A stretch of 64,000 nt of DNA, taken from Variovorax sp. S12S4. Lineage in GTDB: Bacteria > Pseudomonadota > Gammaproteobacteria > Burkholderiales > Burkholderiaceae_C. The translations under genes and the position numbers were made by a program. Position 1 is the first letter of the stretch, and each line of letters starts with the position of its first letter. Where the stretch lies: positions 5,681,001 through 5,745,000 of the forward strand of contig NZ_JALPKR020000002.1 of NCBI RefSeq assembly GCF_023195515.1. The letters run 5' to 3'. This document shows, piece after piece, positions 1 to 64,000 of the stretch. The notes beneath the pieces are model-generated. The model did not search any database. It was not told the DNA's origin and saw only the letters and a list, made by a program, of their open reading frames with translations.

Positions 1-440
1 GTGCGCTGCCCCGGATCGAGAAACATGTTGCGAATCAGCGAGAGCGTAGAGGGTGCCAGCGTCGCGCCCGCCACGCCAAGCAGCGCCCGCGTGGCGATGA
101 GCATGTTGGCGCTGGTGGAGAACGCAGCCAGCACCGATGCGATGCCGAACGCCGCCGCGCCGATCAAAAGCAGCCGACGCCGGCCGATGCGGTCGCCCAG
201 TGTGCCCATGGTCACCAGCAGCCCGGCGACGAAGAAGCCGTAGATATCGACGATCCACAGCAATTGCGATGCGGTGGGCTTCAGGTCTTCGCTGATCGAC
301 GGAATCGCCAGGTTCAGCACCGTGAGATCCATCGAATACAGCATGCACGGCAGCGCAATGACGGCCAGGCCCGTCCACTCGCGCGCCGTTGCGCGGGCCG
401 GCGGCGGTCTGCCCACAGCCTTGTCGCACCGGCCAGTCAT
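1..440 (-). CDS. MFS transporter, DHA2-type, N-terminal part (runs off window)
   Basis: Only the first 146 codons lie in the window. The translation starts MTGRCDKAVG and contains membrane-spanning stretches plus the MFS loop between helices 2 and 3 (GTLGDRIGRRRLLLIG), followed by a helix with RALLGVAGATLAPSTLSL, typical of the 14-TM drug:H+ antiporter-2 group. The ATG overlaps the stop of the SRPBCC gene by 4 bp (ATGA), so it is the third gene of the arsR-SRPBCC-MFS operon and is probably translated by coupling. Family knowledge suggests efflux of a small organic compound; the substrate cannot be inferred. Confidence 0.85.
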   Translation of the reverse strand, partial: MTGRCDKAVGRPPPARATAREWTGLAVIALPCMLYSMDLTVLNLAIPSISEDLKPTASQLLWIVDIYGFFVAGLLVTMGTLGDRIGRRRLLLIGAAAFGIASVLAAFSTSANMLIATRALLGVAGATLAPSTLSLIRNMFLDPGQR

Positions 441-901
441 TCGACCGCTTTCACCAGCCATTGCTCGAGCTTGACCATGGCACCGGTCCAGCCGTGCTCG
501 TGTCCGTCGCGCGCCACCTCGTCGAAGAACTGTTCATGCATCAGCACCAGCTCGCAGCCGTTGCCGTCGGGCTCGATCCGTACCGTGACGCGCGACTCGC
601 GCTCCGGCGTGCTGCGCCAGGCCCAGCTGAAAACCAGCTTCCGGTTGGGCACCAGCTCCTGGTAGACACCGCTCACGTCGTGCGTTTCTCCATCGGCGGC
701 GAGCATGGTCACGCGGAAGCGGCCGCCTACGCGCAGGTCGACTTCGGCCAGCGGAACGGAAACGATTTCTTCCGGGCCGAACCAGGCTTTCAGCGCTTGC
801 GGGTCGGTCCATGCGCGCCAGACTTTTTCGGCGGCGACGGGGTAGTGCCTGCGGAGGGTGAGCGAGGGTCGCTCCGTGGCGGGGGCGGCAGGTTTTGCCA
901 T
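437..901 (-). CDS. SRPBCC (AHSA1/START-like) domain protein
   Basis: This is a 154-residue protein starting MAKPAAPATE. The fold signature is visible as RHYPVAAEKVWRAWTDPQALKAWFGPE near the N-terminus, followed by the strands typical of activator of Hsp90 ATPase homologues. I chose the internal ATG because the longer frame only adds sequence shadowing the upstream arsR gene. Such proteins are regularly encoded directly behind an ArsR regulator, as here, and are thought to bind small hydrophobic ligands. Its start lies inside the arsR reading frame and its stop overlaps the MFS start. Confidence 0.85.
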   Translation of the reverse strand: MAKPAAPATERPSLTLRRHYPVAAEKVWRAWTDPQALKAWFGPEEIVSVPLAEVDLRVGGRFRVTMLAADGETHDVSGVYQELVPNRKLVFSWAWRSTPERESRVTVRIEPDGNGCELVLMHEQFFDEVARDGHEHGWTGAMVKLEQWLVKAVE

Positions 902-1236
902 TCGGTCTCCTCTTGGTGGTAGAGATAGCGGGCCAGTGCATCGAGGCGCCCGGTCCAGAATTTCTCGTAACGGGATAGCCACACGGCAGCCTCCTGCATG
1001 GGCCGCGGCGAGAGTTCGCATTGCACGACCCGGCCCTCTTTCGTGCGCGAAATCAGGCCGGCGTCTTCGAGCACCCGCAGGTGCTTCATGAAGCCGGTCA
1101 GCGACATGCCGTGCGGTTCGGCAAGCTCGGTCACGCTGAGGCTGCGCTCGCCCAGGGTTTCGAGCACGGCGCGGCGCGTCGGGTCTGAAAGGGCGGCAAA
1201 GACGGCGTCCAGCGAAACGGGATCTGAGTGAACCAT
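790..1236 (-). CDS. ArsR-family transcriptional regulator
   Basis: This 148-residue protein has a winged helix-turn-helix at about residues 8-85 (FAALSDPTRRAVLETLGE, then SVTELAEPHGMSLTGFMKHL as the recognition part). It has none of the usual CxC metal-binding cysteines, so it belongs to the non-metal branch commonly paired with SRPBCC proteins. It probably represses its own operon (SRPBCC, MFS). Odd point: the frame stays open 112 bp into the SRPBCC gene, giving a Pro/Ser/Arg-rich tail after residue about 112. Related regulators end close to the next start codon, so the tail may not be conserved. Confidence 0.85.
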   Translation of the reverse strand: MVHSDPVSLDAVFAALSDPTRRAVLETLGERSLSVTELAEPHGMSLTGFMKHLRVLEDAGLISRTKEGRVVQCELSPRPMQEAAVWLSRYEKFWTGRLDALARYLYHQEETEWQNLPPPPRSDPRSPSAGTTPSPPKKSGAHGPTRKR

Positions 1237-1376
1237 ATGGTTTAGTATCTCGTCGCGCTTCAGGCCCGTCAAGCCATCGCTTGAATCAGCCCTTTGCCGC
1301 AGATGTCTTTGGGAACGCTTTATGCGTGCTGCACCGCGGCACAACCACCACCTGCATCACCGCAAAGGAGCGCCCC

Positions 1377-1799
1377 ATGCTGGACCGAACCGCTACCCAG
1401 TTCTCCCACGTCAAGCCCGGCGATACGGAGTTTGTCTCGGGCGGCCTGCGCGATTTCTTTCTTTACCGCGACCTCGGCATCGCGGAGGCCACCAACGGCA
1501 AAGTCATCGCGCACCTCGTCAAAGCCAACATGGCACCGGAAGCGGGCACCGGCTGGCACCGCCACGAGGCGGACTTCCAGATCGTGATCATGGTCAAAGG
1601 CTGGGCCCGCTTCATGTACGAAGACAAGGAAACCCTGGTCGAAGCCGGCGACGTCGTGCACCAGCGGCCCGGCATCCGGCACTTCCTGTTCGACTACTCG
1701 CCGGACATGGAATACCTGGAGATCGTCTCGCCGGCGGACTTCAAGAGCGTGGATGTCGAGCCGGTTTGCGAGATTCCGCCGCCTACGCCTTGGCCCTGA
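1377..1799 (+). CDS. Cupin-domain protein
   Basis: This 140-residue single-domain cupin starts MLDRTATQFS. The ATG is preceded by AAGGAG at 1364-1369, which decides the start over longer in-frame openings. The first cupin motif is visible as GWHRHEADFQ and the second around AGDVVHQRPGIRHFLF, supplying histidines for a metal site in a small beta-barrel. It is transcribed divergently from the arsR operon with 140 bp between starts. The substrate is unknown; cupins of this size can be enzymes or binding proteins. Confidence 0.8.
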   Translation: MLDRTATQFSHVKPGDTEFVSGGLRDFFLYRDLGIAEATNGKVIAHLVKANMAPEAGTGWHRHEADFQIVIMVKGWARFMYEDKETLVEAGDVVHQRPGIRHFLFDYSPDMEYLEIVSPADFKSVDVEPVCEIPPPTPWP

Positions 1800-1829
1800 C
1801 AGGCAGCCGCGGCTTTTGGTAGCGGCCGT

Positions 1830-2999
1830 TCAGGGAGCGACCAGCATCCCGCTGACCAGCAGCGCGGCAAACAGTCCGGCTACCGAGCGCCACGACGCCG
1901 GACGCACCTCCACCCAGCGGTACAGCACCAGCGCGGCCGCCACCGAAAGACAGAAGGTGACGGCCATGCCGAGCGCATCGATCCACGCGGCATGCGGCCC
2001 CAGTTGCGCAACCATTGCGTTGGTGGCCAGCAGCACCGGAAAGTGAATCAGGAACAGCGAGTACGAGATGCGGCCCAGGCGCTGCAGCGGCATGGCCGCA
2101 TTCGGCCGGCCTGCGAGCGCGAGCCAGTCTTGCCGCTGCGCGACCGCAATCAACAGCGCGCTTACCAAAGCGATGGCGATGCGGCTGCGCCAATCGATGG
2201 CCAGCGCGCCCGCGCCGGTCAGCGCCAGCAGCGCGATGGCGCTCTGCCAGGTGCTTGCTCGCGTGGCGCGTCCGATCCAGAACACCAGCATGCCGAGGCC
2301 GTAGGCACCGAAGAAATAGAACGCAGTGTCGTCGAGATCGGCATTGCGGTTGAAAACCACCAGCGAGGCGATGGCAACCGCAAGCACGAGCGCCACGGGA
2401 ATCCAGTGTTCACGCGAGGCTGCCGCCAACGAGGTCGCCCTGCCCCGCCGCAACATGGCCGGCATTCCCATGAGCGTCAGCGCCAGCACGAAGAGCTGAA
2501 AGTCGATGGCCACATACCAGACGCCGGTGGAGAGCGCGTCGTAGTCCAGCAGGTCCTGCATCAGCAACCCGTGGGCGAGCAGCTGGCCGATGCTGGGCGA
2601 AGCCGGCACATCGTCGCCGCTCATCCAGGGGCGCACGAGGGCGGCCACCAGCACACACACTGTGAGTGCGGCCAGGTAGGGCATCACCAACCGGCCATAG
2701 CGCTGGAGGATGCGCGCCATGGGCCGGTCGACACGCAGCACGCCGTCCGGCGCCAGGCTGGCGGCTGCCAGAAAACCCGCGATCACCAGGAACACCTGCA
2801 CGGCAAGCCGGCCATCGTCCGCCAACCAACCAAGGAAGGCGGGGGCCAGGGGAAAGGCTCCGGCTGGCATCGCGCCGTAGCGCGTCAGGTGGTGCCCGAC
2901 GATCACCGCGCAAGCGATGCCCTTGGCAATGTCGAGCAGCGGCATCCGCCCGCGCTGCGGGAGCTCCGCGGCAGGTGCCGGTTTGTCCGCGCCGTTCAA
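1830..2999 (-). CDS. Acyltransferase 3 family membrane protein (OafA-like)
   Basis: This 389-residue polytopic membrane protein has about ten hydrophobic segments and the N-terminal LLDIAKGIACAVIVGHHLTRYG, where the histidine fits the conserved Acyl_transf_3 motif. Family members O-acylate sugars or other surface molecules using a cytoplasmic acyl donor. The start is a TTG that overlaps the stop of the upstream nitronate monooxygenase gene (TTGA), suggesting coupling; the first ATG would be at residue 19. The acceptor is not deducible. Confidence 0.8.
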   Translation of the reverse strand: MNGADKPAPAAELPQRGRMPLLDIAKGIACAVIVGHHLTRYGAMPAGAFPLAPAFLGWLADDGRLAVQVFLVIAGFLAAASLAPDGVLRVDRPMARILQRYGRLVMPYLAALTVCVLVAALVRPWMSGDDVPASPSIGQLLAHGLLMQDLLDYDALSTGVWYVAIDFQLFVLALTLMGMPAMLRRGRATSLAAASREHWIPVALVLAVAIASLVVFNRNADLDDTAFYFFGAYGLGMLVFWIGRATRASTWQSAIALLALTGAGALAIDWRSRIAIALVSALLIAVAQRQDWLALAGRPNAAMPLQRLGRISYSLFLIHFPVLLATNAMVAQLGPHAAWIDALGMAVTFCLSVAAALVLYRWVEVRPASWRSVAGLFAALLVSGMLVAP

Positions 3000-3958
3000 A
3001 GCGCGAGCCGCTGCCTTGCTTCCTGGTATTCGCGCTTGAGCTTTTCGATGAATGCGGCGGCGCTGGCCACTTCGGTGACGGCGCCGATGCCCTGGCCCGA
3101 GCCCCAGATGTCTTTCCAGGCCTTGGCCTTGCTGCCTTCTCCGGCGGCGAAGTTCATGGTCTTCACGTCGCCTTCGGGCAGGTTGGCCGGGTCCATGCCG
3201 GCCTTGACGATGCTGGGCGCCAGGTAGTTGCCGTGCACGCCGGTAAAGAGGTTCGAATACACGATGTCGTCCGAGGTGCCGTCGACAATGGCCTGCTTGT
3301 ATTCATCGCTGGCACGCGCTTCTTCGGTGGCGATGAAGGCGGTGCCGATGTACGCGAAGTCGGCGCCCATGGCTTGCGCCGCGAGCACCGCACCGCCGGT
3401 CGCAATGGAGCCCGACAGCGCGATGGGGCCGTCGAACCACTGGCGGATTTCCTGTACCAGCGCAAACGGGCTCTTCACGCCCGCATGACCGCCGGCACCG
3501 GCCGCCACGGCAATGATGCCGTCGGCGCCCTTCTCGATCGCCTTCTGCGCGAACTTGTTGTTGATGATGTCGTGCAGCGTGACGCCGCCGTAGCTGTGCA
3601 CCGCATCGTTCACATCGGTGCGCGCGCCCAGCGAGGTAATGACGATCGGCACCTTGTACTTCACGACCATTTCCATGTCGTGCTCGAGCCGGTCATTGCT
3701 CTTGTGCACGATCTGGTTGATGGCGAACGGCGCGGCGGGCTTGTCCGGGTTGGCCTTGTTGTAGGCCGCGAGCTCTTCGGTGATTTCGATCAGCCACTCT
3801 TCGAGCTGTGCCGCGGGGCGGGCATTCAGCGCCGGCATCGAGCCGACCACGCCGGCCTTGCACTGCGCGATCACGAGCTTGGGGTTGCTGATGATGAACA
3901 GCGGCGAGCCGATGATCGGCAGCGGCAGGTTGGCGAGCACGGGGGGCAGCTTGGACAT
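2996..3958 (-). CDS. Nitronate monooxygenase (2-nitropropane dioxygenase family)
   Basis: This 320-residue TIM-barrel flavoprotein starts MSKLPPVLANLPLPIIGSPL behind GGAGACGAC. The family hallmarks are the N-terminal PIIGSPLFIIS with substrate/FMN contacts, GAGGHAG carrying the presumed catalytic histidine, and the phosphate-binding GSIATGGAVLAAQAMGADFAYIGTAF. The role by family is FMN-dependent oxidation of alkyl nitronates; related proteins in fatty-acid regions may act as enoyl reductases instead. It lies downstream of the acyl-CoA dehydrogenase, separated by 79 bp containing TATATAA. Confidence 0.85.
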   Translation of the reverse strand: MSKLPPVLANLPLPIIGSPLFIISNPKLVIAQCKAGVVGSMPALNARPAAQLEEWLIEITEELAAYNKANPDKPAAPFAINQIVHKSNDRLEHDMEMVVKYKVPIVITSLGARTDVNDAVHSYGGVTLHDIINNKFAQKAIEKGADGIIAVAAGAGGHAGVKSPFALVQEIRQWFDGPIALSGSIATGGAVLAAQAMGADFAYIGTAFIATEEARASDEYKQAIVDGTSDDIVYSNLFTGVHGNYLAPSIVKAGMDPANLPEGDVKTMNFAAGEGSKAKAWKDIWGSGQGIGAVTEVASAAAFIEKLKREYQEARQRLAL

Positions 3959-4037
3959 GTCGTCTCCGGGATGAGTTTCGGTTTTATATAAGAGGAAGGC
4001 CGTGCCGCCCGTCAGGTGGGCGACACATGGCCTTGGG

Positions 4038-5828
4038 TCAGAAGGCGTCGAGTGCCAGTGCGGTAACGCTTTCCGCGCCGTCGACGATGCTGTCGCGGAT
4101 GCCCGGTACCTTGTTGAGGATGTGCTCGGCGTAGAAGCGCGCCGTGGCCACCTTGGCTTGCATGAAGCCGACGTCGACGCTGTGCGAGGCAAGGTCCTCG
4201 GCAATGATCAGCGAGCGTGCCAGCTGCCAGCCGGCCACCAGGTTGCCCGCCAGCATCAGGTAAGGCACGCTGCCCGCGAACACCGCATTGGGCGATGCCT
4301 TGGTCTGGCCCGCGACGAAGTCGACCACCTCGACAAAAGCTTCGCGCGCGGCCTTCAGGCGCTTGAGGACGGCAGCCGCGGCGGGGCTGCTGCTCTTGGC
4401 CAATTCGGCCTCGGTCTTCTCGATCTGCACGGCAATGGCCTTGGCCGTCTGGCCGCCGTCGCGCGCAGTCTTGCGGCCGACGAGGTCGTTGGCCTGGATG
4501 GCGGTGGTGCCTTCGTAGATCGTGAGGATCTTGGCATCGCGGTAGTACTGCGCCGCCCCCGTCTCCTCGATGAAGCCCATGCCGCCATGCACCTGCACGC
4601 CGAGCGAGGTCACTTCCAGGCTCATCTCGGTGCTGTAGCCCTTGACCAGCGGCACCATGAATTCATAGAAGGCCTGGTTCTGCTTGCGGGCTTCCGCATC
4701 GGGGTGGTGGTGCGCCGCGTCGTAGGCGGCGGCGGCCACGCTCGCCATGGCGCGGCAGCCTTCGGTGTAGGCACGCATCGTCATCAGCATGCGCTTGACG
4801 TCGGGGTGGTGAATGATGGGCGCGCTGGCGTTCATCGAGCCGTCGACGGGGCGGCTCTGCACGCGGTCCTTTGCATAGGCCACCGCGTGCTGGTAGGCGC
4901 GCTCGGCAATGGCAATGCCCTGCATGCCCACGGCGTAGCGGGCCGAGTTCATCATGATGAACATGTACTCGAGGCCGCGGTTCTCCTGGCCGACGATGTA
5001 GCCCACGGCACCGCCGTTGTCGCCGTACTGCAGCACGGCGGTGGGCGAGGCCTTGATGCCCATCTTGTGCTCGATGCTCACGCAGTGCACGTCGTTGCGC
5101 TCGCCCAGCGAACCATCCTTGCCGACGATGAACTTGGGCACCACGAACAGGCTGATGCCCTTCACGCCCTCGGGCGCCCCGGTGACGCGTGCAAGCACGA
5201 GGTGGACGATGTTCTCGGCCATGTCGTGCTCGCCATAGGTAATGAAGATCTTGGTGCCGAAGATCTTGTAGGTGCCGTCAGGCTGCGGTTCGGCGCGGCT
5301 GCGCACCAGCGCAAGGTCGCTGCCGGCCTGCGGCTCGGTGAGGTTCATGGTGCCGGTCCATTGGCCGCTCACCAGCTTTTCCAGGTACACCGCCTTGAGC
5401 TCGTCGGAGCCGGCCGTGAGCAGCGCCTCGATGGCGCCGTCGCTCAGCAGCGGGCACAGCGCAAAGCTCATGTTGGCCGAGTTGAGCATTTCGCCGCAGG
5501 CTGCGCCAATGGTCTTGGGCAGGCCCTGGCCGCCGAAGTCCGCCGGATGCTGCAGGCCCTGCCAGCCGCCCGACACGTACTGCGCAAAGGCTTCCTTGAA
5601 GCCCGGCGTGGTGGCTACCTCTCCGCCCTTGAACGACGAAGGATTGCGGTCGCCCTCCACATTCAGCGGCGCGACCACGTCCTGGTTGAAGCGCGCGCAT
5701 TCCTCGAGCACCGCTTGCGCGGTTTCGAGGCCCGCGTCTTCAAAGCCGGGCAGCTTGGCGATCTCGCCGATGTTGGCCAGGTGCTCGATGTCGAACAGCA
5801 TGTCCTTGAGGGGGGCGGTGTAGCTCAT
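4038..5828 (-). CDS. Acyl-CoA dehydrogenase, long form with C-terminal domain
   Basis: The 596-residue length fits the subgroup with an extra C-terminal helical domain (about 470-590). The N-terminal domain spans roughly 40-160. The middle FAD/substrate part includes WTGTMNLTEPQAGSDLALVR, and the C-domain includes ILTIYEGTTAIQANDLVGRK, where the glutamate of YEGT is the expected catalytic base. It catalyses alpha,beta-dehydrogenation of an acyl-CoA, passing electrons to ETF, whose genes lie just upstream. A hairpin terminator separates it from etfA, so at least part of its transcription is independent. Chain-length preference is unknown. Confidence 0.9.
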   Translation of the reverse strand: MSYTAPLKDMLFDIEHLANIGEIAKLPGFEDAGLETAQAVLEECARFNQDVVAPLNVEGDRNPSSFKGGEVATTPGFKEAFAQYVSGGWQGLQHPADFGGQGLPKTIGAACGEMLNSANMSFALCPLLSDGAIEALLTAGSDELKAVYLEKLVSGQWTGTMNLTEPQAGSDLALVRSRAEPQPDGTYKIFGTKIFITYGEHDMAENIVHLVLARVTGAPEGVKGISLFVVPKFIVGKDGSLGERNDVHCVSIEHKMGIKASPTAVLQYGDNGGAVGYIVGQENRGLEYMFIMMNSARYAVGMQGIAIAERAYQHAVAYAKDRVQSRPVDGSMNASAPIIHHPDVKRMLMTMRAYTEGCRAMASVAAAAYDAAHHHPDAEARKQNQAFYEFMVPLVKGYSTEMSLEVTSLGVQVHGGMGFIEETGAAQYYRDAKILTIYEGTTAIQANDLVGRKTARDGGQTAKAIAVQIEKTEAELAKSSSPAAAAVLKRLKAAREAFVEVVDFVAGQTKASPNAVFAGSVPYLMLAGNLVAGWQLARSLIIAEDLASHSVDVGFMQAKVATARFYAEHILNKVPGIRDSIVDGAESVTALALDAF

Positions 5829-5854
5829 CTCTTGTCTCCAGATACAGCGGATAC

Positions 5855-5879
5855 GAAAAGGGCATCGCGAACGATGCCC
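5855..5879 (-). terminator. Intrinsic terminator behind etfA
   Basis: A perfect 8-bp stem GGGCATCG / CGATGCCC (5860-5879) closes a 4-nt loop that reads UUCG in the minus-strand RNA. It is followed by TTTTC on that strand (AAAAG at 5856-5860 in the given strand). It sits 24 bp after the etfA stop and would end or attenuate etfBA transcription before the acyl-CoA dehydrogenase gene. Confidence 0.75.
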
Positions 5880-5902
5880 TCCGGCTCAGTGCGGCAATCG
5901 CG

Positions 5903-6835
5903 TCAGAGCGCCTTGACCAGTTCCGGCACGGCCGTGAACAGGTCGGCCACAAGGCCGTAGTCGGCCACCGAGAAGATCGGTGCTTCTTCGTCCTTGTTGA
6001 TCGCGACGATCACCTTGGAGTCCTTCATACCGGCCAAGTGCTGGATGGCGCCCGAAATGCCGGCCGCGATGTACAGCTGCGGCGCGACGATCTTGCCGGT
6101 CTGGCCCACTTGCCAGTCGTTGGGGGCGTAGCCTGCGTCCACTGCGGCGCGGCTGGCGCCGAGGCCGGCGTTGAGCTTGTCCGCCAGGGGCGTCATCACT
6201 TCGGTGAACTTCTCGGCGCTGCCGAGGGCCCGGCCGCCCGAGACGATGATCTTGGCGGCGGTGAGTTCGGGGCGGTCGCTCTTGGTGACTTCGCGGCCCA
6301 CAAAGCTCGACTTGCCGCTGTCGGCCACGCCTTCAGCGGTTTCGACGGCTGCGCTGCCACCCGTGGCGGCTGCGGCGTCGAAGCCGGTAGTACGAACCGT
6401 GATCACCTTGGTGGCGTCGCTGCTCTGCACGGTGGCAATGGCGTTGCCGGCGTAGATCGGGCGCTCGAAGGTGTCGGGGCTCACGACCAAAGTGATGTCG
6501 GAGATCTGCGCCACGTCGAGCTTGGCAGCCACGCGCGGGGCGACGTTCTTGCCGTTGGCGGTCGAGGGGAACAGGATGTGGCTGTAGTTGCCGGCAATGG
6601 CCAGCACCTGGGCAGCGACGTTCTCGGCCAGGTTCTCGGCCAGCGAGGGGCTGTCGGCCACGATGACCTTGGCCACGCCGGCGATCTGCGCGGCGGCCTT
6701 GCCGGCTTCGGCGGCATTGGCTCCGGCGACGAGCACGTGCACGTCGCCGCCGCAGGCAAGCGCCGCGGTCACGGTGTTGAGGGTCGCGGGCTTGACGGTC
6801 GCGTGGTCGTGTTCGGCAATAACAAGTGCGGTCAT
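5903..6835 (-). CDS. etfA: Electron transfer flavoprotein alpha subunit
   Basis: This 310-residue protein starts [20 protein letters not shown]. The C-terminal FAD domain is clear: [13 protein letters not shown], then [37 protein letters not shown] and the final [21 protein letters not shown]. It forms the heterodimer with EtfB that carries electrons from acyl-CoA dehydrogenases to ETF:ubiquinone oxidoreductase. It starts 2 bp after the etfB stop. Confidence 0.97.
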
Positions 6836-6837
6836 GT

Positions 6838-7587
6838 TCAGATCACCTTCGCTTCGTTCTTCAGTTTGTCCACCAGCGTTGCAACATCAGGCACCTTGAT
6901 GCCGGCGCCGCGCTTGGGCGGCTCGCTGACCTTGAGGGTCTTCAGGCGGGGCTTCACGTCCACGCCCAGGTCTTCGGGCTTGAAGGTGTCGAGTTGCTTC
7001 TTCTTGGCCTTCATGATGTTGGGCAAGGTGACGTAGCGCGGCTCGTTCAGGCGCAGGTCGGTCGTGATGACGGCCGGCAGGCTGAGCTGGATGGTTTCCA
7101 GGCCTCCGTCGACTTCGCGCGTCACGGTGGCCTTGCCGTCTGCCACTTCGACCTTGGAGGCGAAGGTGGCTTGCGGCAGGTCGGTCAGGGCGGCGAGCAT
7201 CTGGCCCGTCTGGTTGGCGTCGTCGTCGATGGCCTGCTTGCCCAGAATGATGAGTTGGGGCTGTTCCTTTTCGACCAGCGCCTTGAGCAGCTTGGCAACG
7301 GCCAGGGGCTGGAGCTCTTCGGTGGTCTCGACCAGGATGCCGCGGTCGGCGCCGATGGCCATGGCGGTGCGCAGGGTTTCCTGGCACTTGGCATCGCCGC
7401 AAGAAACGGCGATGACTTCGGTCACAACGCCCTTCTCTTTCAGGCGAACGGCTTCTTCAACGGCAATTTCGTCGAAGGGGTTCATGCTCATCTTGACGTT
7501 GGCAATGTCCACCCCGGTGCCGTCGCTCTTCACGCGCACCTTGACGTTGTAATCGACGACCCGTTTGACAGGCACTAGAACCTTCAT
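6838..7587 (-). CDS. etfB: Electron transfer flavoprotein beta subunit
   Basis: This 249-residue protein starts [20 protein letters not shown]; the slightly longer opening (MQSNGVKS) is not supported by family length. It includes the conserved [19 protein letters not shown] and the AMP-binding/signature stretch [20 protein letters not shown], plus the recognition-loop region [21 protein letters not shown]. It is first in the etfBA operon and pairs with EtfA as the cytoplasmic electron carrier for beta-oxidation dehydrogenases. Confidence 0.97.
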
Positions 7588-7723
7588 TGACTTGACTCCA
7601 TTGGATTGCAAAAAGGGGGCTTCGAGGGCAACCGGTCATTCTAGAGTCCGACCTTTGCCGCCTCTGCTTTCATGGCGATTGGCACTGCGGGGTAACAAAA
7701 AGAACGATCGTGCTTTTTCGTGA

Positions 7724-9019
7724 TTATACGGCAGCGTCGGGGGTGCCTGAAACGCCCGGCGGCAGCGACTCGACGCGCACCACGCGCTGGGGGTACGGAA
7801 TGTCGATGCCCGCGCCACGCAGGCCTTCCAGAATGGCAATGTTGATGGCCGAGCGAACGTTGTCCTTGCCCTTGTCCGGGTCCGCCACCCAGAAGTTCAG
7901 GATGAACTCGAGCCCGTCGGGCGCAAAGCTGGAGAGATAGGTCACCGGCTCGGGATCGGTCATGACGCGCTCTTGCGATTTGGCGGCCCCGCAAAGAATC
8001 GACTGGACCTGCGCCACGTCGCTGTCGTAGCCCACCACCACGCTGGTCGTGATGTTGAACTTGCGGTCCGCCATCGAGAGGTTCTCGACCCGGCTGGTAA
8101 TGAGCGACTCGTTCGGCACGATGGCCTCGCGCCCGTTGCCGGCACGGATGAGCGTGTAGCGCGTCTTGATGTCGGTGATGCGGCCTTCGAAGGTGTCGAC
8201 CTTGACGTTGTCGCCGATCCGGATGGAACGCTCCAGCAGGATGACGAAGCCGCTCACGTAGTTGGCCGCGAGCTTCTGCAGGCCGAAACCCAGGCCCACG
8301 CCCAGCGCGCCGCCCAGCACCGAAAGTGCCGTGAGGTCGACCCCCACCGCCGACAGCGCGAACAGGAGCCCGACCAGCAGCAGGATGGCGCGAATCGCGT
8401 TCGACGCCACCTTGCGCATCGAAAGGTCGGTCACGGCCTCCAGCAGGATGCGCTTCTCGATGGTGGCGGCAATCCAGAGCGCAATCACCAGCACCAGTCC
8501 GGCGGACAGCGCGCCCTGGATGATGGTTTGCAGGCTGACCCGCGTCTTGCCGAACGCCAGCGTGATGTTGTCGAGCTCGGCCAGCACGGGCGGCAGCAGC
8601 CCGACGATCCAGAGAATGGCTGCAATCCAGGCCAGCCAGGAAATCGTGCGCTCCAGCAGCCGCACCAGGTTGGAGGCGGGGAAAACCGCCCTCATCACCC
8701 GCGCGAACAGGCGAATGACCAGCAGCGACAGGAACACCGATACCGCGATGCGCAGCACCAGCACCGGCTGGAAGCCGGTCACCCCACGGCGGGCGAGCTC
8801 GGTGAAAACCAGCGCCAGCAGCGGGAACAGCACGCCGTCGAAGGTGCGCTCGCCGAACCAGATCGAATCCTTGGGCTGGTCGCGCCCGAACCAGCGGCTT
8901 GCCATCCAGGCCAGGGCCACGCAAGCCACCAGTGCTGCCAGTTCAATGCCCAGGCCGCGCGCGTCGACCTGCGCCAATCGTTGTGTGAAATCGTTGAAAT
9001 TCATCTCTTCGGAAAACAT
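7724..9019 (-). CDS. Mechanosensitive ion channel, MscS family
   Basis: This 431-residue protein has several N-terminal transmembrane segments followed by the MscS pore helix and beta domain: LSVLGGALGVGLGFGLQKLA, then NYVSGFVILLERSIRIGDNV and VDTFEGRITDIKTRYTLIRAG. The Gly/Ala-rich pore helix and the ERSIRIGD motif are diagnostic. It would sit in the inner membrane and release solutes on hypo-osmotic shock. It has longer N-terminal membrane segments than the E. coli MscS prototype (286 residues). It shares the minus-strand run with the deacetylase gene (24 bp apart). Confidence 0.92.
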   Translation of the reverse strand: MFSEEMNFNDFTQRLAQVDARGLGIELAALVACVALAWMASRWFGRDQPKDSIWFGERTFDGVLFPLLALVFTELARRGVTGFQPVLVLRIAVSVFLSLLVIRLFARVMRAVFPASNLVRLLERTISWLAWIAAILWIVGLLPPVLAELDNITLAFGKTRVSLQTIIQGALSAGLVLVIALWIAATIEKRILLEAVTDLSMRKVASNAIRAILLLVGLLFALSAVGVDLTALSVLGGALGVGLGFGLQKLAANYVSGFVILLERSIRIGDNVKVDTFEGRITDIKTRYTLIRAGNGREAIVPNESLITSRVENLSMADRKFNITTSVVVGYDSDVAQVQSILCGAAKSQERVMTDPEPVTYLSSFAPDGLEFILNFWVADPDKGKDNVRSAINIAILEGLRGAGIDIPYPQRVVRVESLPPGVSGTPDAAV

Positions 9020-9043
9020 GGCGCCGTGTTCGCGCCCGCGGCG

Positions 9044-9997
9044 TTACAGATCAGCCAGGACGCGAATGTGCGCTTCCACGCTGCGCGCCAGCGCATCGAG
9101 GTTGTAGCCGCCCTCGAGCATCGAGACGATGCGGCCGCGCGAATGGCGCTTGGCCACGTCCCGAATGCGACTCGTGATCCACGCGAAGTCGTTCTCGGTG
9201 AGCCCGAGCTGGCCCAGGTCGTCCTCGCGGTGGGCGTCGAAGCCCGCGCTGACAAAGATCATCTCGGGCCCGAACTCTTCGAGCCGGGGCATCCAGGCGG
9301 CCTCGATCAGCTCGCGCACGTCCATGCCCTTGGTATAGGCCGGAATCGGCAGGTTCAGCATGTTCGAGGCCGGATGGTCGGTGCCGCTGTACGGATAAAA
9401 CGGATGCTGGAAGAAGCCCACCATCAGCACGCGCGGATCGTTCGAAAGGATGTTCTCGGTGCCGTTGCCGTGGTGCACGTCGAAATCGACCACCGCCACG
9501 CGCTCCAGGCCATGCACCTCGAGCGCATGCCGCGCCGCAATGGCCACGTTGTTCAGAAAGCAGAAACCCATGGCCTGCTCGCGGCAGGCGTGATGCCCGG
9601 GCGGACGCACCGAGCAGAAGGCGTTGTCGACCTCGCCTGCCATCACCGCGTCGGTGGCGGCAATGGCGGCTCCGGCGGCCCGGCGCGCGGCCAGCAGCGT
9701 GTAGCGGTTCAGGATGGTGTCCGGGTCGAGCATCGCATGGGCGGGCCCGCCGGCCGGCTCGTCGGCCACCAGGCGCTGGTGGAGTTCTTCGAGGTATTCC
9801 AGGTGTGCTTCGCTGTGCGCCCGGGTGATCTGGGCAAGGGTGGCCAATGGCACGTCCCGGTGTTCGAGGGCGTCGCCCACCCCGGTCAGCAGCAGCCTGT
9901 CTTCGATGGCGCCCAGCCGCTCGGGACATTCGGGGTGGCCCCGTCCCATGTCGTGCTTCCAGCAATCGCGATGTGTGAAGTAGCCGGTCTTGCCCAT
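9044..9997 (-). CDS. Histone-deacetylase-fold hydrolase (HDAC/AcuC/AphA family)
   Basis: This 317-residue zinc hydrolase of the arginase-deacetylase fold has all active-site elements: the RPPGHHA histidine pair (135-136), DFDVHHGNGT with zinc ligands Asp173 and His175, a third acidic ligand in FVSAGFDAHREDDLG, and the C-terminal LEGGYN tyrosine. In bacteria this family removes acetyl groups from acetylpolyamines, small amides or proteins such as acetyl-CoA synthetase. The class-II-like sequence makes a small-molecule or lysine deacetylase likely; the substrate is not decided by the context. Confidence 0.9.
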   Translation of the reverse strand: MGKTGYFTHRDCWKHDMGRGHPECPERLGAIEDRLLLTGVGDALEHRDVPLATLAQITRAHSEAHLEYLEELHQRLVADEPAGGPAHAMLDPDTILNRYTLLAARRAAGAAIAATDAVMAGEVDNAFCSVRPPGHHACREQAMGFCFLNNVAIAARHALEVHGLERVAVVDFDVHHGNGTENILSNDPRVLMVGFFQHPFYPYSGTDHPASNMLNLPIPAYTKGMDVRELIEAAWMPRLEEFGPEMIFVSAGFDAHREDDLGQLGLTENDFAWITSRIRDVAKRHSRGRIVSMLEGGYNLDALARSVEAHIRVLADL

Positions 9998-10071
9998 CTC
10001 TTTGCCGTGTCTCTGTCGTATCTAGACCTCACACAGCATGGGGCTGCGCGGTCTTACGGTATCGTTTGCAT

Positions 10072-11004
10072 ATGGATACAAATATGGACGTTGCTGCGAA
10101 GCTTGCCACTTTGCTGAATCAGCTTAACACGGTGATCGTCGGCAAAGAGGCGCAAGTGCGCGACTGCGTGGCCTGCCTGCTGGCGGGCGGGCACCTGCTC
10201 ATCGAGGATGTGCCGGGGGTCGGCAAGACCACCCTCGCCCATGCGCTCTCGCACACCTTCGGGCTGCAGTTCTCGCGCGTGCAGTTCACGGCCGACCTGA
10301 TGCCGGGCGACCTGTCGGGCGTGGCCATCTACGACCGCGGGCAGCAGGCCTTCGTGTTCCACCCCGGCCCGATCTTCGCGCAGGTGCTTCTGGCGGACGA
10401 AATCAACCGCGCCAGCCCCAAGACCCAGAGCGCGCTGCTCGAGGCCATGGAAGAAAAGCAGGTCACCATCGAAGGAGAGACCCGGCCGCTGCCCACGCCC
10501 TTTTTCGTGATTGCCACGCAGAACCCGCAGGACCAGCTCGGCACGTTCGCGTTGCCCGAATCGCAGCTCGACCGGTTCCTCATGCGCATCTCGCTGGGCT
10601 ACCCCGACCGCGCGGCCGAGCGCGAGCTGCTCGCGGGGGCCGACCGCCGCGAAATGCTGGCCACCCTGCCCGCGCTGCTGACCGCGGGCGAACTCACGGC
10701 GCTGCAGCAGCGCGTTCAGCAGGTGCATGCGGCCGAGCCGCTTTTGAACTACGTGCAAGACCTGATTGCCGCCACGCGCTCCGGCCGGTGGTTCTTGCAG
10801 GGCCTCTCGCCGCGCGCCGGCATTGCCGTGCTGCGCGCCGCCAAGGCGCAGGCGCTGCTGGCCAACCGCAGCTACGTTGCGCCGGACGACGTGCAATCGA
10901 TCCTGCCGCAGACGATTGCGCACCGCCTCACGCCCGTGGGCGACGCCGGCCGCGGCGCCGTGGAGCAGGTGCGCGCGATGATCGCGGACGTGCCGCTGCC
11001 GTAA
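10072..11004 (+). CDS. MoxR-type AAA+ ATPase
   Basis: This protein of about 310 residues (MDTNMDVAAKLATLLNQ) has Walker A DVPGVGKTTLAHAL (about 45-58), Walker B VLLADEINRASPKTQ with the ASPKTQ motif typical of MoxR, and sensor region ATQNPQDQLGTFALPESQLD. Starts at 10066 (TTG) and 10084 (ATG) are alternatives. MoxR ATPases act as chaperones with VWA/DUF58 partners; the DUF58 gene follows after 25 bp and a transglutaminase gene after that, the classic moxR-DUF58-tgpA arrangement. Confidence 0.93.
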   Translation: MDTNMDVAAKLATLLNQLNTVIVGKEAQVRDCVACLLAGGHLLIEDVPGVGKTTLAHALSHTFGLQFSRVQFTADLMPGDLSGVAIYDRGQQAFVFHPGPIFAQVLLADEINRASPKTQSALLEAMEEKQVTIEGETRPLPTPFFVIATQNPQDQLGTFALPESQLDRFLMRISLGYPDRAAERELLAGADRREMLATLPALLTAGELTALQQRVQQVHAAEPLLNYVQDLIAATRSGRWFLQGLSPRAGIAVLRAAKAQALLANRSYVAPDDVQSILPQTIAHRLTPVGDAGRGAVEQVRAMIADVPLP

Positions 11005-11029
11005 CAATGAACCGTCTCGTTTGCCACCG

Positions 11030-12001
11030 ATGATCGCGTCGCTACGCTCGCGCATCGACGGCTGGTTCCTGTCACGCCGGCCGCCTTCGGACACACTGGA
11101 GCTCACGCAGCGCAACGTCTACATCGTGCCCACGCGTGCGGGCTGGACGCTGGCCGCCACGCTGCTGGTGCTGCTGGTCGCGTCGATCAACTACCAGCTC
11201 AACCTGGGCTACCTGCTGACCTTCCTGCTCGCGGGCAGCGTGGCCGTGGGCATGCACGTCTGCCATGCCACGCTGCGCGGGCTGGCCATGCACCTGACGC
11301 CGCCCGATGCGCACTATGCGGGCGCCGCCGCGGTTTTTCGGGTGGTGCTGCACAATACGCGGCGCAGCGTGCGCTACGGCATCGGCATGGCCGTGCGCGG
11401 CAGCGGCCAGTGGGCGTGGACGGACGTGCCGGCCGAAGGAACCTCCACCGTCGAGATCGCCTTCAAGCCCGAAAGGCGCGGCCTTCATCCCGTGCCGCCG
11501 CTCACCGCCGAAACACGGTTTCCGCTGGGAACATTCCGCGTCTGGACGGTGTGGCGGCCGGCCGCGCAGATGCTGGTCTACCCGACGCCGGAAGCGCATC
11601 CGCCGCCGTTGCCGCCCGGGGAGCCCCTTTCGGGACCGGCCGCCACGTCGGCTGCCCTGCGCTCACAGTCGGCTGGCGAATATGACGGGCTGCGGGCCTA
11701 CCGCCGCGGCGATCCGCTCAAGCTGGTGGTCTGGAAGAAAGCGGGCCGGGCGCAAGCCACCGGGTCTGAAGAACTCGTGAGCCGAGACATGCAGCAGACC
11801 CAGCGCGAGGAGCTGTGGCTCGATGCCCAGGCTACCAACCTCGCCGACACCGAGGCCCGCGCATCGCGGCTTTGCGCATGGGTGTTGATGGCGGACCGGC
11901 TGGGCGTGGACTACGGCATCCGCATCGCCGGTCGGGTGGTGCAGCCCTCGCAGGGCGAAGCCCACCGCAGGGCCTGCCTGGAGGCCTTGGCACTATGTTG
12001 A
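11030..12001 (+). CDS. DUF58 domain protein
   Basis: This protein of about 323 residues starts MIASLRSRID (a TTG at 11021 is possible). Two transmembrane helices lie near residues 40-85 (AATLLVLLVASINYQLNLGY, then a Leu-rich helix). The DUF58 core SAGEYDGLRAYRRGDPLKLVVWKKAGRAQ is in the C-terminal half. The family is usually the membrane partner of a MoxR ATPase. It is in the moxR-DUF58-tgpA operon, 16 bp before the next start. Confidence 0.9.
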   Translation: MIASLRSRIDGWFLSRRPPSDTLELTQRNVYIVPTRAGWTLAATLLVLLVASINYQLNLGYLLTFLLAGSVAVGMHVCHATLRGLAMHLTPPDAHYAGAAAVFRVVLHNTRRSVRYGIGMAVRGSGQWAWTDVPAEGTSTVEIAFKPERRGLHPVPPLTAETRFPLGTFRVWTVWRPAAQMLVYPTPEAHPPPLPPGEPLSGPAATSAALRSQSAGEYDGLRAYRRGDPLKLVVWKKAGRAQATGSEELVSRDMQQTQREELWLDAQATNLADTEARASRLCAWVLMADRLGVDYGIRIAGRVVQPSQGEAHRRACLEALALC

Positions 12002-12017
12002 ACCGGGAGCACCGCGC

Positions 12018-14204
12018 ATGAACAAGTTCAGGCGCGAGATCGCGGCACTGCCGAGGGACGCCCGGGACACGCTGTTCCTGCTCTCGGTCATTGCGCTGAT
12101 CGTGTTGCCGCAGGCCGAGAACCTGCCGTGGTGGTGCACCGCCATCACCGCGATGGTCCTGGTGTGGCGCGGCACGCTGGCAGTCGACGCCCGCCCGCTT
12201 CCAAGCAAATGGTGGCGCGCCGGCCTGCTCGTGCTGGCGGTAGCCGCCACCTTCGCCACCCACCGCACCCTGCTCGGCCGCGACCCGGGCGTGACGCTCG
12301 TCGTGATCTTGCTGGCGCTCAAGACGCTGGAACTGCGCGCGCGAAGAGACGCCTTCGTGCTGTTCTTCCTCGGCTTCTTCGCGATGCTGACGAACTTCTT
12401 CTACTCGCAGTCGCTGATGACGGCGTTCACCATGCTGCTCGCGCTGCTGGGCCTGCTGACCGCGCTGGTCAACGCGCACATGCCGGTGGGCAAGCCGCCG
12501 CTCATGCAGGCCGCCCGCACCGCCAGCTGGATGGCCCTGCTGGGCGCGCCGATCATGCTTGCGCTGTTCCTGCTGTTCCCGCGCTTCGCGCCGTTGTGGG
12601 GTACGCCCAGCGATGCCATGGCGGGCCGCACGGGCCTGTCGAACACCATGCGCGTGGGCACCATCGCCGAACTGGCGCTCGACGACAGTATTGCGGCGCG
12701 CATCAAGTTCGACAACGACCGCGCGCCGCCGCAAAGCCAGCTGTACTTCCGCGGCCCGGTGCTGACGCAGTTCGACGGGCGCGAGTGGACCGCACTACCG
12801 CCGTGGGCGCGTGGCGCGCAATCGTCGGCCAACCTGCGCACCAGCGGTGCTCCGGTTCGCTACGAGATCACGCTTGAGCCCAACCATAGGCCCTGGCTGC
12901 TCACGCTCGATGCCGCGCCAAGCGCCCCCGAGGCGCCGGGTTTCGACGTGACGGGCACGCCCGACCTGCAATGGATCGCGAACCGGCCGGTTTCCGACCT
13001 CGTGCGCTATCGCGCCGAAAGCTACACCCAGTTCCTGAGCGGCCCGACTCGGCAAACCGGCGCGCTGCGGCCTTACCTGGCCCTGCCATCCGGCCTGAAC
13101 CCGCGCACCGCCGCGCTCGCTGCGGAAATGCGCGCCCAGCCCGAACTCGCCAATGCCGATACGGCGGCCTTCGTGCGCGCCGCGATGCAACGGCTGCGCA
13201 CCGGCGGCTACACCTACACGCTGGAACCCGGCGTGTATGGCGCCAACACGGCCGACGAGTTCTGGTTCGACCGGAAGCAAGGTTTCTGCGAACACATCGC
13301 CTCGGCCTTCGTGGTGCTGATGCGCGGGCTGGGCATTCCGGCGCGCATCGTGACCGGCTACCAGGGCGGTGAACTCAACAGCGTCGACGACTACTGGATA
13401 TTGCGCCAGAGCGATGCGCACGCGTGGACCGAGGTCTGGCAGGAAGGTATGGGCTGGGTGCGCGTGGACCCCACCGCGGCCGTATCGCCGGGCCGGGTTG
13501 GCCAGTTCCAGCGGCTTGCGCCGCAGCCGGGCCTCTTTGCCGGCGCCATCGGCGCGATGAGCCCCACGCTCGCACAGAACGTGCGCGCCGCCTGGGAGGC
13601 CGTCAACAACAGCTGGAACCAGTGGGTGCTCAACTACACCCAGAGCCGCCAACTCAACCTGCTCAAAAGCCTCGGCTTCGAAGCCCCAAGCCTCGAAGAC
13701 CTGGCCTATGTGCTGCTCTATCTGCTGGTGGGCGCGAGCCTTGCCGGCGCGGCCTGGACGCTGTGGGAACGCAGCCAGCACGACCCGTGGCTGCGCCTGC
13801 TGGGCCAGGCACGCACGCGGCTCGCGAAAGCCGGGCTCAAGGTGCCCGAAACGGCGCCACCACGCCAGATCGCTGCACAGGCCGAGGCGCGCTTCGGCCC
13901 GGCAGCCGGCGCGGTGCGCGACTGGCTGCTGAAGCTGGAAGCCCAGCGCTATGCCAAGGCCTCCCCTGCTTCGCTGGCGGCCCTGCGCGGCGAGTTCCGC
14001 CGGCTGAACTGGTCGGCGTTGACTCCCCGCGCTGAATCCCCGCGGAGCATCGGTCCCGGAGGCCTCCCGGCCGGGCGGCACAATCGCGCCATGCGATCTT
14101 TTTTCCTGCGCCCTTCCGCGCCGCCTCCATTGCCCTCCTGGCCGCCTGCTGCGCCTGGTCCACGGGGGCTCAAGCCCAGAAAGCGTCCGGCGCCCGCAGC
14201 GTGA
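12018..14204 (+). CDS. Transglutaminase-like membrane protein (DUF3488/TgpA-type)
   Basis: The open frame gives 728 residues. An N-terminal block of about six membrane helices (DUF3488) is followed by a periplasmic transglutaminase core with the Cys-His-Asp triad: QGFCEHIASAFVVLMRGLG (Cys near 423), SDAHAWTEVW (His near 467) and VRVDPTAAVSPGRVG (Asp near 484). A further membrane helix follows at about 565-590. The domain ends near codon 670 (GEFRRLNWSAL). The remaining 57 codons are Pro/Arg-rich and overlap the mltB leader, so the true stop is probably lost. One extra G in the GG of AACTGG near 14010 would give a stop at 14033-14035. Confidence 0.88.
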   Translation: MNKFRREIAALPRDARDTLFLLSVIALIVLPQAENLPWWCTAITAMVLVWRGTLAVDARPLPSKWWRAGLLVLAVAATFATHRTLLGRDPGVTLVVILLALKTLELRARRDAFVLFFLGFFAMLTNFFYSQSLMTAFTMLLALLGLLTALVNAHMPVGKPPLMQAARTASWMALLGAPIMLALFLLFPRFAPLWGTPSDAMAGRTGLSNTMRVGTIAELALDDSIAARIKFDNDRAPPQSQLYFRGPVLTQFDGREWTALPPWARGAQSSANLRTSGAPVRYEITLEPNHRPWLLTLDAAPSAPEAPGFDVTGTPDLQWIANRPVSDLVRYRAESYTQFLSGPTRQTGALRPYLALPSGLNPRTAALAAEMRAQPELANADTAAFVRAAMQRLRTGGYTYTLEPGVYGANTADEFWFDRKQGFCEHIASAFVVLMRGLGIPARIVTGYQGGELNSVDDYWILRQSDAHAWTEVWQEGMGWVRVDPTAAVSPGRVGQFQRLAPQPGLFAGAIGAMSPTLAQNVRAAWEAVNNSWNQWVLNYTQSRQLNLLKSLGFEAPSLEDLAYVLLYLLVGASLAGAAWTLWERSQHDPWLRLLGQARTRLAKAGLKVPETAPPRQIAAQAEARFGPAAGAVRDWLLKLEAQRYAKASPASLAALRGEFRRLNWSALTPRAESPRSIGPGGLPAGRHNRAMRSFFLRPSAPPPLPSWPPAAPGPRGLKPRKRPAPAA

Positions 14205-15181
14205 AGACGGTGACCGGCAGCACGCCCTATGCCACGCGCGAGGACGCCATGCGCTTTGCCGACGAGGTGGCCGAGCGCCGCGGCCTGGACCGCGAATGGG
14301 TGCGCGCCACCATCGGCAGCGCACGCTTCCTGCCGAACGTGCCGCGCCTGATGCTGCCCGGCCCCGTGGGCTCGGTAAAGAACTGGCAGGTCTATCGCAG
14401 TCGCTTCATCGATTCGACCCGCATCGCGGCGGGCGTGCGCTTCTGGCGCAACAACGCCGACACGCTCGCGCGGGCCGAGCAGGTGTACGGCGTGCCGCCC
14501 GAAATCATCGTGGGCATTGTGGGCGTCGAGACCATCTACGGCCGCAACATGGGCAACTTCCGTGTGATCGATGCGCTGGCCACGCTGTCGTTCGATTTTC
14601 CGCAGGCGCACCCGCGCGCGGCGGAGCGCGAAGCCTTCTTCCGCGGTGAACTCGAGAGCTTCTTGAGCACCGAAAGCCGCACCTCCGAAAACCCGCTGGT
14701 GCCCGTGGGCAGCTATGCCGGTGCCATGGGCATGCCGCAGTTCATGCCGAGCAGCATCGCCAAGTACGCGGTCGACTTCGACGGCGACAACCGCATCGAC
14801 CTGGTGGACAACACCGCCGACGTGATCGGCTCCGTTGCCAGCTACTTCAAGGCCTTCGGCTGGACGCCGGGCATGCCAGCCGTCTACCCGGTGCATTTTG
14901 AAGAAGAGCGCCTCAAGAAGCCGCTGCTCCTCGCGCCGGACATCCTGCCCACCTTCAGCATCGACAGCTTCGTGGCCGCCGGCGCGGTGCCCGAAGGCGA
15001 TGGCCTGCGGCACAAGGGGCTGCTGGCGCTTATCGAGCTGCAGAACGGCGCCGACGCACCGCCGACCTATGTGGCCGGCACTCGCAACTTCTACGTGATC
15101 ACGCGCTACAACTGGAGCAGCTACTACGCAATGTCGGTGCTCGACCTCGGCCAGGAGGTCAAGGCCGCCATGGAGCAATGA
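14201..15181 (+). CDS. mltB: Lytic murein transglycosylase B, start region frameshifted
   Basis: The intact reading begins at GTG 14201 (overlapping the tgpA-frame stop as GTGA) and gives 326 residues with the MltB catalytic region IIVGIVGVETIYGRNMGNFR (Glu near 110) and SYAGAMGMPQFMPSSIAKYA. It cleaves peptidoglycan glycan strands to 1,6-anhydromuropeptides. The same frame upstream (14096-14200) encodes an excellent signal peptide, FRAASIALLAACCAWSTGAQ followed by AQ, but has no start codon. ATG 14091 is one base out of frame. Adding one base at the T6 run (14099-14104) or the C3 run (14111-14113) joins them, so the true gene probably starts at 14091. Confidence 0.9.
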   Translation: MKTVTGSTPYATREDAMRFADEVAERRGLDREWVRATIGSARFLPNVPRLMLPGPVGSVKNWQVYRSRFIDSTRIAAGVRFWRNNADTLARAEQVYGVPPEIIVGIVGVETIYGRNMGNFRVIDALATLSFDFPQAHPRAAEREAFFRGELESFLSTESRTSENPLVPVGSYAGAMGMPQFMPSSIAKYAVDFDGDNRIDLVDNTADVIGSVASYFKAFGWTPGMPAVYPVHFEEERLKKPLLLAPDILPTFSIDSFVAAGAVPEGDGLRHKGLLALIELQNGADAPPTYVAGTRNFYVITRYNWSSYYAMSVLDLGQEVKAAMEQ

Positions 15182-15185
15182 CCCC

Positions 15186-15812
15186 GTGACGCCCGAGGCG
15201 CTGCTGGACAACTGGAGCGCCGCGTGGCGGGCTCTTGGCATGGCCAACGCCGACGAAGCGCTGTGCATCGAACTGCAGCGCCGCCACAGCGAGCCGCAGC
15301 GCCACTATCACACCATGCAGCACCTGTGCGAATGCCTCGCGTGGTTCGAGCAAGAGAAAGAACTGGCCGAGCGCCCCGGCGAAGTGGCGCTCGCGCTGTG
15401 GTTCCACGACGCCATCTACGACGTGCATGCGCACGACAACGAGGCTCGCAGCGCCGATTGGGCGCGCAGTGCGATGCTCGAGCGTGGAGCGGCTAAAGAA
15501 GCGGCTGAGCGCGTGCATGCACTGGTCATGGCCACCCGGCACGACGCAGTACCCGAAGGCCGCGACGCCGAACTGCTGATCGATATCGACCTGTCGATTC
15601 TCGGTGCCGAGCGCGCGCGGTTCGACGAGTACGAACGGCAGGTGCATGCGGAATATGCCTTCGTGCCCGACGAAATTCGCCGGCCGCGCCGCCGCGCGAT
15701 CCTGCAGCGCTTCCTCGAGCGAGAGGCGATCTACACCACGCCGCGGATGCATGGGCTGCTCGAAACGCAGGCGCGTGCCAACCTCGTCCGGTCGATCGCA
15801 GCAGTGGATTGA
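15186..15812 (+). CDS. Predicted HD-superfamily metal-dependent hydrolase
   Basis: This 208-residue protein starts at GTG (MTPEALLDNWSAAWRALG), 4 bp after mltB. Metal-binding elements include RRHSEPQRHYHTMQHLCECL, ALWFHDAIYDVHAHDNEARS (the HD doublet) and LVMATRHDA. This matches the family of predicted HD hydrolases of about 200 residues (COG4339 type) whose substrate is unknown. It closes the plus-strand run; the next gene converges on it. Confidence 0.8.
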   Translation: MTPEALLDNWSAAWRALGMANADEALCIELQRRHSEPQRHYHTMQHLCECLAWFEQEKELAERPGEVALALWFHDAIYDVHAHDNEARSADWARSAMLERGAAKEAAERVHALVMATRHDAVPEGRDAELLIDIDLSILGAERARFDEYERQVHAEYAFVPDEIRRPRRRAILQRFLEREAIYTTPRMHGLLETQARANLVRSIAAVD

Positions 15813-15842
15813 CCTGCCCGGCTGCGGCCGGACCGCGGTGCT

Positions 15843-16346
15843 TCAGGCCGGCACCAGCCGCCACCATTCGGAGCGCGGCCTTTCGCTGTTGCGCTCTTCT
15901 TCCACGATGCCGACCAGCAAGCCGGCACTTCCAGCGCCTGCTCGCGAAAGCCGCAGCAGCTTCTCCGGATCGCGGCACAGTGCAAAGCTCGCGTCGCCTT
16001 GCCATTCAAGGCAACGGCCGACCTCCGCCAGCATCAGCGCGGGCTGGCTCTGCATGAAGGTGAACGGCATCAGCATGCCCGCATCGAGCTGGGCCAGCGC
16101 CGCATGCGTCGCTCCCCAGGCACCGCGCATGCTCGACACCCGCAGCCGCGCACCGGTGGGCAGGGCCGCCTCGCCCGCCTCGTCGAGGCAGCGGCGTGCA
16201 CCGTACATTGCAAGCTCGGTCCACAACCCGACGCGCCGCGGCCGGCGGCCGAGCCGGTGCGCCAGCTGGTCACGCCAATCCGCCGGCAGCGGATCGGCGG
16301 TGAAGTGCGCGGCGATGCGCCATGCCTGTTCGAGATGGGTGCTCAT
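15843..16346 (-). CDS. Ketosynthase-like protein (Ketoacyl-synt_2 / chain-length-factor type)
   Basis: This 167-residue protein starts MSTHLEQAWRIAAHFTADPL. The middle part (VSSMRGAWGATHAALAQLDA, then MPFTFMQSQPALMLAEVGRC) resembles the short N-terminal ketosynthase domain family found beside ketosynthases in aryl-polyene and related lipid clusters. There is no nucleophile cysteine in the expected place; MQSQPA reads like the Gln-substituted elbow of chain-length factors. It is the last gene of the cluster, with its start overlapping the ketosynthase stop by 4 bp, and is probably a non-catalytic partner of that enzyme. Confidence 0.65.
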   Translation of the reverse strand: MSTHLEQAWRIAAHFTADPLPADWRDQLAHRLGRRPRRVGLWTELAMYGARRCLDEAGEAALPTGARLRVSSMRGAWGATHAALAQLDAGMLMPFTFMQSQPALMLAEVGRCLEWQGDASFALCRDPEKLLRLSRAGAGSAGLLVGIVEEERNSERPRSEWWRLVPA

Positions 16347-17428
16347 GCCGCGCAGTCCTGCAGCACCAGCGACGTATGCCCGCCGCCGAATCCCACCACG
16401 TTGAGCAGCAAGTTGCGCAGTCTGGCCGGAGCCTGCGTGCTCAATGCAATGCCGAGTTCGCCGTCGATGGCATATCCGACAGCAGGCCAGGCGCCGGCTT
16501 CGATGCAGCCAACCAGCAAGGCGAGTTCGGCCGCGCCCGAGGCGCCCAGCGTGTGCCCGATCAGCGACTTGAGCGACACCAGCGGCGGCAGCGCGTCGAA
16601 GACCTGCTTCAGCGCCTCGGCCTCGATCGCGTCGTTGACCGGGCTTCCCGCAGCCTGCACTTTTATCAAATCGATCTCATGCACTCCGAGGCCGCTGCGC
16701 GCCAATGCTTCATGGCACATGGCGATCACCGCGCTGGCTTCGGTGCCCGACGGATTGCGTCCGTCGACCACGTTGGAACCCCCCGCAATCCGCCAGCGCC
16801 CAGGGCGCGAGCTAAGGCGCAGCGCGGCCACCGCCTCACCGAGCACCAGCCCGTTGCGCTCGGCACCGAAAGGCTGCGCCCTATCGGGTGAGAGCAGTTG
16901 CATCGCGCCGAAGCCAGCCACGGTGAAGCGGTTGCCAAGCTCGGCGCCGATCACCAGTGCCTCTTCGGCTTCGCCGCTTCGAATCAGATCGCAGCCTGCG
17001 AGCACGGCATTGATCGCGGAGGTGCAAGCTGTCGAGATGGTGAACACCGGCCCCTGCCAATCGAGCGCACCGGCCACGAGCCCGGCAAAGTCCTGGAGAT
17101 CGCCGCCCAGGCGCAGGTCTTGCACCTCGTGCTCCATGAGGCCGATGTCCAGGGATGACGATGCAACCAAGAGCGGACATGAACGCCCTGCTCCCTCGTC
17201 CACTTGCGCCGCCTGCGCCGCCACGCTTCGCACGATGCGCTGCAGCCGCTCGATCCAGCTGCCATCCTGCGGCGGCAGCGTGTAGACGGGCCACTGCACG
17301 CTTTCCAAGACCGCCACCATCGTGGGCGGCACGCCCCCGCGCGCAACTGCGGCCACGGAGGACGAGAGATCGCTGCCGAGCGCGCAGGCCAAGCCCATGC
17401 CGGCGAGATACACGCTCTCGGCGGTCAT
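16343..17428 (-). CDS. Beta-ketoacyl-ACP synthase I/II-like, altered active site
   Basis: This 361-residue thiolase-fold enzyme keeps the nucleophile elbow ISTACTSAINAV (Cys135) and the Lys287/His292 element SLKSLIGHTLGASGAAEL. The first catalytic histidine motif (normally xxHGTxTPxND) reads KVQAAGSPVND, putting Gln258 where histidine is expected. The length is about 50 residues short of FabF. Either it decarboxylates poorly and serves as a transferase or loading ketosynthase, or its mechanism differs. It lies behind the ACP gene, 138 bp apart, with a repeat element between. Confidence 0.85.
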   Translation of the reverse strand: MTAESVYLAGMGLACALGSDLSSSVAAVARGGVPPTMVAVLESVQWPVYTLPPQDGSWIERLQRIVRSVAAQAAQVDEGAGRSCPLLVASSSLDIGLMEHEVQDLRLGGDLQDFAGLVAGALDWQGPVFTISTACTSAINAVLAGCDLIRSGEAEEALVIGAELGNRFTVAGFGAMQLLSPDRAQPFGAERNGLVLGEAVAALRLSSRPGRWRIAGGSNVVDGRNPSGTEASAVIAMCHEALARSGLGVHEIDLIKVQAAGSPVNDAIEAEALKQVFDALPPLVSLKSLIGHTLGASGAAELALLVGCIEAGAWPAVGYAIDGELGIALSTQAPARLRNLLLNVVGFGGGHTSLVLQDCAA

Positions 17429-17460
17429 CAGACAGCCTTCGTGCTCCGCACTGCGGCGCG

Positions 17461-17493
17461 AGCTTGCTTGGGGCGGCCCGGCGCGGCGCTCAT
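17461..17493. repeat. Copy 1 of a 33-bp direct repeat in the ACP-ketosynthase gap
   Basis: The 33-bp unit beginning AGCTTGCTTGGGGCGGCCC recurs 77 bp further on with two mismatches. Between the copies lies a short palindrome CCCGCCAAGCGGG (17521-17533). Both copies end in GCTCAT. On the minus strand the copy reads into a possible 21-codon ORF (MSAAPGRPKQARAAVRSTKAV) ending exactly at the ketosynthase start (TGATG). I regard the structure as an intergenic repeat rather than a gene. Confidence 0.7.
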
Positions 17494-17537
17494 AGGTGCA
17501 CCCTTGGCGCTGCGCGCCTTCCCGCCAAGCGGGAGCC

Positions 17538-17570
17538 AGCTTGCTTGGGGCGGCCCTGCGCAGCGCTCAT
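17538..17570. repeat. Copy 2 of the 33-bp direct repeat, covering the ACP stop codon
   Basis: This is the second copy of the unit (AGCTTGCTTGGGGCGGCCC, then TGCGCAGCGCTCAT). The ACP stop codon lies inside it, so the duplicated segment includes the end of the ACP gene. Confidence 0.7.
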
Positions 17571-17842
17571 CCCTTGCCCGCTTGCACCAGGTGGCTCGCC
17601 AGGTGTGCAATGGAAGTGAGCGCGCGGCGCGTTTCCTTGCTGTCGGGCATGCGCACGCCGAAGCGCTGCTGGATCGTCATCGACACCTGCAGCGCGTCGA
17701 GCGAGTCGAGGTCGAGCCGGGCTTCGGGGCCGAACAGCGGCTCGTCGTCGCCAAGGCCGCCCGGAGGCGCCTCTTTTTCAACGGCCTCGAGCACCATGGT
17801 CTTCAGGCTGGCAATGAATTCGGCGGAAACGGAATCGGTCAC
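17567..17842 (-). CDS. Acyl carrier protein
   Basis: This 91-residue acidic protein has the 4'-phosphopantetheine attachment site LDLDSLDALQ, Ser47. The helix-2 stretch that follows (VSMTIQQRFGVRMPDSKE) is typical of ACPs in secondary lipid pathways. It is dedicated to the cluster rather than the primary fatty-acid ACP, since it sits between the ABC exporter and the ketosynthase genes, with its ATG overlapping the permease stop (ATGA). It would carry the growing or loaded acyl chain for the ketosynthases and the BtrH-like transferase. Confidence 0.9.
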   Translation of the reverse strand: MTDSVSAEFIASLKTMVLEAVEKEAPPGGLGDDEPLFGPEARLDLDSLDALQVSMTIQQRFGVRMPDSKETRRALTSIAHLASHLVQAGKG

Positions 17843-18996
17843 GATGCGGGCCTGCGAAACAAGAAGACGGCAAGCAAGAACATGGCGGCCGCAAACAGCA
17901 CGAGCCGGCCGACCTGCGGCAGGGTGTCGGCCACGCCGCCGCCGCGCAACAGCACGGTAAGCAGCGCCTCCAGCCCCCAGTTCATCGGGGAAATTTCAAC
18001 CAGCCGCTGCATGAAGCCGGGCATGACGAACTTCGGCACCATGATGCCGCCGGCCGCCGCCATCAGCACGTTGACCATCGGCCCGATGGTCGCGGCCTGC
18101 GCATGGCTGCGCACGGCGCAGGCCAGCGCGAGCGACAGGCTCACCGCGGCCAGGCTCACGGCCGCGAGCGCAACCACCAGGGCGCCCCAATCGATACCGG
18201 CAAGCGAAAGCGCATCGCCGCCGATCAAGGGCATCAGCCAGATGCCGGCAGCGAGCATCAACACGGCCTGCAGCGCGTTCACACCAAGATAAGGCAAGGC
18301 TTTGGACATCAGCAGCATGAAGCGCGACACACCCAGGCTGCGCAGCCGGCCCAGCGCGCCCGAACTGCGCTCCTGCACGAACAGGCTGGAGAGCGACGCC
18401 ACCACGAAGAACATGCCGAACACCAGCCATGCCGGCACGTTCTGCTGCACCGATGTGGGCCGCGGCCCGGCGGTGGAATAGCGCTCGGCATTCACCAGCG
18501 CCTGGATCGAGGCGCCCGGCGGCGGACCCGAGGTGCCCGGCACTGCAAGCGCCAACCGAGCCTTCAGTTCGCCGGACGCGCCGACGAGTTCGGCGCGCAA
18601 GGCATTGAACAGGTTGGCGTCGATGCCCGGCTCGGTCAGCAAACGGACGTGCGCCTTGGTCGAGAGCGCGGCCGATTCGAGCTCCGCCGAAAGGCCCGGC
18701 TCCAGCACGATGACGTACTTGAGCGCGCCGCTGCGCAATCGCGCCTCCCAATCGGCACCGAGCGCCTGCGGCGCACCGTGGCTGCGCTGCCATATCTGCT
18801 GCAGCCATTGCGCCGGCGTTTCGGTGTCGCGCATGTCCACGGCGTAGCTGAGCTCGGCCAGAGGCGGGCGGTAGATGTCCTTGAGCGTGAGCGACATCAG
18901 CACGATGAAGACCATCGGCATCAGAAACAGCGCGGCCAGCCCGTGCATGTCGCGCACGAGTGCCAGCAGTTCCTTCTTGATGAGCGCGAGGAGCAT
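17839..18996 (-). CDS. ABC-2 type transporter permease
   Basis: This 385-residue protein starts MLLALIKKELLALVRDMHGL, followed by the first transmembrane helix, a large extracytoplasmic domain (about 45-220) and five C-terminal helices, the layout of YhiH/YbhR-type ABC-2 exporters. The longer open frame upstream only shadows the ATPase gene. It pairs with the ATPase gene 7 bp upstream and probably exports the product of the lipid cluster or a precursor. Confidence 0.9.
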   Translation of the reverse strand: MLLALIKKELLALVRDMHGLAALFLMPMVFIVLMSLTLKDIYRPPLAELSYAVDMRDTETPAQWLQQIWQRSHGAPQALGADWEARLRSGALKYVIVLEPGLSAELESAALSTKAHVRLLTEPGIDANLFNALRAELVGASGELKARLALAVPGTSGPPPGASIQALVNAERYSTAGPRPTSVQQNVPAWLVFGMFFVVASLSSLFVQERSSGALGRLRSLGVSRFMLLMSKALPYLGVNALQAVLMLAAGIWLMPLIGGDALSLAGIDWGALVVALAAVSLAAVSLSLALACAVRSHAQAATIGPMVNVLMAAAGGIMVPKFVMPGFMQRLVEISPMNWGLEALLTVLLRGGGVADTLPQVGRLVLFAAAMFLLAVFLFRRPAS

Positions 18997-19003
18997 GGTG
19001 TGT

Positions 19004-19912
19004 TCAGTCGCGCAAGGAACGGTGGGTGAGCGCCATGAAGAGCTGCTCCAGGTCGTGGCGGCCGAATTCCGCGTGGCGCACTTCGATGCCTTCGGTCTCG
19101 AGCGTCGCCAGCACCGGACCGGGCCCGGTGCCTTCGTGCAGGTGCACACGCCAATGCACGCCCCCAGGCTCCACCGTTCCAAAGCGCGAGAGCATGGCTT
19201 CGTCGAGCCCGTCGGCCGCGAGCGTCAGAAGCATTGCGCTCTTCGACAGCAGCTCTTCGAGCGAGCCTTCGCGCAGCACTCGGCCATGGTCAAGAATGGC
19301 AACCCGGTCGGCGATGGCCTCGATCTCTTCCATGTAGTGCGAGGCATAGATCACTGCGGCGCCCTGCTGCGCCAGGCTCTTGATGGCATCGAGAATGAAA
19401 GCGCGCGATTGCGGATCGACGCCAACCGTAGGCTCGTCAAACAGCATCAGCTCGGGCTCGGGCAACAGTGCAATCGCGAGGTTCAATCGGCGTTTCAGGC
19501 CACCCGAGAGCCGCTCGGCCCGCGCACCCGCAAACTGCTCAAGCTGCGAAAAGCGCGTGCAGGCTTCGATGCGCGCCTTCTTGTGCGCGCCGGAAAGTCC
19601 GCCGGCAGCCGCAAAGCATGCGAGGTTTTCGGCCACCGTGAGCATGGGGTAGAAGGCCTGGTCCTGCGGGGCGACGGCGATGCGGGTTGGCGTCTTTGCC
19701 CTGACCTGTTGAAGCGGCTGGCCGTCGATGTGGATTTCGCCCGACTGCACTGCCAGCGCACCCGACAAGTGCGAGATCAACGTGGTCTTGCCTGCGCCGT
19801 TGGGGCCGAGCAAGCCCATGACCGACCCCCTGGGAACTGCAAGCGAGACCTCGGCCAACGCGGGTGCGTTTGCATGCGGATAGCGGTAGCTGAGGTTCTT
19901 CAGTTCGAGCAT
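19004..19912 (-). CDS. ABC transporter ATP-binding protein
   Basis: This 302-residue protein has Walker A GLLGPNGAGKTTLISHLSGA, signature RLSGGLKRRLNLAIAL, Walker B LMLFDEPTVGVDPQSR and H-loop VIYASHYMEE. This is the CcmA/NatA-type single ATPase used with ABC-2 permeases. It is followed closely by the permease gene. Upstream of its ATG lies a 351-bp stretch with palindromic repeat copy A, separating it from the BtrH-like gene on the same strand. Confidence 0.93.
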   Translation of the reverse strand: MLELKNLSYRYPHANAPALAEVSLAVPRGSVMGLLGPNGAGKTTLISHLSGALAVQSGEIHIDGQPLQQVRAKTPTRIAVAPQDQAFYPMLTVAENLACFAAAGGLSGAHKKARIEACTRFSQLEQFAGARAERLSGGLKRRLNLAIALLPEPELMLFDEPTVGVDPQSRAFILDAIKSLAQQGAAVIYASHYMEEIEAIADRVAILDHGRVLREGSLEELLSKSAMLLTLAADGLDEAMLSRFGTVEPGGVHWRVHLHEGTGPGPVLATLETEGIEVRHAEFGRHDLEQLFMALTHRSLRD

Positions 19913-19956
19913 ATGGTTGTTGCTCGTTGGGTGCGCTGTTGTTGGGGGTGCTGCTG

Positions 19957-20215
19957 ATCCAGGGCTTGTGCAAAGGCCACCGGGTACTCCCCTCCGCGAA
20001 TGTCCTCCGGGCTTCGCCCTCCTCCTTTATTTCGCTGCGTGGAGCACCCGATGCCCTGTGCACTTGGGCACGCCCGTGGTGCAACGCTGATCAACGACTG
20101 CTCTGCCCAACGCACCCGCTGGCGGGGTGCCTTGCGCAGCGAAATAAAGGAGGAGGCCGCAGGCCGGGGGACATTCGCGGAGAAAGGTACCCCGTCGGCG
20201 GGTGCGCGCCCTGAA
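19957..20215 (-). repeat. Palindromic MITE-like repeat, copy A
   Basis: This is about 259 bp, reverse-complementary to copies at 32622 and 57874. Nested inverted arms are visible: terminal GTTCAGGGCG against GCCCTGGATC (approximate), inner TCCGCGAATGTCC against GGACATTCGCGGA, and TCCTCCTTTATTTCGCTGCG against its exact complement at about 20133-20154. It fills most of the 351-bp gap (19913-20263), which holds no convincing gene. Short ORFs crossing it translate similarly in all copies because the DNA is conserved, not because they look like proteins. Confidence 0.9.
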
Positions 20216-20263
20216 CGCCCCAGATCAAACTCAACACGGCAAGCAGAAAGCCAGTGCGTCATC

Positions 20264-21244
20264 TCAAGCAACAGCAGTCTTCAAATCTCGAAAGAAGGCC
20301 TCTTCCTGCTGCGCCTGCTCCCGCAGCTTGCCAGCCAGCGCGGCAGGATCGACCGGCTCGCGCCCCTTCACCATGCGCGCCGCCTTGAGTGCGAAAGCGC
20401 GCCAGCCGTCGCCGATGGCGATAAGCCGTTCAGACATCTGTTGCAGCTGCGGTTTGTCGAGCAGTAGCGCCGCCTCCTGCAAAAAGCCGGCATAGATGAA
20501 GCGGAAGCCCGCCCCGCCAGTGCCGATTTCTTCCTGCATGCGCACCACATGGCCGATGAAGTCGACGCTGCGCGAATCGGCCGGGGAAAGCTTCTGCATG
20601 CGGTTGGCCAGCGTGCGCATGCCGCGTACGCCGACGATGGGAATCGGCGCGAGCATGTTGCGGACGGTCTTGCGGATGGCCCTTGTCACCGATGCCGCAT
20701 CGACCGTCTTGCGCTCGATGGCTTGGGGGTAGTACATGAGGCCCTTGGGCGCGAGCACGCCCTTGGCGAAGCGCGCGCGCGAAAGGTCGGCGCTGGCGCA
20801 ACGTACCGGCTCTTCGAACACCGGGTCGCTGATCAGGTAGTCGTCGCCTTCCTTGCCGTACACCAGCAGGTTGTGCGCGTTGAAGTGAAAGCGCATGTTG
20901 GGCGGAAAGTACGGCAGCCAGTAGACCGAGGTCTGCAAGCCCACGAGCTGCCCGTCGGCCAGGAGTGCGTCCAGGCGCTGTGCGCCGGCTTCCGGGCTGC
21001 GAAAGGTCTCGAAGCGAAAGCGTGCGGCCATCGGCGCCAGCAAGCCCTTGATGATGGCCTTGGGCGGCATGCGGTACGAGATGAGCGGCAAGCCCGACAG
21101 CTTGATGAACGGCAGGTAGGCGAACGACAAGGCCGACGAAAGGCCGAGGGCCATGCTCTCGGTCATCGGCACGCCGTGGTGGCGCATCAGGTTCGAGATG
21201 ACGCCGCTTTCGCAGTGTGCCGCTTGCTGGTGTTCGAATTTCAC
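20264..21244 (-). CDS. BtrH N-terminal domain protein, putative ACP-dependent acyltransferase
   Basis: This 326-residue protein starts at GTG 21244 (MKFEHQQAAHCESGVISNLM), overlapping the stop of the upstream gene as GTGA. The N-terminal cysteine-containing stretch AAHCESGVISNLMRHHG and the later FHFNAHNLLVYGKEGDDYLISDPVF fit the BtrH_N family of papain-like acyltransferases. The family name comes from butirosin BtrH, which moves an acyl group from an ACP to an aminoglycoside. Here a transfer from the cluster ACP to an unknown acceptor is a reasonable inference. Confidence 0.8.
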   Translation of the reverse strand: MKFEHQQAAHCESGVISNLMRHHGVPMTESMALGLSSALSFAYLPFIKLSGLPLISYRMPPKAIIKGLLAPMAARFRFETFRSPEAGAQRLDALLADGQLVGLQTSVYWLPYFPPNMRFHFNAHNLLVYGKEGDDYLISDPVFEEPVRCASADLSRARFAKGVLAPKGLMYYPQAIERKTVDAASVTRAIRKTVRNMLAPIPIVGVRGMRTLANRMQKLSPADSRSVDFIGHVVRMQEEIGTGGAGFRFIYAGFLQEAALLLDKPQLQQMSERLIAIGDGWRAFALKAARMVKGREPVDPAALAGKLREQAQQEEAFFRDLKTAVA

Positions 21245-21636
21245 GGCAGGCCTTGCAAGGTGGAAACGGGCAGGCCCAGCGCTTCGGAGTAACGCGCCAG
21301 GTGCTTTGCCGGGAGCGCCGCGAAATGCTTGGGCTTCAGGTGGCGCCGCACGCGCCATTGCCAGAAGCCGCTGGTCTGCGAGAGCAGTGCCACGTCCATG
21401 CGGCGCTCGTACATCCAGTATTCGAGCGGCGACGCGAGCCCCTGGGCCACGCGCTCCTTTGCGACCTGCGCCTGCTCGACGAGCACGTCGACCGCGTGGC
21501 TGGTGACGATTTCTTCCGCCTCCCAGCCGCGTGAGCGCGTGGTGACGACGCGGCCCTGCGCATCGCGCGCGTACATGAGCTTGGCGTGGCCATCCAACGT
21601 GGCATTGCCTTCTTGCGGAACGGCGTCGAGGTCCAT
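21241..21636 (-). CDS. Conserved-looking 131-residue protein of the lipid cluster
   Basis: The protein starts MDLDAVPQEGNATLDGHAKL. I do not recognise the family. It has no signal peptide or membrane segment. The centre (SHAVDVLVEQAQVAKERVAQ) looks helical, and the C-terminal part is rich in Arg/Trp/His (FWQWRVRRHLKPKHF). It starts 2 bp after darB and its stop overlaps the BtrH-like start, so it is firmly inside the operon and likely made at similar level. Function unknown. Confidence 0.7.
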   Translation of the reverse strand: MDLDAVPQEGNATLDGHAKLMYARDAQGRVVTTRSRGWEAEEIVTSHAVDVLVEQAQVAKERVAQGLASPLEYWMYERRMDVALLSQTSGFWQWRVRRHLKPKHFAALPAKHLARYSEALGLPVSTLQGLP

Positions 21637-21638
21637 GG

Positions 21639-22775
21639 CTAGATGGCTTCCAGGTAGATGAAACCGCTGGAGAAGCGGCCGCTTTCGGGCACGAACATCA
21701 GCAGCTTGTGGCCGGGCTTGATGCGGCCCGAACGGAACAGCTCGTCGAGCATGATGTAGGGCGATGCCGAGCCGGTGTTGCCCTTGGTCGCGAGATTGCT
21801 GAACCAGCGCTCGCGCGGAATGGCAAAACCCATGGCCTCCAGGCACTGGCTCACAGGCTCGATGAAGTAGCCGGACGAGAGATGCGGCAGGAACCAGTCG
21901 ACATCTGAAGCCTTCAGGCCGCGCTTCTCGATGATGGCCGCCAGCGGCTCGCCCAGCGTGGCACGAACGATGTTCTCGTTGAGCAGGCGCACGTCCTGCT
22001 TCACGGCAAAGGTCGACTCGCGCTGCCAGTCTTCGGGCGCGGTGCGCGCCCATCCCTCCAGGCCGCCTTCGGTGTTCTTGTCGGCGCCTGCATACATGCA
22101 CACCGGCAGTTCGTGCGCGGCGGAAGACAGGTCGATCCACTCCACGCGCAGCGACAGCGGGCCGCGCGGCTCGCGCTCGAGCAGCACGGCGCCGGCACCG
22201 TCGGAGAGCATCCAGCGCAGAAAGTCTTTTTCGAAAGCGATTTCGGGCCGCTCCTCGAGCGCCTGCAGCTTGTGCTCCAGCTCGGCTTCGAAGCGGGAGC
22301 CGCGCATCACGGCCGAGGCGAGTTCGGACCCCGTGGCCACCGCACGCCGCGCATCGCCCGAGCGCACAGAGAGCCATGCGTGCTTGAGCGCCGTGGTGCC
22401 CGCCAGGCAGATGCCCGCGCAGGCCACCACTTCGAGCCGTGGCCAGCCAAGCTCGCCATGCACCATGACCGCGTGGTTGGGCATCAACTGGTCGGGAAGC
22501 GAAGTGCCGGTCACCAGGCAATCGACCGGACCGATGTCATCGCCCAGCGCCCGGATGGCCGAGGCAGTGAGCTGCGCGTTGCTCATGGCGAGTTGGCCGG
22601 TGGCCCGGTCGATGGCGTAGTGGCGCGACTGGATGCCGTTGCTGCGAAGAATCAGCCGCCGCGCGCGCGAAGCCTTGCCGCCGACGCGACCGAGAACGTC
22701 TTCGATGTCTTCATTGCTGACCGGGGAAAAGGGCAGAAACGCGGCAGTGCGGGTCAGGAAGACATCAGTCGTCAT
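21639..22775 (-). CDS. darB: Beta-ketoacyl-ACP synthase III, DarB-like
   Basis: This 378-residue KAS III has a complete Cys-His-Asn triad: VVACAGICLAG (Cys119), DWFLPHLSSGYF (His298) and ATKGNTGSAS (Asn333). The extended insertions around SRFEAELEHKLQALEERPEI and the DarA-like neighbour point to the DarB group, which condenses two acyl-derived units to a cyclohexanedione or dialkylresorcinol ring in Pseudomonas and Photorhabdus. Its start lies within the last codons of darA (11-bp overlap). The symbol rests on family and context. Confidence 0.85.
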   Translation of the reverse strand: MTTDVFLTRTAAFLPFSPVSNEDIEDVLGRVGGKASRARRLILRSNGIQSRHYAIDRATGQLAMSNAQLTASAIRALGDDIGPVDCLVTGTSLPDQLMPNHAVMVHGELGWPRLEVVACAGICLAGTTALKHAWLSVRSGDARRAVATGSELASAVMRGSRFEAELEHKLQALEERPEIAFEKDFLRWMLSDGAGAVLLEREPRGPLSLRVEWIDLSSAAHELPVCMYAGADKNTEGGLEGWARTAPEDWQRESTFAVKQDVRLLNENIVRATLGEPLAAIIEKRGLKASDVDWFLPHLSSGYFIEPVSQCLEAMGFAIPRERWFSNLATKGNTGSASPYIMLDELFRSGRIKPGHKLLMFVPESGRFSSGFIYLEAI

Positions 22776-23745
22776 AGAGGGGGGAACGGTCCGTGGCCGA
22801 GCCCGACGGGCGCTCGAAATGAGCCGTCATTTTAGTCAGCCACCCCTTGAACAACGGCCGCAGCAGCGCCTGGAGTGTCAAGCTCACAGGCACGACCGTG
22901 ACAATGAGCACGAGGAGGAAGACCACGTAGAGCAGCAGCAGGGGCTTGCGCTGCCACGCGCCCGGCCGCCCCGCCGCCATGATCAACTTGCCCCAGAGAA
23001 AAAAGCTGCGGGTGCCGGCTTTTTCGCTGATCAGGAGCTTTGCGTTGGCTTGAACGGCCCCCAGGCCGGAGAGCAACGGCTGCGATCCGCGTTCGAGGTC
23101 AGCGTGCAGCGCCTCGCGCAGCGCGCGGCCAAAACGGCCGGCGCCGCGGATCTGCCCTTCGCTGAGACCCGCATCGGGCATGCCCCAGAAGCCGCGCTTG
23201 CGGCCCCAGATCAGCCAGGCCGGCGTGGTGAAGAAGGTGGCCAGCGTCGGCCCGGGGTCGGTCAGCACCACGTTGTCGATCAGGCGCGCACCCACGGCAT
23301 CGAGCAGGCCCTTTAGCTTTTCGTGGGCCAGCAGCCACATGTTGCGGCAGGCGATGACCGTGACGACGGGCTTGCCCCTCAGCAGATGGCTCGCCAGCGG
23401 ATGCTTCAGGAAGGCGACGATCGGCTGCGACGGCGCCAGGAACCAGACCTGGTACGGCAGGATGACCAGGTCGAAGTGCTCGTCGCCCGTGAGCGAGAGC
23501 GGCGCCAGCTGCGGCGGCTTCATGTGCGCCGACTCGGGAAAGGCATCGAAGAAGGTCAGGAACGGCCAGGGAAACGGGAAATCCGCCTGCGGACGCAGCG
23601 TTTCGACGTGCACGGAGATTCCCGGGTCGGCCTTGAGCGGCGCAACGATCTGCTCGGCGACGCTGCCAAGCTGGCCGGTCTGCGAGTAGTGGATCACCAG
23701 AACACGTTTGAGGCGCTCGGCGGGGCTGGGAATGCTTGAGGTCAC
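22765..23745 (-). CDS. darA: DarA-like protein (flavodoxin fold, dialkylresorcinol ring-forming partner)
   Basis: This 326-residue protein starts at GTG 23745 (MTSSIPSPAERLKRVLVIHY). SQTGQLGSVAEQIVAPLKAD is a flavodoxin-type phosphate-binding loop, with later strands DLVILPYQVWFLAPSQPIVA and GKPVVTVIACRNMW. A hydrophobic anchor lies near residues 275-305. Proteins of this type are annotated as dialkylresorcinol condensing enzyme DarA and act with DarB, probably in aromatisation. It is the first gene of the minus-strand cluster; about 155 bp upstream separate it from glpV, with the glp terminator in between. Confidence 0.8.
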   Translation of the reverse strand: MTSSIPSPAERLKRVLVIHYSQTGQLGSVAEQIVAPLKADPGISVHVETLRPQADFPFPWPFLTFFDAFPESAHMKPPQLAPLSLTGDEHFDLVILPYQVWFLAPSQPIVAFLKHPLASHLLRGKPVVTVIACRNMWLLAHEKLKGLLDAVGARLIDNVVLTDPGPTLATFFTTPAWLIWGRKRGFWGMPDAGLSEGQIRGAGRFGRALREALHADLERGSQPLLSGLGAVQANAKLLISEKAGTRSFFLWGKLIMAAGRPGAWQRKPLLLLYVVFLLVLIVTVVPVSLTLQALLRPLFKGWLTKMTAHFERPSGSATDRSPLYDD

Positions 23746-23841
23746 TTGCTGGGGCGAAACGAGGGCCGTCGAATGTAAGCCAACCGTACGCCTGGCGCAT
23801 CTGCCATTGGTCATGCCGTCGCGCCGATCCCACGAATGGAC

Positions 23842-23881
23842 GAAAAAAAGCCGCGCCTTTTGGGGCGCGGCTCTCGAGAGG
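23842..23881 (-). terminator. Intrinsic terminator of the glp transport operon
   Basis: A 9-bp stem AGCCGCGCC / GGCGCGGCT with a short loop is followed on the minus strand by seven T (A-tract at 23843-23849). It lies about 20 bp after the glpV stop and separates the glycerol operon from the dar cluster. Confidence 0.88.
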
Positions 23882-23902
23882 GCTAGAGAGAACGCTGAAG
23901 GG

Positions 23903-25723
<1,821 letters not shown>

Positions 25724-25815
25724 GGTTTATCTCCTCGTTCCTTCGCTTCCCCGTGTGCGGCTGATTTCACCTCGGCCCCGGGGAAGCACCGGGCCGAATT
25801 GCCGGAGTACGCGAG

Positions 25816-26124
25816 CTAGCCCTTGCGCATGATCAGCGCGAGCACCAGCATCGAAAACACAAAGCCGATCCAGATCGACGGCTCGGCCTGCAGCGTCATT
25901 GCGGACTTGGCCCATTCCGCAAGGCCGATGTAGATCAGGTTGATATAGGCCGCCGAGAGCAAGCCGATGAACAGCCGGTCGCCGCGCGTGGTTTCGATCG
26001 GCAGCCAGCCGCGCCGCAGCGTGGTGGGCGACTTGATCTCCCACACCGTCATGCCGACCAGCATGAGCGCGATGCAGACGAAGAACACGGCCACCGGAGT
26101 GGTCCAGGACATCCAGGCAAACAT
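25816..26124 (-). CDS. glpU: GlpU-like small membrane protein (DUF2160)
   Basis: This 102-residue protein has three hydrophobic segments (VAVFFVCIALMLVGMTVWEI, then GLLSAAYINLIYIGLAEW, then IWIGFVFSMLVLALIM) and the short loop ETTRGDRLF. It occupies exactly the slot between the second permease and the binding protein where glpU (DUF2160) occurs in glycerol ABC operons. It starts 1 bp after glpQ. The role is unknown, possibly an accessory transporter subunit. Confidence 0.85.
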   Translation of the reverse strand: MFAWMSWTTPVAVFFVCIALMLVGMTVWEIKSPTTLRRGWLPIETTRGDRLFIGLLSAAYINLIYIGLAEWAKSAMTLQAEPSIWIGFVFSMLVLALIMRKG

Positions 26125-26125
26125 T

Positions 26126-26934
26126 TCAGACTCTCCCCATCGCGAAACCCTTGGCGATGTAGTGCCGCACGAACCAGATCACGATGGCACCCGGCACGAT
26201 AGTGAGCACGCCGGCGGCCGCAAGCGTAGCCCAGTCCATGCCCGATGCGCTCACCGTGCGCGTCATGGTCGCGACGATCGGCTTGGCGTTGACGCTGGTG
26301 AGCGTGCGCGCCAGCAGCAGCTCGACCCAGCTGAACATGAAGCAGAAGAACGCCGCCACGCCCACGCCGGCCTTGATCAGCGGCAGGAAGATCCGGATGA
26401 AGAACTTCGGAAAGCTGTAGCCGTCGATGTAGGCGGTTTCATCGATCTCGCGCGGAATGCCGCTCATGAAGCCTTCGAGAATCCACACGGCCAGCGGCAC
26501 GTTGAACAGCAAGTGAGCGAGCGCCACGCCCAGGTGCGTGTCCATCAGGCCCACGGTGCTGTACAGCTGGAAGAACGGCAGCAAAAACACCGCGGGCGGC
26601 GTCATGCGGTTGGTCAAGAGCCAGAAGAAAACGTGCTTGTCGCCCAGGAACGAATAACGCGAGAACGCATAGGCCGCCGGCAGCGCCACGGTCAGCGAAA
26701 TGACCGTGTTAATGCCCACGTAGATCAGGCTGTTGATGTAGCCCGAGTACCACGAAGCGTCGGTGAAGATGCGTGTGTAGTTGGCCCAGGTGAACTGCTG
26801 CGGAAAGAACGAGAAGCTCGAAAGGATTTCGCCGTTCGTCTTGAAGCTCATGTTGACCATCCAGTAGATGGGCAACAGCGCAAAAAGAATATAGAGCAGC
26901 AAGAAGATGCTGCGCTTGCGGAATCTGCGCTCGT

Positions 26935-26938
<4 letters not shown>
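26126..26938 (-). CDS. glpQ: Glycerol ABC transporter permease
   Basis: This 270-residue MalG-type permease has six predicted helices and the EAA loop GIPREIDETAYIDGYSFPKF, which contacts the ATPases. Its start overlaps the glpP stop by 4 bp. It forms the inner-membrane channel with GlpP. The name follows the glpSTPQUV order and should not be confused with the periplasmic phosphodiesterase also called GlpQ in enterobacteria. Confidence 0.9.
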
Positions 26939-27825
<887 letters not shown>

Positions 27826-28613
27826 GGGGCTTCCATCTTCTGTACGGGGTTGGCGCGGCCTTGTTGCGATGCGTTCTTCATGCAACCAGCTCCTCGTCGC
27901 GGTAATAGCAGGTGTGGGTGTCCAGCACGCGCAGCCACACGGTCTCGCCTACGGCGGGCAGCGGCGCATCGGCATGCAGGCGGGCCTTGAGCGCGGTGCC
28001 GCCGGCGTCGGCGCTCAGCATGGCATGAGTGCCCACGTCCTGCACCTGCGTGACGGTGGCGGGCACGGCGCCCTGCCCGCGCGCTTCGACCACCCGCAGG
28101 TATTCGGGCCGGATGCCCAGCTTGATCGAGCCTTCGGGCAGTTGGCGCGTCGGCACGAGCGGCGTGCCTGCCACTTCGAGCGCGCCGTTCGTGTTTTTTG
28201 CCGCCAGGAAATTCATGCCGGGCGAGCCGATGAAGTGGCCGACGAAGGTGTGGGCCGGCCGCTCGAACAGCGCCTCGGCGCTGCCCACCTGCACGGCCTT
28301 GCCGCGCGTCATGACCACGACCTCTTCGGCAAAGGTAAGCGCCTCGACCTGGTCGTGCGTCACGTAGATCAGCGTGAGCTTGAGCTCGCGGTGAATCTGC
28401 TTGAGCTTGCGGCGCAGCTGCCACTTCAGGTGCGGGTCGATCACCGTGAGCGGCTCGTCGAACAGCACGGCCGACACGTCGCTGCGCACCAGCCCGCGGC
28501 CGAGCGAAATCTTCTGCTTGGCGTCGGCCGCGAGCCCCGCCGCACGCTGGTTGAGCTGGCCGCTCATGTCGAGCATTTCGGCGATCTCGCCCACGCGCTT
28601 CTTGATCTGGTCT

Positions 28614-30022
<1,409 letters not shown>

Positions 30023-30023
<1 letters not shown>

Positions 30024-31696
30024 CAGCGCTCCCGATTGATCGTGTTGCTGTTGTTCTTTGCATGCGCCTGCAGCCAGGCGGCCACCTGCGCGCGTTCTTC
30101 GGCCGTGTAGCGCAGGCCGAGCTTCGACCGGCGCCAGAGCACGTCGTCCGCGCTCATGGCCCATTCGCTCTCCTGCAGAAACCGCAGTTCGCGCTCATGA
30201 AGCCCCGGCGCCACGGCGTCCCCCATGTCGGCCATGGACTGCGCATCGCCAAGCAGCTCGGCCACGCGCGCACCATAGGCGCGTGCGAGGCGCCGCGCAA
30301 GCCTGGCGTCGAGCCACGGGTAGCGGGCCTGCACTGCGGCCACGAAGCGTTCGAAGTCGTCGTCGGGCCGCTTCGGCGCGCCGATCCATCCGGAAAGATC
30401 GCCGCCCGCAAGAAAGGCGCCGTCGGTCCAGGCCGGGCGTTGCGTGTTCGGCTGGCCGAGCATCTTGCCGACCTCGTCGGCCGCGTCTTCGGCCAGCTTG
30501 CGAAAGGTGGTGATCTTGCCGCCCCACACCGACAGCAGCGGCGCCGCGGTGGTGTTGGACTCGAGCATGTAGTCGCGCGTCACGGCCGAGGGGTCACCCG
30601 AGGCGTCGTCCAGCAGCGGACGCACTCCCGAGTAGGTCCAGACCACGTCGGCCGGCACGATCGGCTTTTCGAAATAGCGGCTGGCCTGGGTGCAGAGATA
30701 GGAGATTTCTTCGTCGGCAATGCGCGCCGGGCCGGGATCGTCGGCGTTCAGTTCGATGTCGGTGGTGCCGATCAGCGTGAACTCGTCCTGGTACGGAATC
30801 GCGAAGATGATGCGCTTGTCGGGGTTCTGGAAGATGTAGGCATGGTCGTGCTCGAAGAGGCGCCGCACCACGATGTGGCTGCCCTTGACCAGCCGCAGGT
30901 GCCGGGTGGCCAGCGCCTCGCCCTTGGCCGATTGCGCCACGCCACGCAGAAACGATTCCGCCCACGGCCCCGCCGCATTGACCACGGCACGGGCGCGCAC
31001 CACGCGAATGCCGCCGTCCGCGGCCTCGAGCGTGGCCGTCCAGCCTTCTGCGTCGCGCTGCGCATGAACGCAGCGAGTGCGCGTGAGCACCTCGGCACCG
31101 CGCGCCCGGGCGTCCACGGCATTGAGCACCACCAGCCGCGCGTCGTCGACCCAGCCGTCTGAATAGACGAAGCCGCGCTTGAACTGCGGCTTGAGCGGCG
31201 CGCCGGCCGCATGGCTGCGCAGGTCGATGCTGCGCGAGCCCGGCAGCACTTCGCGCTTGGCGAGGTGGTCGTACATGAAAAGGCCGATGCGGATCATCCA
31301 GCCCGGCCGCATCGATGGGTCATGCGGCATGACGAAGCGAAGCGGCCACATGATGTGCGGCGCGCTCTTGAGCAGCACTTCGCGCTCCTGCAGTGCCTTG
31401 CGCACGAGCGAGAACTCGTAATACTCCAGGTAGCGCAGCCCGCCGTGAATGAGTTTGGTCGATGAGGAAGACGTGTGCGAGGCGAGATCGTCCTTTTCGC
31501 ACAGCACCACGCGCCAGCCCCGGCCCGCCAGGTCGCGCGCAATGCCGCACCCGTTGATGCCGCCGCCGACGATCAGCACATCGCAATCGGTTGCCGGCAG
31601 AGGCGAATTGGAGGAGAAATCGCTCACAGAAGATGGGCCCGTTGGTTCGTGACTTAGATCACTGAAGGGCGCCATTGTATTTTCGCGTCTTTTCAT
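30023..31696 (-). CDS. glpD: Aerobic glycerol-3-phosphate dehydrogenase
   Basis: This 557-residue protein starts MKRRENTMAPFSDLS behind AAGGAATCCAA. The FAD dinucleotide-binding fold is CDVLIVGGGINGCGIARDLA, followed by the family signature STKLIHGGLRYLEYYEFSLV; later elements are IGTTDIELNADDPGPARIAD and VWGGKITTFRKLAEDAADEV. It oxidises glycerol-3-phosphate to dihydroxyacetone phosphate at the membrane, passing electrons to quinone. It heads the minus-strand glp operon and faces the divergent glpR gene across 121 bp. Confidence 0.96.
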
Positions 31697-31817
31697 TTGG
31701 ATTCCTTTTGACGCGATTTTCCTCCGAGTTTTCCCTTAGTACGGTTCGTTTTCTTTCGTTTTAAAGTGGCGCGGCCTGTACTCTCCAGAGAGTCTTCCCG
31801 TTCTCCACGACGCTTTT
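31697..31817. promoter_or_regulatory. Divergent glpD / glpR control region with candidate GlpR sites
   Basis: This 121-bp, locally T-rich gap separates glpD from glpR. At 31744-31761 it holds TTCGTTTTCTTTCGTTTT, two copies of TTCGTTTT spaced 10 bp start to start, hence on the same DNA face. DeoR-type glycerol repressors often bind repeated TTCG-containing half-sites, so this is the best operator candidate. The assignment as a GlpR site is inference. Confidence 0.55.
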
Positions 31818-32585
31818 GTGAATTCCAATCCGCGCCAGATCAACCTTCTCGATACCGTGCGCACGCGCGGCTCCGTCACCGTGGAACAGCTGGCCGAGAT
31901 GCTCGGCGTCACGCTGCAAACGGTGCGGCGCGACGTGCAGCGGCTGGCCGACGAAGGCCTGCTCACGCGTTTTCATGGCGGCGTGCGGGTGCCGAGTTCC
32001 ACCACCGAGAACATCGGCTACCAGCAGCGCGAAACACTGCATGCCGAAGGCAAGGCGCGCATTGCGCGACGCGTTGCCGAGCTGGTGCCCAACGACTGTT
32101 CGCTGATCCTCAACATCGGCACCACCACCGAAGCCATTGCCAAGGCCCTGCTGCGGCACACGGGCCTGCGCGTGATCACCAACAACCTGAACGTGGCGAC
32201 CATATTGAGCGGCAATACGTCGTGCGAGGTGATCGTCGCCGGCGGTTCGGTACGGCCGCGCGACCGCGCCATCGTTGGCGAGGCCACCATCGATTTCATC
32301 CGCCAGTTCAAGGTCGACATCGCGCTGATCGGGGTGTCGAGCATCGAGGCCGACGGTTCACTGCGCGACTTCGACTTGCGTGAAGTGAAGGTGGCGCAAA
32401 CCATCATCGCGCAAGCTCGCGAGGTGTGGCTGGCGGCCGACGCGAGCAAGTTCAACCGGCCGGCGATGATCCAGCTGGGCACGCTCTCGCAGATCGACCG
32501 CCTGTTTACCGACGCGGAGCCGCCGCCGCCTTTTGCCGACTTGCTGCATGCGGCGCAAGTGCGGCTTGAGATTGCGCGCGATTGA
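31818..32585 (+). CDS. glpR: DeoR-family regulator of glycerol genes
   Basis: This 255-residue protein starts at GTG (MNSNPRQINLLDTVRTRGSV). The N-terminal HTH is VTVEQLAEMLGVTLQTVRRD followed by QRLADEGLLTRFHGG, the DeoR signature. The C-terminal sugar-phosphate sensor domain shows LILNIGTTTEAIAKALL and VIVAGGSVRPRDRAIVGEAT. It is expected to repress the glp genes until glycerol-3-phosphate is present. It is divergent from glpD and upstream of glpK, with repeat copy B between. Confidence 0.92.
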   Translation: MNSNPRQINLLDTVRTRGSVTVEQLAEMLGVTLQTVRRDVQRLADEGLLTRFHGGVRVPSSTTENIGYQQRETLHAEGKARIARRVAELVPNDCSLILNIGTTTEAIAKALLRHTGLRVITNNLNVATILSGNTSCEVIVAGGSVRPRDRAIVGEATIDFIRQFKVDIALIGVSSIEADGSLRDFDLREVKVAQTIIAQAREVWLAADASKFNRPAMIQLGTLSQIDRLFTDAEPPPPFADLLHAAQVRLEIARD

Positions 32586-32621
32586 AGATGGGGCTGATTT
32601 CTGTTCGCTCTGCCGAGGGGA

Positions 32622-32893
32622 GTTCAGGGCGCGCACCCGCCGACGGGGTACCTTTCTCCGCGAATGTCCCCCGGCCTGCGGGCTTCCGCACCTCCTCCTT
32701 TGTTTCGCTGCGCAAGGCACCCCGCCAGCGGGTGCGTTGGGCAGAGCAGTCGTTGATCAGCGTTGCACCACGAGCGTGCCCAGGTGCACAGGGCATCGGG
32801 TGCTCCACGCAGCGAAATAAAGGAGGAGGGGCGCAGCCCCGGGGACATTCGCGGAGGGGGAGTACCCGGTGGCCTGTGCACACGCCCTGGAAC
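32622..32893 (+). repeat. Palindromic MITE-like repeat, copy B
   Basis: This is about 272 bp in the 384-bp gap between glpR and glpK. The left end is GTTCAGGGCGCGCACC and the right end is GCACACGCCCTGGAAC, an imperfect terminal inverted repeat. Inner pairs are TCCGCGAATGTCCCCCGG with CCGGGGACATTCGCGGA, and TCCTCCTTTGTTTCGCTGCG with CGCAGCGAAATAAAGGAGGA (one mismatch). A central segment of about 95 bp is shared with the other copies. Apart from the glpK ribosome-binding site (AAGGAA, 32953-32958) nothing else is recognisable in the gap. Confidence 0.92.
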
Positions 32894-32969
32894 AACGGCG
32901 CGAAAACGACAGCGCCAAGAACACAAGTCGCATGACCAGCATGACCAGACTCCAAGGAACACCCAAGCC

Positions 32970-34463
32970 ATGACCTACCTCCTAGCACTAGACCAGGGCA
33001 CTTCGAGCTCCCGCAGCATCGTGTTCGACCGCGAAGGCCACATCGTCGCCATCGCCCAGAAGGAGCTCACGCAGATCTATCCGCAGCCCGGCTGGGTAGA
33101 ACACGACCCGATGGAAATCTGGCACAGCCAGTTGGCCACCGCGCGCGAAGTGCTGGTCAAGGCCAAGCTCCAGCCTTCTGACATTCATGCGATCGGCATT
33201 ACCAACCAGCGCGAAACTACCGTGCTGTGGAACCGCAAGACCGGCCAGCCCGTGCACCACGCCATCGTGTGGCAAGACCGGCGCGCCGAACCGCTGTGCG
33301 CCAAGCTGCGCGAAGACGGCATGACCGGCACCATTCAGGAAAAAACCGGGCTGGTCATTGATGCGTATTTTTCGGGCACCAAGCTGCGCTGGCTGCTCGA
33401 CAACGTACCCGGCGCACGCGCCCAGGCCGAGCGCGGCGATCTTGCCTTCGGCACCGTCGACAGCTGGCTCATGTGGCAGCTTACCGGCGGCAAGGTGCAC
33501 GTCACCGATGTGAGCAATGCCTCGCGCACCATGCTCTTCAACGTGCACAGCAACGAATGGGATGCCGACCTCCTCAAGGCGCTCGACATTCCCGCCGCGC
33601 TCATGCCCAAGGTGCAACCGTCGAGCTCCCACTTTGCAGACACCGACGAGGCACTGCTCGGCCGCGCGCTGCCCATCGGCGGCGTGGCCGGCGACCAGCA
33701 AAGCGCCCTCTTCGGCCAAGCGTGCTTCGCAGCCGGCATGGCCAAGAACACCTACGGCACCGGCTGCTTCCTGCTCATGCACACGGGCGCGGCATTCCAG
33801 CCCTCGCACAACGGCCTGCTCGTCACCAGTGCCGCGCAGACCGACGCCACGCCGCAGTACGCCATGGAAGGCAGCGTCTTCGTCGGCGGCGCCGTGGTGC
33901 AGTGGCTGCGCGACGGCCTCAAGGCCATCAAGGGCAGCGCCGAAGTGCAGTCGCTTGCCGAAAGCGTGCCCGACGCGGGCGGCGTGATGATGGTGCCGGC
34001 CTTCACCGGCCTGGGCGCGCCCTACTGGAACGCCGATGCGCGCGGCACCATCACCGGCCTGACGCGCGGAACCACGGTGGCGCACATCGCGCGCGCCGCG
34101 CTCGAAAGCATCGCCTACCAGAGCGCCGCACTGCTGCAAGCCATGAGCCGCGATGCGGTCGCCGCCGGCGGCACGCCCGTGGCCGAGCTGCGCGTCGACG
34201 GCGGCGCCAGCGTGAACGACCTGCTGATGCAGTTCCAAGCCGACCTGCTGGGTATTCCCGTGGTACGGCCCGAAGTGATCGAGACCACGGCACTGGGCGC
34301 CGCCTACCTCGCGGGCCTGTCGACCGGGGTCTACAGCGACGCACGCCAGTTGTCGAAACTGTGGAAAGTGGAACGCCGCTTCATGCCGACCATGGGCCGG
34401 GCGCAGGCCGAGGAATCGATGGCGCGCTGGGAGCGCGCAGTGCGGCAGGCGACGGCGAGTTGA
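32970..34463 (+). CDS. glpK: Glycerol kinase
   Basis: The 497 residues (E. coli GlpK has 502) start [20 protein letters not shown]. The FGGY-kinase landmarks are the phosphate-1 loop at the N-terminus, [40 protein letters not shown], the adenosine motif [20 protein letters not shown] and the C-terminal [12 protein letters not shown]. It phosphorylates glycerol to glycerol-3-phosphate, feeding GlpD. An open frame extends upstream into repeat copy B, but the AAGGAA at 32953-32958 and family alignment fix the start here. Confidence 0.97.
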
Positions 34464-34481
34464 GCGCCGCCTCGCCCATGC

Positions 34482-35027
34482 TCAGGCGCCGGGGCCGTAC
34501 ATCACGTCGGAGCGCAGCACGTACTTTGTGCCCTCTTCGATCGCCGCACCTTCATGCCAGGTGTCGTGAACGAAAAGCAACGCGGCGCCGGCTTCGGGCT
34601 TTACGCGGAACTCGCGAAAGTCGGTGTCGCCGCCCGTGAAGCCGTCGTTCAGGTAGACGAGCAGCGTGAGTTGGCTCGTGAGCCCGTCTTCACGCCACGG
34701 CCCGTCCTTGTGCATCTTGAAGCGCTGGCCGGGCGAATACTTGTAGAAGCGCAGGTCCTTCGGCAGCCCCCGCGCCACATGCCCGGCCACTTCGGGCAGC
34801 GAGACTGTTCCGAGCCGCGCCCAGAGCAGCGCAACCCAGTTCGCTGAAGGCAGCATCGCGCGTTCGTTGTTGCGGATGGCCGGCATGGCCTTCGGCCCGT
34901 CCGCGGTTCGCACACCTGCCGAGGCGAAGCCTTCGCGCTCGGCAAGCGCGATCAGCTCTTCGCACTCCTCTGGCTCGAGAAAGCCATCGATCGAGAAGGC
35001 ACGCGGCGAATGGGCGACTAGCCGCAC
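34482..35027 (-). CDS. 2-oxoglutarate/Fe(II)-dependent oxygenase (prolyl 4-hydroxylase-like)
   Basis: This 181-residue protein starts at GTG (MRLVAHSPRAFSIDGFLEPE). The iron-binding facial triad is visible as MHKDGPW (His106, Asp108) and DTWHEG (His158); Arg172 of YVLRSDVMYG fits the 2-oxoglutarate contact. The double-stranded beta-helix region includes LTLLVYLNDGFTGGDTDF. It is probably a hydroxylase of a protein or peptide side chain; the substrate is unknown. Its gene is followed in the same direction as the alpha-E and ATP-grasp genes upstream, 13 bp from alpha-E, so it may be part of that operon. Confidence 0.85.
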   Translation of the reverse strand: MRLVAHSPRAFSIDGFLEPEECEELIALAEREGFASAGVRTADGPKAMPAIRNNERAMLPSANWVALLWARLGTVSLPEVAGHVARGLPKDLRFYKYSPGQRFKMHKDGPWREDGLTSQLTLLVYLNDGFTGGDTDFREFRVKPEAGAALLFVHDTWHEGAAIEEGTKYVLRSDVMYGPGA

Positions 35028-35040
35028 GCGTTTGCCATGC

Positions 35041-35997
35041 TCAGTGCGCCGGAACCAGGAAGTCCTGGCTGATGCGACCGCCCAACTCGTTCACCCGGTC
35101 GAGGAACTGCGTGAGGTAGGCATGCAGCCCAGTCGCCAGGATTTCGTCGACCCGCGCGTACTGAAGGTCGGCCAGCAGCTTGCCGGCGCGGCGCTGGGTT
35201 TCGGCGCTCTGCTCGTTCTGCACCTTGGCAAGGTTGTTCACCACCTCGACCAGGCTCGCGTGCAGCGAACGCGGCATGTCGGCGCGAAGAATGAGCAACT
35301 CGGCCACGCGCTCGGGCTTGATCACGTCGCGGTACACCTTGCGGTACACCTCGAAGGCCGAGACGCTGCGCAAAATGGCGCTCCAGTGATAGAAGTCGTA
35401 CTCTTGGTCTTCCTCTGTGGCGGTGCCGAAGAATTCGCTGTTGAGGGCGTGAAACTTCACGTCCACCAGCCGCGCGGTGTTGTCGGCGCGCTCCAGAAAG
35501 GTGCCCAGGCGCGAGAAGTAAAAGGCTTCGTCCTGAAGCATGGTGCCGAGCGTGACGCCGCGCGACAAGTGCGAGCGGAACTTGACCCATTCGAAGAACT
35601 GCGCCGGATCGCGCTCGAAATCTCCCGCGCGCAGCATGCGATTCACTTCGAGCCAGGTGGTGTTCTGGGTTTCCCACGCCTCGGTGGTGAGCGCGCCGCG
35701 AACCGCGCGTGCGTTTTCGCGCGCCGCCTTCAGGCAGGAGACGATCGACGACGGATTGCTCTCGTCCTTGACCATGAACTCCATCACCTCGTTGGGCGTG
35801 ATCTGCTCGTACTTCTTGTTGTACGAAGGCAGCAACTCGCTGATGGAAAGCACGCCCTGCCAGCCGTACTTGGCCACTTCGGCCGACTGGGGCAAGAGCG
35901 AGGTCTGGTAGTTGACGTCGAGCATGCGTGCGGTGTTTTCCGCGCGCTCTGTGTAGCGCGACATCCAGTAGAGGTGATCGGCAGTGCGTGACAGCAT
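35041..35997 (-). CDS. Alpha-E domain protein
   Basis: This 318-residue, all-helical protein starts MLSRTADHLYWMSRYTERAE, with the characteristic motif DHLYWMSRYTERAENTARML and later SRLGTFLERADNTARLVDVK. The alpha-E family (COG2307) is a helical partner regularly encoded next to circularly permuted ATP-grasp and transglutaminase-like genes. It follows the ATP-grasp gene by 44 bp. Comparative genomics by others links these genes to a peptide-ligation system; the biochemical role is not established. Confidence 0.9.
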   Translation of the reverse strand: MLSRTADHLYWMSRYTERAENTARMLDVNYQTSLLPQSAEVAKYGWQGVLSISELLPSYNKKYEQITPNEVMEFMVKDESNPSSIVSCLKAARENARAVRGALTTEAWETQNTTWLEVNRMLRAGDFERDPAQFFEWVKFRSHLSRGVTLGTMLQDEAFYFSRLGTFLERADNTARLVDVKFHALNSEFFGTATEEDQEYDFYHWSAILRSVSAFEVYRKVYRDVIKPERVAELLILRADMPRSLHASLVEVVNNLAKVQNEQSAETQRRAGKLLADLQYARVDEILATGLHAYLTQFLDRVNELGGRISQDFLVPAH

Positions 35998-36041
35998 TCT
36001 TGTTCTCCTGATTCCTTGCTTTGCTTGCTTGCCTGCTGCGT

Positions 36042-37541
36042 TCAGGCCGACTGCGATTGGCTTTGCGATTGCCCCGCCTTGGGCTTGGCGCCGCGGTCCG
36101 CCTCGAGGATCCAGGTGTCCTTGGTGCCGCCGCCCTGCGACGAATTGACCACCAGCGAACCCTCCTTGAGCGCCACGCGCGTGAGGCCGCCGGGCACCAT
36201 CTGCACTTCCTTGCCCGAGAGCACGAAGGGGCGCAGGTCGATGTGGCGCGGCGCAATGCCGGCATCCACGAAGGTGGGCGACGTGGAAAGGCTCAGCGTG
36301 GGCTGAGCGATGTAGCCGTCGGGCTTGGCAATGACGGCCTTCTTGAACTCCTCGATCTCGGCCACCGTGGCGGCCGGGCCGATCAGCATGCCGTAGCCGC
36401 CGGCGCCGTGCACCTCCTTGACGACCAGGTCCTTCATGTTGTCGAGCGTGTATTGCAGCTCGTCCTTGTTGCGGCACATGTAGGTGGGCACGTTCTTCAG
36501 GATCGGCTGCTCGCCGAGGTAGAACTCGACCATCTTGGGCACGTAGGGGTAGATCGACTTGTCGTCGGCCACGCCCGTACCCACCGCATTGCAGATGACG
36601 ACGTTGCCCTCGCGGTAGGCGCGCATCAGGCCCGCGCAACCGAGCGTGGACGTGGGGCGGAACACCTCGGGGTCGAGAAAATCGTCGTCGACGCGGCGGT
36701 AGATCACGTCCACGCGCTTCGGCCCGCGCGTGGTGCGCATGTAGACGAAGTCGTCGCGTACGAAGAGATCTTGCCCCTCGACCAGTTCCACGCCCATTTG
36801 CTGGGCCAGGAAGGCGTGCTCGAAGTAGGCGCTGTTGTACATGCCGGGAGTCAGCACGACCACGGTGGGTTCCGCCGTGGCGGGCGGCGCGCTGGCGCGC
36901 AGCGTTTCGAGCAGCAGGTCGGGGTAGTGCGCCACGGGCGCAATGCGGTTCTGGTTGAACAGCTCGGGAAAGAGCCGCATCATCATCTTGCGGTTTTCGA
37001 GCATGTAGCTCACGCCGCTGGGCACGCGCAGGTTGTCTTCGAGCACGTAGTACTCGCCGTTGCCCTGCGCGTCGGGCGCGCGGACGATGTCGATGCCCGA
37101 AATGTTGGAGTAAACGTTGTGCGGCACGTTCACCCCCATCATCTCGGGGCGGAACTGCGCGTTGTTCAGGATCTGCTCAGCCGGAATGATGCCGGCCTTG
37201 ATGATTTCCTGGTCGTGATACACGTCATGCAAGAAGCGGTTGAGCGCCGTCACGCGCTGCACCAGCCCTTTTTCCATGCTCTCCCACTCATGGGCGGGAA
37301 TGATGCGCGGCAACAGGTCGAACGGAATGAGCCGCTCGGTACCCGAACCGTCTTCGTCCTTGGCGCCGTACACCGCAAAGGTGATGCCGACCCGGCGGAA
37401 GATCATTTCCGCCTCTTCTCGCCGCGCCCGCATGACCTCGCCGGGCTGCTTTGCAAGCCATTGGTCGTAGCGCTTGTAGTGCTGCCTGATTGCAGACCCC
37501 GCATAGGGCAACTGCTCATACATCTCATCGAATTTGTGCAT
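36042..37541 (-). CDS. Circularly permuted ATP-grasp type 2 protein
   Basis: This 499-residue protein starts MHKFDEMYEQLPYAGSAIRQ (the much longer upstream frame belongs to the displaced comEC region). It includes EYYVLEDNLRVPSGVSYMLE, VVVLTPGMYNSAYFEHAFLA, YRRVDDDFLDPEVFRPTSTL and DLVVKEVHGAGGYGMLIGPA, the conserved blocks of COG2308 proteins. It ends with a Gln-Ser repeat (QSQSQSQSA). It is a predicted amide or peptide ligase, first in the minus-strand set with alpha-E. A complete second version of this domain occurs in the fusion protein at 43829. Confidence 0.9.
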   Translation of the reverse strand: MHKFDEMYEQLPYAGSAIRQHYKRYDQWLAKQPGEVMRARREEAEMIFRRVGITFAVYGAKDEDGSGTERLIPFDLLPRIIPAHEWESMEKGLVQRVTALNRFLHDVYHDQEIIKAGIIPAEQILNNAQFRPEMMGVNVPHNVYSNISGIDIVRAPDAQGNGEYYVLEDNLRVPSGVSYMLENRKMMMRLFPELFNQNRIAPVAHYPDLLLETLRASAPPATAEPTVVVLTPGMYNSAYFEHAFLAQQMGVELVEGQDLFVRDDFVYMRTTRGPKRVDVIYRRVDDDFLDPEVFRPTSTLGCAGLMRAYREGNVVICNAVGTGVADDKSIYPYVPKMVEFYLGEQPILKNVPTYMCRNKDELQYTLDNMKDLVVKEVHGAGGYGMLIGPAATVAEIEEFKKAVIAKPDGYIAQPTLSLSTSPTFVDAGIAPRHIDLRPFVLSGKEVQMVPGGLTRVALKEGSLVVNSSQGGGTKDTWILEADRGAKPKAGQSQSQSQSA

Positions 37542-37632
37542 GGAACGACCAATCTCCTTGAGCCATAGCTTAGCAAGTTCGAGGCCAGTGAAAGCCCTAT
37601 GTTGGCGCGGATTCCGCACCGCGCGCCGCTTT

Positions 37633-40044
37633 TCAAGGCAGGCGATGGTGCCAATAGCGGGCATTGCGCTCCCGCTCGCAGCCAACCTCTTCCGGTGCCT
37701 GGCTGCGCCATAGCGCTGCGCCGCAAGGCACGTTTTCGACGAGCCGCACGCCATGGGCGGCATAACGCTCGACCACCTCGCGGGCCGGATGGCCGAAGCG
37801 GTTGCGATAGCCCGCCTGGACCAGCGCAACGCGCGGACGCACCGCTTCGAGCAGCGCCGCGCTCGACGAGGTCTTGCTGCCGTGATGCGGCGCGAGCAGC
37901 ACGTCGGCGCGAAGCTCCGGGGTTCGCGCGACCAAGGCAGCCTCTTGCAGGCGCTCGATGTCGCCGGCCAGCAGCACCGTGGCGTGGCCGTTCGCGATGC
38001 GCAGCACGCATGAAATCGCGTTGGGCTTGGTGAAAAAAGATAGTCGGTCGGCGCGGGATGGAGAATTTCGAAATCCACCCCGTCCCAGGTCCAGCGCTGG
38101 CCTGCTTCGCAGCGCCGGTTCGGGCGGACGGCCTGCAGCGGATGGGTGGCTTCGATCGAACTCAGGACTTCGGCCTGGGGCTGCATGGCGAGCACCGCGG
38201 CCGCGCCGCCGGTGTGGTCGCTGTCGCGGTGGCTCAGCACAAGCATGTCCAGCCGTTCGCCCAGTGCACGCAGCAAGGGCACCAGCACGCGATGGCCGGC
38301 GTCGCTCTCCAGGCTGTAGCGCGGGCCGGCGTCGTACAGCAGGCTGTGCGCTGCGGTGCGCACGAGAACCGCGTTCCCCTGCCCGATGTCGGCCGCAAGC
38401 AGTTCGAACTGCCCGGCGGGGGCCGGGGCGCCTGCCACAGCAGCACAGGCAACAGAAGTGGCAGGCCGACCAAACGCAGCGACCACGGCAGGCGCATGGC
38501 CAGCAGCACCCCGCCCGCCACACCGAAGCCGGCCATCCACACTGGGGAGCGGCCATCGACAGCGTGGCATAGGGCAAGGCGGCAAGCCACTTCAGCAGCA
38601 CGGCCAGCGCCTGCACGGCCCACGCGGCAAGGTCCCAAAGAGGCGGCACAGCGGCCCCCAGCATCGCCAACGGCGTGATCACGAGCGTCACCCACGGAAT
38701 AGCGACCGCGTTGGCCAGCAGGCCCACTACCGACACCTGCTGAAAAAGCAGCAGGCTCAGCGGGGTAAGAGCCAGCGTGATCACCCATTGCTCGCGAAAA
38801 AACGCCAACAGCCGAAGCGATCGCCCGGTCGTCTCGCCGGCAGGCCTCATGAAGCCGGTCGTGAACAGCACGCCGACCGCGACGAAGCTGAGCCAGAAGC
38901 CCGCCTGCATCAGCGCCCAAGGGTCGATAGCCACCACCACCGCCGCGATCAGCAGCCACACATGCGGCCATGGCCAACGCCGCCCGGTAAGCCGCAGCAG
39001 CGCCGCTGTGGCCAGCATCCAGACTGTGCGCTGCGAGGGAACGCCCCAGCCGCTGAAGAGCGCATACAGCCCGGCCAACAGCACGCCGCCGACGAGTGCG
39101 GCCTGCGGCGCGGGAAAGCGCAGCATGAGCCATACGCTGCGCCGCCACGCCGCCCCCACCGCGTGCGCGGCGAGCCAAGCGAACATGGTGATGTGCAGGC
39201 CCGAGATCGACATCAGGTGCGCAACCCCGGTGGCGCGGAAGATGTCCCAGTCACCGCGGTCGATAGCGCCCTGGTCGCCAGTGACAAGGGCGGCAATCAC
39301 GCCTGCCTGCCGTGCGTCGGTCACGCGTTCGAACACTGCATCGCGCACTGCTTCGCGCGCACGTTCGAGCGGGTGCAGCCATGTGGCTTGAAGGCGCATC
39401 GGTGCGGCATCGCGAGCGCCCGTTCGCACATAGCCGCTGGCGCGCACACCCTGCTCCCACATCCACAGCTCGTTGTCGAAACCATGCGGATTGAGGTTGC
39501 CGTGCGGCGCCTTCAGCCGCACCGTGAGGCGCCAGCGTTCACCCGCATGCAGCGGGGCCGCCGCGTCGACCGTTGCGCCGGCACGCCCTTCCGGCGCGCG
39601 CCCCCACAAGCTGGTGTCGTCGCGATACCAGCCGAGCGAAATGCGCACCGGCACACGAACCGAAGTTTCAACGCGCTCATCGGCCCAGCGGGCCGATTCG
39701 ACATCGAGCCGGAAACGCGTGCCGCCTTCGTTGTGCTGGGGCATTTGCGCCACCACGCCGGTCACCTGGAGATTGCGCCCTTCGAGGGCCGGGTCCAATG
39801 CGCCATTCGCGTAGGCCACCGCCCGCCATCCCGCAAGCCCACCCCCGGCGAATGCGCCGAAGGCCAGGGCAACGAGCATCGGCAAATAAGACGTTCGCCG
39901 CCTGGAGAGCACAACCAATCCCGCAAGCCCAGCGAAGAACAAAGCCGCATAGAACGCCGCGCTCCATAGCCGCGCATGATGCAGCTGCAACGCCGCACCG
40001 ACCAAGGTCCCGCCCAGCGCAGCAAAGGCCCAGGATCCGGCCAT
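37633..40044 (-). CDS. comEC: ComEC/Rec2 DNA-uptake channel, three apparent frameshifts
   Basis: It starts near MAGSWAFAALGG (TTG at 40101 also possible). The N-terminal domain, competence membrane domain (VAHLMSISGLHITMFAWLAA) and C-terminal metallo-beta-lactamase-like domain are all encoded, but in three frames. The order is frame one to about 38547, frame two (GFGVAGGVLLAMRLPWSLRL) to about 38420, frame three (LLAADIGQGNAVL, VLSHRDSDHTGG) to about 38036, then frame one again (VLLAPHHGSKTSS) to the stop. Each switch needs one base added in a homopolymer: G4 38544-38547, G5 38418-38422, A6 38033-38038. The uninterrupted frame therefore has about 169 scrambled codons. ComEC transports single-stranded DNA through the inner membrane. 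Confidence 0.88.
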   Translation of the reverse strand: MAGSWAFAALGGTLVGAALQLHHARLWSAAFYAALFFAGLAGLVVLSRRRTSYLPMLVALAFGAFAGGGLAGWRAVAYANGALDPALEGRNLQVTGVVAQMPQHNEGGTRFRLDVESARWADERVETSVRVPVRISLGWYRDDTSLWGRAPEGRAGATVDAAAPLHAGERWRLTVRLKAPHGNLNPHGFDNELWMWEQGVRASGYVRTGARDAAPMRLQATWLHPLERAREAVRDAVFERVTDARQAGVIAALVTGDQGAIDRGDWDIFRATGVAHLMSISGLHITMFAWLAAHAVGAAWRRSVWLMLRFPAPQAALVGGVLLAGLYALFSGWGVPSQRTVWMLATAALLRLTGRRWPWPHVWLLIAAVVVAIDPWALMQAGFWLSFVAVGVLFTTGFMRPAGETTGRSLRLLAFFREQWVITLALTPLSLLLFQQVSVVGLLANAVAIPWVTLVITPLAMLGAAVPPLWDLAAWAVQALAVLLKWLAALPYATLSMAAPQCGWPASVWRAGCCWPCACRGRCVWSACHFCCLCCCGRRPGPRRAVRTACGRHRAGERGSRAHRSAQPAVRRRPALQPGERRRPSRAGALAACTGRTAGHACAEPPRQRPHRRRGRGARHAAPGRSPEFDRSHPSAAGRPPEPALRSRPALDLGRGGFRNSPSRADRLSFFTKPNAISCVLRIANGHATVLLAGDIERLQEAALVARTPELRADVLLAPHHGSKTSSSAALLEAVRPRVALVQAGYRNRFGHPAREVVERYAAHGVRLVENVPCGAALWRSQAPEEVGCERERNARYWHHRLP

Positions 40045-40214
40045 GACGCCATCCGACGCCCATGCGCGCGTCAACGGCAAACTCCAGAACACACGATGCA
40101 AGCCCTCCCCGGACCCACGCTCAATGGCGCGTTAATTGCTTGGTATCTGGGCTAGTATGCGTCTCACAAGAGACATCTTTTCGATGCAATCTCGCAGTAC
40201 TGCACACAAAACGC

Positions 40215-43200
40215 ATGTCCATTCACGCCGCACTCCACCACGTCACCCACTACAAATACGACCGCCTGGTGCAGTTGGGCCCGCAGGTCGTGCGGTTGCG
40301 TCCCGCGCCGCATTGCCGCAGCAACGTCATCTCGTATTCGCTCAAGGTCGAGCCGGCCGAGCACTTCGTCAACTGGATGCAGGACCCGTTCGCCAACTAC
40401 CAGGCGCGGCTCGTGTTTCCCGAAAAGACGCGCGAGTTCAAGGTCACGGTCGACCTGGTGGTCGAGATGGCGGTCTACAACCCGTTCGACTTCTTCCTCG
40501 AGCCGCAGGCCGAGAACTTTCCGTTCAAGTACACCGCTTCGCAGGCCGAGGAACTCGCGCCCTACCTGGTCACCGAAGAAGCCACGCCGCTTGTTTCCGC
40601 CTACTTGGACAAGATCGATCGCAAGGAACAGCGCACCATCGACTTCCTGGTCGGCCTGAACCAGCAGGTCCAGAAAGACGTCAACTACCTGATCCGCATG
40701 GAGCCCGGCGTGCAGACGCCGGAAGAAACGCTCACCAACGGCAGCGGCTCGTGCCGCGACTCGGGCTGGCTCTTGGTGCAGCTGCTGCGCCATTGCGGCC
40801 TGGCGGCGCGTTTCGTCTCGGGCTACCTGATCCAGCTGACCCCCGACGTGAAGGCGCTCGACGGCCCGAGCGGCACCACGGTCGACTTCACCGACCTGCA
40901 CGCCTGGTGCGAAGTGTTCCTGCCCGGCGCGGGCTGGGTCGGCTTGGATGCCACCTCGGGCCTCATGGCCGGCGAAGGCCACATTCCGCTCGCCTGCACG
41001 CCCACGCCTTCGAGCGCGGCGCCCATCGAAGGCGGCGTCGACGAGTCGGAGGTCGAGTTCGGCCACGAGATGAAGGTCACGCGCATCTACGAATCGCCGC
41101 GCGTCACCAAGCCCTATACCGAAGAGCAATGGGCCGAAGTGCTCGCGCTCGGCGACGCGGTCGATGCGCGCCTGAAGGCCGGCGACGTGCGGCTCACCAT
41201 GGGCGGCGAGCCCACTTATGTGGCCACCAGCGACCGCGACGCGCCCGAATGGAACACCGATGCGCTCGGCCCCACGAAGCGCGGCTATGCCACCGAGCTC
41301 GTCCACAGGCTGCGCGCGGAATACGGTCAGGGCGGCTTTCTCCACTTCGGCCAGGGCAAGTGGTACCCCGGCGAGCAGTTGCCGCGCTGGGCGCTGTCGA
41401 TCTTCTGGCGCGCCGACGGCCAGACGCTCTGGCACAACCCCGAGCTCTTTGCCGACGAGCGCGTGCCCACGCACTACACGAGCGAAGACGCACGCCGCTT
41501 CACCACCGTGCTGGCGCACAAGCTCGGCATTACCGAGCGCTACGTCCAGCCCGGCTATGAAGACGTCTACTACTACCTGTGGCGCGAACGCAGGTTGCCG
41601 GTGAACGTCGACCCCTTCGAGTCGAAGCTGGACGACGAGCTCGAGCGCGTTCGCCTGCGCCGCGTGTTCACGCAAAAGCTCGACGCCGTCATCGGCTACA
41701 TGCTGCCGCTCGAACCCGGCAACGCCGATGCCGATGCGCCCGCACTCGCAGGCCCGGGCTGGAAAACCGGCCCCTGGTTCCTGCGCGACGACCGGCTTTA
41801 CCTGATTCCGGGCGACTCGCCCATGGGTTACCGGCTGCCGCTCGACTCGCAGCCCTGGGCCAGCAAGGGCGACTATCCCTACCTGGTCGAGCGCGACCCG
41901 ACCGCACCGCGCGCCGCGTTGCCTACTTCAGCCGACTACCGCGCGCGTTACGCGGTACCTGCGGGCGGTGCAACGGGCGCCGACCTTGGCGCCGTGCCCT
42001 ACGACTTCGGTGCCCCGCCCGCGGTGCCCGCCGCCTTGCGCATGCAGTCGCCCGGCGCCAGCGCAACCACGACCGGCGGTGCGGCGAAGGGCGATGCGGC
42101 GGCCGAAACCGCAGACCGCTCCGCGAACCCGGCCACCCGCCAGCCCTTGCGCGGCGAATCGGCCCACTGGGTCACGCGCACCGCGCTGTGCGTCGAAGTG
42201 CGCGACCCGCGCCGCGCCAACGGCCCGGCGGCCGAGAAAAAGGGCAGCGCCTCGGGCGTGCTGTACGTCTTCATGCCGCCGCTCGCGCGCCTGGAAGACT
42301 ATCTCGACCTGGTCGCGGCCGTCGAAGCCACGGCCGAGCAACTCGGCATGCGCATCGTGATGGAAGGCTATCCGCCGCCGCGCGATCCGCGCCTGAAAAT
42401 GCTGGCCGTCACCCCGGACCCGGGCGTGATCGAGGTCAACATCCACCCGGCCCACAACTGGAAGGAACTGGTCGACCACACCGAGTTTCTCTACAACGCC
42501 GCCTTCGAAACCCGCCTGTCGGCCGAGAAGTTCATGACCGACGGCCGCCACACCGGCACCGGCGGCGGCAACCACTTTGTGATGGGCGGCGCCACGCCGG
42601 CCGATAGCCCCTTCCTGCGCCGACCCGAGCTGCTGGCCAGCCTGCTGCTCTACTGGCACAACCATCCCTCGCTGAGCTACCTGTTCTCGGGCATGTTCAT
42701 CGGCCCGACCAGCCAGGCGCCCCGAGTGGACGAAGCGCGCAACGACCAGGTCTACGAGCTTGAAATCGCCCTGAAGGAAATCGCGCGGAACCGCGAGATC
42801 CACGGCCAGAACATGCCGGCGTGGCTGGTCGACCGCACGCTGCGCAACATCCTGATCGACGTGTCGGGCAACACGCACCGCAGCGAGTTCTGCATCGACA
42901 AGCTCTACTCGCCCGATTCGAGCACCGGCCGGCTCGGCCTGCTCGAGCTGCGCGCGTTTGAAATGCCGCCGCATGCGCGCATGAGCATTGCGCAGCAGTT
43001 GCTGATCCGCGCCCTGGTCGCGCGCTTCTGGGACGATCCGTACAAGGCGCCCGTCACGCGCTGGGGCACCGAGCTGCACGACCGCTTCCTGCTGCCGACC
43101 TTCGTCAAGATGGACTTCGACGACGTGATCAGCGAAATGCGCCAGGCCGGTTTCGCGTTCGACATCGACTGGTTCGCGCCGCATTTCGAGTTCCGCTTCC

Positions 43201-43745
43201 CGCTGGTGGGCCAGGTGCAGGCCATGGGCGTGGAGCTTTCGCTGCGCAACGCGCTGGAGCCCTGGCACGTGATGGGCGAAGAGGGCTCGGCCGGCGGCAC
43301 GGTGCGCTATGTCGATTCGTCGCTCGAACGCATCGAGGTGCGCGTCACCGGCCTGAACGAAAGCCGCCACGTGATCACCGTCAACGGCAAGGTGCTGCCG
43401 CTGCAGCCCACCGGGACCGTGGGCGAGTTCGTCGCGGGCGTGCGCTACAAGGCCTGGAACCCGCCCTCGGCGCTGCATCCGAGCATTGGCGCGCATGCGC
43501 CGCTCACCTTCGACATTGTCGACACCTGGATGAAGCGCTCGCTGGGCGGCTGCCAGTACTACGTCGCCCACCCGGGCGGACGCAACTACGACACCCTGCC
43601 TGTGAACGCCTATGAGGCGGAAAGCCGCCGCATGTCGCGCTTTGCGCGCATGGGCCATACGCCCGGCCTGATGCGCACGCCGCCGGCCACCATCGAGCTC
43701 GCGGGCAGCCGCGAATTCCCGTTCACCCTCGATTTGCGGCGGTGA
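40215..43745 (+). CDS. Large transglutaminase / DUF2126 protein
   Basis: This 1176-residue protein starts MSIHAALHHVTHYKYDRLVQ. The first ~90 residues are the bacterial transglutaminase N-terminal domain. The transglutaminase core has Cys180 (NGSGSCRDSGWLLVQLL), His229 (TDLHAWCEVFLPGAG) and Asp245 (VGLDATSGLMAGEGH). The remaining ~850 residues are DUF2126, with HTGTGGGNHFVMGGATPADS and HNHPSLSYLFSGMFIGPTSQ. It is encoded just before the ATP-grasp/alpha-E fusion. It is predicted to be a cysteine peptidase or amidase acting with those ligases; the substrate is unknown. Confidence 0.9.
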   Translation: MSIHAALHHVTHYKYDRLVQLGPQVVRLRPAPHCRSNVISYSLKVEPAEHFVNWMQDPFANYQARLVFPEKTREFKVTVDLVVEMAVYNPFDFFLEPQAENFPFKYTASQAEELAPYLVTEEATPLVSAYLDKIDRKEQRTIDFLVGLNQQVQKDVNYLIRMEPGVQTPEETLTNGSGSCRDSGWLLVQLLRHCGLAARFVSGYLIQLTPDVKALDGPSGTTVDFTDLHAWCEVFLPGAGWVGLDATSGLMAGEGHIPLACTPTPSSAAPIEGGVDESEVEFGHEMKVTRIYESPRVTKPYTEEQWAEVLALGDAVDARLKAGDVRLTMGGEPTYVATSDRDAPEWNTDALGPTKRGYATELVHRLRAEYGQGGFLHFGQGKWYPGEQLPRWALSIFWRADGQTLWHNPELFADERVPTHYTSEDARRFTTVLAHKLGITERYVQPGYEDVYYYLWRERRLPVNVDPFESKLDDELERVRLRRVFTQKLDAVIGYMLPLEPGNADADAPALAGPGWKTGPWFLRDDRLYLIPGDSPMGYRLPLDSQPWASKGDYPYLVERDPTAPRAALPTSADYRARYAVPAGGATGADLGAVPYDFGAPPAVPAALRMQSPGASATTTGGAAKGDAAAETADRSANPATRQPLRGESAHWVTRTALCVEVRDPRRANGPAAEKKGSASGVLYVFMPPLARLEDYLDLVAAVEATAEQLGMRIVMEGYPPPRDPRLKMLAVTPDPGVIEVNIHPAHNWKELVDHTEFLYNAAFETRLSAEKFMTDGRHTGTGGGNHFVMGGATPADSPFLRRPELLASLLLYWHNHPSLSYLFSGMFIGPTSQAPRVDEARNDQVYELEIALKEIARNREIHGQNMPAWLVDRTLRNILIDVSGNTHRSEFCIDKLYSPDSSTGRLGLLELRAFEMPPHARMSIAQQLLIRALVARFWDDPYKAPVTRWGTELHDRFLLPTFVKMDFDDVISEMRQAGFAFDIDWFAPHFEFRFPLVGQVQAMGVELSLRNALEPWHVMGEEGSAGGTVRYVDSSLERIEVRVTGLNESRHVITVNGKVLPLQPTGTVGEFVAGVRYKAWNPPSALHPSIGAHAPLTFDIVDTWMKRSLGGCQYYVAHPGGRNYDTLPVNAYEAESRRMSRFARMGHTPGLMRTPPATIELAGSREFPFTLDLRR

Positions 43746-43828
43746 AAGGCCTTAAAGGGACGCAAGGGGACATTTAGCACATCGCCCGCCACCTCACCCG
43801 GTGACGGCAATGTGACAATCCATCCCCT

Positions 43829-46582
43829 GTGGAACCTTTGAACGAATCCCTGTTCGACGCCCAGGCGCTGGAATTTCCAGCCGCCCTGGCGTCGGCGCTC
43901 GCCCCGGCCGCCCTGCCCGGCCACTTCGACGAACTGCGCGGAGAAGCCACGCCCGCAGTGCCGCCGCGCCAGGTCACCGGCGCAGCGCCGGCCGTGGCCG
44001 CGCCGCCGGCGCTCTACGACGCGGCGGCCGAGCGCTCCGCGCCTCTGCAGAACCCGTCGCAGGCCCAATCCCAGACGCAGACACAGACCCAGGTTCTCCA
44101 GCAGCCGCAGCCCTCCAACGAGAAGCCGCCCCTCACGCCGGCCTGGAACGCATTCTTCGAGCAGCTCGGCCCGGGCGGGTTCGGCGACCTACCGCGGCGG
44201 GCGGTCAACCTGGAGCGGCAGATCCGCGACAACGGCGTTACCTACAACGTCTACGCCGACGCCAACGGGCCGCAGCGCCCGTGGTCGCTCGACCTCTTCC
44301 CGCTGATCGTCTCGCCCGAAAGCTGGAACCAGATCGAAACCGGCGTGCTGCAACGCGTGCGCGTGCTCGACCGCGTCATGGCCGATGTCTACGGCCCGCA
44401 GCAACTGCTGAGCGAAGGCCTTCTGCCGCCGGCGCTGGTGCGCGGGCACCCCGGTTACCTGCGCGCGCTGCACGGCGTGAAGCCGCCGGGCGACACCTGG
44501 CTGCACATTGCGGCTTTCGACCTCGCCCGTGGACCCGATGGCAACTGGTGGGTGGTGTCGCAGCGCACGCAGGCGCCTTCGGGCCTGGGCTATCTGCTCG
44601 AGAACCGCCTCGCCATCACGCGCCAGTTTCCTCAAGCCTTCGAGGCGCTGCATGTGCAGCGCCTGGCCGCCACCTACAGCGCCATGATGGACGGCCTGCA
44701 GCGCATGTGCCCGGCCGGCGTGCCGCCGCACATTGCGCTGCTCACGCCGGGCCCCTACAACGAAACCTACTTCGAGCACGCATACCTTGCGCGCTATCTC
44801 GGCGTGACGCTGGTCGAGGGCAGTGACCTCACGGTGCGCGACCAGCGGCTCTACCTCAAGACACTGCAGGGCCTGCGCCCGGTGCACGGACTCATCAAGC
44901 GGCTGGACGACCAGTTCCTCGATCCGCTCGAACTGCGGCCGGATTCCACGCTCGGCGTACCGGGCTTGCTGCAGGCCATTCGGGCCGGCAACGTGCTGGT
45001 GGCCAACATGCCGGGTTCGGCGTTTCTCGAATCCCCCGCGCTGCTGGGCTTCTTGCCAGGCCTCGCGCGTCGCCTCATCGGCGAAAAGCTCAAGCTGCCC
45101 GCGCTGCCAACCTGGTGGTGCGGCGAGCGTGCCGCGCTCGAGGCGGTGCTGCCGCAGCTGGGCGAATGCGCCATCAAGCCGACCTACCCCGGGTTCGACG
45201 GGCAGACCAGCTTCGACGCGGTGCTCGGCAGCGAACTGAGCCGGCGCCAGCTCGACGAATGGGCCGGCCGCATCGTGCGCGACGGCGAAGCCCACACCAT
45301 CCAGAGCTACCTGCCACTGTCGCAGATGCCCACCTGGGCCAATGACCTGGGGCCGGGCCACATTGCGCCGCGCGCGGTGCTGCTGCGCGTCTTCGCGGTG
45401 AGCGACGGCGCGCAGTCGTGGCGCGTGCTGCCCGGCGGGCTGGCGCGGCTTGCCGGCCGCGATGCGCAAATCGCCTCCATGCAGCGCGGCGGCAGCAGTG
45501 CCGACGTATGGGTGCAAACGCACGGCGAAGTCGACCGCACCACGCTGCTGCAGCCGCATGCCACGCCGGCTTCGCTCGCGCGGCACCGGGCGCCGGTTAC
45601 CAGCCGCGCGGCCGAGAACATGTTCTGGCTCGGCCGCTACACCGAGCGGGCGGAAAACGCGGTGCGGCTCGCGCGCCTCACGCTCAACCTGCTGGGCAGC
45701 GAAGACCAGTCGTCGCGCCCGCTGCTCGAATGGCTGCATCGGATGGCCTTGCGCAATGCGCTGGTGCCGGCGGGCGTGCCCAGCGCGCCGCAATCGCGCC
45801 GGGTGTTCGAGCGCGCACTGATTGCCGAGCTCGGCGACGTGGAGCGCGGCGGCAGCGTCGGCTTCAGCCTGCGCTGCATCCGGCAGGCCGCCGCCGCGGT
45901 GCGCGAACGACTCTCGCAGGACAACTGGAACCAGATCGTGCGCACCGAAGCCGAGTTTCTGCGGCGTGCCGCCGAGCAGGCCGGCGAAGGCAGCTTTGCC
46001 ACCGGTGCAGCGCTGCGCGCGCTCGAATCCGCAAGCACCGCATTGGCCGCCATGACCGGCGCACAGACCGACCGCATGACGCGCGACGACGCATGGCGCC
46101 TGCTGTCGATCGGCCGCCACATCGAGCGGCTGGGCTTTTTGTCGAACGCACTGGAGGCCGGCTTCGAGAACGATGCCGTGCACGAGGTGAGCGGCTTCGA
46201 GGCCATGGTGGCGCTGTTCGACAGCACCATCACCTTCCACGCGCGCTACCAGCAGCGGCGCGACGTGGCCACGCTGGTCGACCTGCTGGTGCTCGATGCC
46301 GAGAACCCGCGCTCGCTTGCGTGGGTCACGCAAACGCTGCGCGGGCGCATTGCGCGCCTTGCGGGCAGTGCGCCCGGCAAGCTCACCGCGCTGTCTTACG
46401 AACTGCCCGACCCCGCAACCTGGACGCTCGAGCATCTGTGCGCCACCGGCGCCGATGCCGACTACCCCGCACTGGTCCAGCTTCTCGCCAGCTGCGAGAC
46501 GGCGGCCTACCATGTGTCCGACGCCATCGGCACGCGCTATTTCACGCTCACGTCGGAATCGCTGCGTTCGGTCGGCGCCTGA
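43829..46582 (+). CDS. Fusion of circularly permuted ATP-grasp and alpha-E domains
   Basis: This 917-residue protein starts at GTG (MEPLNESLFDAQALEFPAAL). Residues about 60-105 are low-complexity with a Gln/Thr repeat (SQTQTQTQVLQQPQ). The ATP-grasp part spans about 105-580 (IALLTPGPYNETYFEHAYLA, LIKRLDDQFLDPLELRPDST, ECAIKPTYPGFDGQTSFDAV). The alpha-E part follows from about 590 (AENMFWLGRYTERAENAVRL). It unites in one chain the two activities encoded separately at 35041-37541. It lies between the DUF2126 gene and an amino-acid-binding lipoprotein plus a second transglutaminase gene. Confidence 0.9.
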   Translation: MEPLNESLFDAQALEFPAALASALAPAALPGHFDELRGEATPAVPPRQVTGAAPAVAAPPALYDAAAERSAPLQNPSQAQSQTQTQTQVLQQPQPSNEKPPLTPAWNAFFEQLGPGGFGDLPRRAVNLERQIRDNGVTYNVYADANGPQRPWSLDLFPLIVSPESWNQIETGVLQRVRVLDRVMADVYGPQQLLSEGLLPPALVRGHPGYLRALHGVKPPGDTWLHIAAFDLARGPDGNWWVVSQRTQAPSGLGYLLENRLAITRQFPQAFEALHVQRLAATYSAMMDGLQRMCPAGVPPHIALLTPGPYNETYFEHAYLARYLGVTLVEGSDLTVRDQRLYLKTLQGLRPVHGLIKRLDDQFLDPLELRPDSTLGVPGLLQAIRAGNVLVANMPGSAFLESPALLGFLPGLARRLIGEKLKLPALPTWWCGERAALEAVLPQLGECAIKPTYPGFDGQTSFDAVLGSELSRRQLDEWAGRIVRDGEAHTIQSYLPLSQMPTWANDLGPGHIAPRAVLLRVFAVSDGAQSWRVLPGGLARLAGRDAQIASMQRGGSSADVWVQTHGEVDRTTLLQPHATPASLARHRAPVTSRAAENMFWLGRYTERAENAVRLARLTLNLLGSEDQSSRPLLEWLHRMALRNALVPAGVPSAPQSRRVFERALIAELGDVERGGSVGFSLRCIRQAAAAVRERLSQDNWNQIVRTEAEFLRRAAEQAGEGSFATGAALRALESASTALAAMTGAQTDRMTRDDAWRLLSIGRHIERLGFLSNALEAGFENDAVHEVSGFEAMVALFDSTITFHARYQQRRDVATLVDLLVLDAENPRSLAWVTQTLRGRIARLAGSAPGKLTALSYELPDPATWTLEHLCATGADADYPALVQLLASCETAAYHVSDAIGTRYFTLTSESLRSVGA

Positions 46583-46611
46583 ACACGCTCTTTTTTGAAG
46601 GAGGCCGCAAC

Positions 46612-47865
46612 ATGCTTGCCAACCGCCGCATCGCGTTCACTGCCGCCCTTGCCGCCTTTGCGGCGCTTGCGCTGGCCGGCTGCGGCAAGCAGGAGCCCAC
46701 CACCGCCGCTACGGCCACGCCTCCGCCCGCGGCGGCCCGGGTGCTGGTGGTCGGCACCGATGCCGCCTACACCCCCTTCGAGTCGCAGAACGAAAAAGGC
46801 GAGATCGTCGGATTCGACATCGAGGTGGTCAAGGCGATCGCGGCCAAGGTCGGCTTCGAAGTGAAGTTCGTCAACACGCCGTGGGAAGGCATCTTCAACG
46901 CGCTCGACCAAGGCGACCGCGACCTGCTGGTGTCGGCCATCACCATCACCGGCGAGCGCCGCCAGACCATGGACTTTTCGAAGCCCTACTTCGAAGCCAG
47001 GCAACTCATCGCGGTCAGGCGCGATGCACAGGTGACTAGTTTCGAAGACATCAAGGCCATGAAGGTCGGCGTGCAGAACGGCACCACGGGCGACGAAGTG
47101 GTGGGCAAGCTGCAGGGCAAGTCGAGCGGCAACATCAAGCGCTTCGAGTCCACGCCGCTCGCGCTCAAGGAGCTCGAAGCCGGCGGTGTACAAGCCGTGG
47201 TGGCCGACAACGGCGTGGTGGAGCACTACCTTGCCAACAACCCCGGCGGCGGCTTCAAGACGGTGAGCGATGCCGCCTTTCCGGTCGAGCAATACGGCAT
47301 TGCGGTCAAGAAAGGCAATGCGGAACTCCTGGCCAGGATCAACAAGGGCCTCGACGACATCAAGGCCGACGGCAGCTACGACAAGATCTACGCGGCGCAT
47401 TTCGGCGGCGCGCCGAAGCTGCCCCAGCAGGAACCCCATGCTTCTTCACGTCACGCACGAAACCCGCTACGAGTATTCGCCCCCGGTCGAAACGGCGCAG
47501 CACCTGGCCCACCTGAAGCCGCTGGCCACCTCTTCGCAGCGGCTGGTGAGCCACAAGCTCGCCATAGAACCCCAGCCCGCGCAGCGCAACGAGCTGCCCG
47601 ACGTGTACGGCAACACCCGCGCGTTCTTTGCGCTCGAAGCCACGCACGACAGCCTCGTGGTCACCGCCGAAAGCGTGGTCGAAACCTCCGAGCCCGTGCT
47701 TTCTCCGGCCGTGGCGCGCGACCTGCCCTGGGAGGCCGTTCGCGAGCGTTTCCGCTACCGCAAGGACGCCACCTTCGATGCGGCTTCGGAGTTCGTTTTT
47801 CCGTCGCCCTACGTGCCCCGCCACGACGACTTCGCGGCCTACGCGCGCGCAAGCTTCGCGCCTGA
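46612..47865 (+). CDS. Amino-acid-binding lipoprotein (ABC solute-binding, family 3), stop displaced
   Basis: It starts MLANRRIAFTAALAAFAALA after GAAGGAGG; lipobox LAGC, Cys24. The SBP_bac_3 domain runs from VLVVGTDAAYTPFESQNEKG through GFDIEVVKAIAAKVGFEVKF, AITITGERRQTMDFSKPYFE and QAVVADNGVVEHYLANNPGG, ending near IYAAHFGGAPKLPQQ (about residue 275, near 47436). No stop follows; the frame stays open 428 bp into the transglutaminase gene with meaningless sequence. It lacks its own permease or ATPase genes here. It may supply or sense an amino acid for the neighbouring ligase system (inference). Confidence 0.85.
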   Translation: MLANRRIAFTAALAAFAALALAGCGKQEPTTAATATPPPAAARVLVVGTDAAYTPFESQNEKGEIVGFDIEVVKAIAAKVGFEVKFVNTPWEGIFNALDQGDRDLLVSAITITGERRQTMDFSKPYFEARQLIAVRRDAQVTSFEDIKAMKVGVQNGTTGDEVVGKLQGKSSGNIKRFESTPLALKELEAGGVQAVVADNGVVEHYLANNPGGGFKTVSDAAFPVEQYGIAVKKGNAELLARINKGLDDIKADGSYDKIYAAHFGGAPKLPQQEPHASSRHARNPLRVFAPGRNGAAPGPPEAAGHLFAAAGEPQARHRTPARAAQRAARRVRQHPRVLCARSHARQPRGHRRKRGRNLRARAFSGRGARPALGGRSRAFPLPQGRHLRCGFGVRFSVALRAPPRRLRGLRARKLRA

Positions 47866-48373
47866 ACGGCCGACTTTCGACGTGGCGATGGACCTCACCG
47901 AGCGCATGTACCGCGACTTTGCCTACGAGGCCGACAGCACCGAGATCAGCACGCCCGCGGTCGAGGCGCTCGCCCAGCGCAAGGGCGTGTGCCAGGACTT
48001 CGCCCACATCATGATTGCCTGCTTTCGCATGATGGGCCTGCCCGCGCGCTACGTGAGCGGCTACCTGCTCACGCAGCCACCACCGGGCCAGCCGCGGCTG
48101 GTGGGCGCCGATGCCTCGCACGCCTGGGTGTCGGTGTACCTGCCCGGCGAAGGCGACGGCCCCGAAAGCGCCGGCGGCTGGGCCGAGTTCGATCCCACCA
48201 ACGGCCGGCAGCCGGGCGAAGACTACGTCGCGCTTGCCATCGGCCGCGACTATTCCGACGTGTCGCCCATGCGCGGCGTGCTGCATGGCGGTGCGCGCCA
48301 CACGCTCAAGGTGGGCGTGACGGTGCAACCCATTGAAGAGCTGCGCACGCAGGCTGCGGAAGCGGCGCAGTGA
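47438..48373 (+). CDS. Transglutaminase-like cysteine protease family protein
   Basis: This 311-residue protein starts MLLHVTHETRYEYSPPVETA. An N-terminal bacterial transglutaminase domain (1-85) is followed by the core triad Cys185 (RKGVCQDFAHIMIACFRMMG), His228 (GADASHAWVSVYLPG) and Asp252 (WAEFDPTNGRQPG). This is the COG1305 protein usually found with COG2307/COG2308 genes. It is cytosolic by appearance (no signal peptide). It ends in TGA overlapping a possible GTG that reads into RidA. Confidence 0.9.
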   Translation: MLLHVTHETRYEYSPPVETAQHLAHLKPLATSSQRLVSHKLAIEPQPAQRNELPDVYGNTRAFFALEATHDSLVVTAESVVETSEPVLSPAVARDLPWEAVRERFRYRKDATFDAASEFVFPSPYVPRHDDFAAYARASFAPERPTFDVAMDLTERMYRDFAYEADSTEISTPAVEALAQRKGVCQDFAHIMIACFRMMGLPARYVSGYLLTQPPPGQPRLVGADASHAWVSVYLPGEGDGPESAGGWAEFDPTNGRQPGEDYVALAIGRDYSDVSPMRGVLHGGARHTLKVGVTVQPIEELRTQAAEAAQ

Positions 48374-48432
48374 CAAACACAGACGCAAACACAGACGCAA
48401 TCACAGACACAATCGCAGATTCAATCGCAACC
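48373..48432 (+). repeat. Five tandem 12-bp units before ridA
   Basis: The units run from ACAAACACAGAC and GCAAACACAGAC to TCAATCGCAACC, degenerating towards the end. Read from GTG 48370 they give four-residue repeats (TNTD, ANTD, AITD, TIAD, SIAT) in frame with RidA. The array occupies most of the 77-bp gap between the transglutaminase stop and the RidA ATG. Confidence 0.8.
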
Positions 48433-48450
48433 CTCGGACAAGGATCTCCA

Positions 48451-48909
48451 ATGAGCGTTTACGACAAGCTTTCCAGCCTCGGCATCACCCTGCCCCCGGT
48501 CGCCGCCCCCGCCGCGGCCTATGTGCCCTTCGTGCGCACCGGCAACCTCGTTTTTCTTTCGGGCCATATCGCCAAGAAGGACGGCAAGGTCTGGACCGGC
48601 CAGCTCGGCGCCAACGTCAGCACCGAAGAAGGCAAGCAGGCCGCGCGCGCCATTGCCATCGACCTGCTGGGCACGCTGCATGCGGCCGTGGGCGACCTGA
48701 ACAAGATCACGCGCATCGTCAAGGTGATGAGCCTGGTCAACTCCGTCGGCACATTCACGGAGCAGCACCTGGTGACCAACGGCGCGAGCGAGCTGTTTGC
48801 CGAAGTGTTCGGCGCCGAGAAGGGCTCGCATGCGCGCAGCGCGTTCGGCGTGGCACAAGTGCCGCTGGGCGCCTGCGTCGAGATCGACCTGGTCGCCGAA
48901 GTCGGCTGA
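48451..48909 (+). CDS. RidA/YjgF-family protein
   Basis: This 152-residue protein starts MSVYDKLSSLGITLPPVAAP behind AAGGAT. The family features are VRTGNLVFLSGHIAKKDGKV, a central AARAIAIDLLGTLHAAVGDL, and the C-terminal ARSAFGVAQVPLGACVEIDL containing the arginine and acidic residue positions used by Rid proteins. Rid enzymes hydrolyse reactive enamine/imine intermediates of amino-acid metabolism; this longer member belongs to a subgroup of less certain substrate. A GTG at 48370 would add 27 repeat-encoded residues, which I consider less likely. Confidence 0.9.
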   Translation: MSVYDKLSSLGITLPPVAAPAAAYVPFVRTGNLVFLSGHIAKKDGKVWTGQLGANVSTEEGKQAARAIAIDLLGTLHAAVGDLNKITRIVKVMSLVNSVGTFTEQHLVTNGASELFAEVFGAEKGSHARSAFGVAQVPLGACVEIDLVAEVG

Positions 48910-48936
48910 CCGGCTCCCGCAGAGGCTGCGACAGCC

Positions 48937-49326
48937 ATGAGCGTGCAGGCCCTGCGCTCGTCCTTCGGGAACAACTGCCACTGGTGCGGCCTGCCCATGG
49001 ATTTTGCGGAGCCTCGCAGCACGCCTGATTCGGCCACCATCGAGCACCTGAACGACTCGACGCTCGGCGGCGTTCGCAAGCAGAAGCACCGGCGCCTTGC
49101 GCACGCCATCTGCAATCACACGCGCAACGAGTTCAAGCTGCAGGCCGAGCGGAATTTCCAGCGCTGGATTGCCGAGCGGGTCGAACTCGTCCGCCTCGTT
49201 CGCGTTGCGGATCCGGCCACCGCTATGCCGTCGGCTGAGACGAGCCCCGCACCACCAGTTGCCCCGGCAGCAGCAGCTGGCGCGGCGCCGCATCCAGCCC
49301 CTGCAGCCGCTCGATCAGGCAGGTAG
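48937..49326 (+). CDS. Small HNH-nuclease-like protein
   Basis: This 129-residue protein starts MSVQALRSSFGNNCHWCGLP. The CxxC pair (CHWCG), TIEHLNDSTLGGVRK and RLAHAICNHTRNEF resemble the zinc-bound HNH fold, with His and Asn in the places expected for metal and phosphate contact. The folded part ends near residue 90. The last ~40 residues are Pro/Ala-rich and lie antisense to the end of the ptxS-like gene (104-bp convergent overlap). Substrate and nuclease activity are unproven. Confidence 0.7.
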   Translation: MSVQALRSSFGNNCHWCGLPMDFAEPRSTPDSATIEHLNDSTLGGVRKQKHRRLAHAICNHTRNEFKLQAERNFQRWIAERVELVRLVRVADPATAMPSAETSPAPPVAPAAAAGAAPHPAPAAARSGR

Positions 49327-50251
49327 CGGCACAGCGGCCGATAGCATCGGTGGGCTGTGCCACGGTGCTCAGGCCGGGGCCGATCAGCGAGGCCCATTCG
49401 GGATCGTCGAAGCCGACGAAGCCCAACTCCTGCCCGAAGTGCCAGCTCAGGCGCGCCATGGCCTGTGCGACACGCAGCGTGACCACCGCATTTCCCGCGA
49501 CCACCGCCGCACGGCGTCCGCGCTTTGCGCGCCGATGCAAGGCGCGCAAGGCTTCGTCCAGCGCATCGCTTTCTCCCTCGACGCTTTCGAACACCTCGCC
49601 CGCCACGCGCGGCTCGTGCGCGGCCACGCAGGCACGGAAGGCGGCGGTGCGTTCGCGCCGCGAGCTCACGCCCTTTTGCGGCTCGGTCACGTAGAGCAGT
49701 TCGCGATAACCGCCTTCGACCAGATGGCCGCAGGTGTCGCGCATCGCCGAATGGTTGTCGAGCGAGACGAAATCGGTGTGCATGCCGGCATGCCGGCGGT
49801 CGACCAGCACCGCGGGCTTGCCGTGCAGCGTGACCGCATCGACCACGTTGCTGCCGCGCCCCAGCGTGTTGAGAATGAAGCCGTCGACCTGGTAGCCCGC
49901 AAGCGCATCGATGGCCTCGCGTTCGCGTTCGCTCTCGTTGCCCAGGTTGAACAGCATCACCAGGTAGCCCGCGTCCTGGCAGGCCTTCTCGGCACCGCGC
50001 AGCACGGCTACCGAATACGGGTTGGTGATGTCCGCCACGATCAGGCCGATGAGGCGCGAGCGACCGTGGCTCAGCGCCTGTGCCATGGGGCTGGGCGTGT
50101 AGGCCAGCTTGGCGATGGCTGCCTCGACGCGCGCCGCGATGTCGCGGCTCAAGAGGCGCTCGCGGTGGTTGAGAAAGCGCGAGACGGTGGCTTTGGAGAC
50201 GCCTGCGGCTTCGGCGACGTCGGCAATGGTGGCGCGCCCGCTCGGATTCAT
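49223..50251 (-). CDS. ptxS: LacI-family regulator, PtxS-type (2-ketogluconate)
   Basis: This 342-residue protein starts MNPSGRATIADVAEAAGVSK, with the LacI HTH and hinge (TIADVAEAAGVSKATVSRFL then SPMAQALSHGRSRLIGLIVA) and a periplasmic-binding-like sensor domain (VDGFILNTLGRGSNVVDAVT, GFVGFDDPEWASLIGPGLST). It lies downstream of kguE-kguK-kguD. The operon head carries TGAAACCGGTTTCA at 56119, the operator described for Pseudomonas PtxS. This supports a repressor relieved by 2-ketogluconate. The symbol is inferred from context and operator; a KdgR-like relative is the alternative. Confidence 0.75.
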   Translation of the reverse strand: MNPSGRATIADVAEAAGVSKATVSRFLNHRERLLSRDIAARVEAAIAKLAYTPSPMAQALSHGRSRLIGLIVADITNPYSVAVLRGAEKACQDAGYLVMLFNLGNESEREREAIDALAGYQVDGFILNTLGRGSNVVDAVTLHGKPAVLVDRRHAGMHTDFVSLDNHSAMRDTCGHLVEGGYRELLYVTEPQKGVSSRRERTAAFRACVAAHEPRVAGEVFESVEGESDALDEALRALHRRAKRGRRAAVVAGNAVVTLRVAQAMARLSWHFGQELGFVGFDDPEWASLIGPGLSTVAQPTDAIGRCAATCLIERLQGLDAAPRQLLLPGQLVVRGSSQPTA

Positions 50252-50260
50252 GGATTTGCT

Positions 50261-50355
50261 CCTTCCCCCTTTGGGGGAAGGTTGGGATGGGGGCAGGCAG
50301 AGCGCGAAATGGATTCGCCGCTTGCCCCCACCCCTGCCCTCCCCAGCGGGGAGGG
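50261..50355. repeat. Paired palindromes (REP-doublet-like) between ptxS and kguD
   Basis: Hairpin 1 is CCTTCCCCC TTT GGGGGAAGG (50261-50281), a perfect 9-bp stem. Hairpin 2 is CCCTCCCC AGC GGGGAGGG (50337-50355), a perfect 8-bp stem. The segments between them (GGGATGGGGGCAGGC and GCTTGCCCCCACCCC) are themselves inverted, 13 of 15 matching, so the unit is two REP-like elements head to head. There is no T-tract, so an intrinsic terminator is unlikely, though RNA stability effects are possible. Confidence 0.75.
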
Positions 50356-50373
50356 AGAAAATCCTCGAGGGCT

Positions 50374-51357
50374 TCATGCGCCCGCCGTGTCGTACGGCGC
50401 GGTCGGTTTCTCGCCGGCCAAGACCTGCAGAAGATTGGTCGTTGCCAGCTCAGCCATCGCATGCCGCGTCTCATGCGTCGCCGAACCGATGTGCGGCAGC
50501 GGCGTCACGCGCGAATGCGTGCGCAGCGGCGAATCGGCCGGCAGCGGCTCTTTCGCGAACACGTCCAGGCCCGCGGCGCGCAACGTGCCGTGGTCGAGCG
50601 CGTGCAGCAATGCGGTTTCGTTCACCGTAGCGCCACGGCCGCCATTGATGAAAGACGCCCCCGGCTTCATGCGCGCGAAGAAGCCGGCATCGATCATGCC
50701 GCGCGTCGCGTCGGTGAGCGGCAGCATCGCCAGCACGATGTCCGACCGCGAGAGCAGGTCGTCAAGCGGTGTATGGGTTGCGCGGCCCTGCAGCTCGGGC
50801 GCCTGCGCGGCCAGGTCGACGGGCCGGCGCGAGTGGTAGAGCACCGGCATGCCGAAACCCAATGCCGCGCGCCGGGCCACGGCCTGGCCGATGCGGCCAA
50901 AGCCGAGAATGCCGAGCGTCTTGCCGTGCACATCGGTGCCGAAGAACTCTTCGCCGATGTTCTTGGTCCAGCGCCCTTCGCGCACGAGGTTCGAGAGCTC
51001 GACGACGCGGCGCTGCGTGGCCATCAGGATGGAGAACACCGAGTCGGCCACCGTCTCGGTCAGCACGTCGGGCGTGTGGCACAGCACGATGCCGCGCTTG
51101 TGCAGCTCCGCCAGCGGATAGTTGTCGACGCCGACCGACACGCTCGAGATCACCTTGAGCTGGGGCGCCGCATCGAGCAGTGCGGCGTCGATGTTGTAGC
51201 TCGAACCGATCAGCCCGTTCGCGGTGCCGAGCGCGGCGCCAAAGGCCTCCGGCTCCTTGCGCGGATCGGCAACGGACACATGGTGTGCGGCCTGCAGGCG
51301 CGCGAGTTGGTCTTCGGGCAGCGCCCTGAAGACAAGCACGTTCTTCTTGTCGGTCAT
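50374..51357 (-). CDS. kguD: 2-ketogluconate (6-phosphate) reductase-type 2-hydroxyacid dehydrogenase
   Basis: This 327-residue D-isomer-specific 2-hydroxyacid dehydrogenase has the NAD(P) motif TLGILGFGRIGQAVARRAAL followed by MPVLYHSRRPVDL (the Arg pair suits NADPH). Active-site residues are in NGGRGATVNETALLHAL, GLDVFAKEPLPADSPL and PLPHIGSATHETRHAM (Arg, Glu, His). With adjacent kguK and kguE genes it should reduce 2-keto-6-phosphogluconate to 6-phosphogluconate. A glyoxylate/hydroxypyruvate reductase function would be the alternative out of context. Confidence 0.82.
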   Translation of the reverse strand: MTDKKNVLVFRALPEDQLARLQAAHHVSVADPRKEPEAFGAALGTANGLIGSSYNIDAALLDAAPQLKVISSVSVGVDNYPLAELHKRGIVLCHTPDVLTETVADSVFSILMATQRRVVELSNLVREGRWTKNIGEEFFGTDVHGKTLGILGFGRIGQAVARRAALGFGMPVLYHSRRPVDLAAQAPELQGRATHTPLDDLLSRSDIVLAMLPLTDATRGMIDAGFFARMKPGASFINGGRGATVNETALLHALDHGTLRAAGLDVFAKEPLPADSPLRTHSRVTPLPHIGSATHETRHAMAELATTNLLQVLAGEKPTAPYDTAGA

Positions 51358-51359
51358 TG

Positions 51360-52313
51360 TCAGAGTCCTGCTTCTTCGAGTTCGGCGCGCGTTGGCAAGC
51401 CTTCGGTATCGCCCAGCACCTGCACCGCGCGTGCGCCAATCCAGGCACCGCGGCGCACGGCCTCGGGCACGCTCTTGCCTTCGAGCAATGCGCTCACCAC
51501 GCCGGCCGCAAAGCCGTCGCCCGCGCCCACGGTGTCGACCACTTCCTTCACCGGAAAGCCTTCGATGCGTCCGGTGCCCGCCACGTCGCTGTCGTAGTAC
51601 GCGCCTTCGGAACCGAGTTTGACCACCACCAGCTTCGCACCGCGCTCACGATAGAAGCTGGCCACGTCTTCAGGCTGGGTGTGGCCGGTGAGCAGCAGGC
51701 CCTCTTCGATGCCCGGCAGCACCCAGTCGGCACGCGAGGCCAGCTCGTTGATCCAGTGGCGCATGGTGTCGGTCGACGGCCACAGCGTAGGCCGCAGGTT
51801 GGTGTCGAACGAGATGGTGCGGCCGGCCGCGCGCATCACGTCCATCGTCTTGAGGGCGGCCTGCAGGCTGGTGTCGGAAATGGCCGGGAACACGCCCGTG
51901 GCGTGCAGGTGGCGCGCCGAACGCAGCCAGGCTTCATCGACATCGGCAGGGCCCATGTGGCTCGCGGCCGAGCCCTTGCGGTGGTATTCGACCGGCGGAT
52001 CGCTGCCGTCGGTGACCCGGCCCTTGAACTGGAAGCCGGTGCGCTGCGCGGGGTCGCAGATCACGTGCGAGCAGTCGATGTCCTCGGCCTTCATCGTTGC
52101 AATCAGATAGCGCCCCATCGAGTCCGTGCCCAACCGGCTGGCCCAGCCCACCTTGAGGCCGAGACGCGAAAGGCCGATGGCCACGTTGGTTTCGGCGCCG
52201 GCGGTGCGCTTGTGAAACGCCTCTGCGTTTTCCAGTGGGCCGGGCCGGTCGGCCACGAGCAGCAGCATGGCTTCGCCGAACAGGGCAACGTCGAAAGCGG
52301 TCGGTTCAGTCAT
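51360..52313 (-). CDS. kguK: 2-ketogluconate kinase (PfkB/ribokinase family)
   Basis: This 317-residue protein starts MTEPTAFDVALFGEAMLLLV. PfkB signatures are KRTAGAETNVAIGLSRLGLK and the C-terminal VVDTVGAGDGFAAGVVSALL with the catalytic Asp of GAGD. Segments such as EYHRKGSAASHMGPADVD and DWVLPGIEEGLLLTGHTQP resemble KguK of pseudomonads, as I recall it. It phosphorylates 2-ketogluconate before KguD reduction; 2-keto-3-deoxygluconate kinases are close relatives. It starts 6 bp after the kguE stop. Confidence 0.82.
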   Translation of the reverse strand: MTEPTAFDVALFGEAMLLLVADRPGPLENAEAFHKRTAGAETNVAIGLSRLGLKVGWASRLGTDSMGRYLIATMKAEDIDCSHVICDPAQRTGFQFKGRVTDGSDPPVEYHRKGSAASHMGPADVDEAWLRSARHLHATGVFPAISDTSLQAALKTMDVMRAAGRTISFDTNLRPTLWPSTDTMRHWINELASRADWVLPGIEEGLLLTGHTQPEDVASFYRERGAKLVVVKLGSEGAYYDSDVAGTGRIEGFPVKEVVDTVGAGDGFAAGVVSALLEGKSVPEAVRRGAWIGARAVQVLGDTEGLPTRAELEEAGL

Positions 52314-52319
52314 GTATTT

Positions 52320-53063
52320 CTAGGCTCGCGCGGAGCGGATGAAATCGATTTGCGTGCGTGCGACGGCCATCAGGTCGTCCCCCACCAGAGGGTATTCGAT
52401 GGCATGCGGCACGTCGGCCGGCAGCGCGCGCAGCACCGCGCGCCATGGCGCGGCCGAGTCGCCCAGCGGCACCGCCACCCACTTGTGCGCGAGGCGCTGC
52501 GCGCCCTTGCAATGCACGTAGCGAACGCGATGCGCCAGCGCCTGGGCGGCCTGCAGCGGGCATTCGCCCAGCCAGTGCCAGTTGCCCATGTCGAAGGTCA
52601 TGCCGAGTTCGACGCCGGCCTTGTCGGCCGCGTCGAAGAAAGCCTGCAGCGCGGGCAGCGTGCCGGCGCGCACGGTCTGGTCGTTTTCGATCAGCAGTTC
52701 GACACGGGTTTCCGCGAGCTGCACCTTCAGGCCCCACAGCGACCCGTGCGACGACGGGCGAAAGTCGCCGATCGACATCTTGAGCCGCCTGACGCCCAGC
52801 CTGGTTGCGGCCGCAATGCCGCGCGCCAAGGCTGCGCTGTCGAGCCAGCCGCCTTCGGCCCAGAGCCCTTCTGGGCTGGAATACACGGAGGCCAGCCCCG
52901 CGAGCGAGGGCAGTTCCGCCTCGGGGTTGCGCAGCATCTCGCCGCGCACCTCGACCGAATCGGCCCCGGCCTCGAGCGCCAGTTGCGAGCACCAGAGCTG
53001 GCCATGCCGGCCCACCTCGGCCGCACCGAAGGACGACAGAGAAATGAGTACCTGAAAAGACAT
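52320..53063 (-). CDS. kguE: KguE-type sugar phosphate isomerase/epimerase
   Basis: This 247-residue TIM-barrel (AP-endonuclease-2-like) protein starts MSFQVLISLSSFGAAEVGRH. Characteristic blocks are VELLIENDQTVRAGTLPALQ, ELGMTFDMGNWHWLGECPLQ, RVRYVHCKGAQRLAHKW and AIEYPLVGDDLMAVARTQID, matching KguE proteins of 2-ketogluconate operons. Metal ligands are expected in the ENDQT, FDMGNW and HCK segments. Its precise reaction in the pathway is unclear. The ATG overlaps the ATPase stop by one base (TGATG). Confidence 0.82.
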   Translation of the reverse strand: MSFQVLISLSSFGAAEVGRHGQLWCSQLALEAGADSVEVRGEMLRNPEAELPSLAGLASVYSSPEGLWAEGGWLDSAALARGIAAATRLGVRRLKMSIGDFRPSSHGSLWGLKVQLAETRVELLIENDQTVRAGTLPALQAFFDAADKAGVELGMTFDMGNWHWLGECPLQAAQALAHRVRYVHCKGAQRLAHKWVAVPLGDSAAPWRAVLRALPADVPHAIEYPLVGDDLMAVARTQIDFIRSARA

Positions 53064-53818
53064 CAGTGGGCCTGGTGCGAGCTCAGGATCTGGCCGAGGA
53101 ACTGGCGCGTTTTCTCGTTCTGCGGATTGCTGAAGAATTCCTGCGGCGGCGCCTGCTCGACGATCTTGCCCTCGGCCATGAAGATCACCCGGTCGGCCAC
53201 GCTGCGGGCAAAGCCCATTTCGTGCGTGACGCACAGCATGGTCATGCCGTCTTCGGCCAGGCCGATCATGGTGTCGAGCACTTCCTTGACCATCTCGGGG
53301 TCGAGCGCCGAGGTGGGCTCGTCGAACAGCATGATCTTGGGCGTCATGCACAGCGCGCGCGCAATGGCCACGCGCTGCTGCTGCCCGCCGGAGAGCTGGC
53401 TCGGGTACTTGTTGGCCTGCTCCGGAATGCGCACGCGCGTGAGGTACTTCATGGCCACCTCTTCCGCCTGCGCCTTGGTCATGCCGCGAGAGCGCATGGG
53501 CGCGAGCGTGCAGTTTTCCAGAATGGTGAGGTGCGGAAACAGGTTGAACTGCTGAAACACCATGCCCACTTCGGCACGCACCGCATCCACGTTCTTGCCG
53601 CCGGCCGTCAGGTCGATGCCGTCGACCACGATGCGGCCCTTCTGCACCGTTTCGAGCCGGTTGATGCAGCGGATGAGCGTGGACTTGCCCGAGCCTGAAG
53701 GCCCGCAGATCACGATGCGCTCGCCCTGGCGCACCGACAGGTCGATGCCGGTCAACACCTGGAATTCACCGTACCACTTGTTGACCGCTTCCATGCGGAT
53801 GATCGATTCCGTCGTCAT
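53063..53818 (-). CDS. Polar amino-acid-type ABC transporter ATP-binding protein
   Basis: This 251-residue protein has Walker A VICGPSGSGKSTLIRCINRL, Q-loop GMVFQQFNLFPHLTILEN, signature QLSGGQQQRVAIARALC and Walker B IMLFDEPTSALDPEM, a GlnQ/HisP-type ATPase. It belongs to the four-gene transporter (two permeases, binding protein, ATPase) at the head of the kgu operon. Family members import polar amino acids, but coupling to kguEKD suggests import of 2-ketogluconate or a related sugar acid. Confidence 0.92.
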   Translation of the reverse strand: MTTESIIRMEAVNKWYGEFQVLTGIDLSVRQGERIVICGPSGSGKSTLIRCINRLETVQKGRIVVDGIDLTAGGKNVDAVRAEVGMVFQQFNLFPHLTILENCTLAPMRSRGMTKAQAEEVAMKYLTRVRIPEQANKYPSQLSGGQQQRVAIARALCMTPKIMLFDEPTSALDPEMVKEVLDTMIGLAEDGMTMLCVTHEMGFARSVADRVIFMAEGKIVEQAPPQEFFSNPQNEKTRQFLGQILSSHQAH

Positions 53819-53853
53819 GCCAGGATTCCTTTTTCTTCTTCAGCCCTTGCGGT

Positions 53854-54651
53854 TCACTGCATCTTCGGCAGGTCGGCCTGCAGCCACTTCTGGTAGAGCT
53901 TGTTGAGCTCGCCATTGGCGATGTTCTTGGCAACGAATTCGTTGACCGCCTTGTGCAGCTCTTCCTGGCCCGGACGCATGGCAATGCCCATCGATTGCTG
54001 CACCAGCGTGAACTTGTTTTCGTAGCTCCCGGCGGGCACGCGCTTGGCAATTTGCGCGGCCACGGTCACCGAGCAGCCGATGGCATCGACCTGGCCCGAG
54101 ATCAGCGCCTGCATGGCCGAGGCATCGTCGTCGAAGCGGCGGATTTCGGTGCCTTCGGGCGCGGCCTTGGTCACGGCCACGTCTTGCGTCGAGGCGCGGG
54201 CCACGCCCACGCGCAGGCCCTTCAGGTCGGCTGCAGCCTTGATGGGCGTCTTGGTGGCGCCGTACAGCACGATGGTGGCGGCTGCATAGGGCTGCGAAAA
54301 CTGCACCTGCTTGGCACGCTCGGGCGTGATGGCCAGCGAAGCGACCAGCACGTCGACCTTGTTGGTCAGCAGGAACGGAATGCGGTTGGGGCCGGTCACC
54401 GGCACGATGTTGGCCTTGACGCCCCACTCCTTCGCGAGCAGCTTGGCCACGTCGGCATCGTAGCCGTCGGGCTGGTTCTGCGCGTTGGTGGTGCCATAGG
54501 GCGGAAAGTCGACCAGCATGCCGATGGTGATCTCGCCCTTCTTCTTGATGTCGGCCACGGATTGGGCCGATGCAAAGGGTGCGAACATGGTGAGCGCGGC
54601 GCCAAGGCCAAGGGCTGCCAGCGCAATGCGGCGGGTGGTGGTACGGGTCAT
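53854..54651 (-). CDS. ABC transporter solute-binding protein, family 3
   Basis: This 265-residue protein starts MTRTTTRRIALAALGLGAAL with a Sec signal peptide ending ASAQ, preceded by AGGAGACACATCCA. The SBP_bac_3 domain shows GEITIGMLVDFPPYGTTNAQ, ASLAITPERAKQVQFSQPYA and DLKGLRVGVARASTQDVAVT. It is the periplasmic receptor of the kgu-linked transporter. The ligand is inferred to be 2-ketogluconate from the operon; an amino acid cannot be excluded. Confidence 0.9.
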   Translation of the reverse strand: MTRTTTRRIALAALGLGAALTMFAPFASAQSVADIKKKGEITIGMLVDFPPYGTTNAQNQPDGYDADVAKLLAKEWGVKANIVPVTGPNRIPFLLTNKVDVLVASLAITPERAKQVQFSQPYAAATIVLYGATKTPIKAAADLKGLRVGVARASTQDVAVTKAAPEGTEIRRFDDDASAMQALISGQVDAIGCSVTVAAQIAKRVPAGSYENKFTLVQQSMGIAMRPGQEELHKAVNEFVAKNIANGELNKLYQKWLQADLPKMQ

Positions 54652-54707
54652 TGGATGTGTCTCCTGAAAATAAGAAGGAAGCGACGAGAAGAGAGAAAAA
54701 AAAATGA

Positions 54708-55361
54708 TCAGCGTGCGAGCGCCTGTGCGCGCTTGCGCTCCATGCGCCCGGCCAGCAATGAAAGCGGCCAGCAGATCGCAAAGTAGATGGCGGCCACCAC
54801 CGAGAACACGATGAGCGGCTGGAAGGTGGCGTTGTTGACAATTTGCCCGGCGCGCGTTACCTCCACGAAGCCGATGATGGCTGCGAGCGAGGTGCCCTTG
54901 ATGATCTGCACGAGATAGCCAACCGTTGGCGCCAGCGCAATCTTGAAAGCCTGCGGCAGCACCACGTCGCGCATGCGCGCGCTGTACTTGAGGCTCAACG
55001 CCTCGGCGGCTTCCCACTGGCCCCGCGGAACCGCCTCGATGCAGCCGCGCCAGATCTCGCCGAGGAAGGCCGCGCTGTTGAGGATGAGCGCCACGCCCGC
55101 GGCAACCCACGGGTTGATGTCCAGCCCCAGCACCGGCGCGCCGAAGAACACCAGAAACAGCTGCAGCAGCAGCGGCGTGCCCTGGAAGATCTGGATGAAG
55201 GTGGTCGATACGCCGCGTGCCCACGCCGATTCGGACGTGCGCATGAGCGCAATGATCAAACCGAGGATTGCGCCGCCGACGAATGCAATGGCCGAGAGCG
55301 CCAGCGTCCACTTGGCCGCTTCGAGGATGAACAGGAATTCGGGAAAACCGAAGGTACGCAT
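54708..55361 (-). CDS. ABC transporter permease, His/Glu/Gln family
   Basis: This 217-residue HisM/GlnP-type permease starts MRTFGFPEFLFILEAAKWTL. It has about five helices, the conserved FQGTPLLLQLFLVFFGAPVL and the EAA loop EAAEALSLKYSARMRDVVLP. It forms a heterodimeric channel with the permease encoded just upstream. Confidence 0.9.
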   Translation of the reverse strand: MRTFGFPEFLFILEAAKWTLALSAIAFVGGAILGLIIALMRTSESAWARGVSTTFIQIFQGTPLLLQLFLVFFGAPVLGLDINPWVAAGVALILNSAAFLGEIWRGCIEAVPRGQWEAAEALSLKYSARMRDVVLPQAFKIALAPTVGYLVQIIKGTSLAAIIGFVEVTRAGQIVNNATFQPLIVFSVVAAIYFAICWPLSLLAGRMERKRAQALAR

Positions 55362-55388
55362 GATGGGTCTTGCTCCGTCCGCAGCGAA

Positions 55389-56060
55389 TTACCGGCGGTC
55401 CGGATAGTTGAGCGTGCGCTTGTAGATCAGCTTGAACATGGCCGAGAAGGCCAGTGCCAGCGCGAGGTAGATGGCAGCCACCACGATGTAGATCTCGAAG
55501 CTGCGGAAGGTCTGCGACTGCAGGTTGGCGGCCACCGAGGTCAGGTCGTCGGCCGAGATGACCGACACCACGGCCGAGCTCAGCATCAGCAGGATGAACT
55601 GGCTCGTGAGCGCCGGGTAGATGGCCTTGAGCGCGGGCTTGATGATCACGAAGCGGAAGATCTCCCAGGGCTTGAGGTTGAGCGCCCTGCCCGCCTCGAT
55701 CTGCCCCTTGGGAATCGACTCGATTCCCGCGCGGATGATTTCGGTCGCATACGCGCCGAGGTTCACCACCATGGCCACCAGCGCGGCCGTTTGCGGCGAC
55801 CAGCGCAGGCCGATGGCCGGCAGCGCGAAGAAGAAAAAGAACAGCTGCACCAGGAAAGGCGTGTTGCGGATGACCTCGATGTACGCGTTGATGACAAAGC
55901 GCAGCCAGCCCGGCCCCGAGGTCTTGCCCCAGGCGCAGAAGATGGCGACCACCAAGCCGATCAGCGTGGCGGAAAGCGAAAGCTGAATCGTGATCCAGGT
56001 GCCCTTGAGCAGCAGCGGCCAGGCAGCGAAGACGGCGTCGAATTGAAACTGGTAGTTCAT
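55389..56060 (-). CDS. ABC transporter permease, His/Glu/Gln family (first operon gene)
   Basis: This 223-residue protein starts MNYQFQFDAVFAAWPLLLKG (an ATG ten codons earlier is possible). Helices include LSLSATLIGLVVAIFCAWGK, the family motif VIRNTPFLVQLFFFFFALPA and EAGRALNLKPWEIFRFVIIK as EAA loop. It is the first gene of the eight-gene kgu run; its leader carries the PtxS-type operator 59 bp before the ATG. Confidence 0.9.
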   Translation of the reverse strand: MNYQFQFDAVFAAWPLLLKGTWITIQLSLSATLIGLVVAIFCAWGKTSGPGWLRFVINAYIEVIRNTPFLVQLFFFFFALPAIGLRWSPQTAALVAMVVNLGAYATEIIRAGIESIPKGQIEAGRALNLKPWEIFRFVIIKPALKAIYPALTSQFILLMLSSAVVSVISADDLTSVAANLQSQTFRSFEIYIVVAAIYLALALAFSAMFKLIYKRTLNYPDRR

Positions 56061-56112
56061 GGTTGCGAGCACGGGCGTTGCCGTGCGCATGCCTCGAAAG
56101 CAATGCTTGCAG

Positions 56113-56132
56113 CTTATATGAAACCGGTTTCA
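56113..56132 (-). promoter_or_regulatory. PtxS-type operator and -10-like box ahead of the kgu operon
   Basis: TGAAACCGGTTTCA at 56119-56132 is a perfect 14-bp palindrome of LacI-family type centred on CG, and is the sequence reported for the Pseudomonas PtxS operator. Directly next to it on the minus strand is TATAAG (56113-56118 in the given strand), a plausible -10 box. Bound repressor would cover the core promoter. Confidence 0.85.
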
Positions 56133-56183
56133 GAACGGCTTAGGGATTCCCCTAGGTAGGCACCTCCTGCCTACACTGGAGCG

Positions 56184-57857
56184 ATGTCCAATACACCCAC
56201 AGCGCCCGCCGTGCAGCATTTCAGGCAAGCCCTGCTCTGGCCCTTGCGGCTGATGCCGGCGCCCGATGCCAAGCCGGCGCACCACGGTCCGTGGCACCTG
56301 CTGCGCGAGATGGGCGATGCATCGCCCTGGCGCGAGGAGATCGACGAATACACCGGCGACAGCAGCCGCTTTCACGAGCGGCACTACAACGAGTTCGTGA
56401 GCTTCCTGCCGTATGTGCAGCGCTTCCTGTACGGCGAGGGCCGCTCCAAGGGCAAGAGCGGCGAAGAAGGCGGCAACGACGGCGACTCGCCGATGCGCAT
56501 CTTTAGGCGGCGCGACGTTGCGGCCGTGCGGATGGTGCCGCAGGCCGGCGACGCGCCCATCACGCTCGACGTGGTGCATTGCGACCTGTACTTTTTCTTC
56601 GACATCGACGTGGTGCTGCTCAACCTGGAAGTCGGCGCGGACAACCTGAGCCTTGCGCAGGCGCAAGACCTGCTCTACCGCTTCGGCCGCGCCTACCCTG
56701 CCGGCTGGAGTGCCGACGGCAACGCGCTGCATTGCATGGCCAGCGTCGAGTGGCTGGCCGCCGACGGCAGCGTGCTCGCACGATCGGATGCGCAGCAGCG
56801 CGACGCATTTCTCTCGCACGTGGCCGAGCATCGCGCGCCGCGCATTTCGGCCCACTGGGCCTACCTGATGCAGCCGCTGGTGAGCGACCATTCCGACGAC
56901 CCGGGCGTGCTGCGCTACCGGCAGATCGAGTACTACCGCATGCCAGTAATGGCATACCTTTCGCTCGATGACCCGAAGCGCCTCTCGCGCAACGATTTCA
57001 TCCGGCTTGGCCTGGTCACCGGCGCCGCCGAGGCCGATGCGGCGCGGGATGCCCACCTGCCCTATGCGGAGCAGCACCTTGCAGACTTCGAACACAAGTA
57101 CTGCTACGACCGCTTCTGGGTCGATGCCGGCGCGGCGCCGAACACTCGCTATCTCTGCAACGGCCATGCGCTGATCGTGGTGGGCGATGCCCGCTCGGAG
57201 TTCTTCTGCTGCCGCGACCGCGGCGTGCTCGCGCAGTTCAGGCACCAGCACTTCCTGCTGTTTCTGATCGCGCACTTCCAGAAGGCATCGCTCCTGATGT
57301 TCTCGGACCAGCTGGTGGAGGCGCTCAAGCGGCTAGACATTCGCAGCACGCCGAGCGTGAAGCAGTTCAAGCGCGCCATCCGTTCGAGCTTCGAGCGCTT
57401 TCTGCGCTTCACGCATCGCTACTGGTTCCACGAAATTTCGGAGCAGGCGCAGGTACGCGCGCTCTCTCACATGTGCACCACGCACCTCGGGCTCGATCCG
57501 CTCTACGACGAGGTCAAGTCGCGCATCGCCGACATGAACACGTATCTCGATGCCGACAGCCTGCGCCGGCAGGCGAGCACGGTGGTGCGGCTCACGGTGG
57601 TCACGCTGTTCGGCCTGATTGGCACCGTGACAACGGGCTTTTTGGGCATGAACCTGCTGGCCGAGGCCGACGCACCGCTGTGGCGCAAGGCGATCTGGTT
57701 CGGCGTGGTGTTCGTCTTCACGACCTGGCTCACGATCTACACGATGGTGAAGTCTCAGCGCCTGTCGGACTTCATCGATGCGCTGTCCAACGATCGGCTG
57801 GGGTTTCGCGGGAAACTCAGTGCGCTGGCGCGGGTTTGGCGGTCTGGGGCTGATTGA
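56184..57857 (+). CDS. CorA-like transporter with long N-terminal domain
   Basis: This 557-residue protein starts MSNTPTAPAVQHFRQALLWP. Only the last ~100 residues carry membrane segments: VVRLTVVTLFGLIGTVTTGF then LGMNLLAEA with the GMN signature of the CorA superfamily, and a second helix AIWFGVVFVFTTWLTIYTMV. The ~400-residue cytoplasmic part is longer than the CorA norm (316 residues in E. coli). It is a probable divalent cation or Zn/Mg channel-like protein. A 7-bp stem GTAGGCA/TGCCTAC (56156-56174) lies just before its start. Confidence 0.75.
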   Translation: MSNTPTAPAVQHFRQALLWPLRLMPAPDAKPAHHGPWHLLREMGDASPWREEIDEYTGDSSRFHERHYNEFVSFLPYVQRFLYGEGRSKGKSGEEGGNDGDSPMRIFRRRDVAAVRMVPQAGDAPITLDVVHCDLYFFFDIDVVLLNLEVGADNLSLAQAQDLLYRFGRAYPAGWSADGNALHCMASVEWLAADGSVLARSDAQQRDAFLSHVAEHRAPRISAHWAYLMQPLVSDHSDDPGVLRYRQIEYYRMPVMAYLSLDDPKRLSRNDFIRLGLVTGAAEADAARDAHLPYAEQHLADFEHKYCYDRFWVDAGAAPNTRYLCNGHALIVVGDARSEFFCCRDRGVLAQFRHQHFLLFLIAHFQKASLLMFSDQLVEALKRLDIRSTPSVKQFKRAIRSSFERFLRFTHRYWFHEISEQAQVRALSHMCTTHLGLDPLYDEVKSRIADMNTYLDADSLRRQASTVVRLTVVTLFGLIGTVTTGFLGMNLLAEADAPLWRKAIWFGVVFVFTTWLTIYTMVKSQRLSDFIDALSNDRLGFRGKLSALARVWRSGAD

Positions 57858-57873
57858 TCTTCACGTGTGCGTT

Positions 57874-58129
57874 GTTCAGGGCGGCGCCCCCGCCGACGGG
57901 GTACCTTACTCCGCGAATGTCCCCGGCCTGCGGCCTCCTCCTTTATTTCGCTGCGCAAGGCACCCCGCCAGCGGGCGCGTGATCCAGAGCAGTCGTTGAT
58001 CGGCGGAACACCAGCAGCGTGCCCCGGTGCACAGGGCATCGGGTGCTCCACGCAGCGAAATAAAGGAGGAGGCGAAGCCGGGGGACATTCGCGGAGGGGA
58101 GTACCCGGTGGCCTTTGCACACGCCCAGA
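57874..58129 (+). repeat. Palindromic MITE-like repeat, copy C
   Basis: This is about 256 bp in the 332-bp gap 57858-58189, same orientation as copy B. The left end is GTTCAGGGCGGCG and the right end GCACACGCCCAGAA. The inner arms TCCGCGAATGTCCCCGG and CCGGGGGACATTCGCGGA, and TCCTCCTTTATTTCGCTGCG and its exact complement (about 58052-58072), are intact. Its central part has more changes than those of copies A and B. Apart from the repeat the gap shows only A-rich sequence ahead of the phosphoesterase start. Confidence 0.9.
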
Positions 58130-58189
58130 AAAAACCCAAAACCACACCTCAGAACTAAGATCTCCCCGCCCCGAAAAAAGCCCTATCAA

Positions 58190-58927
58190 ATGCGCATAGC
58201 CCTAGTCTCCGACATCCACGGAAACCTCCCCGCACTCGAAGCCGTGGTCGAAGACATTGCCCGCCGCGGCGCAGATGCCATCGTCAACCTGGGCGACAGC
58301 CTCTCCGGTCCGCTGATGCCGGTGGAGACCGCACGCTTCCTGATGGCCCAGGACTGGGTCCATCTCGCGGGCAACCATGAACGCCAGCTGCTCACAACGC
58401 CCGCGGACAAGCGCGGCCCGTCTGATGCGTTTGCCCATGCCCGGCTCAGCACCAAGGAGTTCGAGTGGATTGCGTCACTCGGGCACAGCCTGCGCTTCAG
58501 TCCGGAAGTCCTGCTCTGCCACGGCACGCCCGCGAGCGACCTCGAATACTTTCTGGAGACCGTGGAGCCCACGGTGTTCCGCGCTGCCACGCAGGCGGAA
58601 ATCGATGCGCGCCTCGGCCAGGTCGATGCGCAGCTTGTTGCCTGCGGGCATACACATGTGCCGCGTGTGGCGCGTGCATCCGGTGGGCAGTTGATCGTCA
58701 ATCCGGGCAGCGTGGGCTTGCCTGCTTACGACGACATTCACCCATATCCGCACGCCGTGGAAACCGGCTCGCCGAACGCGCGCTATGCCATCGTGGAGCG
58801 GCACGAAAGCGGCTGGGCCTCCCGGTTGATCGCGGTGCCTTACGACCACACGGCGATGGCGGCACTGGCGCTGAAGAACGGCCGGCCGGACTGGGCCCAT
58901 GCCCTTGCCACCGGACGCATGCCCTAG
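58190..58927 (+). CDS. Calcineurin-like metallophosphoesterase (YfcE type)
   Basis: This 245-residue protein starts MRIALVSDIHGNLPALEAVV. Metal-binding blocks are in order: DIHGN, NLGDSLSG, LAGNHER, LLCHGTP and ACGHTHVPRV, then NPGSVGLPAYDDIHPYPHAV. This is the single-domain dinuclear phosphoesterase type, acting on small phosphodiesters in other bacteria. No strong ribosome-binding site is visible. It converges on the isochorismatase gene. Confidence 0.92.
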   Translation: MRIALVSDIHGNLPALEAVVEDIARRGADAIVNLGDSLSGPLMPVETARFLMAQDWVHLAGNHERQLLTTPADKRGPSDAFAHARLSTKEFEWIASLGHSLRFSPEVLLCHGTPASDLEYFLETVEPTVFRAATQAEIDARLGQVDAQLVACGHTHVPRVARASGGQLIVNPGSVGLPAYDDIHPYPHAVETGSPNARYAIVERHESGWASRLIAVPYDHTAMAALALKNGRPDWAHALATGRMP

Positions 58928-58937
58928 CGTCCTGGCG

Positions 58938-59474
58938 TCAGTCGCCGAACGCGATCTGCGCGCTAGCCACCGCCCGGATCGGCACATCAAAGCTCGTGAT
59001 GTCCGACAGCGTGACGTTGTGGTGCGCGCGAATGAAGGCGCCCGTGGCGTGCGGCTTGTCATGGGAGGTGTGCGCATCAGCCGCAAGCACCACCTCGTAG
59101 CCCAGCGCGGCGGCACGCCGCACGGTGCTGTCTACGCAGAACTCCGATGAATAGCCGCAGATCACCACGCGCTGCACCGCATGGCCGGTCAGCCACGCTT
59201 CGAGCGGCGTGCGCAGGAACGCGTCGGAGGCGGTCTTGCGGATCTTCGTATCGCTCGCATCCACGTGCAACGTCTCGGCAAGTTGCCAGCGTTCGGAATC
59301 GAATTCCAGATCGATGGCGTTCTCGTGCTGGATGAAGGCCACCGGCACTCCTGCGGCGCGGGCACGCTCGGTCAGGGCATTGACCCGCTGCGCGACCTCG
59401 CCGGCTTCGTAAGGGCGCGGCAGATCGTCATAGAGGCCACGCTGCATGTCGATGATGAGAACGGCGGTTTTCAT
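58938..59474 (-). CDS. Isochorismatase-family cysteine hydrolase
   Basis: This 178-residue protein starts MKTAVLIIDMQRGLYDDLPR. The Asp-Lys-Cys triad is visible: Asp9, Lys80 (KIRKTASDAFLRTPLEAWL) and Cys113 (VICGYSSEFCVDSTVRRAAA), preceded by the usual cis-peptide segment. Family members include nicotinamidases and N-carbamoyl hydrolases; isochorismate hydrolysis itself is not implied. It is encoded downstream of the lipase-like gene with 65 bp between. Confidence 0.9.
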   Translation of the reverse strand: MKTAVLIIDMQRGLYDDLPRPYEAGEVAQRVNALTERARAAGVPVAFIQHENAIDLEFDSERWQLAETLHVDASDTKIRKTASDAFLRTPLEAWLTGHAVQRVVICGYSSEFCVDSTVRRAAALGYEVVLAADAHTSHDKPHATGAFIRAHHNVTLSDITSFDVPIRAVASAQIAFGD

Positions 59475-59539
59475 GATGGATGGAAAAGCAGAGCCTTGAA
59501 CCGCCCGAGTATGACGCCGGAGCCCGCCTGGGTTCCACC

Positions 59540-61132
59540 TTAATTCCAGGCGCTCACCTCGAGCCGCACCTTGCCGCTGATGCCCGGTGCCGCCGCTGCC
59601 GCGCCCAGGCTCGAAAGCGGCACGATGCACTGCTGCTTGCCATTGGCCAGTTGCGTCGAACTCATCGGCAGCGAGGCCTTGCCCGCGGTGTCGGTCTGCC
59701 AGCCGTATTTGATGTTCCAGTTCTGCGCGGGGTCGTCCGCCTGGGGCGGGGAAAGCTCGATGACCAGCGTGTCGCGGAACAGCGAACTACCCTCGTAGTG
59801 CCCGTCGAGCCAGAACTTCTTGTTGACCTGGTAGTCGGGCACGCGCACGCCGAGCGTCATGGCGTAGGCCAGCGTCGGCCGGTCCTGCTTCACGCGCGCC
59901 TTGTTGGCCAGGAACACGGTCGACAGATAGATCGACCGGCGCTCGGGCTTGCCCGGGTCGGTGAGTTCCTTGTGCGTGCGGCAGGCGGGCGAATCTTCTT
60001 CGGCCACGCGCCGGCTCAGGTACCAGCGCTTGCCGCGCGGGGCGGCGAGCAGCTCGATTTGGTAGAGCGCATCGACATCAGCGTCCTTGGGCAGGTCGGG
60101 CGGCAGGGTCACACCGTCGACGTCGAACCAGAGATCGACGCGCACGTCGCCGAACAGAAAGCGCACCAGGTTCTGGTACGCCTCCTCGGAATTGACGATG
60201 CCGAAGTAGCCTGAGTGCGACCGAAAGGCGTAGGCGGTGGCCACGGGCTTGCTGCGCTTTGCCTCGTCGATGGACCAGAGCGAGGCGTTCTCGATGCGCA
60301 CCAGCCCGTCGCTGCCGTGGCCCGCGAACATGCGCGACAGGCCCTTGGCCGCTTCGTAGTCGCCGCGGTTGGAGCCCACCATGCAGAAGAAGCGCTCTGC
60401 CGGAAAGGCCGCCGCGGGCAGGAAGTCCATGCGGCCGTCGACCGGCGCCGTGTCGAGAAACTCCGACATCTTCTCGCGGTTGAAGGTGTTCATCTCGTTT
60501 GCCGTGAGCCAGCCCGGCACGTTGACGCCGCCCAGGTCGATGCCGTTGTGCGGCGTGGCATAAGTGAACACCTTGTCGACACAGGCGCGCGCCGCCGCAT
60601 CGCCGAGCGTGGGGTTCTGCAGAAAGGCCCGCACGACCAGCCCGCCCATCGAATGCGCCACCAGGTAGCAGCGAAAGTCCGCCGGCGAGAAAGCGGCGCC
60701 CTCGCGCAGCGCGACCAGGTCGCGCACGCGCAGGATCAGCTTGCTCAGGCCCTGCGCATAGATCTTCACGTCGCGCGACTTGCCGTCGCCGAGCAGTTCG
60801 GAGCCGCTGTCGTAGTAGCGATAGATCACGACGGATGCGGCCGGAATGCCGTCCACGTCCTTACCGGTTTCGTCGGGCGAAGGCTTCCAGTCGTTGTCCA
60901 GGATGTCCAGGCCGTTCTGGTAGACGCTCTGGTATTGAAAGTCCGCCAGGAGCCGCACCACCGGAGATTCGAAGACGAACTTCTGCGCCGGTGCGTCCTT
61001 CTTGACGGTAGCGCGGTACACGGTCGAGCCCACATTGAAGCCGCAGAAGGGGTCGGCCGCCGTGTCGTCGCGTTCGGCCTCCGTCATGGCGTAGCCGCGC
61101 ACATAGATGATGGGATAGCGGTTGCTGCTCAT
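59540..61132 (-). CDS. Lipase/esterase-like alpha/beta hydrolase (PGAP1-like)
   Basis: This 530-residue protein starts MSSNRYPIIYVRGYAMTEAE. The N-terminal half is an alpha/beta hydrolase with nucleophile elbow YLVAHSMGGLVVRAF (Ser161), oxyanion region IIYVRGYAM and YATPHNGIDLGG downstream, with His expected near SHSGYFGIVN. The C-terminal ~190 residues are beta-rich and unassigned. There is no signal peptide, so it appears cytoplasmic. Role unknown, probably hydrolysis of an ester or lipid. Confidence 0.8.
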   Translation of the reverse strand: MSSNRYPIIYVRGYAMTEAERDDTAADPFCGFNVGSTVYRATVKKDAPAQKFVFESPVVRLLADFQYQSVYQNGLDILDNDWKPSPDETGKDVDGIPAASVVIYRYYDSGSELLGDGKSRDVKIYAQGLSKLILRVRDLVALREGAAFSPADFRCYLVAHSMGGLVVRAFLQNPTLGDAAARACVDKVFTYATPHNGIDLGGVNVPGWLTANEMNTFNREKMSEFLDTAPVDGRMDFLPAAAFPAERFFCMVGSNRGDYEAAKGLSRMFAGHGSDGLVRIENASLWSIDEAKRSKPVATAYAFRSHSGYFGIVNSEEAYQNLVRFLFGDVRVDLWFDVDGVTLPPDLPKDADVDALYQIELLAAPRGKRWYLSRRVAEEDSPACRTHKELTDPGKPERRSIYLSTVFLANKARVKQDRPTLAYAMTLGVRVPDYQVNKKFWLDGHYEGSSLFRDTLVIELSPPQADDPAQNWNIKYGWQTDTAGKASLPMSSTQLANGKQQCIVPLSSLGAAAAAPGISGKVRLEVSAWN

Positions 61133-61331
61133 GGTGTGTGTCGCCTTTTCAACGGCCGCGAGGTTCGGCGCTTTTCAGTGTGCCGCGCGCCGCCGCTGCC
61201 GGCCATAGAACGCACGGCATACGACAACCGGCACGGCAATGCCCCTTTGCGCCGAATGTTTCTGCCGTTGAAACCATTGGCAACGAAGCCGCGGCTAAGC
61301 TCGCGCCGCAAACACCCGAACATCCGCATCC

Positions 61332-62462
61332 ATGACTGACGCTGCCCGCCCCGTGTTCTCTCCGAAGCACCTCTTGAGCCGCTTTCGCAGCTACGGCACC
61401 TCGCTCTTCGCCGCAAGCTGCGCATTGGTCGCCGGCTGCGTGAGCAGCAGCGGGTGCGAGGCACGGTACGACGCATCGCCGCAGTTCAAGGGCTGCGGCT
61501 TCCAGAACCTGCCGAACCCGGAAGTCCTGCCTTCCGCCAGCGCTTGGCGAATCTGGTCGCGCTTCATCGTGGGGAGCAAGGTCGACACCGTGCCGGTCGA
61601 TCCCATTCCCGTGCAGATGCTGAGCACCGCCGACCTGGATGCGCTCGACCCCAAGGCCAACCACGTGGTGCGGCTCGGGCATTCGTCGCACCTGCTCAAG
61701 CTGCAGGGCAAATATTGGTTGATCGACCCCGTGTTCAGCGAACGGGCATCGCCGTTCAGCTTCGCCGGGCCCAAGCGCTTCCACAAGCCGCCTCTCACGC
61801 TCGAGCAGTTGCCGCCCATCGAAGGGCTGATTCTTTCGCACGACCACTACGACCACCTCGACGTGGCGACCATTGAATATCTTGCGCAGCGTGTGCAGCG
61901 CTACTTCGTGCCGCTGGGCGTGCGCGCGCGCCTGCTGGGCATGGGTGTGCCGGCCGACCGTGTGACGGAGCTCGACTGGTGGCAAGGCGGCGAACACAAC
62001 GGCGTGAAGCTCACCGCCACGCCCGCGCAGCACTTCTCGGGCCGCACGCTGACCGACAGGGACCGCACGCTGTGGGCCTCATGGGTAGTGCAAAGCGGCG
62101 ACCAGCGCATCTTCTACAGCGGCGACTCCGGCTACTTTCCGGGCTTCAAGCAGATCGGCGAGCGCTTCGGCGGCTTCGACCTGGCACTGATGGAAAACGG
62201 CGCCTACGACGCCTACTGGCCCGCAGTGCACATGACGCCCGAGCAGAGCGTGCAAGCCTTCGAAGACCTGCGCGGCAAGGTGCTCTATTCGGTGCACAAC
62301 ACCACGTTCGATCTTGCCTTTCACACGTGGCACGATCCGCTGGACCGCATCGCCAACCTGTCGCAGGCCAGGAAGATCGAGCTCGCGACGCCGGTGATCG
62401 GCGAAGTGCTCACGGTGGGCAAGGCCCGCACCAACGTGCGCTGGTGGGAAGGTCTGAAGTAA
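61332..62462 (+). CDS. MBL-fold hydrolase lipoprotein (NAPE-PLD/UlaG-like)
   Basis: This 376-residue protein starts MTDAARPVFSPKHLLSRFRS. A hydrophobic stretch ends in lipobox LVAGC (Cys36), suggesting an outer-membrane or periplasmic lipoprotein. The metallo-beta-lactamase motif is LILSHDHYDHLDVATIEYL (HxHxDH, 170-175), with later ligands in ATPAQHFSGR, FYSGDSGYFPGF and LYSVHNTTFDLAFH. The closest type is the NAPE-phospholipase D / UlaG group acting on phosphodiester or lactone substrates. The 199 bp upstream hold no recognisable element. Confidence 0.87.
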   Translation: MTDAARPVFSPKHLLSRFRSYGTSLFAASCALVAGCVSSSGCEARYDASPQFKGCGFQNLPNPEVLPSASAWRIWSRFIVGSKVDTVPVDPIPVQMLSTADLDALDPKANHVVRLGHSSHLLKLQGKYWLIDPVFSERASPFSFAGPKRFHKPPLTLEQLPPIEGLILSHDHYDHLDVATIEYLAQRVQRYFVPLGVRARLLGMGVPADRVTELDWWQGGEHNGVKLTATPAQHFSGRTLTDRDRTLWASWVVQSGDQRIFYSGDSGYFPGFKQIGERFGGFDLALMENGAYDAYWPAVHMTPEQSVQAFEDLRGKVLYSVHNTTFDLAFHTWHDPLDRIANLSQARKIELATPVIGEVLTVGKARTNVRWWEGLK

Positions 62463-62477
62463 GGCGCTGCCGCAGGC

Positions 62478-62666
62478 CTAGCCGCGTTCCTTGCGCTCGC
62501 GCGCCCGGCGCTGCTGCCGGGTTTCGTTGGCCTGCGCCGCAATGCGCTCTTTCTCCCGCTTCTTGGCCCCTCGCTTCAGGCGCATGTGGCGGCCGAACCA
62601 GAAGCTGCCAAGGCCCGTGACCACCGCGATCGCGAGGCCGATGGTGCTGATGTCGATGCCGCCCAT
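62478..62666 (-). CDS. Small membrane protein coupled to parC
   Basis: This protein of 62 residues starts MGGIDISTIGLAIAVVTGLG (GTG one codon earlier possible). One transmembrane helix at about 5-22 is followed by a strongly basic tail (RHMRLKRGAKKREKERIAAQ, then RQQRRARERKERG). Its ATG shares a base with the parC stop (TGATG), so it is likely translated by coupling. Function unknown; the basic tail could contact nucleic acid or lipid headgroups. Confidence 0.7.
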   Translation of the reverse strand: MGGIDISTIGLAIAVVTGLGSFWFGRHMRLKRGAKKREKERIAAQANETRQQRRARERKERG

Positions 62667-64000
62667 CACAGAACCCGCACGATGCTCGTCGGCTTGAAGC
62701 CGAGGTCGGCCGCCTTGCCCTTGCGCGCGCGGCTGCCGCGCGCGTTGTTGAGCGTGCGGATCTCCAGGGTTTCGTCGCGCTCCTTGCCGCCGCGGCCAAT
62801 GCCTTCGATCTTCACGCTGCGCGTGTAGGCCGCGGCGCCAGCGAGCGTGTCCTTCGCGTCGAGGTCGATCAGCGTCAAACCGCGGCCGCCCTTCGGCAGG
62901 CTCTTCAGCTCGGCGATGTCGAAGGTCAGGATGCGGCCGCCGGTGGAGGCGCAGGCCACGTGCGTGGCGGCTGGCATCGGCTCGGCGCCGCTCGCACCGC
63001 CCACCAGAGAGGGACGGCAGAGCTGCTCGCCTTCGCCCACGTCGATGAAGGCCTTGCCGCCGCGCTGGCGCGACATCATGTTTTCAACGGTGGCGATGAA
63101 GCCGTAGCCGCCGGTGTTGGCCAGCAGCACGCTCGCGCCCACCGGGCCGGCAAAGAAGTGCGTGACGTGCGTGCCGGCGTCCAGCTCGATGAGCGTGGTC
63201 ACCGGCTGGCCGTCGCCGCGAGCGCCGGGCAGCGAGGCCACGGGCACGGTGTACACGCGCACGGTCTTGTCCTTGGCGCTGCCGAACACCAGCAGCGTGT
63301 CGACACTGCGGCACTCGAAGGCGCCGTAGAGTGCGTCGCCGGACTTGAAGCTGTATTCGGGCGTGGCCGAACCGTTGCCCGCCGCCTTCTCGCTGGCCCA
63401 GCCCTTCTGTGCGCGGACCCAGCCCTTTTGCGAAACGATGACCGTGACGGGTTCGTCGACCACTTTCACTTCAGCTACGGCTCGCTTCTCGGCCTGGATC
63501 AGCGTGCGGCGCGGGTCTTCGAAGGTCTTGGCGTCGGCTTCGATTTCCTTCACCAGAAGCCGGCGCAGGGCCGCGGGGCTGCCCAGGATGTCTTCGAGCT
63601 TTTTCTGCTCGTCGCGCAGGCCCTTGAGCTCCTGCTCGATCTTGATGGCTTCGAGCCGTGCGAGTTGGCGCAGGCGAATTTCAAGAATGTCTTCGGCCTG
63701 GCGCTCGCTGAGGTTGAAGCGCGCAATGAGTGCGGCCTTCGGATCTTCCGCCGCGCGGATGATGGCGATCACCTCGTCGATGTTCAGCAGCACCAGCTGC
63801 CGGCCCTCGAGAATGTGAATGCGCTCGAGCACCTTGTTCAGGCGGTGGCGCGAGCGCTTCTCGACGGTGATTTCGCGGAACGCGATCCACTCGTTGAGCA
63901 TCTGGCGCAGCGACTTCTGCGTCGGCTTGCCGTCGATGCCCACCATCGTGAGATTGATCGGCGACGAGGTTTCGAGCGAGGTTTGCGCGAGCAGCGTGGT
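62666..64000 (-). CDS. parC: DNA topoisomerase IV subunit A, C-terminal part (runs off window)
   Basis: The last 444 codons are present. The coiled-coil region includes RHRLNKVLERIHILEGRQLV, FNLSERQAEDILEIRLRQLA and EQELKGLRDEQKKLEDIL. The C-terminal DNA-wrapping blades follow (VTVIVSQKGWVRAQKGWA, GGRILTFDIAELKSLPKGGR). The SERQAEDILEIRLRQL signature is common to GyrA/ParC. The GyrA box is not obvious and the blade number is reduced, favouring ParC. With ParE it decatenates daughter chromosomes. Confidence 0.92.
   Translation of the reverse strand, partial: TTLLAQTSLETSSPINLTMVGIDGKPTQKSLRQMLNEWIAFREITVEKRSRHRLNKVLERIHILEGRQLVLLNIDEVIAIIRAAEDPKAALIARFNLSERQAEDILEIRLRQLARLEAIKIEQELKGLRDEQKKLEDILGSPAALRRLLVKEIEADAKTFEDPRRTLIQAEKRAVAEVKVVDEPVTVIVSQKGWVRAQKGWASEKAAGNGSATPEYSFKSGDALYGAFECRSVDTLLVFGSAKDKTVRVYTVPVASLPGARGDGQPVTTLIELDAGTHVTHFFAGPVGASVLLANTGGYGFIATVENMMSRQRGGKAFIDVGEGEQLCRPSLVGGASGAEPMPAATHVACASTGGRILTFDIAELKSLPKGGRGLTLIDLDAKDTLAGAAAYTRSVKIEGIGRGGKERDETLEIRTLNNARGSRARKGKAADLGFKPTSIVRVL

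Follow-up and report, generated by a model that had tools for sequence, protein, structure and literature searches.

A Variovorax dialkylresorcinol gene cluster as the probable resorcinol half of an arcuflavin-type pigment pathway

The window analyzed here is a stretch of 64,000 nucleotides from a Variovorax-type genome, and we confirmed that it carries, on its minus strand from position 23745 down to 15843, a run of nine open genes (Table 1). Their order, A-B-D-E-F-I-C-J-K, agrees with the one that Table 1 of PMC3949708 lists for the dar genes of Azoarcus sp. BH72, with darA and darK matched by position only. A scan of positions 23700-24000 for promoters and terminators found nothing.

Table 1. 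Features of the dar cluster, in window coordinates and in the direction of the genes.
Feature	Position	Strand	Description
darA	22765..23745	-	326 aa, GTG start; assigned by synteny and position
darB	21639..22775	-	StlD/DarB ketosynthase, 378 aa
darD (NCBIfam name DarG_fam)	21241..21636	-	131 aa; predicted Xre/Cro-like helix-turn-helix, residues ~62-131
darE (NCBIfam name DarH)	20264..21244	-	BtrH-type acyltransferase, 326 aa, GTG start
Repeat	19979..20195	.	interspersed repeat, an imperfect palindrome, lying between darE and darF; outside the pathway
darF	19004..19912	-	ABC transporter ATPase, 302 aa; Pfam ABC_tran
darI	17839..18996	-	ABC-2 permease, 385 aa; Pfam ABC2_membrane_3
darC	17567..17842	-	acyl carrier protein, 91 aa; Pfam PP-binding
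darJ	16343..17428	-	ketosynthase, 361 aa; Pfam ketoacyl-synt
darK	15843..16346	-	167 aa; no family match

The initial annotation described a dialkylresorcinol (DAR)-type cluster headed by a DarA-like and a DarB-like gene. The cluster type and the DarB assignment were upheld: DarB scored 591 bits against the NCBIfam model for StlD/DarB ketosynthases (NF005293, cutoff 450), and StlD (PDB 5gk0) was its top PDB match, at 418 bits across almost the full length, and is its closest solved relative by sequence. StlD belongs to the isopropylstilbene pathway. DarB fell under the cutoff of the narrower resorcinol_DarB exception model (NF053539; 465 bits, cutoff 550). DarA matched no Pfam or NCBIfam family and no PDB sequence below E 0.21; its putative identity comes from position, synteny, and resemblance judged by eye, namely a flavodoxin-like N terminus with the motif S-Q-x-G-Q-L, and it has a hydrophobic segment near the C terminus (residues 269-287). 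Its presumed role as an aromatase is taken from the Azoarcus gene name, darA being listed there as "DAR-aromatase" (PMC3949708, Table 1).

The 131-residue product, DarD, had been called an orphan, which it is not; it scored 165 bits against the DarG family model (NF053536, cutoff 70) and has 1449 relatives. Its score against the flexirubin_DarG model NF053545 was under the cutoff (121.5 bits of 170), which sets it apart from the flexirubin clusters of Bacteroidota, where a DAR is esterified to an aryl polyene and which share DarG-family and DarB-family proteins with the cluster described here. Searching PDB sequences with a DarD profile gave nothing below E 0.13, and Foldseek returned 0 matches at E ≤ 0.001. 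DarD probably acts as a regulator, or an adaptor, of the small helix-turn-helix type.

DarE proved to be the BtrH-type acyltransferase that had been proposed, matching Pfam BtrH_N and DUF4872 and scoring 488.6 bits against the model for the DarH BtrH-related acyltransferase (NF053550, cutoff 300). Residues C11, H124, and D140 are invariant, and the predicted structure has the two-domain acyltransferase fold of CtaG, AziU3, and CcbD with a Cys-His-Asp arrangement; this is a likeness of fold at 10-18% identity, and the triad was mapped onto the CtaG/CcbD type from position and spacing rather than at the level of single residues. When PDB sequences were searched with a DarE profile, the only matches were designed coiled coils and one dehydrogenase, at E 0.014 and worse. 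CtaG, AziU3, and CcbD form amide bonds, whereas DarE would be expected to form an ester. Judging from the model, we infer that DarE probably joins a polyene to a resorcinol; the acceptor may be a compound other than DAR.

The ABC-2 exporter (DarF and DarI), the dedicated acyl carrier protein (ACP), and the ketosynthase with a changed active site were all recovered as first described. In DarC, D46-S47-L48 is kept in at least 97% of 52 sequences. DarJ, whose top PDB match was 6qsp_A, has C135, H292, and K287 and departs from the Cys-His-His ketosynthases, one of the two catalytic histidines (the first, as in FabF-type enzymes) being replaced by Q258; Gln occupies this position in 44 of 52 DarJ sequences. 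Loss of the first His in a ketosynthase would spare transacylation but not decarboxylation. A literature search for an H298Q ketosynthase mutant found no paper. By its active-site residues DarJ is probably not an ordinary decarboxylating ketosynthase. DarK has 90 relatives and had been labeled a short ketosynthase-like protein. It matched nothing in Pfam or NCBIfam, including the ketosynthase chain-length factor family PF13723, its profile found nothing in the PDB up to E 1, and comparison with ArcJ (the genome's own ketosynthase chain-length factor) and with the ArcJ alignment gave hhalign probabilities of 0.4% and 0.1% from shallow profiles, so the label is unproven.

We compared the cluster with 55 related loci. 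All nine genes lie on one strand and in order in 34, among them locus L010, where a contig end cuts darK; in nine others the order holds for the first eight genes and darK has no match. Six of the remaining 12 (L007, L016, L026, L033, L034, and L051) are interrupted by short contigs or contig ends; darF-I-C-J is inverted in five loci (L040, L048, L050, L053, and L054); and in L055 the genes are dispersed and darA has no match. These comparisons bear on whether the cluster is decaying, with darJ and darK as remnants and the changed active site as a loss of function. The frequent Gln in DarJ would fit decay, as would the coding score per residue, which is lowest of the nine genes for darK and darJ (in a codon table trained partly on the same genes), and a two-frame arcT elsewhere in the genome. 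However, Cys135 and His292 are kept in 52/52 DarJ sequences, at least 97% of which retain the GFGG loop, no internal stop occurs in any row used for DarJ, DarA, DarB, DarC, DarD, DarE, or DarK, and gene order is intact in the 34 loci, and we regard decay as highly improbable.

Ketoreductase, dehydratase, and ligase genes are absent from inside the cluster, as had been noted. The proposal that its acyl chains come from primary metabolism only does not hold for the whole product: a XanB2-type chorismatase, a polyene ACP, a reductase, a ketosynthase/chain-length factor (KS/CLF) pair, and an AMP-ligase are present at two other (arc) loci of the same genome. Searches of the genome for KS, ACP, and XanB2 matched only darJ and darC in the window; polyene genes of these three types are therefore lacking next to the cluster. 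No separate dehydratase gene was recognized in the arc locus. The AMP-ligase, at the place of arcT, is in two frames in this assembly, and both pieces are in one frame in 12/12 dar-bearing relatives; a sequencing error and a real lesion may each account for this. Azoarcus cannot make its pigment without arcT (PMC3949708), so the strain may be a nonproducer, unless the assembly is in error.

The two modules co-occur across the class. Among 274 class genomes, all 13 with DarH over the cutoff had the polyene ACP, compared with 66/274 overall (Fisher 3.5e-9); two genomes with DarH matches under the cutoff (G263 and G138), excluded from the 13, both lack it. We rejected XanB2 as an indicator of the polyene module because its presence in 101/101 genus genomes makes it uninformative, and relied on the polyene ACP. 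In the genus, 100/101 genomes have this ACP and 57/101 have DarH, and because the ACP is nearly universal there, intragenus co-occurrence says little. G099 (89% complete) is DarH-positive and has no polyene ACP, and the dar-bearing G116 gave only a 43-bit match, under the cutoff. The cluster is common for the genus Variovorax, not exceptional.

One alternative is that a free DAR, a signal or antioxidant, is made and exported, and that DarE attaches to it, in place of a polyene, an ordinary fatty acid or another small acid. DAR proteins of Azoarcus expressed in Escherichia coli gave DAR (PMC3949708), DARs are called bacterial signals in PMC9430724, citing Brameyer et al., and both the lack of adjoining polyene genes and the two-frame AMP-ligase would suit this reading. 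The 13/13 co-occurrence argues against it, as does Azoarcus itself, where PMC3949708 reports the hybrid as detected and free DAR as not detected; we consider it rather improbable. It is less remote, though still unlikely, that an acyltransferase of the arc locus forms the hybrid and DarE instead loads or unloads DarC. The locus contains a Pfam Acyltransferase gene (L071, 9525-10328) and a second candidate at the place of arcR (L071, 16918-17916), assigned by order only and without a Pfam match, and carrier-to-carrier action has been proposed for the CtaG fold. Against this, all 44 genus genomes lacking DarH keep the polyene ACP, which indicates that the ACP-marked polyene module is independent of DAR, while outside the genus DarH over the cutoff was always accompanied by the ACP.

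Azoarcus sp. BH72 makes arcuflavin, a DAR joined to an aryl polyene by a predicted ester bond, and its dar cluster (azo0283-0293) has the same genes in the same order, except that darF and darI are separated there by two extra genes, one prevent-host-death and one PilT-domain; in both genomes the polyene genes are unlinked, at two other loci, with a different split between them (PMC3949708). The same paper reports DAR and xanthomonadin-like clusters in Variovorax paradoxus S110 (Fig. 2D, Table S2) and two other V. paradoxus strains, by its description the same combination, in the same genus. The composition is thus that of a published cluster rather than unusual, and with most polyene enzymes encoded elsewhere in the genome, the product need not be undescribed. 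The cluster largely corresponds to a characterized pathway with a known product, the outcome that the initial annotation had named as refuting its reading; the product was demonstrated in Azoarcus, and no Variovorax product was found in the literature searched. The pathway type is already known.

The direct observations are which genes are present and in what order, the families they belong to, a polyene module at two further loci of the genome, and strong class-wide co-occurrence of the two modules. From these we conclude that the run is very probably the DAR module of an aryl-polyene pigment pathway of the arcuflavin type, which is flexirubin-like. DarB would condense two fatty-acid-derived chains and DarA would aromatize the ring to a 2,5-dialkylresorcinol, with DarC as the dedicated carrier. 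The unlinked arc loci would use an ACP of their own to assemble an aryl polyene started from 3-hydroxybenzoate, and DarE, through its papain-like Cys-His-Asp residues, would receive the carrier-bound polyenoyl chain and place it in ester linkage on a resorcinol hydroxyl. The DarF/DarI transporter would move the lipid in the direction of the outer membrane, where the arc exporter and a LolA-like protein may take part in this transport. We propose more tentatively, as a possibility we do not favor outright, that DarE is an ester-forming, carrier-dependent acyltransferase of the CtaG/CcbD type joining aryl polyenes to dialkylresorcinols and that DarJ, with Cys-Gln-His, is a nondecarboxylating ketosynthase, a transacylase feeding DarC, DarB, or DarE; neither activity was found in a limited search of the open-license literature.

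These results remove a supposed new lipid family and tie the cluster to a type of pigment already published: very probably it encodes the resorcinol half of a yellow pigment pathway of known type (arcuflavin/flexirubin-like), whose other half lies elsewhere in the genome. The testable prediction is that the ester-forming step would be assignable to DarE (NCBIfam DarH) in flexirubins, arcuflavins, and the Variovorax system alike, and the Cys-Gln-His DarJ would offer a natural case of a ketosynthase role without the first catalytic histidine.

All nine dar genes (darA-B-D-E-F-I-C-J-K) in the 5.97-Mb host genome are open frames; the first four overlap or almost abut, and 351 and 138 bases separate darE from darF and darC from darJ, respectively. 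Gene letters follow Azoarcus usage; darD and darE are the "DarG" and "DarH" of NCBIfam. Against NCBIfam models, DarB passed StlD/DarB (591, cut-off 450) and fell short of the narrower resorcinol_DarB (465, cut-off 550), and its top PDB relative was StlD (418 bits). DarD passed DarG_fam (165, cut-off 70) and fell short of the flexirubin-specific model (121.5, cut-off 170), and DarE scored well above the DarH cut-off (488.6 versus 300). DarE carries BtrH_N and DUF4872 domains (Pfam), and its nearest named relatives are from Variovorax, with 97% identity to Variovorax sp. DXTD-1. Pfam families were also matched by DarF (ABC ATPase), DarI (ABC-2 permease), DarC (ACP), and DarJ (ketosynthase); neither Pfam nor NCBIfam gave a family match for DarA or DarK. 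Because a strongly hydrophobic 19-residue stretch is present in 52/52 DarA homologues, near the C terminus in the seven viewed, the sequence suggests a membrane anchor or attachment. By eye, the region upstream of the cluster resembles an ABC uptake operon for glycerol or sugar that also encodes an apparent GlpD-like dehydrogenase, DeoR-type regulator, and glycerol kinase.

Table 1 of PMC3949708 lists Azoarcus azo0293 to azo0283 as darA, darB, darD (hypothetical), darE (BtrH-like), darF (ABC ATPase), darG (prevent-host-death), darH (PilT), darI (permease), darC (ACP), darJ (ketosynthase), and darK (hypothetical). Once darG and darH are set aside, this published arcuflavin dar order is that of the window, and the initial annotation's reading of an unusual cluster with an undescribed product is not supported. 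In the available text of that paper, Azoarcus makes arcuflavin, in whose proposed structure DAR 7 is linked by an ester bond to a xanthomonadin-like aryl heptaene; insertion mutants in arcK and arcT are colourless; and three V. paradoxus strains combine DAR and xanthomonadin-like clusters, their hybrid formation being left undecided. No product of Variovorax was found in the accessible text of literature on arcuflavin, aryl polyenes or dialkylresorcinols in this genus, PMC9430724 included.

Polyene (arc) genes lie at two further loci, and therefore most of the enzymes that the initial annotation noted as missing from the dar cluster do exist in the genome, unlinked to it. At the third locus, the top PDB relatives of the ketosynthase and chain-length factor include 6qsp chains A and B, which we take to be the aryl-polyene ApeO/ApeC pair. 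From the second methyltransferase through the ACP, the arc-like locus keeps the order of Azoarcus arcM to arcV; neither arcO nor arcS has a gene of its own there. Polyene genes are unlinked from dar in Azoarcus too, and the halogenase-like flavoprotein beside the Variovorax ketosynthase/chain-length factor pair parallels arcA, a halogenase of Azoarcus in the available text of PMC3949708.

Dar and polyene features of the S12S4 genome (C2, genome coordinates, in which the window is C2:5681001-5745000; L063 and L072, loci outside the window; unprefixed, window)
Feature	Coordinates	Strand	Match or remark
dar cluster, nine genes	23745 down to 15843	minus	
darA	22765-23745	minus	
Interspersed repeat, three copies	19979-20195, 32693-32827, 57936-58070		
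Direct repeat, darC-darJ gap	17455-17493, 17532-17570		
Upstream uptake region	23903-34463		
Arc-like locus (all genes to polyene ACP)	about C2:5075674-5088548		
UbiE-type methyltransferase			
XanB2-type chorismatase			PF21168, 138.8 bits
Acyltransferase, glycosyltransferase, short-chain reductase			
Second methyltransferase, polysaccharide deacetylase			
798-aa protein, arc exporter position			no Pfam match
LolA-like protein			
332-aa protein, arcR position			no Pfam match
AMP-ligase with FabA-like domain			
214-aa protein			
Polyene ACP			125.8 bits, cut-off 70
AMP-ligase frame change	L072 about 2297-2330		
Third locus	C2:2001468-2005222		
Ketosynthase			PRK09185, 507, cut-off 407
Chain-length factor			PF13723
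Halogenase-like flavoprotein, adjoining polyene KS/CLF pair	L063 11469-13139		Pfam Trp_halogenase

The AMP-ligase at the arcT position is not one open frame: it comprises a 98-aa N-terminal piece and, in another frame, a 460-aa remainder with the FabA-like domain. Both pieces share one frame in 12/12 loci from other dar-bearing genomes. Either the gene is broken in this strain, which perhaps lacks the polyene, or the split is an assembly or sequence error; the polyene half of the pathway in S12S4 may be damaged.

We followed the two halves by DarH and polyene ACP hits above cut-off in 274 genomes of the class, own genome included. DarH was found in 13 and polyene ACP in 66; all 13 DarH-bearing genomes, spread over 12 families by the tool's labels, had the ACP (Fisher 3.5e-9; 12/12 and 1.4e-8 without the own genome), on the same contig at most about 20 kb away in five. 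Among 25 dar-bearing genomes chosen from 55 related loci (20 not titled Variovorax, five Variovorax), 24 had the ACP above cut-off; the remaining one (the genome of L048, 2.3 Mb) gave a below-cut-off match of just 43 bits. Across 101 genomes of the genus, DarH occurred in 57, polyene ACP in 100, and XanB2 in 101; the sole genome without the ACP (G099) is DarH-positive and 89% complete, and all 44 genomes without DarH had the ACP. Given these counts, dar presence implies arc, but arc presence does not imply dar.

The cluster acts as two sub-blocks, because darF-I-C-J is inverted relative to darA-B-D-E in five dar-bearing loci (L040, L048, L050, L053, and L054; the L048 sequence analysed does not extend to darA). 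No darK match was found in these five. An imperfect palindromic interspersed repeat, its two arms about 115 bases apart, lies between darE and darF in 11/47 loci (gaps, 313-365), and the gap is below 100 bases in 35 of the 36 loci without it there. Its arms have 110 exact matches genome-wide (54 forward, 56 reverse; none for a reversed-pattern control). The darC-darJ gap holds a 39-base direct repeat, 90% identical.

We conclude that the dar cluster is a known pathway type, earlier reported in the genus and now in a further strain, with a product in Variovorax that is predicted from the genes. The part meriting specialist attention is the enzymology of DarE and DarJ.
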